From Candidatus Riflebacteria bacterium GWC2_50_8 (GTDB lineage: Bacteria > Muiribacteriota > Ozemobacteria > Ozemobacterales > Ozemobacteraceae): a stretch of 36,807 bases of DNA. The DNA is taken from assembly GCA_001787855.1 (NCBI GenBank), contig MFYY01000259.1, positions 35,500 to 72,306 of the forward strand, written 5' to 3'. Every line of letters begins with the position of its first letter. Position 1 is the first letter of the stretch. Both the position numbers and the translations under genes were made by a program. Positions 1 to 36,807 of this stretch are shown piece after piece. The notes under the pieces were generated by a model. That model ran no database searches. It saw nothing but the letters and a program-made list of their open reading frames with translations, and was not told the DNA's origin.

Positions 1-381
1 GGCAATGTTGAAAGTCAGGTTCAGGGCAAGGTAGAGAGCCAGAATTTCGAGACCGCCACCGCCAGCGTCGAGGCCGGCATAAACGCCGCCCAGCTCGGTC
101 GGGAGAAACACGAGATACCTTGCGGCAATTTCATCTTTGTTTCTTCCGATGATTTTGAGCTGATCTTTCAGATATTCGGCCGGAAAAATGGCAACGTCAC
201 TTGAATTGATTCCAGACGAGTCGTCTTCGATGTTCATCGTGGGCAGAATGTCTTCGGTAAGCTCCCTGGTAACGCGGTCATCGGCACAGGCCCTGTTGAT
301 ATCAAGCACAACTTGGCTTATTGCCAGCCAGAAGCACAGCAAAATCACTTTAATTCTCAGGTGCGCTGGTTTGAATCTCAT
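1..381 (-). CDS. Secreted hypothetical protein, partial (N-terminal 127 residues)
   Basis: An open frame on the minus strand starts at ATG 381-379 and runs off the left edge of the window without a stop. The first ~30 residues form a hydrophobic signal-peptide-like segment after a basic start (MRFKPAHLRIKVILLCFWLA). The remainder is soluble, with a short glycine-rich stretch (AGLDAGGGG) near the truncated end. A purine-rich GAGAGGAAAA sequence sits just upstream of the start. The gene begins 17 bp after the stop of the TPR gene and is probably the fourth gene of the same operon. I do not recognise the family. Its role is unknown beyond probable export to the envelope. Confidence 0.6.
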   Translation of the reverse strand, partial: MRFKPAHLRIKVILLCFWLAISQVVLDINRACADDRVTRELTEDILPTMNIEDDSSGINSSDVAIFPAEYLKDQLKIIGRNKDEIAARYLVFLPTELGGVYAGLDAGGGGLEILALYLALNLTFNIA

Positions 382-397
382 TGCTTGTTTTCCTCTC

Positions 398-1336
398 TCA
401 CAGATTTTTCATCAAAAAATCTGCGTACTCGGCAGCCCTGGGTATGCTGTCGGTTCTGGCGGCGATCTGCTGCAGCTGCGCCATGGCGTTATCTCTCTTT
501 TCGAGCTTGACCAGTGCAACGGCTTCATGGCACTTCCAGAAGTGCAGTTCCTCTTCGCTCCATACTTTGCAACTCTGCGCCTGGCTGGCGGTCTTTTGCA
601 GCAGCTTGTAATCTTCGGTCCTCTCGGCAATGCTCTTCAGGCGGGTGAAGCAGGATCCGAAACATGGCGCGCCCGGATATTCGGCAATAATTTTTTCAAG
701 AAAGGAAACTGCTTTCGCGTAGTCTGGCTGCGCAGAAGCATAAATGTAGAGATTGGCCAGTTTCCAGCATGCTTCGGCAGCATAAGGCGACTTCGGGCAG
801 GTGAAGATCAGCTTGCGCAAGCCCTTTTCAAACACTTCGACATTGTCGTGGTCGACTTTCTGGAGTTCAATAATAATCTCAGCGGCAGCAGTAGCCTGTT
901 GAGCTTCGGGAAGCGGCTCGAGCGAGCTTGCAGCCAGCAGCGGGTTTTCCGGCGCCGCGGCAGTTTCGACCGGCTGTGCCGGCTCGGCTTTCTTCAATCG
1001 GTCAGAAAGGGTCTGAGCGTCTTTTTCGTTGCCAAGCTTGGTTTTGAAAAGAGCGCCGAGTTTGAGCAGTGACTGGCTTTCTGGATATTTCTTAAGCGCT
1101 TCATCGATGAGCTTTTCGCCTCTGTCATATTTTTTCATTTTGCCCAGCAGCTTGCCGGCGGCGACATAAAGTTCTTCCGACGGGCTGCTCTTTATGCCAG
1201 TCAGGTAAGACTGTATCGCTTTAACCGGGTCGTTGGCTTCCTCGTGCTTCTGGCCTTCTGCCAGGTAGTCAGCTGAATACAGAGCAAAAAACGGAACAAA
1301 AAACAGAATAACCACCAAAGGCCACAAATACTTCAC
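398..1336 (-). CDS. Secreted or inner-membrane-anchored TPR protein
   Basis: This 312-residue protein has an N-terminal hydrophobic segment at residues ~3-20 that could be a signal peptide or signal anchor. TPR-like helical pairs follow over residues ~24-110. An Ala/Pro/Glu-rich linker lies at ~115-150, and a second helical-repeat region covers ~150-312. The second region carries outer-membrane-lipoprotein/BamD-like text such as CPKSPYAAEACWKLANLY and AVSFLEKIIAEYPGAP. Such TPR arrays usually scaffold protein-protein contacts in the periplasm. The gene lies 26 bp downstream of the small anchored protein and 17 bp upstream of the secreted partial gene, so co-transcription is likely. No lipobox cysteine is visible. 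The fold assignment is fairly safe; the function is not known. Confidence 0.8.
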   Translation of the reverse strand: MKYLWPLVVILFFVPFFALYSADYLAEGQKHEEANDPVKAIQSYLTGIKSSPSEELYVAAGKLLGKMKKYDRGEKLIDEALKKYPESQSLLKLGALFKTKLGNEKDAQTLSDRLKKAEPAQPVETAAAPENPLLAASSLEPLPEAQQATAAAEIIIELQKVDHDNVEVFEKGLRKLIFTCPKSPYAAEACWKLANLYIYASAQPDYAKAVSFLEKIIAEYPGAPCFGSCFTRLKSIAERTEDYKLLQKTASQAQSCKVWSEEELHFWKCHEAVALVKLEKRDNAMAQLQQIAARTDSIPRAAEYADFLMKNL

Positions 1337-1362
1337 AGGCCTGCCTCCTTAAGCGTCAATGC

Positions 1363-1710
1363 TTAATACTGATCGCTCGAACTCTCTCTTAATTTTGCCC
1401 GGCCAGAATTTATTACATCCTGGCAGTTTGCCTTGAAGAAATCTTCTTTCTGCTGCTGGCTCCACTTTACCGGCCGGTGCTGCCAGTCCTGCCAGTCTTT
1501 GAGAAGTTGCTCAGAAGCAATGTTTCTATGCGCTTTCGGCTTGATCTGTGGGGCTTCTGACTGATAAACGACCGTTTGTTCTGAACCTGTCTGAAAAAGG
1601 CTTGCTATCCGATGCTGCTCGATCCTGAAAAAAGAAGCCAGAGTCAGCGTAAACAGCCAGAAACAGCCACACAGGGTGAGTATTTTTTTTCTGGCCGGGG
1701 AAAGCTTCAT
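1363..1710 (-). CDS. Small single-pass membrane-anchored hypothetical protein
   Basis: This 115-residue protein starts with a basic stretch (MKLSPARKK) followed by one hydrophobic segment at residues ~10-27, which fits a signal anchor. The rest is polar and rich in Gln, Lys and Trp, and would face the periplasm. No known domain is recognised. It begins 6 bp after the stop of the STAS-domain gene and ends 26 bp before the TPR gene, so it sits in the middle of a probable four-gene operon. The tight spacing is the best argument that it is a real gene. Confidence 0.6.
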   Translation of the reverse strand: MKLSPARKKILTLCGCFWLFTLTLASFFRIEQHRIASLFQTGSEQTVVYQSEAPQIKPKAHRNIASEQLLKDWQDWQHRPVKWSQQQKEDFFKANCQDVINSGRAKLRESSSDQY

Positions 1711-1716
1711 ACCCGG

Positions 1717-2061
1717 TTAAAACTGCGCTATCGCCGATTTTTCATCGACAAAAATGCTGGTCATACCGGTCAGACCGATTACCTGAAAAACTTCGAGGTA
1801 AAGCTGCGAAACGCCGACCAGCACTATTTTGCCCTTGATTTCATAAAGAATATCTTCGGTAAGTTCAAGAATCTGGGTAATACCAGGACTGTTGATGACA
1901 GCGACCTTTGCGAGGTTCAGCACAACTTTTCTGGTCTTTTCGACCGGGCTATCTTTAATAAACGCGCGCACCGTCTGCCCGGCCTGTTCGTTAAAATAGC
2001 CTTCGGGCCGCAGTATCAACACGTCACCTGCAAATTCTTTTTCCAGCTTGAATTCACTCAT
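1717..2061 (-). CDS. STAS-domain protein (anti-sigma-factor antagonist type)
   Basis: This 114-residue protein consists of a single STAS domain. The order of elements matches the family: an N-terminal strand pair (GDVLILRPEGYFNEQAG), a strand (KVVLNLAKVAVIN), the conserved loop SPGITQILEL, then KGKIVLVGV and the C-terminal helix region with VIGLTGMTSIFVDE. In SpoIIAA-like proteins the loop reads Asp-Ser-Ser-Gly and the serine is phosphorylated by a cognate kinase. Here it reads Asn-Ser-Pro-Gly, so one serine is kept but the Asp is replaced. Family knowledge suggests a partner-switching role. No kinase or phosphatase partner lies nearby. It is the first gene of the minus-strand cluster. Confidence 0.85.
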   Translation of the reverse strand: MSEFKLEKEFAGDVLILRPEGYFNEQAGQTVRAFIKDSPVEKTRKVVLNLAKVAVINSPGITQILELTEDILYEIKGKIVLVGVSQLYLEVFQVIGLTGMTSIFVDEKSAIAQF

Positions 2062-2150
2062 TCGTCAATGATATGACCGGCCCAGATAGAAGTCAATAAC
2101 CTCGACCAACACGCATTAATCTTCATGCTGCCGTTTTCGCAAGGTTGATC

Positions 2151-2179
2151 TTGAAAAGCGCCGCCAAATCTGCTACATT
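2151..2179 (+). promoter_or_regulatory. Sigma70-like promoter of tRNA-Gly
   Basis: TTGAAA at 2151-2156 and TACATT at 2174-2179 are separated by 17 bases. Transcription would begin about two bases before the first base of the tRNA gene at 2189. This layout is typical of a stable-RNA promoter with a very short leader. Confidence 0.55.
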
Positions 2180-2188
2180 AACTTCAGC

Positions 2189-2261
2189 GCAGGAGTAGCT
2201 CAGTTGGTAGAGCATCAGCTTCCCAAGCTGAGGGTCGCGGGTTCGAACCCCGTTTCCTGCT
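2189..2261 (+). tRNA. tRNA-Gly, anticodon CCC
   Basis: All four arms can be drawn. The acceptor stem is GCAGGAG with TTCCTGC (closing G-T wobble). The D arm is GCTC/GAGC with an AGTTGGTA loop. The anticodon stem is TCAGC/GCTGA with loop TTCCCAA, giving anticodon CCC. The variable loop is GGGTC, and the T arm is GCGGG/CCCGT with loop TTCGAAC. The discriminator base is T and CCA is not encoded. The 3' end is the left boundary of an accessory island, and a near copy of it recurs at 7603-7629. Confidence 0.95.
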
Positions 2262-2274
2262 TTGACATGACCCC
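2248..2274 (+). repeat. Left attachment-like repeat (tRNA 3' end)
   Basis: This 27-base stretch spans the 3' end of tRNA-Gly and the first arm of its terminator. It recurs at 7603-7629 with 24 of 27 bases identical, including an uninterrupted 13-base core at 2253-2265 (TTTCCTGCTTTGA). A duplicated tRNA 3' end is the usual footprint of tyrosine-integrase-mediated insertion, so I read it as attL of the 2262-7620 island. No integrase gene is present. Confidence 0.6.
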
Positions 2275-2301
2275 TGAAACCTTCATGGAATCAGGGGTTT
2301 T
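2271..2301 (+). terminator. Rho-independent terminator after tRNA-Gly
   Basis: The stem CCCCTGA (2271-2277) pairs with TCAGGGG (2291-2297) over a 13-base loop. It is followed immediately by TTTT. It lies 10 bases after the end of the tRNA and would end its transcript. Confidence 0.75.
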
Positions 2302-2595
2302 CTTACTCGGCCAGGTCATAAAAGCCGGTGTTAGGCCGGCCATCGAAAAGATAACGACATGAAATCGCAAGAAAAACCAACCTGAACGGCCGTTAATAGA
2401 AAATTGCCTGTGCTGATTTGCAACGCTGGCAGCCAATTTAGACCTCGTTAAATCTTGCATCAGCCAGAGAACTGTTATATTGTCATATATAAACAACTGC
2501 CCTGCTGATTGTCGTGGCAGGTAAAGTGAACCGAGAGGCCATGCGCAAAGAATGAAGGCTGAATTTACCGCAAGCTTTTATCAGAGTGTGGTTCT
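2302..2595. other. Intergenic region before the restriction locus
   Basis: No gene is supported in these 294 bases. A weak plus-strand promoter candidate for the downstream hsdR-like gene has TTGCAT at about 2455 and an AT-rich stretch (TATATTGTCATATATAAAC) at about 2475-2493. The spacing to a single best -10 is ambiguous. The minus-strand frame over 2215-2496 reads through the tRNA and is a shadow. Confidence 0.35.
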
Positions 2596-5333
2596 ATGAG
2601 TAAAAAACAGCTCTCTGAACGCGATATCTGCACCAAATTCATTACTCCCGCACTCGAACAGGCCGGCTGGAACATCGCTACCCAAATCCGCGAAGAATTT
2701 CCGATCACCAGCGGTCGCATAATAGTGCGTGGCAAAATGCACACACGCGGCAAAAACAAAAGAGCAGACTATGTTCTGTTCTATAAGCCCGGTATCCCGA
2801 TAGCTGTAATTGAGGCCAAAGATAACAACCATTCAGTTGGCGACGGTATGCAGCAGGCGCTGGGCTACGCCGGAATGCTGCAGGTGCCTTTCATTTTCAG
2901 CAGCAATGGCGATGCTTTTCTGTTCCATAACGCTATGGCGACTACTGGTAAAACCGAACAGGAAATAAGCCTCGACGCATTCCCTTCGCCCGATCATCTC
3001 TGGAATCTGTTCAAGAGCAGCAAAACCATCAGCCCTGAGCAGGAAGCCCTGATAACCCAGGATTACTACAGCGACGGCGGCAATAAATCACCTCGTTATT
3101 ACCAGCTTCTGGCAATCAATAAGACCATCGAAGCCATAGCGCAGGGAAAAGATCGCATCCTTCTGGTCATGGCAACCGGCACTGGCAAGACATTCACAGC
3201 TTTTCAGATCATCTGGCGCCTCTGGAAAGCAAAAGCGAAAAAGCGCATTCTCTTTCTGGCCGACCGCAATGTGCTGGTCGATCAGACCATGACCAACGAT
3301 TTCAAGCCGTTCGGTGCGGCGATGACTAAAATTAAGAAACGCCAGATCAACAAGTCTTTCGAAATTTATCTTTCACTGTATCAGGCTGTAACCGGCAATG
3401 AGGAAGAAAGAAATATCTACAAACAATTCAGCCCCGGCTTTTTTGACCTGATTGTCGTTGACGAGTGCCACCGCGGCAGTGCCGCTGAAGACTCCAACTG
3501 GCGACAGATTCTCGAATATTTTTCTTCTGCGACCCAGATCGGTCTTACTGCTACGCCTAAAGAGACAAAAGATGTCTCTAATATCGATTATTTCGGCGAA
3601 CCAATCTATACCTACTCTCTCAAACAGGGTATAGAAGACGGTTTTCTTGCACCCTACAAGGTTGTGCGTATCGATATAGACAAAGATCTCGAAGGCTGGC
3701 GGCCCAAAAAAGGCATGACCGACAAAAACGGCAATCTGATCGAAGACCGTATTTTTAACCTCAAAGACATGGATCGCTCACTCGTTCTTGAAAAGCGCAC
3801 CGAACTGGTGGCCGGCAAAATCAGCGAGTTTTTGCGCAATACCGGCCGTTTCGACAAGACCATTGTTTTCTGCGATAACATCGACCACGCCGAACGCATG
3901 CGCCAGGCCCTGGTTAACGAAAACCCCGATCTGGTTGCTGAAAACCCAAAATATGTCATGCGCATTACCGGCGATAATGAAGAAGGTAAAGTCGAACTCG
4001 AAAATTTTATTTTTCCCGAATCGCGCTACCCGGTAATAGCTACGACTTCAAAGCTTATGAGCACCGGAGTTGACGCGCAAACCTGCAAGCTGATCGTTCT
4101 CGACCAGCATATTCAGTCAATGACCGAATTCAAGCAGATAATTGGACGCGGCACCCGCATCAACGAAGATTTTAACAAGTATTATTTCACGATCATGGAT
4201 TTCAAAAAGGCCACCGAACTGTTTGCCGACAAAGACTTCGACGGTGAACCGGTTGTCATCTATCAGCCGAAAAGCGGAGAATCGCCGGTGCCGCCTGATG
4301 AGAGCGAACTGACTGACCCGACTTATCCAGAAAGCGAAGAAAAAGACGGCAACAGCGGTTTCAATGATGATAGCACGGCAACCGACGGGCAATCCCCAGA
4401 ATCAGCAACGCCAAAAAAATATGTCGTAAACAATGTCGAAGTTAAGGTGCTGTCAGAACGCGTGCAGTATTTTGACGCCAATGGCAAGTTGATCACTGAA
4501 TCTTTAAAAGATTACACACGCAAGACCCTGGCCCAGGAATTCGCCAGTCTGGATGACTTTCTGACCCGCTGGAACAGCGCCGCCAAGAAAAAGACCGTCA
4601 TAGAAGAACTGTCGCGCGAAGGCGTGTTTTTTGAAGCGCTTGCCGAAGAAATCGGCAAAGACCTCGACCCGTTCGATATTGTCTGCCACGTCGCCTGGGG
4701 TATGCCGCCACTTTCGCGCAAAGAGCGCGCCGAGAATGTTAAAAAGAAGAACTATTTCGCAAAATATGGGGAAAAGGCCCGCCGCGTTCTCGCTGCACTG
4801 CTCGATAAATACGCCGACGAAGGCGTGACTCATATCGAAGAAACCCGCATTCTGACATTTGTTCAAACAGGTGATGTTTCGAATTCAAAAAAGTCAAACT
4901 TCATAATTGGCGCTTGTATCGGGTATTACAATGATTTTGGCCTGCTTCAAAGTAAGCTATGGCCAATAGATACCCTATGCATAACGATTGCTGCGAATAT
5001 TGCTGAAACGGGCTTTCTAGGTATGGAAGCGTGTGTCCCTGACAGCGTTGTGGCATTTTCCAGCTTGGATAAGTCGATGGAGAAATTTGTTAAGCTTTTC
5101 ATTGATGTTGCCAAAAACGACTTAGAGCATTTTGCCCCATCAACTGCTCAAAAAAATATTAACTTAGGAATTCTAAACGACTTGATATTTCCAATGCCGC
5201 CGCTTGCTTAGCAAAAGCGGATTGTGGCCAGAGTGGATCAGCTGATGGCACTGTGCGACAACCTCGAACAAAGCATCACCGCAGCTGGCGACAGCCGCAC
5301 TGCTCTTCTCAACGCCATGATGTCGAAAGTATA
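2596..5333 (+). pseudogene. hsdR: Type I restriction HsdR-HsdS chimera (in-frame deletion fusion plus nonsense codon)
   Basis: The open frame 2596-5211 encodes 871 residues. Residues 1-753 are an HsdR restriction subunit of the shorter (EcoAI-like) type. They include a PD-(D/E)xK nuclease with D58 and E73-A-K75, Walker A ATGTGKT at 193-199, DECH at 289-292, a TATP motif at ~318-321 and QIIGRGTR at 514-521. HsdR proteins normally continue ~40 residues past the point reached near base 4854. Here the frame passes directly into text typical of the C-terminal target-recognition half of Hsd[45 protein letters not shown] and [14 protein letters not shown]. After MPPLA a TAG at 5209-5211 replaces the usual Glu. 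The same frame then resumes with QKRIVARVDQLMALCDNLEQ and ends at TAA 5331-5333, the normal HsdS tail. No hsdM is present. An in-frame deletion of hsdM and most of hsdS explains everything. A collapsed assembly is the main alternative. Confidence 0.88.
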
Positions 5334-5347
5334 ACAGAGAGGAAAGC

Positions 5348-6943
5348 ATGCAGGAACAATTGATTGATAGCCAGATTGAGGCAAAACTTGGTTCTTTCCA
5401 GGAACTTCCGGTTCTTTTCATCGGCTCGGGTTTTTCCCGACGCTATCTTGGCTTTCCAGACTGGTCGAGCCTGCTGGAGCACTTTGCCCGGCAGTGCAAT
5501 CATGACAATCCTCTCGCATACGCCAGATACAGTCGACAAGTTGAGATTGAAGGCAGCAAGGAAAATCTTCTGCCGCGCATTGCCACTCTGATTGAGAATG
5601 ATTTTAACCGGCAATGGTATGAGACAGCAAATTCAAAAAATCTGAAGCAAAATCTGGTTCAATTTGTAAAAAATGGCGGCTCTCCGTTTAAATGGTTTGT
5701 GGCAGATTTCTTCAAGAAAGACAAGTTTGAGTCACAGGATCAACTACTGCAGGATGAACTGGCTATTTTTGCCAGGCTGGCCAACCGCAGCATTGCCAGT
5801 GTAATAACCACCAACTACGATGGACTTATCGAGCATTATCTTTCTGACTACAAAAAATTTGTTGGTCAGGAAGAGTTGATTTTTTCGACAGTCCATGGGG
5901 TCCATGAAATTTATAAAATCCATGGCTGCTGTTCTCAACCAGAAAGCATCGTAATCAACGAAAATGATTACATAGAGTTTGGCAATAAAAAAGCATATCT
6001 GGCCGCCAAACTGCTGACGCTCTTTGTTGAACAGCCCGTTGTTTTTATCGGTTATTCTTTGCAGGACGACAATATCCGCAATATTCTTTCCGAAATTGTG
6101 AACTGTATTGATAATGAGAAACTGGCAATACTTAAGAACCGTCTTGTTTTTATCGAATGGAACCACGGCCACTCCGAAAAAAATGAGATTTCCAGTCATA
6201 CCATCAACTTCAGCAACACAAAAGTGCTGCACATGACTAAGATCACTGTTTCTGATTACAAGGCAGTTTTTGCCGGTCTTGCTAAAATCAGGTCGCAATA
6301 CGATCTTAAGATTCTCAGAAAACTTAAGAACGATGTTTATGAGGTGGTTACACATAACAGACCGGTCGAAGAATACAGAACCATCAATCTTGATGGAGAA
6401 TCCAGCTCTGATCCAAAAACGGTTGCCGGGGTTACTCTTAACAACTCCGGCCAATCTATTTTTATTCCAACACCTTCCGAGTTATACCGCGACATCGTAT
6501 TGGATAATGGTGGGTATAACCCGGACAATCTTATTGATCAGTGTTTTGAGCTGCTGTTAAAGCATAATTCAGGTAGTTTGCCGGGATACAAATACATATC
6601 AAGTTACTCAGGCACTTTACCAGCATATTTGCGTGATTTTAAAGCTGGCCACATAGATCATTTTTTCTCAAAAACTCTTCGAAACCAGCGAGCCAGACAA
6701 CCTATAACATGGAATGACTTTCTGCAACTTATGAAAAGCGAGTCAGTGCGAGCCTTCGCCAGATTTCATCTGATAAAACCAGAAGAAATCAAAGCTTTAG
6801 AACTTAAAAAAGTTCTGGTAGAAATATTTAACCAGGACCCTGATATTTTTGAACATCTGGAAAAGCCACACGAAAAAACTGACCTGAAGCGTGCAATCAA
6901 AGTTCTTGACTGGTTGCTTTATGGAAAAGAAAAAACCGCCTGA
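5348..6943 (+). CDS. SIR2-domain defence protein (probable NAD+-consuming abortive-infection effector)
   Basis: This 531-residue protein opens with a SIR2-like Rossmann domain at residues ~20-300. It shows the glycine/serine loop FIGSGFSRR (24-32), TTNYD (154-158), IHG (191-193) and FIGYSLQDDNIR (~233-244). These match SIR2-like domains of bacterial anti-phage proteins, not protein deacetylases, and the zinc-binding cysteine quartet is missing. Related domains hydrolyse NAD+ when infection is sensed. Residues ~330-531 form a second, unrecognised domain that could be the sensor. A purine-rich AGAGAGGAAAGC ribosome site lies before ATG 5348. The start is 14 bp after the end of the hsdS remnant, so it was probably a passenger of the original restriction operon. 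The gene is visibly AT-richer than its chromosomal neighbours, which fits transfer. Confidence 0.85.
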   Translation: MQEQLIDSQIEAKLGSFQELPVLFIGSGFSRRYLGFPDWSSLLEHFARQCNHDNPLAYARYSRQVEIEGSKENLLPRIATLIENDFNRQWYETANSKNLKQNLVQFVKNGGSPFKWFVADFFKKDKFESQDQLLQDELAIFARLANRSIASVITTNYDGLIEHYLSDYKKFVGQEELIFSTVHGVHEIYKIHGCCSQPESIVINENDYIEFGNKKAYLAAKLLTLFVEQPVVFIGYSLQDDNIRNILSEIVNCIDNEKLAILKNRLVFIEWNHGHSEKNEISSHTINFSNTKVLHMTKITVSDYKAVFAGLAKIRSQYDLKILRKLKNDVYEVVTHNRPVEEYRTINLDGESSSDPKTVAGVTLNNSGQSIFIPTPSELYRDIVLDNGGYNPDNLIDQCFELLLKHNSGSLPGYKYISSYSGTLPAYLRDFKAGHIDHFFSKTLRNQRARQPITWNDFLQLMKSESVRAFARFHLIKPEEIKALELKKVLVEIFNQDPDIFEHLEKPHEKTDLKRAIKVLDWLLYGKEKTA

Positions 6944-6952
6944 AAAGGCGGT
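6935..6952 (+). terminator. Hairpin overlapping the SIR2 gene stop codon
   Basis: CCGCC (6936-6940) and GGCGG (6947-6951), extended by an outer A-T pair, form a 6-bp stem whose loop contains the TGA stop codon (6941-6943). The following bases CTTAGCTTCTT are only moderately T-rich, so termination would be imperfect. Confidence 0.45.
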
Positions 6953-6974
6953 CTTAGCTTCTTACATCCTTAAA

Positions 6975-7023
6975 CACCCGAGCCAGGAAGCACAACACTT
7001 AAGTCACACCTGCCGACCCAAGC
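6975..7023 (+). repeat. 49-bp direct repeat, copy 1
   Basis: This unit runs from CACCCG to CCCAAGC and shares 45 of 49 bases with copy 2 at 7043-7091, so the period is 68. The core around CAGGAAGCACAACACTTAAG is unchanged. It lies immediately downstream of the SIR2 gene inside the island. Its function is unknown. Confidence 0.8.
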
Positions 7024-7042
7024 TTGGATGCTGTTATCTTTG

Positions 7043-7091
7043 CACCCGGATCAGGAAGCACAACACTTAAGTCACACCTGCCAACCCAAGC
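7043..7091 (+). repeat. 49-bp direct repeat, copy 2
   Basis: This is the second copy of the repeat at 6975-7023. The four differences are a three-base cluster near the 5' end and a G/A change near the 3' end. The two copies are separated by 19 unrelated bases. Confidence 0.8.
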
Positions 7092-7602
7092 ACAATATTA
7101 ATATAACTGACAGACTGGTTTTACGCAAAGTATTTGTCCAGATTATTTAGAACTCGCACTGCAAAAGCGGTAGACAGGTGCCACAATCCTCAGATGCCAG
7201 CAGAAGTCAGAAAACAAAAGCAGGCACCGCCACCCTGAGGATGACGGTGCCGTTACTCCTTCTACACATGGCAGATGAGCTACTATAATTACAAACCATA
7301 TCGTCACTTATGCAAACAGAAATTAGTTTCGGCCATTTGAGCTGCATTGAGCAGCTAGATCAGCGCCCTTGCCTTGCTTATGAATTCTCTGTGGAAGTGG
7401 TGTCATAACAACTGTCGATCAATTTGTTTGATGGTTGTTTGATAGAAACTTTAGCAAAGTAGCAGAAGTAGCCGCAGCAAAAGTCTTGGGCTTTAACAGG
7501 CGGCCGTGGGCGTTGACAATCCTGTAATTTGACTATATTTGTTTTGTCTTACTTAAACCAGAGCGACTTTCGAGAGATCAAAACAAGAAGCGATTTCCTT
7601 AC
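7092..7602. other. Non-coding right flank of the island
   Basis: No gene is supported. Two overlapping inverted repeats are visible: ATCCTCAG (7186-7193) with CTGAGGAT (7235-7242), and GGCACCG (7223-7229) with CGGTGCC (7245-7251). The block GAGGATGACGGT at 7237-7248 recurs at 25892-25903, which hints at a dispersed intergenic repeat. A TTGACA at 7513-7518 followed by TATATT at 7534-7539 is promoter-like, but the 15-base spacer is short. Confidence 0.45.
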
Positions 7603-7629
7603 CCCCATTTCCTGCTTTGATAAGACCCC
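7603..7629 (+). repeat. Right attachment-like repeat (copy of the tRNA-Gly 3' end)
   Basis: This stretch matches the tRNA-Gly 3' end region 2248-2274 at 24 of 27 bases, with the 13-base core TTTCCTGCTTTGA at 7608-7620. No tRNA body precedes it. It is followed by its own hairpin, just as the intact tRNA is. I read it as attR of the island. The alternative is the remnant of a deleted tandem tRNA copy. Confidence 0.6.
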
Positions 7630-7651
7630 AGGAGTTTTATAGCTCCCGGGG
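7626..7651 (+). terminator. Hairpin following the right tRNA-3'-end copy
   Basis: CCCC-A-GGAG (7626-7634) pairs with CTCC-C-GGGG (7643-7651) with one A-C mismatch and an 8-base loop. The tail CCTTAGTTTTAG is weakly T-rich. It may be the ancestral terminator of the tRNA-Gly gene, displaced by the island. Confidence 0.5.
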
Positions 7652-7733
7652 CCTTAGTTTTAGACTTATCTGCGCAATTATGGCATCTTGTTATTGGCAC
7701 TTAAGGGCTGGCGAGGTCTTCGGCAATGAATGG

Positions 7734-7739
7734 TATAAT
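7734..7739 (+). promoter_or_regulatory. Extended -10 promoter placing transcription start at the ATG
   Basis: A consensus TATAAT preceded by TGG (extended -10) ends six bases before ATG 7746. Transcription would start at or next to the start codon, giving a leaderless mRNA. No good -35 is seen. Confidence 0.5.
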
Positions 7740-7745
7740 CAGAAG

Positions 7746-8783
7746 ATGAGAAGCAAATATCTTTTTTTAGTGCTTGCCATGTTGGTATGCACGTTACTGA
7801 CAGGCAGGCCGGGGCAGGCTGAAAGTTATGATCCCGGTGAAACGGTGGATTATTCAAGTCCCTTGATCATCCGGACCAGAGAACTGGTCGAACAACCGCT
7901 CCCACACCACAGATACTCGACCATAATTTTTCGGGGCAACACGCCGAATAAAGGCCAGATTGCAAAACAGCCCCTGGCAGAAAATCCGGAACCTTTGCAT
8001 GACCAGCTTCTAAGCACTTTTTATGCGAAGATTGAAAGCCGTGAATACATCGACTGGAGCAATCTTCCTGGCATTCCAAAAGGGTTTCAGCATTTCCCTG
8101 AAGAAGCCGATATCAAAAGCATCCGCGCAAGACTGGCAAAAAAAGCATTACCGCCTGACGGAACAGAAGTAATTGTTATTCCGCTTTGCCAAAACCTGGC
8201 AGTCACCATAGATGGCCATCTTGACGAGCCTCAATGGGAGCAGCTTGCCGCCAAGATCATGATTGGAAAGGATGGTGCCAGAACCCTTCTTTACCTGCTT
8301 GCAGATGATTCAAATCTGTATCTGGGATGCGACGCAATCGATGAGCGCACCATGAAAGGCTTTGATCAATTCCGCTTCTATTTTCATCTCAATACTTCAC
8401 CTCACATTGCGAATGAACGAATTCATGTGAGCGAAGACACAGTAAATGGACTCCGGCAAACTCGTATTAACTGGCGAAAATCGCCGCCGACTAATGAAAA
8501 TGAGCGATGGAAAAAGTTTCACATTTCCGACTGGAACATTTACCAACTTGCCAGCGGCACCTGCTCATTTTCAAGAAATAAGAAGTATGAGGCTTCCATC
8601 AATCTTGAGGAAAGCGGACTCCCTATAGAAATCCCATTTTCAGCTTTTGTCGAAGTCGAGTCTGACCCCATTTATGAAGCAGGCAAATTCAAATCCCGGG
8701 TTCATATCGGCGAACTCGGCACACAAAAGCGCCCCGTGTGGTTCATTATTCAAAAGATCGCCGCAGAAGCACAGGGTCGCTGA
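7746..8783 (+). CDS. Secreted protein with CBM9/DOMON-like domain
   Basis: The frame is open from 7617, but I choose the ATG at 7746, giving 345 residues. A clear signal peptide (MRSKYLFLVLAMLVCTLLTG) begins there and a consensus -10 lies just upstream. The segment at residues ~150-220 (AVTIDGHLDEPQWEQLA, then LLYLLADDSNLYLGCDAID) has the pattern of family-9 carbohydrate-binding and related DOMON-like beta-sandwich domains: a hydrophobic strand, DG.LDE..W, then LY...DDSNLYLG. The N-terminal ~100 residues are not recognised. The likely location is periplasmic or extracellular. Binding to a sugar is possible from family knowledge but not shown. The gene stands alone between the island and a bidirectional terminator. 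Confidence 0.75.
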   Translation: MRSKYLFLVLAMLVCTLLTGRPGQAESYDPGETVDYSSPLIIRTRELVEQPLPHHRYSTIIFRGNTPNKGQIAKQPLAENPEPLHDQLLSTFYAKIESREYIDWSNLPGIPKGFQHFPEEADIKSIRARLAKKALPPDGTEVIVIPLCQNLAVTIDGHLDEPQWEQLAAKIMIGKDGARTLLYLLADDSNLYLGCDAIDERTMKGFDQFRFYFHLNTSPHIANERIHVSEDTVNGLRQTRINWRKSPPTNENERWKKFHISDWNIYQLASGTCSFSRNKKYEASINLEESGLPIEIPFSAFVEVESDPIYEAGKFKSRVHIGELGTQKRPVWFIIQKIAAEAQGR

Positions 8784-8895
8784 TGACTTGATGCCTTCTC
8801 ATCTGAAGGTATTGAACCTTGTTTTCAGCTGATGAGTAATTGCAGAGAGGACTACCCCGTGAAAAATCGGTAGCAATCCTGGAATTCTGATGCAA

Positions 8896-8936
8896 AACAG
8901 CCCCGATAACCGTTGAGGTTGCCGGGGCTGTTAATT
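8896..8936. terminator. Bidirectional rho-independent terminator
   Basis: AACAGCCCCG (8896-8905) pairs with CGGGGCTGTT (8923-8932), with an inner ACC/GGT pairing. AATTTT follows on the plus strand and the minus strand has a TTTT run. It separates the convergent genes ending at 8783 and 8961 and can serve both. Confidence 0.85.
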
Positions 8937-8960
8937 TTCAGCTGTTGATTCAGATTACCG

Positions 8961-9665
8961 TTACTTGAACTCTACTGTTGCAGCGGCCAGCGGTTCTGAG
9001 CAGGCATAACCGATCATGCCGGTCGAGGTAACGTTTTCGAATTTCTGAAGAACGTCGTTCCATTTGCTTTCGACCTGACCACCGGGAACCTGGTATTCAA
9101 AGCCAACATGGAAAGTCACATACAGCTTCTGTCCGGGTACGCTGCTTCCCATAATGCTCCAGAATGAGCTTCTGAAATCACCTTCATATGACATTCCGGC
9201 AGAAACCCAGCCGTATATATCAGGAGAAAGAGAAGAATAGCCATCAGTTGAGCTTGCCCACTTCGGCAATTCTTTCAGATTTGCCGGCCACTTGATGTTT
9301 TCAATCGGTGAACCGCTGTCATATGAAGACCAAACCTTGTAAAAACACAGATCTTCTTTATGATGCTGCAGATTTGCCGCCTCGTCTTTTTTTACCTTCT
9401 CAAGGGCTGAACCAAGAGTTACTCCCTGTGGAAGAAGCGCCCTGACATTTAATTGAGCCTGATCGCCTGCCGGAAGAAAAAACTTGCCATCGCGATAGTC
9501 AAACATCGACATGTCAAATTTTGCGCGGGGCGGGCAACCTGTCTGAGAGATCAGTACGATGCCACCACCGAAATTCTTTGCATAAGCCGGGTCGAGGTCA
9601 TCCTGAGCAAACACCGAAACTGCTGAAAGCAGCACCATCAGAGACAGTACTATCAATTTTTTCAT
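8961..9665 (-). CDS. Secreted hypothetical protein
   Basis: The frame is open to 9917, but the ATG at 9665 is preceded by a strong ribosome site (AGGAGGAGTTAATA) and starts a textbook signal peptide, MKKLIVLSLMVLLSAVSVFA, cleaved before QDD. The product is 234 residues, with a mature part of about 214. It contains a proline/cysteine segment (QTGCPPRAKFD), a low-complexity Ser/Tyr region (STDGYSSLSPDIYGW) and a C-terminal FHVGFEYQVPGG segment that looks like beta strands. No family is recognised. It stands alone with the bidirectional terminator behind it. Confidence 0.75.
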   Translation of the reverse strand: MKKLIVLSLMVLLSAVSVFAQDDLDPAYAKNFGGGIVLISQTGCPPRAKFDMSMFDYRDGKFFLPAGDQAQLNVRALLPQGVTLGSALEKVKKDEAANLQHHKEDLCFYKVWSSYDSGSPIENIKWPANLKELPKWASSTDGYSSLSPDIYGWVSAGMSYEGDFRSSFWSIMGSSVPGQKLYVTFHVGFEYQVPGGQVESKWNDVLQKFENVTSTGMIGYACSEPLAAATVEFK

Positions 9666-10021
9666 TATTAACTCCTCCTCAAAAATTTTATACAACCAGT
9701 CATTGCTTATCAAGCCATAGCCGGCATTATCGGCAACGGCACAATCATTAAAGGCTGTCCACCCACATTGGTGCGATCCGTCATCACCTCGATTTTCTCT
9801 ATAACTCAATGCCGCAATATGCAACATAAGCGGAATAATTTTTATATGTCTACAAAGCAGCAGGGTAATCCTGCGACATTCAATAGTCAAGCAAATGACG
9901 CGCAGCATAAACAGCAATAATCAACGCCGTTGCCTGGACACTTTTCTGTTGCTGAATTTTATTGATAGCACAAGTATGCTGCTGCGCTCAGCTCATATGG
10001 TTAGAAATGCGGTTGTAACAG
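9666..10021. other. Intergenic region
   Basis: No gene is supported in these 356 bases. A minus-strand TTGATA followed by TATAAA with a 15-base spacer lies about 20-50 bases upstream of the ATG at 9665. It is a weak candidate promoter for the secreted protein. I see no clear terminator for the prepilin operon that ends at 10022. Confidence 0.4.
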
Positions 10022-10774
10022 CTACATGCCTGCAGAAACGACCTTGGTGTCGCGCATCAGTTTGGCAACCGTAGACTCTGAAATGCTGCTGACCGGAATA
10101 TTGCTCTGCATCAGCCTGCATTCTACAACCACCCGCAATGCTCTCTTGTCGCCATCTTCGACCAGAAAGAAGGCAATATTGTTTACGTCATTTATCTTGT
10201 TAAAAGCATCATTGTCATTATTGGGCTCAAACAGGCCGCCAACTGAAACCCCGGAGTCGGGGGCGGTAAACACCGCGCCGGGCAATCCCACCGGAAACGT
10301 GGAGTGCCGGGTATAGTCGCCGGTACGCAGATAGGTCAGGCTGCCGGCGGTCAAAACCAGCGAACAGCCTTGCCAGCGCCCGCTGGTCAACTCGCTGAAC
10401 GCAGAAGCTTCAACCGCAGATTTCATGATCGCAAAATAAGCGACCGGCTGATTGCTGCCGTTGCTTTCAATTTTTTTGCTGCCACTTTCGAGCTGATTGA
10501 AAGCGAGGGAGTTGATGCTGACATTGATTTCAGGCGATATCTGGCTGGCCTCGCCATTCATTTTGATAACATAGGCGCTGTTGGCCTTCTCAAGATCTTC
10601 TTTCAGCATGGCCAGCAGAATCTGAACTTCTTTCTGCCGTGACGCCTTCCATTCGCCGACTCGATAAGCTGTTGTCAGCTGCCTGAACATAAGAAACACC
10701 GACAGCATAAAGGCAGACAGAATACTTGCCGCAACAATTATTTCTACAAGAGTGTAGCCTTTGCGAGTCCTCAT
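10022..10774 (-). CDS. Prepilin-like protein, PilW/GspJ type minor pseudopilin
   Basis: This 250-residue protein starts with a type III (prepilin) signal, RKGYTLVEIIVAASILSAF, cleaved after the Gly, with the conserved Glu at mature position 5. The long hydrophobic helix is followed by AYRVGEWKASRQKEVQILL and a large globular part, like GspJ/PilW minor pilins. The mature protein should sit in the inner membrane and join a pilus or pseudopilus tip after cleavage by a PilD-type peptidase. Its ATG overlaps the upstream stop by one base (TGATG), so translation is coupled. It is the last gene of a seven-gene operon. The subtype is inferred from order and length. Confidence 0.8.
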   Translation of the reverse strand: MRTRKGYTLVEIIVAASILSAFMLSVFLMFRQLTTAYRVGEWKASRQKEVQILLAMLKEDLEKANSAYVIKMNGEASQISPEINVSINSLAFNQLESGSKKIESNGSNQPVAYFAIMKSAVEASAFSELTSGRWQGCSLVLTAGSLTYLRTGDYTRHSTFPVGLPGAVFTAPDSGVSVGGLFEPNNDNDAFNKINDVNNIAFFLVEDGDKRALRVVVECRLMQSNIPVSSISESTVAKLMRDTKVVSAGM

Positions 10775-11223
10775 CAGTTTTTTACCCGGGTTGAATTGAT
10801 CGTCTTCTTGATGCTTCTTTTCATGCCATTACCTTCGATGATAACTTCAAACTCGATTGCGTCTATCTTGTATTTTGTCTGGCCAAGCACCCGGCAATTG
10901 GTGTGATAATCAAGAGCAAACGGCGATGTTCTGCTGCCCTGGAGCGGGCCAAGCAGGTATTTTTCCCAGGGGTCGGGGGTCGCGATTCTCTTGTCTCTGA
11001 CCGAAAAATTGTAGGCATAATAAAACTCTGACGGAAGCTGTTTAAACTTGAGCAGAGCAAGCTGAGTGATGCCCTGACCGAGAAAATCCATCTGAACGCG
11101 CTCAAGTAATCTGCTGTTAATCGGGGTAGCGTTACGCGAACTGCTGATATACATGCCCGCAAGAGCCAGCAGTGCGGTTGAAAACACCAGCACGATTACT
11201 ATGGCCATGCCTTTTCTTTTCAT
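10774..11223 (-). CDS. PilX/GspK-like minor pilin-type protein
   Basis: This 149-residue protein begins KRKGMAIVIVLVFSTALLALAGMY, the pattern of PilX/GspK N-termini: a basic-Gly start, a hydrophobic helix, and no Glu at position 5. The remaining ~115 residues are polar. It is shorter than typical GspK and closer to PilX in size. The start has a GGAAGAG ribosome site inside the end of the preceding gene. Its stop overlaps the start of the PilW-like gene by one base. In minor-pilin complexes this component sits at the tip with the GspI and GspJ types, which flank it here. Confidence 0.7.
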   Translation of the reverse strand: MKRKGMAIVIVLVFSTALLALAGMYISSSRNATPINSRLLERVQMDFLGQGITQLALLKFKQLPSEFYYAYNFSVRDKRIATPDPWEKYLLGPLQGSRTSPFALDYHTNCRVLGQTKYKIDAIEFEVIIEGNGMKRSIKKTINSTRVKN

Positions 11224-11227
11224 ATTT

Positions 11228-11788
11228 TTACTCTTCCAGATTGGCTTTCAAGGTTGAAAGCGCAATGGGTGCAGGCTTCACGCCGTTAGACTCGGTCCAG
11301 CTCACCGATACATCGTATTGCTTTACCATTATCGGACGATACTTGTTTGACCCGTCAAACACTGCTCCATCAGTCGTTTCTGGCAGAAATTTCCAGGTTT
11401 CGCTCTTTTCAGGGTCGTAACCGGAGTCGTTAAGATCAACCGGATGGTAAGCAAAAGTAATTGGATAATTGCTTACGACAAGCTGCACTGCATAAGTTGT
11501 GTCGGATGTTCCTTTGATGTCGCCGAGAGGAACTGTTCCGCTCGCGGCCTCCAGATTGCTGTTCTGCGTGCCGGTTGGAACCTGGTCAAATGGCAGCTTA
11601 AGCAGCTTGTTCATCGCCGACTCGGCAAAATGCACAGCCTCTATTCTTCGCATGTCCTTTTGCGTCATCTTGTGACCCTGGCTGAACACGCCGACAATCG
11701 GCAGTATGGCTACAGCCATAAGTATGGTCGCCAGCATTATCTCAGTGAGAGTTATGCCCGACTTTGCATTCATGTAAGGTGTTTTCAT
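11228..11788 (-). CDS. Prepilin-like protein, PilV/GspI type minor pseudopilin
   Basis: This 186-residue protein has a prepilin signal, KSGITLTEIMLATILMAVA, with Gly before the cleavage site and Glu at mature position 5. The text AVAILPIVGVFSQG and the following RRIEAVHFAESAMNKLL are characteristic of GspI/PilV. The mature body carries a predicted beta-rich region ending in VKQYDVSVSWTESNGVK, as in these families. Two ATGs (11788 and 11773) are possible starts and neither has a clear ribosome site. It begins one base after the stop of the 218-residue gene and ends four bases before the PilX-like gene. Confidence 0.8.
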   Translation of the reverse strand: MKTPYMNAKSGITLTEIMLATILMAVAILPIVGVFSQGHKMTQKDMRRIEAVHFAESAMNKLLKLPFDQVPTGTQNSNLEAASGTVPLGDIKGTSDTTYAVQLVVSNYPITFAYHPVDLNDSGYDPEKSETWKFLPETTDGAVFDGSNKYRPIMVKQYDVSVSWTESNGVKPAPIALSTLKANLEE

Positions 11789-11789
11789 G

Positions 11790-12446
11790 CTATTTATTGC
11801 TGTCTGTGATTTTGTCGAGATCGGTCTTGGTCCATAGAGTAAAATCTTTTACTTCTGCGCCATCGAAGAGCGCTACGCGGTGAACGCCCATGCCTCCGGC
11901 AAGATAGTTGCCGGTGTAAACCCAGTCAATTTCGAGACCGGTTTTCAGCGGCATTTCGTCGATAGAAAGCACATCCTGATCTTTGCCAAGCAGACAATAG
12001 CGCAGGTTATACTCGCTGTACATCGAAGCCCTGACCGTAATTCCAAAGTAACAGACCAGATCTGCCATCATCTGCATACTTGATCTGGCCGACGAAACAA
12101 CTACTTCCAGTCTGGGAAACCGATCGCGAGATTGCGCCTCAGGACTGCCGCTTCTGGCAACAGTCGTGTTGTCTGCGACCTCTTGTAACATGTCAAAACC
12201 GAGATCTTCGAATTCGCTCTTATTTAAAGAAATCAGCACGTTTGCCGTGTCAGCCGGCAGAAAAGAAGCGATTCTGCGCCAGAAAAAAGCTCCCGACAGA
12301 CTGGCAAGAAAGGGCACATCTGTGGCCTCCTTAACTGGCTGCCACAGATGTATGAGTTCATCGCAGGCACGCAGGTTGCTGCCAGATGCTGACAGCAACA
12401 CTGAGATGCAGATCGCGAGATACAATAAGTTTACTTGTGAAATCAC
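11790..12446 (-). CDS. Secreted hypothetical protein in the prepilin operon
   Basis: This 218-residue protein starts at GTG 12446, directly abutting the TAA of the 1388-residue gene, which implies reinitiation. The N-terminus MISQVNLLYLAICISVLLSA is a signal peptide. A Cys follows at residue 28 (SNLRACDEL), but it does not fit a strict lipobox. The mature protein has alternating hydrophobic stretches (ANVLISLNKSEFEDLGFDML, FPRLEVVVSSARS). No family is recognised. Its fixed place between a giant secreted protein and three minor-pilin-like genes suggests it is an accessory of the same complex. Confidence 0.65.
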   Translation of the reverse strand: MISQVNLLYLAICISVLLSASGSNLRACDELIHLWQPVKEATDVPFLASLSGAFFWRRIASFLPADTANVLISLNKSEFEDLGFDMLQEVADNTTVARSGSPEAQSRDRFPRLEVVVSSARSSMQMMADLVCYFGITVRASMYSEYNLRYCLLGKDQDVLSIDEMPLKTGLEIDWVYTGNYLAGGMGVHRVALFDGAEVKDFTLWTKTDLDKITDSNK

Positions 12447-15400
12447 TTACTTGAATGTCTTGTCTATCGTTCGTATATCGAGTCTTGATGAAGAAATCGG
12501 AATGATAATCTTCAGATAACGCACATTTGGATTGCTGGTAGCGTTTTTAGGATTGTCAGGATTTGTCGGCCAGTTGCGAGCGTCATCTTTGACTTTCAGC
12601 TCCATGACGTAGTTTTCAGCTATTCTGAAAATGTGCATATACTTTGTCAAAGCTCCGATGTCTTTGATCAGTGCCGAATCCTTGTCGCGCAGATCCCAGG
12701 TTTCAATTGAGACGTTGCCTACGTTGTCGCTCAACTTGGTCTCAAATGTAACCGGCACGTCGATCTCAAGCGTTGAAGGATCATGGGTGCTCTTCTGGGC
12801 CAGAACAGCAGCAAATGGCAGCGTCGCAGAAATTTTAAACTTGCTGTCTACACCAAAGATGCTGCCGGGATCAGTCACACTCTGAAATGCCCATTGTTCA
12901 ACACCATTGCGTTCTTCGGACTGCCCGGTTTTTTCTGCCAGACAGGCCCACTGACCATCGACATAGGTTGGCTGAACATTCGAGGGGCCAACCATCAGCT
13001 GATCGGGGTTCTTGTCGTCTTTAGCCTGAATGAACGCAAGCGGTCGGTCGTTATCGATAATAACGATCTGCCCTTCCATAAAATCGCCGCCGGCATTGCC
13101 TGAAGCGTCAACCAGATTAAAGCCATATTTGAGATTTTCATAAGTGCTCAGCTGGTTCGCGTAATGATAAGCCATCTCAGGATACATGTTGGCGCCATCC
13201 TGCTTGAAGTAGTCAAGATCGCTTACCGCGATGATGAATTTTCGATAGGTCCAGCTTCTGACTTTGGGCAGCGGGCAGTCGGCGGGCAGATCTTTAAATG
13301 AATAGAGATACTGCTCGACCTTGTAAGGAGACTTGTTGGTAAGGCCATCTGGCGTGTTGCGATATTTACTTTGAGCGGCCGTGCGGAATGCGATGGGCAG
13401 GCCATCTGGAACATTGATTCCCTCAGCGTTGTTATGCTGAAACTTGCCTGTCGACTTAGCAATACTGTGTTTGAGAGATATGCTGAAATACTTGTCGACA
13501 AGAAGAGGAGTAAGATTTGGATGAGTGCTCAGGTTGCCATAGGGATTGTCGTTGGCAGACCAGAGAACAATGTTTGTCGGATTGCTCTTGCCATCGGCAG
13601 TATTAGAAAGCCTTTCGCCAGTAGTTCCCCACAGGTATGCCGGCGCCAGGTCAATGGCGGTCTGCATGGTATTGGCAAGGTCAGCAAGCGTTTGTGCCGG
13701 AGGAGTGTCATCGAGCACGCTCACACGGCACTGGGCACCGATTGTGATCGGCACAAACTTGGTTTTTTCTACCGGAATAGTTATAACGCTGCCATTTGAA
13801 AGGGTTTTGTAAACCTTTTCAAAGTATTCATAGCTGTAAACACGGCTTGCATCAACTCTTAGAACATAATGACCCGGTTCTGAGGGAATGGTAAAGACGC
13901 TGTCGCCGGCTGCTATAGAGAGTTTTGCGACATTTGTTTCCTTGGTAATGTTTACCAGCGATTTGGTGGCGTCATAAGGATCTTCAAGGCTTATTTTCCA
14001 GGTAAATTTCGGTGTATCAGTAAGCCATCTCAGGTTGTTGTGCGGCTCATCAGGAATCGGTGGTGTAGCCTGCAGCATGGCTGTGATTCTGTCGATGCCA
14101 GCACTTTTGTTAGCGAGATTCTCTCTGGCCTGAAAACTCCAGGTCTGACTACCCTTGATCTGTGGTATTACAAAGCTTTCGCCAACCGGGTTGCTTGGAT
14201 TGGCCTTTTCAAGCGCAGATTCAGAGTTTGTATTGCCACTTATCAAAGCGGGTCGATAATTATAATTACTGACCAGCGATGAATCAGGCTTTCCGCTCAT
14301 AATTACGCAAGACCCGCCCGGATAGCTCGGATTAGTATAGGTCTGTACAAAAATCTTTGTTTTTGCCCACTCGGTGTTATCTTTCGCCTTGGCCAGAATA
14401 CTTTCTGACAGATAATCGCCCTTTTTATCAGCCAGAACACCACGCGGCATCTTGTCATACTGATAGTATTTAAAAGTCGATTTTACACTGATCTCATACT
14501 CGCCAGGCCCGAACATGATCGGCAATACCGGCTCTTTGGTGCTGGTGTTGCCGTCAAGAATAGTGTTATCGAGCGGGTCTCCATACATGTTTTTGGTCTG
14601 AACAACTTTCCAGTAATAATAAAGATGCGCGCTTTCAGTTGTCGAAGGAAACCTGCCAATGAAACTGTTGCCGTTAGGGTCATCAGTTGCTTCACCAGCG
14701 CGGTTAACACCGTTGTTGTCAAAGTCAGGAGCGTTTTCAACCGCAAAGAAATACTGTGTAGCATCGTTATATGGCGTCGGCGAATCGTTCATATCCTTGT
14801 CATAAGGGCCGTTAATATCGATGTTCGCTGTAGTGCCAGTAACCTTGGGCGGGGTGCAGACGTTGATAACCGCGACTTCTGTTCGGTAGGCATCGCTTAC
14901 CTTGGGAGTAGTTCTGACCAGTGTGCCCGGGCACATTGACCAGTTGCTTCTGTCGCCGAGCAGCGCGGCGGCGCAGATAAAATCCTGTTCGAAATAGTCT
15001 GAGCCAAGCAGAATGTCACCGCTGGTATCCATGAAGCTGCCACTGTAGTAATTCAGCATGGTTACGCCTTTGTAGATATCCTGCTTGAATTTGGCACGAT
15101 AGAGATCAGGAACCATAGTTGACTTCTTGTAATAAGTATAGGCGTCGGCGGCTTTAAAGGCCGGCATATCCTTGCCTGGTTGATTTTCTGGATCTCTTTT
15201 GGTCGAAACGAAGTAGAGATTGCCGAACCCATCGGCATCAATAGAGTTGGGCAGATCTGGAATGCTCGTTATATCTATGACTTCGGGAATACATGGCTTG
15301 GCATCATTTTCGTTTCTGACAAATGAATACACCAGTGGAATGGTCTTGTCATAGGCATAAACAATTCCTCCGGTCTGCCACCACTGGTCAGAAACTGCCA

Positions 15401-16613
15401 CATCAGTGAGTTCTTTAAGAAATCCGCTGGCGGGAACATTTGCCAGAGCCAGCCACTGATTGATTTTGTTGGTGCCGAGAACGTATACCCAGTCAGTAGT
15501 CAGATTTTTCGAGCTTACGCCCACCTTTACCGCCGTCAGATCTGCCGGGTCACCTATGGTTGCAGAAGTATACGCGATGTTATTGAGCTTCAGCGAGTAA
15601 TTTGGCGTGCCGTAATCGCGGGTATACAGATAACTTCGCCCGGCGCCAGACACCAGACAGGACAGAATCGGCGTGTTGCCGGTAGGTATGGGAGTCCCGG
15701 GGCCGGTGCCGGGTGCGCAGGGGTCGCCGCATTCGTTAAGAGTATCCTTGGTGTTGGTTGAGCCAAGAACAACGCTGCCAGCCTGCCCACGGTCATAAGG
15801 ACCCAGCTTTTCATCAACACTGTAGCTCAAAAGCTTCAGCTTTTCTTCGTTAATCTGTACGGTTTCTCTGACCAGCTTATGGCACAAACCTGCTCGAAAT
15901 GGAAATCCTGCGCCATCCATGCATTGCACGAAACCATACATCTTGTAAGGGCCAAGAATGGTATTTGGGTTCGAGGTTCCATACCAGTCAGGCCTGAGAT
16001 ATGTGAACGAGCTGTTAATCTGGTCTGCCGAATCTCCCGAATGATACCAGCGACCATTGGCGATCTGGTAATAACCAGGCTTTCCAGGTGCCGCAGCCGG
16101 CATCCATGAACACGGATAACAGTCGCCATAATAACCGTAGCCTGTGGTGTATTGTGAAGGATAACTCTTGTTGTCATGAATACCCACGCCACTTCCGGTG
16201 TTGCCGGGATAATTGTGGTGAATATGCATGATTTGATCATGTAAACCGGCATCATATGGGCCATCCGGCGTGACACTTACGCTGGTCAGACACTTTCTTA
16301 TCAGCGGGTAGGGCGAAAAATGCATGCCGGTAGTGCCATCAGACGAAAATGTCCACAGCTCTTTCTTGGTGCTTTTGATAGTTTCGTTGTAAAGCATCGA
16401 TGCCGACAGGTTAAATGCCTTGCCACCGTCATAAAGATAACCCGGGGCGCTGCCGGCAACCAAATTGTTCAGTTTGTAAACGCCTCTGACCGGTCCGTCG
16501 CCGATCAGCAGAAAGGCATCGCCGTTTTGCTCATAAAAGTCATCCAGCGCAAAAGTGCTGGTCGGAAAAATCACCGCCATCGCCAGGACAACCAGAACGA
16601 TAAGCTTTTTCAT
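12447..16613 (-). CDS. Very large secreted protein (1388 aa), candidate pilus-tip or surface adhesin
   Basis: The signal peptide MKKLIVLVVLAMAVIFPTSTFA is cleaved before LDD. No membrane anchor or sorting signal is seen. Residues ~315-570 have propeller-like repeated strands (GRSYLYTRDYG, DLTAVKVGVSSK, SIDADGFGNLYFVST). Residues ~600-1380 look like a string of Ig/PKD-like beta domains, with phrases such as GPGEYEISVKSTF, SEPGHYVLRVDAS, GFNLVDASGNAGG and VTFETKLSDNVGNVSIETWD. The protein is rich in Tyr, Asn, Pro and Gly with scattered cysteines. Upstream are two Skp-like genes (9-bp gap) and downstream are prepilin-like genes. PilY1 proteins occupy this position in minor-pilin operons and also have a beta-propeller, but I cannot see PilY1-specific motifs. 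The adhesin/tip role is an inference. Confidence 0.8.
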   Translation of the reverse strand: MKKLIVLVVLAMAVIFPTSTFALDDFYEQNGDAFLLIGDGPVRGVYKLNNLVAGSAPGYLYDGGKAFNLSASMLYNETIKSTKKELWTFSSDGTTGMHFSPYPLIRKCLTSVSVTPDGPYDAGLHDQIMHIHHNYPGNTGSGVGIHDNKSYPSQYTTGYGYYGDCYPCSWMPAAAPGKPGYYQIANGRWYHSGDSADQINSSFTYLRPDWYGTSNPNTILGPYKMYGFVQCMDGAGFPFRAGLCHKLVRETVQINEEKLKLLSYSVDEKLGPYDRGQAGSVVLGSTNTKDTLNECGDPCAPGTGPGTPIPTGNTPILSCLVSGAGRSYLYTRDYGTPNYSLKLNNIAYTSATIGDPADLTAVKVGVSSKNLTTDWVYVLGTNKINQWLALANVPASGFLKELTDVAVSDQWWQTGGIVYAYDKTIPLVYSFVRNENDAKPCIPEVIDITSIPDLPNSIDADGFGNLYFVSTKRDPENQPGKDMPAFKAADAYTYYKKSTMVPDLYRAKFKQDIYKGVTMLNYYSGSFMDTSGDILLGSDYFEQDFICAAALLGDRSNWSMCPGTLVRTTPKVSDAYRTEVAVINVCTPPKVTGTTANIDINGPYDKDMNDSPTPYNDATQYFFAVENAPDFDNNGVNRAGEATDDPNGNSFIGRFPSTTESAHLYYYWKVVQTKNMYGDPLDNTILDGNTSTKEPVLPIMFGPGEYEISVKSTFKYYQYDKMPRGVLADKKGDYLSESILAKAKDNTEWAKTKIFVQTYTNPSYPGGSCVIMSGKPDSSLVSNYNYRPALISGNTNSESALEKANPSNPVGESFVIPQIKGSQTWSFQARENLANKSAGIDRITAMLQATPPIPDEPHNNLRWLTDTPKFTWKISLEDPYDATKSLVNITKETNVAKLSIAAGDSVFTIPSEPGHYVLRVDASRVYSYEYFEKVYKTLSNGSVITIPVEKTKFVPITIGAQCRVSVLDDTPPAQTLADLANTMQTAIDLAPAYLWGTTGERLSNTADGKSNPTNIVLWSANDNPYGNLSTHPNLTPLLVDKYFSISLKHSIAKSTGKFQHNNAEGINVPDGLPIAFRTAAQSKYRNTPDGLTNKSPYKVEQYLYSFKDLPADCPLPKVRSWTYRKFIIAVSDLDYFKQDGANMYPEMAYHYANQLSTYENLKYGFNLVDASGNAGGDFMEGQIVIIDNDRPLAFIQAKDDKNPDQLMVGPSNVQPTYVDGQWACLAEKTGQSEERNGVEQWAFQSVTDPGSIFGVDSKFKISATLPFAAVLAQKSTHDPSTLEIDVPVTFETKLSDNVGNVSIETWDLRDKDSALIKDIGALTKYMHIFRIAENYVMELKVKDDARNWPTNPDNPKNATSNPNVRYLKIIIPISSSRLDIRTIDKTFK

Positions 16614-16622
16614 GACAACCGG

Positions 16623-17591
16623 TTACCTTTCTCTAAACATCTTGATCCCTTTAATCAGGGAATCTATGAGATAAGAATTAAACTTGTACTTTTCAAAAAG
16701 CGCTCGACAGACCTGTTCGGTAATATCCTGCCCGCCGGCGATAAAGAGCTTCGCCGGGCGAACCGTCGCAGCCAGAGATCCGACATCCTTGCGATGAGCA
16801 AGGTGTTGAAATGACAAATTCTCGATCGTTTTCATGAGTGAGGGCGCCCAGTGGTTAGCTATAGTAAATGTGTTTGGCTCAGGCAAAGGCGACTTGAGTA
16901 TTATCTGATATGCCGTGTTAGACCACAAAGGCGTATTTTCAGGGATGTTCTGTTGAACTTCTGTTGGAGCCTCAGGTGCAGAAAGAGTGTCGTCGATGAC
17001 GCACGCAACCTTGAGCTGGCCAGCTATTTCCTTAATAGTTGCATCAAGTTCTGCTACTATTATTTCGAGCTTTTCGACGGTCTCGGCGCGTGACAGAAAA
17101 ACTTCCTTCCAGATTGAATCCTGCAGGTTGACGATTTCCTTGTCGATTTCGCTAAATTCGTCCTGCAGCTTATCAAGTTTTTTCTGGTCTCTGGTCTGAG
17201 TCTCATCCAGCCTTTTGGCAATTTCATCTTTCGAAATTTTGAGCTGTGCCAACTTTGTGCCTTCGAGAGTCCAGTTCAGTCGTGTTTTTGAAATAGTCTC
17301 CTGGATTTTGCTCTGTTTGGCCAGCAGGGCATCGATCTTCGGCGCCAGAACCTTCTGTTGCGCTGTCATTCTCTCGTAAACCGCTTCCATGACTTTGATT
17401 TCGTTTCGCTTCAGCTGCGGGCGGGTAAACCGGTGCGAGACAAAATCAAAGTCTTTCATCTCGGGGTGAAGAACCAGACAGGTGCGATAATCTATTGTTG
17501 CAAACAGACTTTCGCCACAAACCAGGCTCGCTGAGCCTATAATCAGAAGAATTGTGAGCAGCAGTATTTTACTTTTCAATTTTCTCTTCAC
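16623..17591 (-). CDS. Skp/OmpH-like periplasmic coiled-coil protein A
   Basis: This 322-residue protein has a signal peptide (RKLKSKILLLTILLIIGS), then FATIDYRTCLVLHPEMKDFDF. A long charged helical region at residues ~65-195, rich in Lys, Glu and Gln, should form a coiled coil. A C-terminal part of ~120 residues ends in IKGIKMFRER. The layout resembles Skp/OmpH chaperones (short strand, then coiled-coil hairpin) but the protein is twice as long. It is a paralogue of the gene just upstream, and both share R-x-C-x3-H-P after the signal peptide. The GTG start at 17591 overlaps the upstream gene by 23 bases. A TTG a few codons in is an alternative. Its position before a giant secreted protein suggests a dedicated periplasmic chaperone. 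Confidence 0.7.
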   Translation of the reverse strand: MKRKLKSKILLLTILLIIGSASLVCGESLFATIDYRTCLVLHPEMKDFDFVSHRFTRPQLKRNEIKVMEAVYERMTAQQKVLAPKIDALLAKQSKIQETISKTRLNWTLEGTKLAQLKISKDEIAKRLDETQTRDQKKLDKLQDEFSEIDKEIVNLQDSIWKEVFLSRAETVEKLEIIVAELDATIKEIAGQLKVACVIDDTLSAPEAPTEVQQNIPENTPLWSNTAYQIILKSPLPEPNTFTIANHWAPSLMKTIENLSFQHLAHRKDVGSLAATVRPAKLFIAGGQDITEQVCRALFEKYKFNSYLIDSLIKGIKMFRER

Positions 17592-18333
17592 CTCGATCAG
17601 CTGTTTTTATCTCAGATGTGCTTTTAATCAACGCGCAGGCTGCATCAGTGTAATCTTTTGCGCCATATTTGAAAGGGTTATTGCAGACGCCCGGCAATTT
17701 TCTCTGCCAGTAATGACGGCTGTTTGCCAGCCATGCTGCAAAATCATCAGATTCAATGCTTTTGGGGTCTTCCAGAAACGATTCGAGTCGTTTGTCGCAT
17801 AAAACATGCATTTGTGGCTCAGATGGGTGCTGAATCGGCGTCAATGCAGCTGCATCCATTAAGATATCAACTTTATGCTGCTGCCTTATCTGGCTAAAAA
17901 CATTGGCCAGATCTTTTTCGATGCCTTCGAGAGTACACCAGACCATTGCCTGATCAGGCAGCATGCTTTCGTTTTCCTGAAGAGTTTTTAATACCAGGCG
18001 GCGTTGCTTGATATATTCAATTTCATTTACCAGCTGTGAACGGCTTTTCCAAAGGCTGGCGTTCTGCCCATCCTTATCCGAAAAGGCCTTGCCAATCTGT
18101 TTTTCAATGCCTTTCAATTCCGCTGTGGCAGTTTCTTCAAGTTTGTTCAGCCTGGCGCTTTCTTCGGCAAAATCTTTTACTGGCGCCGAAATGGTGTCGA
18201 AAAATCGCCGCGTCTCCCAGTCAAATTTCTGAAAGGCCGGATGCGACAACATGCAGGCGCGCGAATCCAAATAGCCGATTTCACTCGCAAAAAGCAGGCC
18301 AGTTGCTAGATAGAAAAACAGAAAAAGTAACAT
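17569..18333 (-). CDS. Skp/OmpH-like periplasmic coiled-coil protein B
   Basis: The frame is open to 18486, but I choose ATG 18333. It has CAGGAG four to five bases upstream and starts the signal peptide MLLFLFFYLATGLLFAS, giving 254 residues. The mature N-terminus EIGYLDSRACMLSHPAFQKF resembles the start of protein A, with R-x-C-x3-H-P and the following aromatic residues. A helical region at residues ~50-140 is rich in Glu, Lys and Leu and probably forms a coiled coil. It is the first gene of the prepilin operon, and a promoter is visible at 18382-18409. The last 23 bases overlap the start of protein A, so the two are translationally coupled. Confidence 0.7.
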   Translation of the reverse strand: MLLFLFFYLATGLLFASEIGYLDSRACMLSHPAFQKFDWETRRFFDTISAPVKDFAEESARLNKLEETATAELKGIEKQIGKAFSDKDGQNASLWKSRSQLVNEIEYIKQRRLVLKTLQENESMLPDQAMVWCTLEGIEKDLANVFSQIRQQHKVDILMDAAALTPIQHPSEPQMHVLCDKRLESFLEDPKSIESDDFAAWLANSRHYWQRKLPGVCNNPFKYGAKDYTDAACALIKSTSEIKTADRGEEKIEK

Positions 18334-18381
18334 GCATCTCCTGATGCCTGGTTGGGCTTTAATCAAAAGAACACCTCTGAA

Positions 18382-18409
18382 ATTATGAATAAGTCTGAAT
18401 ATAACGCAA
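18382..18409 (-). promoter_or_regulatory. Sigma70-like promoter of the Skp/prepilin operon
   Basis: Read on the minus strand, TTGCGT (18409-18404) and CATAAT (18387-18382) are separated by 16 bases. Transcription would start near 18375, giving a leader of ~40 bases before ATG 18333. The hexamers match those of the promoter at 19866-19894 almost exactly. Confidence 0.5.
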
Positions 18410-18535
18410 TCTATATGCCATCTATACAGAACATTCAGTATTGCCTGCTTTTTTCTGATTCTATTCCTAATTGACAAGGCCGTCAAGAGAACAAGAAATC
18501 TGAGATCAGGCAGTATTTATGCCGTTGACAACCAA

Positions 18536-18569
18536 AGCGCCGGCGTAAAAATATTTTTACACAGGCGCT
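18536..18569. terminator. Long hairpin with perfect inner palindrome
   Basis: AGCGCC (18536-18541) pairs with GGCGCT (18564-18569). Inside lies the perfect 16-base palindrome GTAAAAATATTTTTAC (18545-18560). It sits ~55 bases past the stop of the cyclic-nucleotide-binding gene. It could be a terminator for that gene or a protein-binding operator; the minus-strand T tail is weak. Confidence 0.45.
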
Positions 18570-18623
18570 GTTTTCTTTACGAATGCAGACAGAAACATCA
18601 GACCAGAGCTTAGCAACAACGGC

Positions 18624-19823
18624 TCAGGTTTTAATGTTGCTCCGCGCGGCGAGAATACCTAGAGACTCTCGAAACCTGTTGTATACCGCACGAGCGCGCT
18701 GCGCAAAGAATGCCGCTGGCCGACCGAGCGCGACCTTATCATGGCGATCAGAAAGTCGCTTTGCCATGTTGTTCAGGCCCTCAAGCAAAATACCGAGTTT
18801 TGCGTAAAGCATTTCCTTAAGCACTTTTTCAGAATGATCACAGAGTTTGCGGGTGTTCTCAGAACGGTTGACCATGGCCATCAGCATCCTGGTCATTATT
18901 TCAGGCTGTTTGAGAAAGAATTCCTCAACCTGGCTCAGATGCACGACAATTGCGGTCAGATCGCTGGCGCAGATTACGTCGGCAGTTCGCCGCATGTCTG
19001 GCACCGCCGCATCAAGATTGAGAAAAACCGCTATTTCGCCGACAATACTGCCCGGCGCGTCAATAATGATGTTTGACCCACCACCATTGGTGACAACCTC
19101 AACAATACCCTCAGTAAGAATAAACAGTTTGTCGCCAATGGTACCTTCTTTGCACAGCAGCTCACCAGCTTTAAACTTCTGCATTTTTACATCTTTACTG
19201 ACATAGCTGACCACCCCACAGGCCACAGAAGCGCTAGAAGTGCCGTTCAATTCGGCCTGGCGCAGAGTCTCTCTGGCTATCGTAAAAGCCTTATGGTTTT
19301 TGGCCTCAGTCAAATCTGGGTCGCTGAGGGCAGGGCAAACCACGTTAGCCAGCTCGTTAACGCCAGCCATGTAATCTCGGGCAGTTGCTCTGATAAAAGC
19401 CTCAAGCTCGATCTCTTCCTTTGCGATTCCAGCAAAATAGGCGAAAAACAGCTTCATGTAACGCGCAAACGAAATGCAGGCGCGTACTCCGACCTTCGGA
19501 TCGCTGGCAAGAACCTGTTGTAAGGTTTCCTGATTGTCAGCTGGCACTGGCTCAACTGATGATTTGTCGAGCGCAAACACCGAGAAACACTGGGGCTGGT
19601 TCATTAACGCTTCGACTTCGCCGAACAATTCATGGTGCGACACGATACCGATCAGGTCCGCTTCGTTAAGCATTCGCCTGACACCAAGTTCCTGCACGGA
19701 TTTTTTTGAGTAAACCTTGGCAAAACGGCCAGAAGTAACCTTAAAAAACGCTGGAACAACCTCGCCTTGCAAAAAAACATGATCTCCAGGGGCATAAACA
19801 CTCTGCTCTCTTGTCTCTTTCAT
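18624..19823 (-). CDS. Protein with two cyclic-nucleotide-binding domains
   Basis: The product has 399 residues from ATG 19823, chosen because AGGTGGG precedes it; an upstream ATG at 19847 lacks a ribosome site. Residues ~8-95 form a first CNB beta-barrel (APGDHVFLQGE, LFGEVEALMN), but the phosphate-binding Arg is missing from its cassette. Residues ~215-310 form a second CNB domain with FKAGELLCKEGTIGDKLFIL, VGEIAVFLN (261-269) and RRTADV (278-283), close to the canonical cassette. A helical segment at ~100-195 separates the two. The C-terminus is helical with no recognised DNA-binding or enzymatic domain. It may be a cAMP/cGMP-responsive regulatory or scaffold protein. It is a single gene with its own promoter at 19866-19894. 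Confidence 0.8.
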   Translation of the reverse strand: MKETREQSVYAPGDHVFLQGEVVPAFFKVTSGRFAKVYSKKSVQELGVRRMLNEADLIGIVSHHELFGEVEALMNQPQCFSVFALDKSSVEPVPADNQETLQQVLASDPKVGVRACISFARYMKLFFAYFAGIAKEEIELEAFIRATARDYMAGVNELANVVCPALSDPDLTEAKNHKAFTIARETLRQAELNGTSSASVACGVVSYVSKDVKMQKFKAGELLCKEGTIGDKLFILTEGIVEVVTNGGGSNIIIDAPGSIVGEIAVFLNLDAAVPDMRRTADVICASDLTAIVVHLSQVEEFFLKQPEIMTRMLMAMVNRSENTRKLCDHSEKVLKEMLYAKLGILLEGLNNMAKRLSDRHDKVALGRPAAFFAQRARAVYNRFRESLGILAARSNIKT

Positions 19824-19865
19824 AAAACCCACCTGCCGTATGTACAACTTTTTTCTGTAAAATTT

Positions 19866-19894
19866 ATTATGACAGAAAAAACAATACGTCGCAA
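19866..19894 (-). promoter_or_regulatory. Sigma70-like promoter of the CNB-domain gene
   Basis: Read on the minus strand, TTGCGA (19894-19889) and CATAAT (19871-19866) are separated by 17 bases. Transcription would begin near 19858, leaving a ~35-base leader with the AGGTGGG site before ATG 19823. Confidence 0.55.
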
Positions 19895-20372
19895 TCCATT
19901 AAAAGTTTTCTGGTCTTTAGCTGCTTTTTAACTTTTTTTGTCAGCCTCATGATGAGTCTTGGGAAAACAATTCGCGAGATCTTAAAAAGTTACCGGTGGC
20001 GGCGTTGCCGGAGGATTTCCCCGTGAACCATAGACAATCTCGCTCGCAACCTGCTGCCCCTTACTTATGACAGTCGGTTCATCGGTACACTGTCGTGAAC
20101 AGGCGTTTCCTCATTACGCAAATAGACTGTCTGAGTCGGAAATGCAAACGGGTGTTCTAACAAAAAAATAAAGCATTATGCCCGACGAAGCTGCGGCAAA
20201 TTCGTTGATTTTCATAGAATGCTGCGAATTGAAAGTGATTATGCGACAGACAATGCTCTAGCTGACCGATAGCATCGGAATTTTTATTGATAATCCTTTG
20301 GCAGACTACTCGAATGTAAAGCAAGCTTTACAAATAATTCGTGTTAAAGCGGTACAGACTGGCGAAAACCCG
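19895..20372. other. Intergenic region between divergent genes
   Basis: No intact gene is supported. On the minus strand, 19982-20110 is an open stretch ending PPATPPPVTF-stop, but it has no start codon and in-frame stops precede it, so it may be a decayed 3' end. GTAAAGC-AA-GCTTTAC (20316-20331) is a perfect 7-bp inverted repeat ~40 bases upstream of the -35 of the TIG gene and could be an operator. Confidence 0.4.
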
Positions 20373-20401
20373 TTGACGCTTCGTTAAAATCCGCTTATAA
20401 T
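20373..20401 (+). promoter_or_regulatory. Near-consensus promoter giving a leaderless mRNA
   Basis: TTGACG (20373-20378) and TATAAT (20396-20401) are exactly 17 bases apart. The start codon ATG begins at 20409, seven bases after the -10, where transcription itself would start. No ribosome site can fit. Confidence 0.75.
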
Positions 20402-20408
20402 CGCTATT

Positions 20409-21542
20409 ATGAGCAAAATAATACTGTTTGTAATGATTCTTGCATGCACACTGAGCTTTGGCTGCAGCAGCGGCGGTTCGAGTAAACCAGTCAGCATCGC
20501 TTCCGGACCGGCGATTACTGCAACATACCCAACCAACGGTGGATCTGGCACCCTGGTCACCATTTCGGGAAGCAACTTTGGTTTGGTGCAAAGCACCAGC
20601 ATCGTCAGTTACGCCGGCGTGACCGTAATTCCGGTTACCTGGTCCGACACTCAGATAACCCTGAAAGTGCCAGATAACGCACCAAACAATGGTAATTTCG
20701 TGGTTGTGGTCAACGGCGTTTATTCAAACGCGAGTGTGGTTTTTAATCTGAGTAACCCGGCCATCTCGTATATTTCGCCATCTACCGCCGCCATAGGTTC
20801 AGATGTAACAATTTCAGGCCAGTATTTCGGCACCTTCAACAGCGGATGCTATGTGACCTTTAACAATACTACTGCAGCTATCAAAAACTGGAACAACACC
20901 AGCATCACCTGCACAGTTCCAGAGTTTTCAAGTTCACTGTCCAGCACCATTACTGTCGTTGTCTGGATCGACGCCTACCGCTACTCAAACAGCTACTCTT
21001 TTAACCTGACCGCGCCAACTATCAATAGCGTCAGTCCGAGCAGTGATAACGTCGGCGCCCGCATCGCCATTAACGGTCAGGCATTCGGCCAAAACCAGGG
21101 AACGGTAACCGTCGGCGGCTACACAGCCCAGATCGTCAGCTGGCTAGACACCAAGGTTGAATTTCGCGTGCCACCGGTTAATTCTGCCGGCTGGAAAACT
21201 CTGACGCTTACCAGTGGCGGAAGACAGGTCAACAACTCATTCACCGTCGCTGCGCCTGAAATTACCAGCGCATTCTCGTCATCAGGAGGAAACGCCAGCA
21301 ATGGCAATACTTTTACCATTGTCGGCAATAACTTTGGTTCGTCTGAAGACCAGATTACGACAAGCGTACAACTGCGAGACGAGAGCAATAATATCTATAC
21401 GCCTGGCATAACCAGCTCTGATACCAGCATTGCTTTTATCTGGCCAGTGCCAAATAAACTCATTGGCACACAAGTCGTCTATATAACCATCTCAGTTGGC
21501 GGCATTACCAATACCAACTCATATTACGTAACCGCTGATTAG
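20409..21542 (+). CDS. Lipoprotein with IPT/TIG repeats
   Basis: This 377-residue protein has a lipoprotein signal peptide ending in the lipobox LSFGC (Cys19), followed by a Ser/Gly-rich linker (SSGGSSKP). Four tandem IPT/TIG-type Ig-like domains follow. They start near ITATYPTNGGSGTLVTISGS (~37), ISYISPSTAAIGSDVTISGQ (~119), INSVSPSSDNVGARIAINGQ (~204) and ITSAFSSSGGNASNGNTFTI (~284). Each has the NFG/YFG/AFG turn of the family. Such proteins sit in the outer membrane or on the surface and mediate binding. The ATG at 20409 is directly preceded by a strong promoter with no room for a 5' leader. The gene is monocistronic. Confidence 0.85.
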   Translation: MSKIILFVMILACTLSFGCSSGGSSKPVSIASGPAITATYPTNGGSGTLVTISGSNFGLVQSTSIVSYAGVTVIPVTWSDTQITLKVPDNAPNNGNFVVVVNGVYSNASVVFNLSNPAISYISPSTAAIGSDVTISGQYFGTFNSGCYVTFNNTTAAIKNWNNTSITCTVPEFSSSLSSTITVVVWIDAYRYSNSYSFNLTAPTINSVSPSSDNVGARIAINGQAFGQNQGTVTVGGYTAQIVSWLDTKVEFRVPPVNSAGWKTLTLTSGGRQVNNSFTVAAPEITSAFSSSGGNASNGNTFTIVGNNFGSSEDQITTSVQLRDESNNIYTPGITSSDTSIAFIWPVPNKLIGTQVVYITISVGGITNTNSYYVTAD

Positions 21543-21692
21543 CCTTTTTTCACAATAGAGTTCAAGGATTCAGTCCAGAGCACACCGATTATGACTGTGC
21601 CTGCCACGGAATCTGACCGCATTAGCATCGTTAGGGCGGCGTATGCCTGGCTATCATCTGCGAAGATCTGCGCTATCTGTGGATATATTTCT

Positions 21693-22799
21693 TCAGCCGG
21701 CCAGGTAGGCATCAAGGCGGGCGAGAGCGTCAGCAAAGCTGGCGCGGCCGTAGCCAAAGCGCAGATATTCGCCGGGCATATCGAAAAAGGTGCCGGGAAT
21801 CAGCATTATGCCAGTCTCTGCCACCAACCAGTCGCAAAACTCAAGCGCACTGCCGCCCAGATAGCGCGGAAAAGTGACAGTGCCGGCGCGCGGGCGCTGC
21901 CAGCTGAAAAGGTCGGTGTGGCGGGCAAAAAACTCAGCGAGCAAATTGAGATTGCTTACGAGGCGAACGCGCTGCTGTTCAAAAATCTGCGGCATGTTGC
22001 GAACAGCAATTCCGGCAAGATATTCGCCCGGCGCGCAATTGCAGATTGTCAGATAATCCTTGAAAGTCGCCAGCCGGTTGTAAATGTCGCGATCTTTCGT
22101 TGCAATCCAGCCCGTTCTAAGACCGGCCAGACCACAGTTTTTACTCAGACAGTTCAACGAAATACCCTTTTCGTAATGATCGGCCAGGTGCGGCAACTGA
22201 TCGGCAGGATCGTGCTCTGTGCCCCGGTAAACTTCGTCACAGAACAGGTATAAATCGCGCTCACGCGCAATTTCGATTACCTGCTGCCATGACGACCGGT
22301 CAAACAGGTAACCGGTCGGATTATGCGGCGTACAGATCAGTATTGCCCTGGTTTTGCTTCTGATCAACTCGGGCAACTCAACCAGATCTGGAGCCCAGTT
22401 GCGGTTAGGGTTGCCATGCCAGTGCGAAACCTCTATACCACGCGACTGCGCTACCGAATAATGCGACTGATACCCCGGAAAATGCACCACCAGATGATCG
22501 CCAGGCTCGAGAACCGCGTGCATGAAAGCAAAAATCGGTTCTTCGGCACCGGTAAACACCAGTATTTCTTCGGGTGCAACCGATTCATACAGTCCGGCAA
22601 TGTCACGGCGCAAAGCCGGATCGCCCAAACTCTCAGTGTAACCGAGCCAGACCCTTTTCAGTTCTTCTTCGCTGCCCGGCTCGAAAGCCAGCAGGTCGGC
22701 GATGCTCATTGCCTCTGGATCACTCGAGCCGAGCAGATATTTTGCCGAAAACTCATGCCTGGCAAAATAGCGCTCGAGCTCGAATGGCCTGATCTGCAT
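21693..22799 (-). CDS. PLP-dependent class I/II aminotransferase
   Basis: This 368-residue fold-type I PLP enzyme has the glycine/glutamate region VFTGAEEPIFAFMHAVLEPG, HFPGYQSHY for ring stacking, CTPHNPTG with N160, FCDEVYRG with D188 and Y191, the Schiff-base lysine in LNCLSKNCGLAGLRTGW (K220, R228), and EYLRFGYG with the carboxylate-binding Arg near the end. The length fits the family. The substrate cannot be read from the sequence; some relatives act on amino-acid intermediates of secondary metabolism. Its start overlaps the stop of the lipoprotein gene by one base (TAATG), so the two are translationally coupled, an unexpected pairing of cytoplasmic enzyme and surface lipoprotein. Confidence 0.9.
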   Translation of the reverse strand: MQIRPFELERYFARHEFSAKYLLGSSDPEAMSIADLLAFEPGSEEELKRVWLGYTESLGDPALRRDIAGLYESVAPEEILVFTGAEEPIFAFMHAVLEPGDHLVVHFPGYQSHYSVAQSRGIEVSHWHGNPNRNWAPDLVELPELIRSKTRAILICTPHNPTGYLFDRSSWQQVIEIARERDLYLFCDEVYRGTEHDPADQLPHLADHYEKGISLNCLSKNCGLAGLRTGWIATKDRDIYNRLATFKDYLTICNCAPGEYLAGIAVRNMPQIFEQQRVRLVSNLNLLAEFFARHTDLFSWQRPRAGTVTFPRYLGGSALEFCDWLVAETGIMLIPGTFFDMPGEYLRFGYGRASFADALARLDAYLAG

Positions 22800-23305
22800 T
22801 ATTCAGCGTCAGTGTTGGTTTTTTCGCCACTGTCTGGCGTCTGAATAGTGGTTTCGCCATCTTTTACATCAATTTTCATGTCGCCAACGCTGACGTTACT
22901 GTCGGTACCATCTGTGTTCACCTTGATTTCACCCATATCGACATTACTGTTGGCTCCATCACTGGTGACGCTCATGCCCGGCATGTTTACGGTGGCTTTG
23001 TCGCCTTCTGTGGTGACTTCGACACCAGGCATACTGACTTTGGCACCAGTCTCAGTAGTGTCAATATTGATTCCAGGCAGGTTTACTTTCGCGCCACCTT
23101 CACCGGTCTGTATTTTTATGCCGCCGGGCAGGCTGATATTAGTGCCAGCTGCATTGCCATCGATTTTAACATCAGCAGGCTTCATGTCTGCTGATTCAAC
23201 AGCAGAAGGCTGGGCCTGTGGCGCCGGCGGTTCACTGCCACAACCAGTTGTTATAACGGCGCCAGCCAGCAACGAAACGAAAAGAATTTTATTAATGATT
23301 TTCAT
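22799..23305 (-). CDS. Lipoprotein built of 16-residue tandem repeats
   Basis: The product is 168 residues from ATG 23305, preceded by AAAAGGAAAATATC. The frame opens earlier, but the upstream ATG lies inside the promoter. The lipobox VITTGC puts the lipid on Cys22. After a Pro/Ala-rich linker, the sequence repeats every 16 residues: GAKVNLPGINIDTTET, GAKVSMPGVEVTTEGD, KATVNMPGMSVTSDGA, NSNVDMGEIKVNTDGT, DSNVSVGDMKIDVKDG. Alternating hydrophobic positions and regular turns suggest a beta-solenoid or beta-roll stalk on the cell surface. I do not recognise a named family. It precedes and overlaps the aminotransferase gene. Confidence 0.8.
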   Translation of the reverse strand: MKIINKILFVSLLAGAVITTGCGSEPPAPQAQPSAVESADMKPADVKIDGNAAGTNISLPGGIKIQTGEGGAKVNLPGINIDTTETGAKVSMPGVEVTTEGDKATVNMPGMSVTSDGANSNVDMGEIKVNTDGTDSNVSVGDMKIDVKDGETTIQTPDSGEKTNTDAE

Positions 23306-23340
23306 GATATTTTCCTTTTGATAAATGAGAACTGGCGATG

Positions 23341-23369
23341 ATTTTAACATCAGCAGCCGTGTACATCAA
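23341..23369 (-). promoter_or_regulatory. Sigma70-like promoter of the repeat lipoprotein/aminotransferase operon
   Basis: Read on the minus strand, TTGATG (23369-23364) and TAAAAT (23346-23341) are separated by 17 bases. Transcription would start near 23334, about 30 bases before ATG 23305. This also argues against the upstream ATG at 23350 as the start. Confidence 0.6.
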
Positions 23370-23461
23370 CAAATTCAGTATCTGCTATTAAACTGCCGGT
23401 TTGTGAGGCGCGTTATTACTGGTTCCGTTTGAAAACCAGCTTCAATTTATTCAGGCTGCTC

Positions 23462-24259
23462 TCAATTGTCGGTACAGTCAGGCCGCGCGATTACCTGCTT
23501 GAAATGACGCGCAAACAGCTGATGAACCTTGATGTCAGCCGAGGTATCGTTGCCAAGCACGCAGCCAAAATCAGTGTAACCAGAGCGAATATCTTTTATG
23601 ACAACTGTCTTGTCAGTAATCGCAAAGAGCACGCGCCACGATTTGAAACGCAAAATCAGGCCGGCAGCTCCTTCGACATACTTATTTCGCGTCTGGTCAT
23701 GCGGATTATGACTCAGCTGGCTGTTGATAACGCCGCGCAGATCAACGCCGTGCCGCTTAAGATATGCAGTTTTTGCGGCAGCTGAATCTTCGTAGACGAC
23801 TGCAAATGCCTCTTTGACAACATTGTCGAGCCAACCACGCCGGGCATTCGGAAAGCTGTCGAAATCAGCAATATACGGCTTGATATCAATGACCGGCGTG
23901 TTGTTCAGCAGATCTGATCCACTGATATAAACCCGATTGCCGTCAACACGATCCAGACGCACACAGCTCATGCCGACAGGGTTTGGGCGATAGGGCGAAC
24001 GCGTCGCAAAAACGCCCTTTTTGCCCCTGCCATCGGAGTATGGGGGGTTAGTCAGCGGTTTCCAGTTGCTGTTGAGATGAAACACAAACAACACCCAGAC
24101 ATATTCAAAACCATCGAGATCCTTGAGCCCCTGCTCGTAATTAAAGCCTCTGGTCAGCTCAATGTAGCCATCGACCTCAGAAAGCACGCCCTGCATGGGC
24201 TGTTCCTGATGATAGTCGTGCGCGCATCTGAATACGCCTATGGGCTTGAAATCAAACAT
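23462..24259 (-). CDS. trmO: tRNA (adenine37-N6)-methyltransferase TrmO (TsaA/YaeB family)
   Basis: This 265-residue protein carries the signature GVFATRSPYRPNPVG at residues 82-96 and an N-terminal beta-barrel beginning FKPIGVFRC. LDGFEYVWVLFVFH and the SGSDLLNNTPVIDIKPYI strand are also typical of the family. TrmO methylates N6-threonylcarbamoyl-A37 in tRNA using S-adenosylmethionine. The length is slightly above E. coli TrmO (235), and the C-terminal ~80 residues match the usual extension domain in position. It lies 6 bp downstream of the beta-propeller gene and probably shares its mRNA. Confidence 0.92.
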   Translation of the reverse strand: MFDFKPIGVFRCAHDYHQEQPMQGVLSEVDGYIELTRGFNYEQGLKDLDGFEYVWVLFVFHLNSNWKPLTNPPYSDGRGKKGVFATRSPYRPNPVGMSCVRLDRVDGNRVYISGSDLLNNTPVIDIKPYIADFDSFPNARRGWLDNVVKEAFAVVYEDSAAAKTAYLKRHGVDLRGVINSQLSHNPHDQTRNKYVEGAAGLILRFKSWRVLFAITDKTVVIKDIRSGYTDFGCVLGNDTSADIKVHQLFARHFKQVIARPDCTDN

Positions 24260-24265
24260 GCGCCA

Positions 24266-25180
24266 TCATTCACGGCCGGCGATAAGACGCTCGACATCAG
24301 CACGTTCAAGAATGGTCGGGAAAAACACCTGCGCGAAGTCGCCGAGATCGATGCGCTTTTCTGCGCCGCCGGCCAGGTCGCGAATGACTGTGGCAAACCT
24401 GCCATCACGCAGCGAGCGGTAAATCAGTGTTCTGCCGTCAGGGCTGGTCGCAGGCTGCCAGTCGTAAGTGCGCGCATTGGTCAAATTTTCGTATTGCCAG
24501 CGATTCTGAGCATCTTTGAAAAGCTCAAAAATGCTGCTGATCTGACCGGCTCTGCGCACGAAAAACATACGACCAGTCTGCTGGTTGACATGACTCTGCC
24601 AGTTCTGGCCGCCACTGGTAATCACTTCTTCGGCGCCGCTGTTGAGGTCGCGATGCGTGAGCGCAAAGCCTGCCGCGGTTACCCGCGAAAGCATGATACG
24701 GTCTTCTGCCAGCCAGGAAAGCTGCCCGCCGGCGAGACCATCAAATTCGAACGGTTCAAAACTGCCATCAGGAAAGCTCAGCACGCCAGTCTGCACAAAT
24801 CCATCACTCATGCCTCTGACACAGAGAATGCGATCATCCCACGGCGACGGCACCGGCCAGCCCAGGCTTCCCAGTGGGTCTTCGAGCTGCCATACTGTTT
24901 CGAGCTTTTCATTCATGGCGACCAGGCCATAATGATTTTCTGAAAGTTCGCGCGAAGCCAGAATCAGACCTTTCCGCGGCCACCAGCAGGCGTTGCCTTC
25001 TTTCTGCGGGGTCTGCGTCAGGGCGGTAACCACACCCTCACTGCCATCGGGCTGCCACAGGTAAATATCTGAACTCTCGTTTTTTACACCGACAAAGAGA
25101 ATTCCGGCCGGGGTTTCCTGGGCAGAAGCACCGGCTGTAATCGCGAGCAACAGCCAAAGAAGCAGTAACCTGATTTTCAC
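24266..25180 (-). CDS. Secreted TolB-like beta-propeller protein
   Basis: The frame opens at TTG 25195. I prefer GTG 25180, which has GAGGCGTGG upstream and begins the signal peptide VKIRLLLLWLLLAITAGASA, cleaved before QET, giving 304 residues. Repeated strand-turn units are typical of TolB/WD40-like propellers: SSDIYLWQPDGSEG, WPRKGLILASRE, PSPWDDRILCVRG, WLAEDRIMLSR, WQPATSPDGRTLIYRS. Blades carry the DG and D-turn residues of PD40 repeats. It is probably periplasmic and used for binding or scaffolding. The partner is unknown. It sits 6 bp upstream of trmO. A minus-strand extended -10 (TGGTATAGT, near 25213-25221) could drive both. Confidence 0.8.
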   Translation of the reverse strand: MKIRLLLLWLLLAITAGASAQETPAGILFVGVKNESSDIYLWQPDGSEGVVTALTQTPQKEGNACWWPRKGLILASRELSENHYGLVAMNEKLETVWQLEDPLGSLGWPVPSPWDDRILCVRGMSDGFVQTGVLSFPDGSFEPFEFDGLAGGQLSWLAEDRIMLSRVTAAGFALTHRDLNSGAEEVITSGGQNWQSHVNQQTGRMFFVRRAGQISSIFELFKDAQNRWQYENLTNARTYDWQPATSPDGRTLIYRSLRDGRFATVIRDLAGGAEKRIDLGDFAQVFFPTILERADVERLIAGRE

Positions 25181-25283
25181 TTTTCCACGCCTCAATATTA
25201 AAATAATCGTAACTATACCACATAATGCATCAAAACTGCCCGCAGCGGCGCAATCCGCAATCAGTCAGCGACGCGGCAACACA

Positions 25284-25628
25284 TTACCCCCCCAGACCGC
25301 CGACAAAAATGGCGGTGATAAAGAAGAAACCTGTTGCCAGCAGATATGCCAGAATAGTGAATAAAATCGCCAGCGCCTTATAAGAAACCGAAGTTATTGC
25401 TGCCAGGGCAGTATCTATCGTAATTACACAGAATATTAACGAGACAACCGGCAGCATAAAAAAAAGACCGCCACTGCGTGAAATGTTGATCAAAAGCGCC
25501 AGAAAGGTTTGAATGGCCGCGAAAGTAAATATGACCCAGAACAGGGAACGCCCGCCAGAAGCACTCCCAGCAGAAACCTGATCTTCTGCGATCTTAGAAC
25601 CAATCTCGTTCTCAGGCAAAGAATCCAT
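25284..25628 (-). CDS. Small integral membrane protein
   Basis: This 114-residue protein has a polar N-terminus of ~28 residues (MDSLPENEIGSKIAEDQ) followed by three hydrophobic segments at ~29-48, ~53-78 and ~84-112. It ends in a Gly-rich tail (VGGLGG). No family is recognised. CDS support comes from the clean alternation of hydrophobic helices and short loops. It stands alone between the beta-propeller gene and a repeat-containing intergenic region. Confidence 0.6.
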   Translation of the reverse strand: MDSLPENEIGSKIAEDQVSAGSASGGRSLFWVIFTFAAIQTFLALLINISRSGGLFFMLPVVSLIFCVITIDTALAAITSVSYKALAILFTILAYLLATGFFFITAIFVGGLGG

Positions 25629-25808
25629 ATGAACTCCTGATGCTCCAGCAATTATGGTGAGCCAGTTGTTTTAAGCCTTTTAACAGTAAACCATTTTTCT
25701 TCATAAAAGGGAAACACCTGTTCTGGAAGATATAGACGCCTGACTGCCACTGTCGCCCCTGTGCAACCCGTGGTAATACCGCACGAGCAATTCTTATTCC
25801 GGGAGATC

Positions 25809-25981
25809 CTGCGACTTTCTTCTTCGCCCACGCTTCGCTCTGTCACTGCTTCGCTCTGACGAGCTATGCAGGTCTTCGAAGAACAGGTTGCGAGGATGAC
25901 GGTTACGCATCTTTCTGTCTGCGCGAGCCCGTTCATCGCCCTGCGAAGCTTCAGCGCAGCAGGGGCCAGGCAAAGTCGCAG
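25809..25981. repeat. 173-bp element with 10-bp terminal inverted repeats
   Basis: CTGCGACTTT (25809-25818) and its exact reverse complement AAAGTCGCAG (25972-25981) bound the element. Inside are two direct copies of GCTTCGCTCTG 16 bases apart (about 25831 and 25847), the near-palindrome around AAGCTTC at 25941-25959, and the GAGGATGACGGT block also found in the island at 7237-7248. It looks like a small non-autonomous or REP-type dispersed element. A genome search would be needed to confirm copies. Confidence 0.5.
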
Positions 25982-25988
25982 AATCCAC

Positions 25989-26015
25989 TTTGCGAGGCTG
26001 CTCAAGCCTCGCAAA
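25989..26015. repeat. Perfect 10-bp stem-loop
   Basis: TTTGCGAGGC (25989-25998) pairs perfectly with GCCTCGCAAA (26006-26015) over a 7-base loop. It lies 8 bases after the inverted-repeat element. It lacks a T run on either strand, so a terminator role is doubtful. Confidence 0.6.
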
Positions 26016-26078
26016 AATCTGTGATAGTCGCAGCCTCTGCTCTTTTGAACGAGAACTGCAATCATGCGCCGGATGCTT

Positions 26079-26107
26079 TTGACTTTGCCGGCACGCCCTG
26101 TTAAGCT
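26079..26107 (+). promoter_or_regulatory. Candidate promoter of the DUF2225-like/EFR1 gene pair
   Basis: TTGACT (26079-26084) and TAAGCT (26102-26107) are 17 bases apart. The -10 is poor. The start would give a ~30-base leader with GGAGG before ATG 26144. Confidence 0.4.
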
Positions 26108-26143
26108 GAACCGATATGAGTCAGGATGTTTGTGGAGGCTTTT

Positions 26144-27175
26144 ATGAAAAGCAGACGTTATTTTATTTTTATTATGCTGGTTGTCGCCATGCTGCAACCC
26201 GTAAATGTTTTTGCCACACAAAGCAGCAGCATGCAACTGCAGTGCCCGGTCTGTAACAACAGTCTCTCAGCCAGAGAGCTTATGTCGACCAACAATTTTG
26301 GTGGCGTTGATACTGATTTCATGCAGCGCCCGATGGGTGCGTCGCCAATTCTGATACGACCGGCAACCTGCCTTAAATGCGGATTTTCAGGCTATATCGA
26401 TGACTTTTCCGATAAAGCTAAAGAAAACATGCCAGCCACTTTTACCAAAGCGATCCTGCAGGAAAACGCTCTTAAACCGGCAGTCGAACTCGCTTCTTTC
26501 ACTGACCAGATCGACATGCCGGCCTGGGCCAAATACGACCTGATTGCACAGGTTCGCAAGCTCGAAAACAGCCCCGCCGGCGACATCGCGCATCAGTATC
26601 TGTGCGCTGCCTGGTCGATAAGAATTGAAGCGTTTTTATCTATGCCCGAGGAAGATCTGAAAAAAATGACAGAATTTATGGATGCAAAATTTGCAGACCG
26701 CTTTAAAAGCCGTGACAAAAACGCTTCTGTAACAAATGTCGAGATCGCTTTTGATGCCCTGAAAATGTCAGAAAAAGCCGAACCGCAGGATGCCAGATCC
26801 GCGTTGATCGGTGCTATGTTTCTATTTCATCGCTATGGCGAGAATCCGAATGCGCTCAAGGCCATGCAGCTCCTTGCCCCACTGCTCGCGAGTGAAACCG
26901 CTAAAGTGACTGAAGAAGCATTAAAAAAAGGAATTTATCAGGAACAGCATTTTCAGAAACTCGCTGTCGAAAACTTCAAAACCGCCATCGCTACCGAGAC
27001 AAATGCTGAAATGAAGGCACGTTTCTGCTACCTGACCGGCGAAATATATCGTCGGCTCGGTGATTTGAAAGAAGCTCGTGCCTGGTTCGAACAGGTGCGT
27101 GCCATCAAGGAACGCCCGGCATTTCTCGATGAAATGATCGTAGAAGTTGAAAAACGCATGACCGCATCCGAATAA
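26144..27175 (+). CDS. Secreted DUF2225-like protein (zinc ribbon plus TPR-like helices)
   Basis: ATG 26144 is chosen because GTGGAGG precedes it at the right distance; the upstream ATG at 26126 has none. The 343 residues open with the signal peptide MKSRRYFIFIMLVVAMLQPV, cleaved near VFA/TQS. Residues 34-79 carry two Cys pairs, CPVC (34-37) and CLKC (76-79, followed by GF), as in the DUF2225 zinc ribbon. The rest is helical, with TPR-like pairs near the end (ARFCYLTGEIYRRLGDLKEA). DUF2225 proteins I know of are usually cytoplasmic, so the signal peptide is notable. The next gene follows after 27 bp, probably in one operon. Confidence 0.75.
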   Translation: MKSRRYFIFIMLVVAMLQPVNVFATQSSSMQLQCPVCNNSLSARELMSTNNFGGVDTDFMQRPMGASPILIRPATCLKCGFSGYIDDFSDKAKENMPATFTKAILQENALKPAVELASFTDQIDMPAWAKYDLIAQVRKLENSPAGDIAHQYLCAAWSIRIEAFLSMPEEDLKKMTEFMDAKFADRFKSRDKNASVTNVEIAFDALKMSEKAEPQDARSALIGAMFLFHRYGENPNALKAMQLLAPLLASETAKVTEEALKKGIYQEQHFQKLAVENFKTAIATETNAEMKARFCYLTGEIYRRLGDLKEARAWFEQVRAIKERPAFLDEMIVEVEKRMTASE

Positions 27176-27202
27176 CCATTACCAGTCAGGGAATTAACAC
27201 CA

Positions 27203-28009
27203 ATGAAGATTAACCGAGTAAGCCAGTTCTTTTATTCACCCACACACACCACAGAAAAAATCGTTACCTCTATCGGCGACGGCACTGGTGTCGACCCGCT
27301 TAAGTTGATTGAGAACAACCTGACCTATCCGGGCTATACCGAGACGTTGATCGATGTAGAACCCCATGATCTCGTCATTATCGGCGCACCAGTTTATGCC
27401 GGCCGAATCGCGATCACCGCAATTGAAAGGTTAAATGGCATCAAGTTTGCCGGCAACCCGGCTGTACTGGTCGCCGTTTACGGCAATCGCCATTTTGACG
27501 ATGCTCTAATCGAACTGCGCGAAACAGCTGTTGCTCTTGGTCTGCGCCCAATAGCCGCGGCTGCTTTTGTTGGTGAGCACTCTTATTCGACCCGCGACTT
27601 TCCGATAGCAAAAGGCCGACCAGATGAGCTTGACAAGCATAAAGCCAGAGATTTCGGCGAACAGGTTGCGAAAAAACTGCAATCGCTCAAATCGCTCGAC
27701 AAGATGCCGGCACTGACTCTGCCGGGCACTTTCCCCTTGCCAGAAAGACGTGTTATCGGCCCGGCACATGTCGAAACTGCTCCAAACAAGTGTAACAAGT
27801 GCGGAGAATGTTTGCCTGCCTGCCCAACCGGCGCGGTATTCTTTAAAAACGGATATAAGACCACACCGGAACTCTGCACTATCTGCTGTGCCTGTATCAA
27901 GGCCTGCGGCCGCAACGCCCGCATCATTATTTCCGAGCGCATTCCGCAGCTGCGTGAAACACTTGCCCAGACCTGCGCCGACCGCAAAGAGCCCGAGATG
28001 TTTATCTGA
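27203..28009 (+). CDS. EFR1-type protein: flavodoxin-like domain plus two 4Fe-4S clusters
   Basis: This 268-residue protein has an N-terminal flavodoxin-like fold (residues ~1-165) with the phosphate-loop region YSPTHTTEKI and HDLVIIGAPVYAGRI. It is joined to a bacterial ferredoxin domain with C197, C200, C203, C207 (CNKCGECLPACP) and C225, C228, C231, C235 (CTICCACIKAC). This is the EFR1 ferrodoxin arrangement of a flavin and two 4Fe-4S clusters for cytoplasmic electron transfer. AGGGA precedes ATG 27203. Its last 8 bases overlap the end of the convergent cheB gene. Confidence 0.9.
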   Translation: MKINRVSQFFYSPTHTTEKIVTSIGDGTGVDPLKLIENNLTYPGYTETLIDVEPHDLVIIGAPVYAGRIAITAIERLNGIKFAGNPAVLVAVYGNRHFDDALIELRETAVALGLRPIAAAAFVGEHSYSTRDFPIAKGRPDELDKHKARDFGEQVAKKLQSLKSLDKMPALTLPGTFPLPERRVIGPAHVETAPNKCNKCGECLPACPTGAVFFKNGYKTTPELCTICCACIKACGRNARIIISERIPQLRETLAQTCADRKEPEMFI

Positions 28010-29045
28010 CGGTCAGAAACGAAAGAATCTTATCGGCAATAGCATTGAGGGGAGTCACAAACTCGGCGCCACCGGCATCAATCGCTGCTTTCGGCATTCC
28101 AAACACTACCGAGGTCGCTTCATCCTGGGCAATGGTATGGGCACCTGCCATTCGCAAGGCTTTCAAGCCAAGCGCCCCATCTTTTCCCATTCCGGTCAAT
28201 ATTACGCCAACTGCATTGGCGCCAGCGCAATCAGCACCGGTCAGCATCATGTGTTCAACCGACGGGCAATGCCCGCACACATTTTCCCCAGGGCGACAGC
28301 CGACCTGATAGATGCCGCCAGAACGCCTGAGTTCAAGCTGTTTGCCACCCGGGGCGACCAGAATTCGACCTGGCAGCACTCGATCACCGTCTTCTGCTTC
28401 CTTAACCGCCATTTCACTAAGTGAATTAAGACGCTCGGCAAAAATGCGTGTAAAACCCGACGGCATGTGTTGCACGATCACCACACCGGGCGTGTTGGCC
28501 GGAAACCTGGTTACTACCGCCTTAATTGCTTCGGTGCCGCCTGCTGAAGCGCCGATAAGAATTATCTTATCGGTAGTTTCAGCCAGCGCCTTCGGCACAG
28601 GCTTCTGAGAAACAGGCTGAATCAGAGCACGCTTTTGCACTCTGGCTGAAGCTGCAGCTTTAACCTTTTCCCGCAGTTCGACCATCATGCTCTCGAGTCC
28701 ACGCGAGACATCGGCGCGGGGTTTGCTGATGAAGTCAAAAGCACCTGCTTCAAGAGCCTGCATGGTTATCTCTTTGCCACGCTCGGCAAGCGCGCTTACC
28801 ATGATTACCGGCATGGGATACTGCGCCATCAGCTTGCGCAGAAACTCAAGCCCGTCCATTCTCGGCATTTCGATATCGAGAGTCAGAACGTCAGGGCGAT
28901 GACTGACGATCAGATCGCGAGCGGCATAAGGGTCAGCCGCACTCGCCACCACCTCGATCATGCCGTCAGCATTGAGACCGTGTGTGAGTATCGAACGCAC
29001 CAGCGCTGAGTCATCGATAACCAGAACTCGTACTTTTTGAGTCAC
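28002..29045 (-). CDS. cheB: Chemotaxis methylesterase/deamidase CheB
   Basis: I start at GTG 29045, two bases after the cheR stop, giving 347 residues. The frame opens further upstream inside cheR. The receiver domain (1-~120) has D11-D12 and phospho-acceptor D57 in LTLDIEMPRMDG. The C-terminal methylesterase has the catalytic triad regions IGASAGGTEAI (Ser), VQHMPSGFT (His) and GMGKDGALGL (Asp). CheB removes methyl groups from receptor glutamates when phosphorylated by CheA. It is the last gene of the chemotaxis operon. Confidence 0.95.
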   Translation of the reverse strand: MTQKVRVLVIDDSALVRSILTHGLNADGMIEVVASAADPYAARDLIVSHRPDVLTLDIEMPRMDGLEFLRKLMAQYPMPVIMVSALAERGKEITMQALEAGAFDFISKPRADVSRGLESMMVELREKVKAAASARVQKRALIQPVSQKPVPKALAETTDKIILIGASAGGTEAIKAVVTRFPANTPGVVIVQHMPSGFTRIFAERLNSLSEMAVKEAEDGDRVLPGRILVAPGGKQLELRRSGGIYQVGCRPGENVCGHCPSVEHMMLTGADCAGANAVGVILTGMGKDGALGLKALRMAGAHTIAQDEATSVVFGMPKAAIDAGGAEFVTPLNAIADKILSFLTVR

Positions 29046-29047
29046 TG

Positions 29048-29893
29048 CTATTCTCTTTTTCTGAATACCGAAGGTCGAACGAACTCGAACGGGCATTCTG
29101 GTGTTCTAATTGATTCAGAGTGCCCGACAAACAGGTAACCGCCTGGCATGATCCATTCATGTAATCTTGCAACCAGCTGCTGTCTGGTATCCTGGTCGAA
29201 ATAGATCATTACATTACGACAAAACACAATGTGAAACTGCTTCTTGAACGGAAACCTATCTTGAATAAGGTTGAGCCGCCGAAATGCGATTTCTTTTCTG
29301 ATTTCGGGAAGAAACTGCCAGCCATCTTCGCCGACAGAGCGCAGATAACGCAAGCGCAATGCCTTTGGAATCTGCACAATCCGGTCGTTTGGATAAATTC
29401 CTTTGCGAGCGAAATTAAGCATTTCTTCGGAAATGTCCGTGGCAAGCAGACCGGCCTGCAAGTCTGAGTAAGCGCTGCCCAGAGTTTCCATCATGGTCAT
29501 CAATATTGAGTAAGGTTCCTCGCCGCTTGACGCAGCGGCGCACCAGACCCGCAGATCTTTGCTTCCGGAACTGGCAATGCGCGAAATGACTTCTGGCAGC
29601 ACGCTTGCTGCAAGAATATCAAAGTGGTCCTGCTCGCGAAAAAAGAAGGTGTGATTGGTCGACATGCGATTAATCAGTTCCTGCATGCTTTTTCCGCTGC
29701 TGTCTGCTTTGATGTGCTCAATAAAGTCAGTGAAAGAGGTAAACCCCTTTTTCATAACCACTTTTCTCAGTCGGCCGATAACCAGAGAACGCTTGTTATC
29801 GTTCAAACTGATACCGAAACTGCTGTAGAGAATTTTACGTATTTCGTTAAATTCATCTTCGGTCAGATCGATCAGATTATTGTTGAAATCCAT
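29048..29893 (-). CDS. cheR: Chemotaxis protein methyltransferase CheR
   Basis: The product is 281 residues from ATG 29893, preceded by GAGGCAG; an in-frame TTG lies four codons upstream. The N-terminal helical domain (LTEDEFNEIRKILYSSFGI) is followed by the SAM-binding motif RVWCAAASSGEEPYSI and FHIVFCRNVMIYFD, then MPGGYLFVGHSES. CheR uses S-adenosylmethionine to methylate receptor glutamates. The receptor encoded just upstream ends in EFGRY, which fits the aromatic-x-x-aromatic pentapeptide that CheR can dock to. A 2-base gap to cheB implies coupling. Confidence 0.95.
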   Translation of the reverse strand: MDFNNNLIDLTEDEFNEIRKILYSSFGISLNDNKRSLVIGRLRKVVMKKGFTSFTDFIEHIKADSSGKSMQELINRMSTNHTFFFREQDHFDILAASVLPEVISRIASSGSKDLRVWCAAASSGEEPYSILMTMMETLGSAYSDLQAGLLATDISEEMLNFARKGIYPNDRIVQIPKALRLRYLRSVGEDGWQFLPEIRKEIAFRRLNLIQDRFPFKKQFHIVFCRNVMIYFDQDTRQQLVARLHEWIMPGGYLFVGHSESIRTPECPFEFVRPSVFRKRE

Positions 29894-29918
29894 AGGCTGC
29901 CTCAAAAGCGACTTTCAG

Positions 29919-31751
29919 CTAGTATCTGCCAAATTCGTCGTCATCAAGCGCGATTATGTTGGAAGGTTTTGCTGCTGCCGACCTTGGCGGCACAAGGTTT
30001 TTTCGCGTTGTGTTTTTTGCCGGCAGAGTTGATTCAGCGCTGGCTTTTGCCGGCCGTTGTTCTTGCGCTGATCTTGTTCTTGATTGCCTGTTCTTGCTAT
30101 CATGCAGATGAAACTGCCGTAACAACCCGCTCAGCTCTTTAGCCTGGAACAGCAGATCTGCCGCGGCGGCCGCCGTTTCTTCAGAACTTGCCGAGTTCTG
30201 CTGGGTTACTATATCGATCTGGCCGAGACCCTGGCCAATCTGCTCGATTTTCACAGCCTGTTCACGGCTTGCCGCGGCTATTTCACCAACAAGGTCGGCG
30301 ACCTTGACAGAGCTGTCCTTGATGCCAGCAAGCGCATCTTCTGTCACTTTTGCCAGCTGCGTACCAGCTTCTACTTTGCTGATCGAATGCGCAATCATAT
30401 CGGCAGTCTCGCGAGCTGCTCGGGCACTGCGCCCTGCCAGGTTACGAACCTCTTCAGCCACCACCGCGAAACCCTTACCTTGGCGTCCGGCGCGAGCAGC
30501 TTCCACCGCGGCATTCAAAGCAAGAAGGTTGGTTTGAAATGCTATGTCGTCAATCACCTTGATAATCTTGGCAATTCCCTTGCTGGACTGCTGTATTTCA
30601 TCCATGGCCTTCATCATATCTGCCATTTTGCTGTTACCAGATTCTGCTGCAGCACGAGTTTGCGTTGCCAGCTGATTGGCCTGGGCAGCATTGTCAGCAT
30701 TTGCCCGAGTCTGGCAATTGATATCGGTTATCGAACTGCTGATCTCTTCAAGTGACGCTGAAGACTCGGTTGCGCCCTGCGAAAGCGCCTGGCTTGCATC
30801 AGAAATCTGGCTCGAACTGGTTTCAACCTGGGTTGCCGCTTCACTGACCTGGCCAAGAAATTGTGACAAAGATTCAACCATAGTGCGCAAAGAAATGCCA
30901 AGAATATCACGGCTGGAAACCAGTTCTACCTCAACAGTAAGATCACCGTCGGCAACACTTTCGGCAAGCCTTGACTTGGTTTCGAGCGCATCGGCCATTT
31001 TATCCATAGCCTGAGCCATTTGCCCAATTTCGTCATTTAACTCAAGATTCAGTCGCTCTGAAGAAATGTCGCCACAACCAATTTTTTCGGCGAGATCCGA
31101 AGCCTTCTTCAATGGAATCGAAATTCCCCGCGAAATTTTAAAACCAAGAAAAGCTGTACAGAGAAAGGCTACAACAATTGCTGACCAGGTGGCCTTTTTG
31201 GCAAAAGCGATGTTAGTAGCCATATCGGCAACGATCTGATGGTCAAGTTGCAGGGCTTCATTCTGGGCCTCATCAAGAATCTGGGTAACCTCTTTCAAAG
31301 CCTGATTGATATCGCTTTCAAGCACTGCCAGAGCTCTGTTGTGAGATTCTTCATTATTCAGCTGCCAAAGCCGGTTAATTGCGGCAGCACCGTTATGAAT
31401 GCGCGTATGCGGATCTTTTACACGTTCAAGAATGCTTACTATCGATGGAAACAAAATGCTCATATGTCTGAGCCCATCACCGTAGAGAAACTGCCCAAAC
31501 TGGCACTTTGTCGAGTCAATCTGCACTTCCAGCTTGTCGGTTTTGTTGACAAAAAATGCATATACGTTTTTGACCCATATGTTGTGAGCTGCTACAGCGC
31601 TGATCAAAGCCTGCTGGATATTCTCGATTTCATTTGATCGGTTAACCATTACATCGCGACGTTCGCTCATTAACAGGTTAATACCGCCAACAAAAGCCAC
31701 TAATATTGCTACTATTAAAAATGCTCCGTAGAGTCGTGTTTTGATCTTCAT
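29919..31751 (-). CDS. Methyl-accepting chemotaxis protein with CZB-like sensor and C-terminal pentapeptide
   Basis: This 610-residue receptor has TM1 at ~9-28, a periplasmic domain at ~29-185, TM2 at ~188-206, HAMP to ~260 and an MCP signalling hairpin whose tip is [20 protein letters not shown]. The periplasmic domain carries H56-x2-W59, D79, C83-x2-G86 and H115/H119, resembling chemoreceptor zinc-binding (CZB) domains, which would usually be cytoplasmic. A basic Ala/Ser/Pro-rich linker at ~545-600 ends in DDDEFGRY. The last five residues match the x-aromatic-x-x-aromatic docking peptide for CheR. It lies between cheW and cheR. Confidence 0.92.
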
Positions 31752-31773
31752 ATATTATCTCCTACAAAGTCGA

Positions 31774-32298
31774 TTATGCTTCAGTGCTGCTGACAATGCG
31801 GCTCAAATGCTCATCAGAAAGCAGTTTGTCGATGGCCAGCAGAATAATGACTTCTTCATCCATTCTGCCGATACCATTTACGTAGCGGCCCATCTTGCCT
31901 TTGCTCATCTGTGGCGCCGGAGAAATACGGTCGGGCAGTATCGACACCACTTCTTTTACCGTGTCTACAACTAATCCGATCGGTGATTCCTCAATCGTGA
32001 CGACGATGACACAGGTTCTGTCGTCATATTCAAATGGCTGCATCTTGAACATCAGCCTTACGTCAACAACCGGTATTACATTGCCGCGAAGATTGATTAC
32101 GCCCTTCACGTAATCAGGCATTTCTGGCACTTCGGTAATTTTTTGTATGCCGACAATCTCGGTTACATAGCGGATCTCGATACCATATTCTTCTTTGCCA
32201 ACGCGAAATGTCAGAAATTTGTCTTCCTGAGCGTCTTCAAATTCATCAAAAGCGTCATCAAAATCATTTTTTACAACTTTTCGCTGAAACTCGGTCAT
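31774..32298 (-). CDS. cheW: Chemotaxis coupling protein CheW
   Basis: This 174-residue CheW has an acidic N-terminal extension of ~25 residues (FDDAFDEFEDAQEDK). The standard double beta-barrel follows: FLTFRVGKEEYGIEI, VPEMPDYVKGVINLRGNVIPV and GLVVDTVKEVVSI. It couples receptors to CheA at the membrane array. It sits 13 bp after cheA and 22 bp before the receptor gene. Confidence 0.95.
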   Translation of the reverse strand: MTEFQRKVVKNDFDDAFDEFEDAQEDKFLTFRVGKEEYGIEIRYVTEIVGIQKITEVPEMPDYVKGVINLRGNVIPVVDVRLMFKMQPFEYDDRTCVIVVTIEESPIGLVVDTVKEVVSILPDRISPAPQMSKGKMGRYVNGIGRMDEEVIILLAIDKLLSDEHLSRIVSSTEA

Positions 32299-32311
32299 AT
32301 TGCCTCCTGCA

Positions 32312-34558
32312 TCAGCTTGTAGTTTCCATCATGGTGCTTGCCTTGTCGATAAGACCGCCGGTGTCGAGAATCAGGCTGACCGAGCCATCACCCAGAATTG
32401 TGCAGCCAGAAACACCGTGAACGTTGGCCAGATAAGGTGATAGTCCTTTAACCACCGTCTGCTGCTGGCCTAGTATTTCGTCAACAAACAATGCGATCTT
32501 TCGGCCCTGGTCTTCGACGATTACCAGAATTCCTTCGTGCAGCTCGCTATACTGAGGTTTCTTGTTGTGCAGCTTATAGAGCCTAACAACAGGAATAAGT
32601 TCCTCGCGCACTCTGACCAGTTCGCTTTTGTCAGGTGTTCCGGTGATACTGCCGGCTTCGGCCCTTATCGACTCCCTTATCGCCAGCAACGGAATGGTGT
32701 AGCATGAATCGCCAACTCGAATCAGCATTCCGTCAATTATAGCGAGCGTCAGGGGAATCTGCAGATAGATCGAAGTGCCCAAGCCAGGTTTGCTGCGCAC
32801 AGTGATCCGGCCTTTCAGCTTCTCGATGTTCTTTTTGACAACATCCATGCCAACACCGCGCCCGGATATTTCGGACACCTGCGCTGAAGTTGAAAAGCCC
32901 GGTTCAAAAATAAAAGCAAAAACATCTTCGTCACGCAAAGTGCCGGGATCACCGCGGACAAGCCCCTTTTCCTGAGCTTTTTCGAGAATACGCACACGGT
33001 CGAGCCCCTTACCATCGTCTGAAACAATTATCCAGACTTCGCCGCCTTCATAACGAGCTTCTATGGTGAGGTTGCCGGTCTCAGATTTGCCGTTGCGCAC
33101 ACGTTCTTCAGGGTCTTCGATTCCATGATCGACCGAGTTTCTGACCATGTGCAGCAACGGGTCAGCAATCTGCTCGGTCATGGTTTTATCAATTTCAGTT
33201 TCTTCGCCGACGAGATTTAACTTGATCTTACGGTTCTTTTTCAAAGCCAGATCATGCACAACTCGCACCAGTTTCTGAAAAGTAGCCGATAATGGCACCA
33301 TTCTGATACTCATGGCAACATCCTGCAGATTGCTGGCAACCCGGCGCAGATGATGCACTGACTTGTCAAAATTCTCCAGCGCAAGCCCCTGCAAATCGGG
33401 GTTTTTAGTGACCATGCTTTCAGCTATCACCAGTTCGCCGATAAGATTCACCAGCTCGTCAAGCCTTGCCAGGTCAACACGAATATCAGTGCGCCGGGTG
33501 GTTTTTCCGACTGCCATCTGGCTGGTCTGCTTTTCGAGAGCCTTTTCAACTGTTGAGTTATCTACTGCCCCCATATCGACCAGTATTTTGCCAATGGGAG
33601 TCTTCTGCTTTTCCAGAGCCAGATTCAGCTGTTCTTCGCTGACCTTGCCATCTTCGACAAGTATTTCACCAAGTTTGGGAGAGTCTCTGAATGGTGCGAT
33701 GCCTCTTTCGATCTGACCAAGCAGATCGAGCATCATTTCGAGCCCTTCAACAGTGCCTTTTCCACCCTGAGTAAAATCGTTGGCGCCCTGACGCAGGGAA
33801 TCTACAACCATCAGCATCGTCATTACATGTTCGGGAGCAAATTCAAGTCCTGGCTTACAGAAAGCTTCGAGAACACTTTCGGTTTTGTGGCTTAACTTGC
33901 TGAGGTCAGCAAGAGCCAGAAAACCGCAGTTACCCTTAAAGCTGTGACAGCTCCTGAACAATTCTCTGATCAGACGCTCCGGGTTATCCGGCGGCTTCTC
34001 AAGTTCGATTAAGATCTTTTCAGCCAGGTCAAAAAATTCATTAGCTTCTTCAATGAACTGTCTGTTTATATCGGATTCGTCCGCCACCACACTCGTTGCA
34101 GTCGCAGCAGCTTTTGCCGCCGCTGATCTTTCACTGCTGCGCGTAACCAGATCTATTGCCAGGCCAAGCTCTTCTTCAAGTATTTTGCGCTCAGCTTCTT
34201 TGCCGTTGTCATTGCTGTCCCTTTCGATCATATCAAGAAAGGAACCGGCGAGATCAAGCGTGCGCAAAAACAGATCAACATGCCCAAGCTCAAACTCAGC
34301 CTTCCCACCGCGAAAGACGTCGAGAAGCGTTTCGGCTTTATGAGTTAACGAGGCGATGTTGTTGAGGCCGAGACTGCCGGCACTACCTTTCATTGAGTGA
34401 AAGAGTCTGAATATCGCATTAACCGTGTCAGAATCTATCTCTCCAGTCTCAGTCGTATCCGAATGAATTTTGATCAGCATCGGCTCGACATCATCTATCA
34501 TCTCGCGGCTCTCGCTGACGAAAACCCGCAAGAATTCCTGTTCCATGCCTTCAAACAT
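32312..34558 (-). CDS. cheA: Chemotaxis histidine kinase CheA with two HPt domains and a MshEN-like linker
   Basis: The product is 748 residues from ATG 34558, with AGGGG upstream; the longer frame lacks support. HPt1 has H54 in LFHSMKGSAGS and HPt2 has H205 in SCHSFKGNCGF. Residues ~296-343 (KLGEILVEDGKVSEEQLNLA, then PIGKILVDMGAVDNSTVEKA) form two tandem copies of the pattern seen in MshEN/GspE N-terminal domains, some of which bind c-di-GMP. This occupies the place of a P2 domain, which I do not see. The dimerisation helices (~365-420), ATPase domain (N474 in MVRNSVDHGI, DDGKGLD, GRGVGMDVV) and CheW-like regulatory domain (~605-740) follow. Confidence 0.95.
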   Translation of the reverse strand: MFEGMEQEFLRVFVSESREMIDDVEPMLIKIHSDTTETGEIDSDTVNAIFRLFHSMKGSAGSLGLNNIASLTHKAETLLDVFRGGKAEFELGHVDLFLRTLDLAGSFLDMIERDSNDNGKEAERKILEEELGLAIDLVTRSSERSAAAKAAATATSVVADESDINRQFIEEANEFFDLAEKILIELEKPPDNPERLIRELFRSCHSFKGNCGFLALADLSKLSHKTESVLEAFCKPGLEFAPEHVMTMLMVVDSLRQGANDFTQGGKGTVEGLEMMLDLLGQIERGIAPFRDSPKLGEILVEDGKVSEEQLNLALEKQKTPIGKILVDMGAVDNSTVEKALEKQTSQMAVGKTTRRTDIRVDLARLDELVNLIGELVIAESMVTKNPDLQGLALENFDKSVHHLRRVASNLQDVAMSIRMVPLSATFQKLVRVVHDLALKKNRKIKLNLVGEETEIDKTMTEQIADPLLHMVRNSVDHGIEDPEERVRNGKSETGNLTIEARYEGGEVWIIVSDDGKGLDRVRILEKAQEKGLVRGDPGTLRDEDVFAFIFEPGFSTSAQVSEISGRGVGMDVVKKNIEKLKGRITVRSKPGLGTSIYLQIPLTLAIIDGMLIRVGDSCYTIPLLAIRESIRAEAGSITGTPDKSELVRVREELIPVVRLYKLHNKKPQYSELHEGILVIVEDQGRKIALFVDEILGQQQTVVKGLSPYLANVHGVSGCTILGDGSVSLILDTGGLIDKASTMMETTS

Positions 34559-34665
34559 CTGAATACCCCTATTCTTTGCCGTGAGGCTTGCTTTCACATC
34601 GAAACATCATCTGTAACAGGCCTCATTCGCAAGCAAAATTTTACCCAGCGCTTCGGCAATCCCGG

Positions 34666-35154
34666 TCATATTTTTTTACTTCCTGATCCTGGAATAAGAA
34701 CGGTTACTTCTGGTTTGCCAACCTCTACCGATACTGAACGAATCAGACAGTCGCCAATATCTTCAGCGACAGGCCAGAGTTTGAGAGCCAACAAACACTT
34801 TTTTACAGCCAGGTAATTACGCTTGCCAATATTGAAAGATGATACAGAATCAATTATCTGCGCGCCACCGGTCAGCTTGATTATTATGTCCTGTGGTCGG
34901 CAGCCCCTTTTCAGGAATTCATCAATAAACAACGGAATCCCGGTGTCGGCAAACAATCCCGGCTTTCGCGCAGCAAGCTCTTCGTTTATCGAGCTTTCTG
35001 GCAGTTGAACATGAAGCAGACCGGCAAATGAACTGGTCTTCGAAATGGCAACAATACCTATACATGAACCAAGCCCCTGGGTCTTGATCATATCGCCAGG
35101 GTGCAGCGAAACTGCGTATTCACCGACTCCGACATTTATAGTTTTACTTGTCAT
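34666..35154 (-). CDS. cheD: Chemoreceptor glutamine deamidase CheD
   Basis: The product is 162 residues from ATG 35154; a GTG at 35175 in the same frame is an alternative. The catalytic residues T25, C31 (KTQGLGSCIGIV) and H48 (LLHVQLPE) are spaced 6 and 17 apart, as I recall for Thermotoga CheD T21, C27 and H44. KLTGGA is also typical. CheD deamidates receptor glutamines and in some bacteria works with CheC, which is absent here. It is the second gene of the operon in the window, between the hemerythrin receptor and cheA. Confidence 0.93.
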   Translation of the reverse strand: MTSKTINVGVGEYAVSLHPGDMIKTQGLGSCIGIVAISKTSSFAGLLHVQLPESSINEELAARKPGLFADTGIPLFIDEFLKRGCRPQDIIIKLTGGAQIIDSVSSFNIGKRNYLAVKKCLLALKLWPVAEDIGDCLIRSVSVEVGKPEVTVLIPGSGSKKI

Positions 35155-35215
35155 TATTTTTGTCAGACTCGCCACAAAAGCTGCGCCTTCTCTTCAGATG
35201 CATGCAGCACGGTCA

Positions 35216-36807
35216 TCAAACAACGCCTCTGCTTTGCAGATGCGAAACATATTTTTTGTCAGTTCGCATGATATGGCTGGGCAACCAGTCTTTAATAAAG
35301 TTGAAAGTCTCGATGCCAATGCCACTTCGATTAGCCTTAAAGCCCTGAAAAATGTCTTCAAGTTTTTGGACAAGCTTTGTGTGAGCCGCTTTGTGAGAGA
35401 CAAAATCAGGATACCCAGACTGCTGCATCAGCTGCTCTTCGTAAGAAAAGTGCGTGCGCGTATAATCGGCAAGCTCTTCGAGAATCGGCTGTAACGCTGA
35501 GCTGGCCTGGCCCTCACGCAAAGCATGGTAAAGGTCGTTAGCGAGTATTACCAGGCGGCGATGTTGGCTGTCTATCTTGTTTATGCCGATCATCAGCTCT
35601 TTTCCCCACTTGATCGGATCACTGGCCAAACCGCCGCTGGTAATGTGTGGGTCAGCCTCTTCCTGTTTGCCGGTTGCAACTATGAATTTGCTGACAATCT
35701 CGCGCAGGTTTTTCACCTGACCGGTCAACTCTTCAGCGGCAGCGGCCGTCTCTTCAGCATAAGCTGAATTCTGTTGAGTTACCTGGTCGATCTGGCTCAG
35801 ACCGATCGCAACCTGCGACACACCTGCGGCCTGTTCTTTTGAGGCAGCAGCAATCTCACTCAAAAGTCCGGCTGTCTTTATCGAACCATTTTCGATTTCA
35901 CCCAGTGCTTTAGCGGTTACTCCTGCAACTTGCGCGCCTCTCTCAATGTTGCTGTTGGAATTCGACACCATTTCAGCAGCTTCTTTTGCCGCCGCGGCGC
36001 TGCGCCCTGACAGCTTTCTGACTTCTTCTGCAACAACTGCGAACCCCTTGCCGTGCCGACCGGCACGAGCCGCTTCGACGGCAGCGTTCAATGAAAGCAG
36101 GTTGGTCTGAAAGGCTATGTCTTCAATAATCTTAACTATTCGTGTGATCTGCTTGCCGGAATCATGAATCGAACTTACTGCCTGCGTCATGTCAGCCATA
36201 TTTTCAGTGCCGGATTTTGATGCACTCATGGTCTGATCGGCGATTTTGCGAGCCTCATCGGTATTCTGAGCTGTTGTAGAAGTTTGTGCATCGATTTCAA
36301 CCATGGTTGACGAAATCTCTTCCAGAGATGCCGCAGATTCAGACGCGCCCTGAGAAAGAGCCTGACTTGAGTCAGCAATTTGCACAGACATGTTTTCAAG
36401 CAGGGCTGCACCTTCGCGGATGCTGTTAATCAAATCGTTCAGATTTTCGACCATGCTCCGCAAGGCAATTCCGAGAGTATCTTTCTCTGAGGCCAGACTG
36501 AAGTTAACAGTCAAGTCGCCACCAGCAATTTTTTCGGCCAGTCGGGCCTTTTGTTCAAGTTCATCAGACATTCTGTTAAGTGCATCTGCCATCCGGCCGA
36601 TTTCATCGCTGCTGTTGACTGGCAGACGGTTTGACAGGTTTCCAGCACAGACATCTTCAGCCAGCCTGACCACCATGCCTACAGGCTGCAAAATGCCATT
36701 AAGAAGCCTTATCGAAGCAAATATCGTGATAAGTAAAGCTCCTGCGGTTAACAGAATCGAGCTTAACAGGTCGTTGATCCCCATATCCGCAGCTTCGTCC
36801 GCCTCCT
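35216..36807 (-). CDS. Methyl-accepting chemotaxis protein with C-terminal hemerythrin domain (partial)
   Basis: The frame is still open at the right edge, so the N-terminal sensor and true start lie outside; the ATG at 36784 is internal. Visible parts are a TM segment ([20 protein letters not shown]), HAMP, the MCP signalling hairpin with the tip [20 protein letters not shown], and a C-terminal bacteriohemerythrin domain of ~125 residues. The hemerythrin ligands are all present: [28 protein letters not shown] and [10 protein letters not shown], giving five His, one Glu and one Asp for a di-iron O2 site. The receptor probably senses oxygen in the cytoplasm. No CheR-docking pentapeptide is present; it ends SRGVV. 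It is the most upstream operon gene in view. Confidence 0.93.

Follow-up and report, generated by a model that had tools for sequence, protein, structure and literature searches.

Does an operon that joins Skp-like genes, a giant secreted protein and three minor-pilin-like proteins encode a pilus tip together with its own chaperones? The question is raised by the window, a 36,807-nucleotide stretch of DNA from a Candidatus Riflebacteria MAG of the family Ozemobacteraceae. The Riflebacteria are an uncultured phylum, noted for how many unknown gene families each genome holds (PMC10849945).

Organization of the operon

The operon is tight and occupies positions 10022-18366 of the window on the minus strand. 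It encodes two Skp/OmpH-family proteins, secreted proteins of 1388 and 218 aa and three prepilin-like proteins. As originally predicted, seven abutting or overlapping genes form a single cluster: all seven open reading frames were located where expected, neighbors overlap or are separated by at most 9 bp, and the cluster recurs in relatives. The genes of the cassette, as we call this unit, overlap with a median gap of -1 bp. The operon itself stands as a seven-gene unit, but the place of the 218-aa gene (11790-12446, minus strand) in a conserved core does not: homologs of this secreted protein were found in the closest cassettes only (L041, L042, L043/L059 and L061, and weakly in L026). Judging from this distribution of sequences, it is a dispensable, lineage-specific accessory outside the conserved core.

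A promoter-like site (TTGACG-17-TAGAAT; 18458-18486, minus strand) lies upstream of the operon and agrees with 10 of 12 consensus positions; such sites were frequent by chance in the scan, and this one is weak evidence. Downstream, a possible accessory secreted protein of ~234 aa is encoded in the same direction (8961-9665, minus strand), with an adjacent counterpart in the closest relative, L041, only.

The leading genes encode extended Skp homologs

Skp1 (17569-18366, minus strand) is a secreted protein of 265 aa when read from TTG 18366, behind GAGGTG. This start appears more likely than the alternative at ATG 18333, since L041 and L042, both close homologs, start upstream of that ATG. Skp2 (16623-17591, minus strand) is a second, extended Skp/OmpH-like secreted protein of 322 aa with a GTG start.

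The Skp likeness of these two leading genes, weak when single sequences are compared (OmpH E=0.009 for Skp1 with the Pfam profile), proved firm with profiles. In the wider families, matches to PF03938 stayed below the gathering score, with weak matches in 12 of 27 Skp2 and 4 of 24 Skp1 proteins. When the Skp-like profiles were searched against PDB, the matches were coiled coils of a generic kind; the canonical Skp of the phylum and reversed-alignment controls were therefore used instead. Aligned by hhalign to this canonical Skp, Skp1 reached 96.6% (reversed control, 9.3%) and Skp2 97.4% (reversed control, 6.6%), and homology to the strand-coil-strand body of Skp was recovered for both. The C-terminal signature of Skp2 is LFIAGGQDITEQV; it was seen in 44 of 50 Skp2 proteins against 2.2 expected. 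In 34 of 37 genomes the canonical Skp is encoded separately, and in a well-assembled relative (G003) all strong matches to the Skp2 profile fell in a cassette or within ~3 kb of one. On these alignments, Skp1 and Skp2 are true but extended Skp homologs, distinct from the housekeeping Skp.

A minor pilin trio

The predicted assignment of three genes to the PilV/GspI, PilX/GspK and PilW/GspJ types agrees with profiles, leaders and the pattern of Glu5. All three lie on the minus strand. The PilW/GspJ-type protein (10022-10774, 250 aa, Glu5 present) matched N_methyl (E=1.3e-5), ComGF (6.8e-7) and GspJ (4.1e-6). The PilV/GspI-type protein (11228-11788, 186 aa, Glu5 present) matched ComGE (E=7e-4) and PilV (0.02); its leader reads SG/ITLTEIML, and PilV-like genes were found at 47 loci. 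The PilX/GspK-type protein (10774-11223, 149 aa) has the leader KG/MAIVIVLV. All three have a class III prepilin leader; two members of the trio have Glu5, which is absent from the PilX/GspK type.

This pattern recurs in the homologs: Glu5 was read in 32 of 39 PilV and 24 of 37 PilW leaders, most exceptions being apparently misread upstream residues, and in the PilX family, two members of which matched the GspK profile, most of the 42 leaders that could be read have a hydrophobic residue at position 5. Matches to the GspI, GspJ, PilV and ComG profiles all lay below the curated cut-offs. Three of 30 pilins matched Verru_Chthon protein C (best E=9e-5). The cassette encodes no fourth minor pilin of the GspH/FimU type, and genes for a major pilin, a motor and a secretin are likewise absent from it. 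The window's own genome and its relatives do have PilM, PilB/PilT-type ATPases and secretins, with more than one secretin and GspE-type ATPase in each genome.

The giant secreted protein

The 1388-aa protein (12447-16613, minus strand) had been described as not recognisably PilY1, and profile searches gave no alignment to PilY1. It matched no Pfam or NCBIfam family, 16 homologs showed no match to PilY1 (PF05567) or to any NCBIfam model, Verru_Chthon protein A included, and a PDB profile search gave no matches; PKD matches occurred in nine of the 16 homologs. The giants of the cassettes have signal-peptide-like N-termini; in the giant of the window the signal peptide is followed, on AF2 models combined with Foldseek, by a propeller-like N-terminal half and a C-terminal half of tandem Ig/PKD-like domains. 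The N-terminal model is of moderate quality (pLDDT 71) and retrieved six-bladed propellers (paraoxonase, 6-phosphogluconolactonase and SMP30-type) at TM-scores of 0.14-0.32, which are low, so that we call this half propeller-like only. The C-terminal model retrieved many Ig arrays, an unspecific result that included surface-layer proteins.

The extreme C-terminus is conserved. Its motif in the giant of the window is SRLDIRTIDKTFK (12450-12488, minus strand). The consensus LDxRVIE/D lies within the last 22 residues of 45 of 58 giants, where 0.1 would be expected if it were as frequent there as in the rest of these proteins.

A co-diverging, multi-copy cassette

Across the Riflebacteria we found 59 distinct giants, each at a distinct locus. 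A Skp-like gene adjoins 53 of them (Skp2 adjoins 53 and Skp1 35), and the pilin trio lies beside ~47. The chaperone and pilin genes stay beside the giant in relatives, a linkage on which the original prediction had been staked. Chance neighborhood was considered and is excluded by this linkage, because the cluster recurs at dozens of other loci.

The cassette occurs in two gene orders, and the unit turned out to be paralogous and multi-copy, which had not been foreseen: the window's own genome holds five or six paralogous cassettes, and copies per genome reach at least six. Across paralogs, the six cassette proteins diverge together, with correlations to the giant of r=0.77-0.90, Skp2 being highest (r=0.90). 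When partners were shuffled within genomes the mean r fell to ~0.24, and none of 1000 shuffles reached the observed value; descent along the species tree alone is rejected as an explanation by these shuffles.

Skp-giant pairing reaches more widely across the phylum than pilin-giant pairing, another point beyond the original prediction: in families f3, f4 and f5 the giant is linked to Skp genes, mostly with no pilin genes adjacent, and no trio was found beside it. Since these pairs mostly stand apart from pilins, the giant may have had a pilin-free role.

A possible set of alternative pilus tips

From the observed gene set, homologies, linkage, paralogy and co-divergence, we lean towards the view that the cassettes encode alternative tip complexes of type IV pili, or of pilus-like filaments, with client-specific Skp-family chaperones. 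The GspI/PilV-, GspJ/PilW- and Glu5-less GspK/PilX-type pilins would form an inner-membrane priming complex. The 1388-aa protein, standing in for PilY1, would be exported by Sec and dock on the trio, possibly via its conserved C-terminal strand; the growing filament would then push it through a secretin, and it would come to rest at the pilus tip, acting there as a sensor or an adhesin. In each cassette, the Skp-family protein or pair of proteins would be client-specific periplasmic holdases, keeping the 150-kDa all-beta giant from aggregating or misloading before assembly, and duplication and divergence of whole cassettes could give one cell several different tips. The multi-copy state of the cassette suggests that pilus tips may be exchanged for one another, every tip having a folding helper of its own. 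The secretins, ATPases and PilM of the genome and its relatives speak for this view; the lack of a GspH/FimU-type pilin and of machinery genes in the cassette, the giant-Skp pairs without adjacent pilins and the moderate propeller model speak against it.

The giant and its Skp-like partners may instead be a more ancient unit that exports and folds a large protein of the cell surface, and to which the Ozemobacteraceae added the pseudopilin trio; a type II secretion-like piston would then release or anchor the giant at the surface, and not at a pilus tip. The giant-Skp linkage without an adjacent trio in f3, f4 and f5, the multiple secretins and GspE-type ATPases of each genome, the correspondence of the trio to GspI/J/K and the Ig-array folds, which match surface-layer proteins among others, are all consistent with this proposal, which we nevertheless regard as unlikely. 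One pseudopilin set serves many substrates in type II secretion, unlike the cassette-specific trios, which co-diverge with each giant, and the tip-complex precedent of Myxococcus xanthus is a better fit to the gene set.

It is less probable still that the Skp-like proteins are structural parts, for example a periplasmic trimeric cage or stalk permanently held in the priming complex, and not chaperones. They are longer than canonical Skp by ~100 residues or more, and Skp2 tracks the giant most closely, as stoichiometric partners do; however, co-divergence is expected of client-specific holdases too, and the Skp fold signature is preserved at its two ends. Least credible to us is an ordinary PilY1/minor-pilin operon in which PilY1 has diverged past recognition and the Skp genes are incidental. 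The company of genes is that of fimU-pilVWX-pilY1 operons, PilY1 likewise has a propeller, and no PilY1 was found elsewhere in the 37 genomes, although the control set gave no match either. The conserved domain of PilY1 is C-terminal (PMC7541494), whereas the propeller-like half of the giant is N-terminal and followed by the Ig array, and PilY1 is absent from the 50 best PDB fold matches of the giant's N-terminal model. Nor are the Skp genes incidental, because they adjoin 53 of 59 giants.

If the cassettes do encode alternative tips, they may represent a new class of pilus tip, with a non-PilY1 giant, several tips per cell, its own Skp-family chaperone or chaperones and loading through the C-terminal strand; this broader proposal is tentative, and we hold it a little short of probable. 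A search of the open-access literature found no Skp-PilY1 or Skp-minor-pilin unit and no pilus-tip genes in Riflebacteria. Skp is known as a general, promiscuous chaperone; in the cassettes, entire divergent pairs of Skp-like proteins each appear to be tied to one client and to have been duplicated along with it. To our knowledge, no earlier instance of a duplicated Skp reserved for individual pilus-tip clients is known. If so, the cassettes would offer naturally matched chaperones and clients, pair by pair, for asking how a holdase becomes client-specific, and a route to pilus-tip diversification in Riflebacteria. Protein families without library coverage also gain names and a testable function.

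Comparison with known systems

The cassette chaperones share with Skp/OmpH (PF03938) the N-terminal strand, the coiled-coil arms and a C-terminal VIDxS / GGxDIT signature, but are 265-400+ aa long against about 165-220, and are linked to the giant where Skp stands as a housekeeping gene. The tip complex of type II secretion, GspI/GspJ/GspK, has the same three pilin types and Glu5 pattern, whereas the cassette lacks GspH, G, E, F, L and M, has its own large protein and chaperones and occurs in many copies. The Verru_Chthon cassettes A-D (TIGR02596-TIGR02600) are multi-copy and join one giant to three prepilin-like proteins. They resemble the Riflebacteria cassette in these features, but neither protein A nor any other NCBIfam model matches the Riflebacteria giant, and we know of no Skp-like genes in them. 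The MSHA minor pilins with MshQ likewise place a large non-PilY1 protein within a minor-pilin operon, which differs from the cassette in having no sequence match to it and no known Skp-like genes.

The fimU-pilV-pilW-pilX-pilY1 clusters, especially those of M. xanthus, also unite minor pilins and one large secreted protein in an operon (PMC7541494, PMC13190605). In M. xanthus, three paralogous minor pilin/PilY1 clusters provide alternative priming and tip complexes (PMC7541494); whole-cluster duplication and a PilX-type pilin without Glu5 are further likenesses. Such clusters may also include a gene for an additional periplasmic accessory: one cluster encodes TfcP, a periplasmic stabiliser of PilY1 (PMC8833165). 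The Riflebacteria cassettes differ in a giant outside the PilY1 family (PF05567) and a trio without FimU/GspH, and carry Skp-family genes in almost every copy.

Organization of the operon and its surroundings

The window belongs to contig C259 of a MAG of 4.39 Mb (75.9% complete), whose closest named relatives among public genomes are recorded as Candidatus Riflebacteria, Rifleibacterium and Ozemobacter. On the minus strand, from 18366 to 10022, seven genes that overlap or are separated by no more than 9 bp encode two secreted coiled-coil proteins (Skp1 and Skp2), secreted proteins of 1388 aa (the giant) and 218 aa, and three prepilin-like proteins of the PilV, PilX and PilW types. TTG 18366, preceded by a GAGGTG Shine-Dalgarno sequence, is the probable start of the first gene. 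About 90 bp upstream of this start lies a promoter-like site, of a kind that shuffled sequence yields too.

Upstream of the cassette, 18624-19847 encodes a 407-aa protein with two cyclic-nucleotide-binding stretches. Its close 404-aa homolog (E=5e-227) adjoins a different cassette in a relative (G005, L072); the protein is possibly a regulator, or the association is a coincidence. Divergent from the cassette, at 20409-21542, lies a gene for a secreted-type protein that carries four Ig-like domains of the IPT/TIG type. Elsewhere in the window, possible defence genes follow a tRNA-Gly (2189-6943): one encodes an HsdR-like type I restriction protein with an additional C-terminal match to a specificity (Methylase_S) domain, another a SIR2-like protein. 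A compact chemotaxis cluster (28002-36784) contains CheB, CheR, CheW, CheA, CheD and two MCPs, one with a CZB zinc-binding domain and the other with a C-terminal hemerythrin domain.

The cassette recurs and is inherited as a unit

With the giant as query, a match was obtained in 27 of the 37 relatives, and a profile search matched 33/40 genomes of the phylum. The neighbourhoods of the giants were extracted and family profiles were then made for the cassette genes. A Skp2-type neighbour was found beside 53 of the 59 distinct giants, accompanied by Skp1 beside 35/59, and each of the three pilins beside 46-47/59; several giants counted as exceptions are truncated by contig ends. Two arrangements predominate: Skp1-Skp2-Giant-PilV-PilX-PilW, as in the window, and PilV-PilX-PilW-Skp1-Skp2-Giant. 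Adjacent cassette genes are separated by a median gap of -1 bp (n=225 gaps), and a more distant clade (L100-L107, L109) has a single Skp-like gene. The window's own genome carries cassettes on C259, C213, C154, C253 and C180, plus a fragment on C239.

The 218-aa gene is confined to the closest cassettes, apart from a weak match in locus L026. At its place between giant and pilins, Candidatus Ozemobacter sibiricus (L050, ~14.1-15.1 kb) has a third Skp2-like gene. In L036, L037 and L040, a second Skp-like gene pair lies on the opposite strand just outside one cassette type, facing it.

Across 33 six-gene cassettes, tree distances correlated with those of the giant for Skp1 (0.83), Skp2 (0.90), PilV (0.81), PilX (0.77) and PilW (0.77). 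When partners were shuffled among cassettes of the same genome, the mean correlation was ~0.24 and the observed value was reached in 0/1000 shuffles. The cassette is therefore a unit of inheritance, and its co-divergence is more than the species tree alone would give. Within single genomes, from only 32 pairs, the correlation with the giant was strongest for Skp2 (0.86) and weaker for PilX (0.48) and PilV (0.39).

In three other families of the phylum (f3, f4 and f5), the giants are 1.6-2.2 thousand aa long and homologous in part. Because they mostly retain Skp-like neighbours, with no recognisable pilin trio in the adjoining genes, the Skp-giant pair is a broader unit than the cassette of pilin trio and giant. 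The trio may be a later addition, or be encoded elsewhere; at L113, a locus of f5, a pair of prepilin-like genes is located 4-6 kb upstream.

Cassette-linked members of the Skp family

As single sequences, Skp1 and Skp2 gave weak OmpH matches. Comparison by hhalign with aligned canonical Skp sequences of the phylum gave 97.4% for Skp2 and 96.6% for Skp1. Reversed alignments scored only 6.6% and 9.3%, respectively, so the match reflects more than coiled coil. The two proteins are also mutually related (99.5%). A C-terminal signature, VFVGGDDITEQV in canonical Skp (L122) and LFIAGGQDITEQV in the window's Skp2, was present in 44/50 Skp2 proteins vs 2.2 in shuffles. Of 37 genomes, 34 have canonical Skp as a gene apart from the cassette. 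In the well-assembled relative G003, strong Skp2-profile matches all fell inside cassettes or within ~3 kb of them; the sole other match (E=9e-4) was canonical Skp.

The pilin trio and the giant protein

The window's leaders read SG/ITLTEIML (PilV type), KG/MAIVIVLV (PilX type) and KG/YTLVEIIV (PilW type). Across the family, the PilV and PilW types have Glu at position 5, where PilX types have a hydrophobic residue; GspI/J/K and PilV/W/X show this pattern too. Profile matches were to GspI, PilV, ComGE, GspJ and ComGF, and to GspK for two homologs, all below the cut-off where one was displayed.

The window's giant matched no Pfam or NCBIfam model, and PKD domains occur in the C-terminal half of 9/16 homologs. 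AlphaFold2 predicted repeated beta sheets for residues 20-800 (pLDDT 71), for which Foldseek placed six-bladed propellers among the nearest solved folds by E-value, with poor superposition; residues 590-1388 (pLDDT 80) were predicted as tandem Ig-like sandwiches. A PilY1 search of the 37 genomes gave no match, and neither did its positive control. The most conserved stretches are FYEQNGDCYLLIGxGPxRGVYALNNL, directly behind the signal peptide, and VSDQWWQTGGIVYAYD. Near the last residues, LDxRVIE/D occurs in 45/58 giants, against 0.1 expected from how often it occurs in the rest of these proteins; as the giants are kin, this is conservation and not 45 independent events. By analogy to the strand complementation predicted between PilX and PilY1 (PMC13190605), we suggest that this last strand may serve as a docking or donor strand.

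A possible tip complex

Pilus machinery is available, since secretins, PilB/PilT-type ATPases and PilM were found in the genome or genus. In Myxococcus xanthus, three paralogous minor pilin/PilY1 clusters provide alternative priming and tip complexes (PMC7541494); a periplasmic PilY1 stabiliser is the product of a gene in one cluster (PMC8833165). By analogy, we infer that the paralogous cassettes would specify alternative tip complexes, together with the export, docking, tip position and chaperoning that these would involve: the Skp-like proteins would retain the giant until loading, the pilin trio would prime the complex and the giant would cap it. Systems that pair a minor-pilin cluster and a large tip protein are known; the cassette is new in having a giant other than PilY1, in its dedicated partners of the Skp family and in its copy number.
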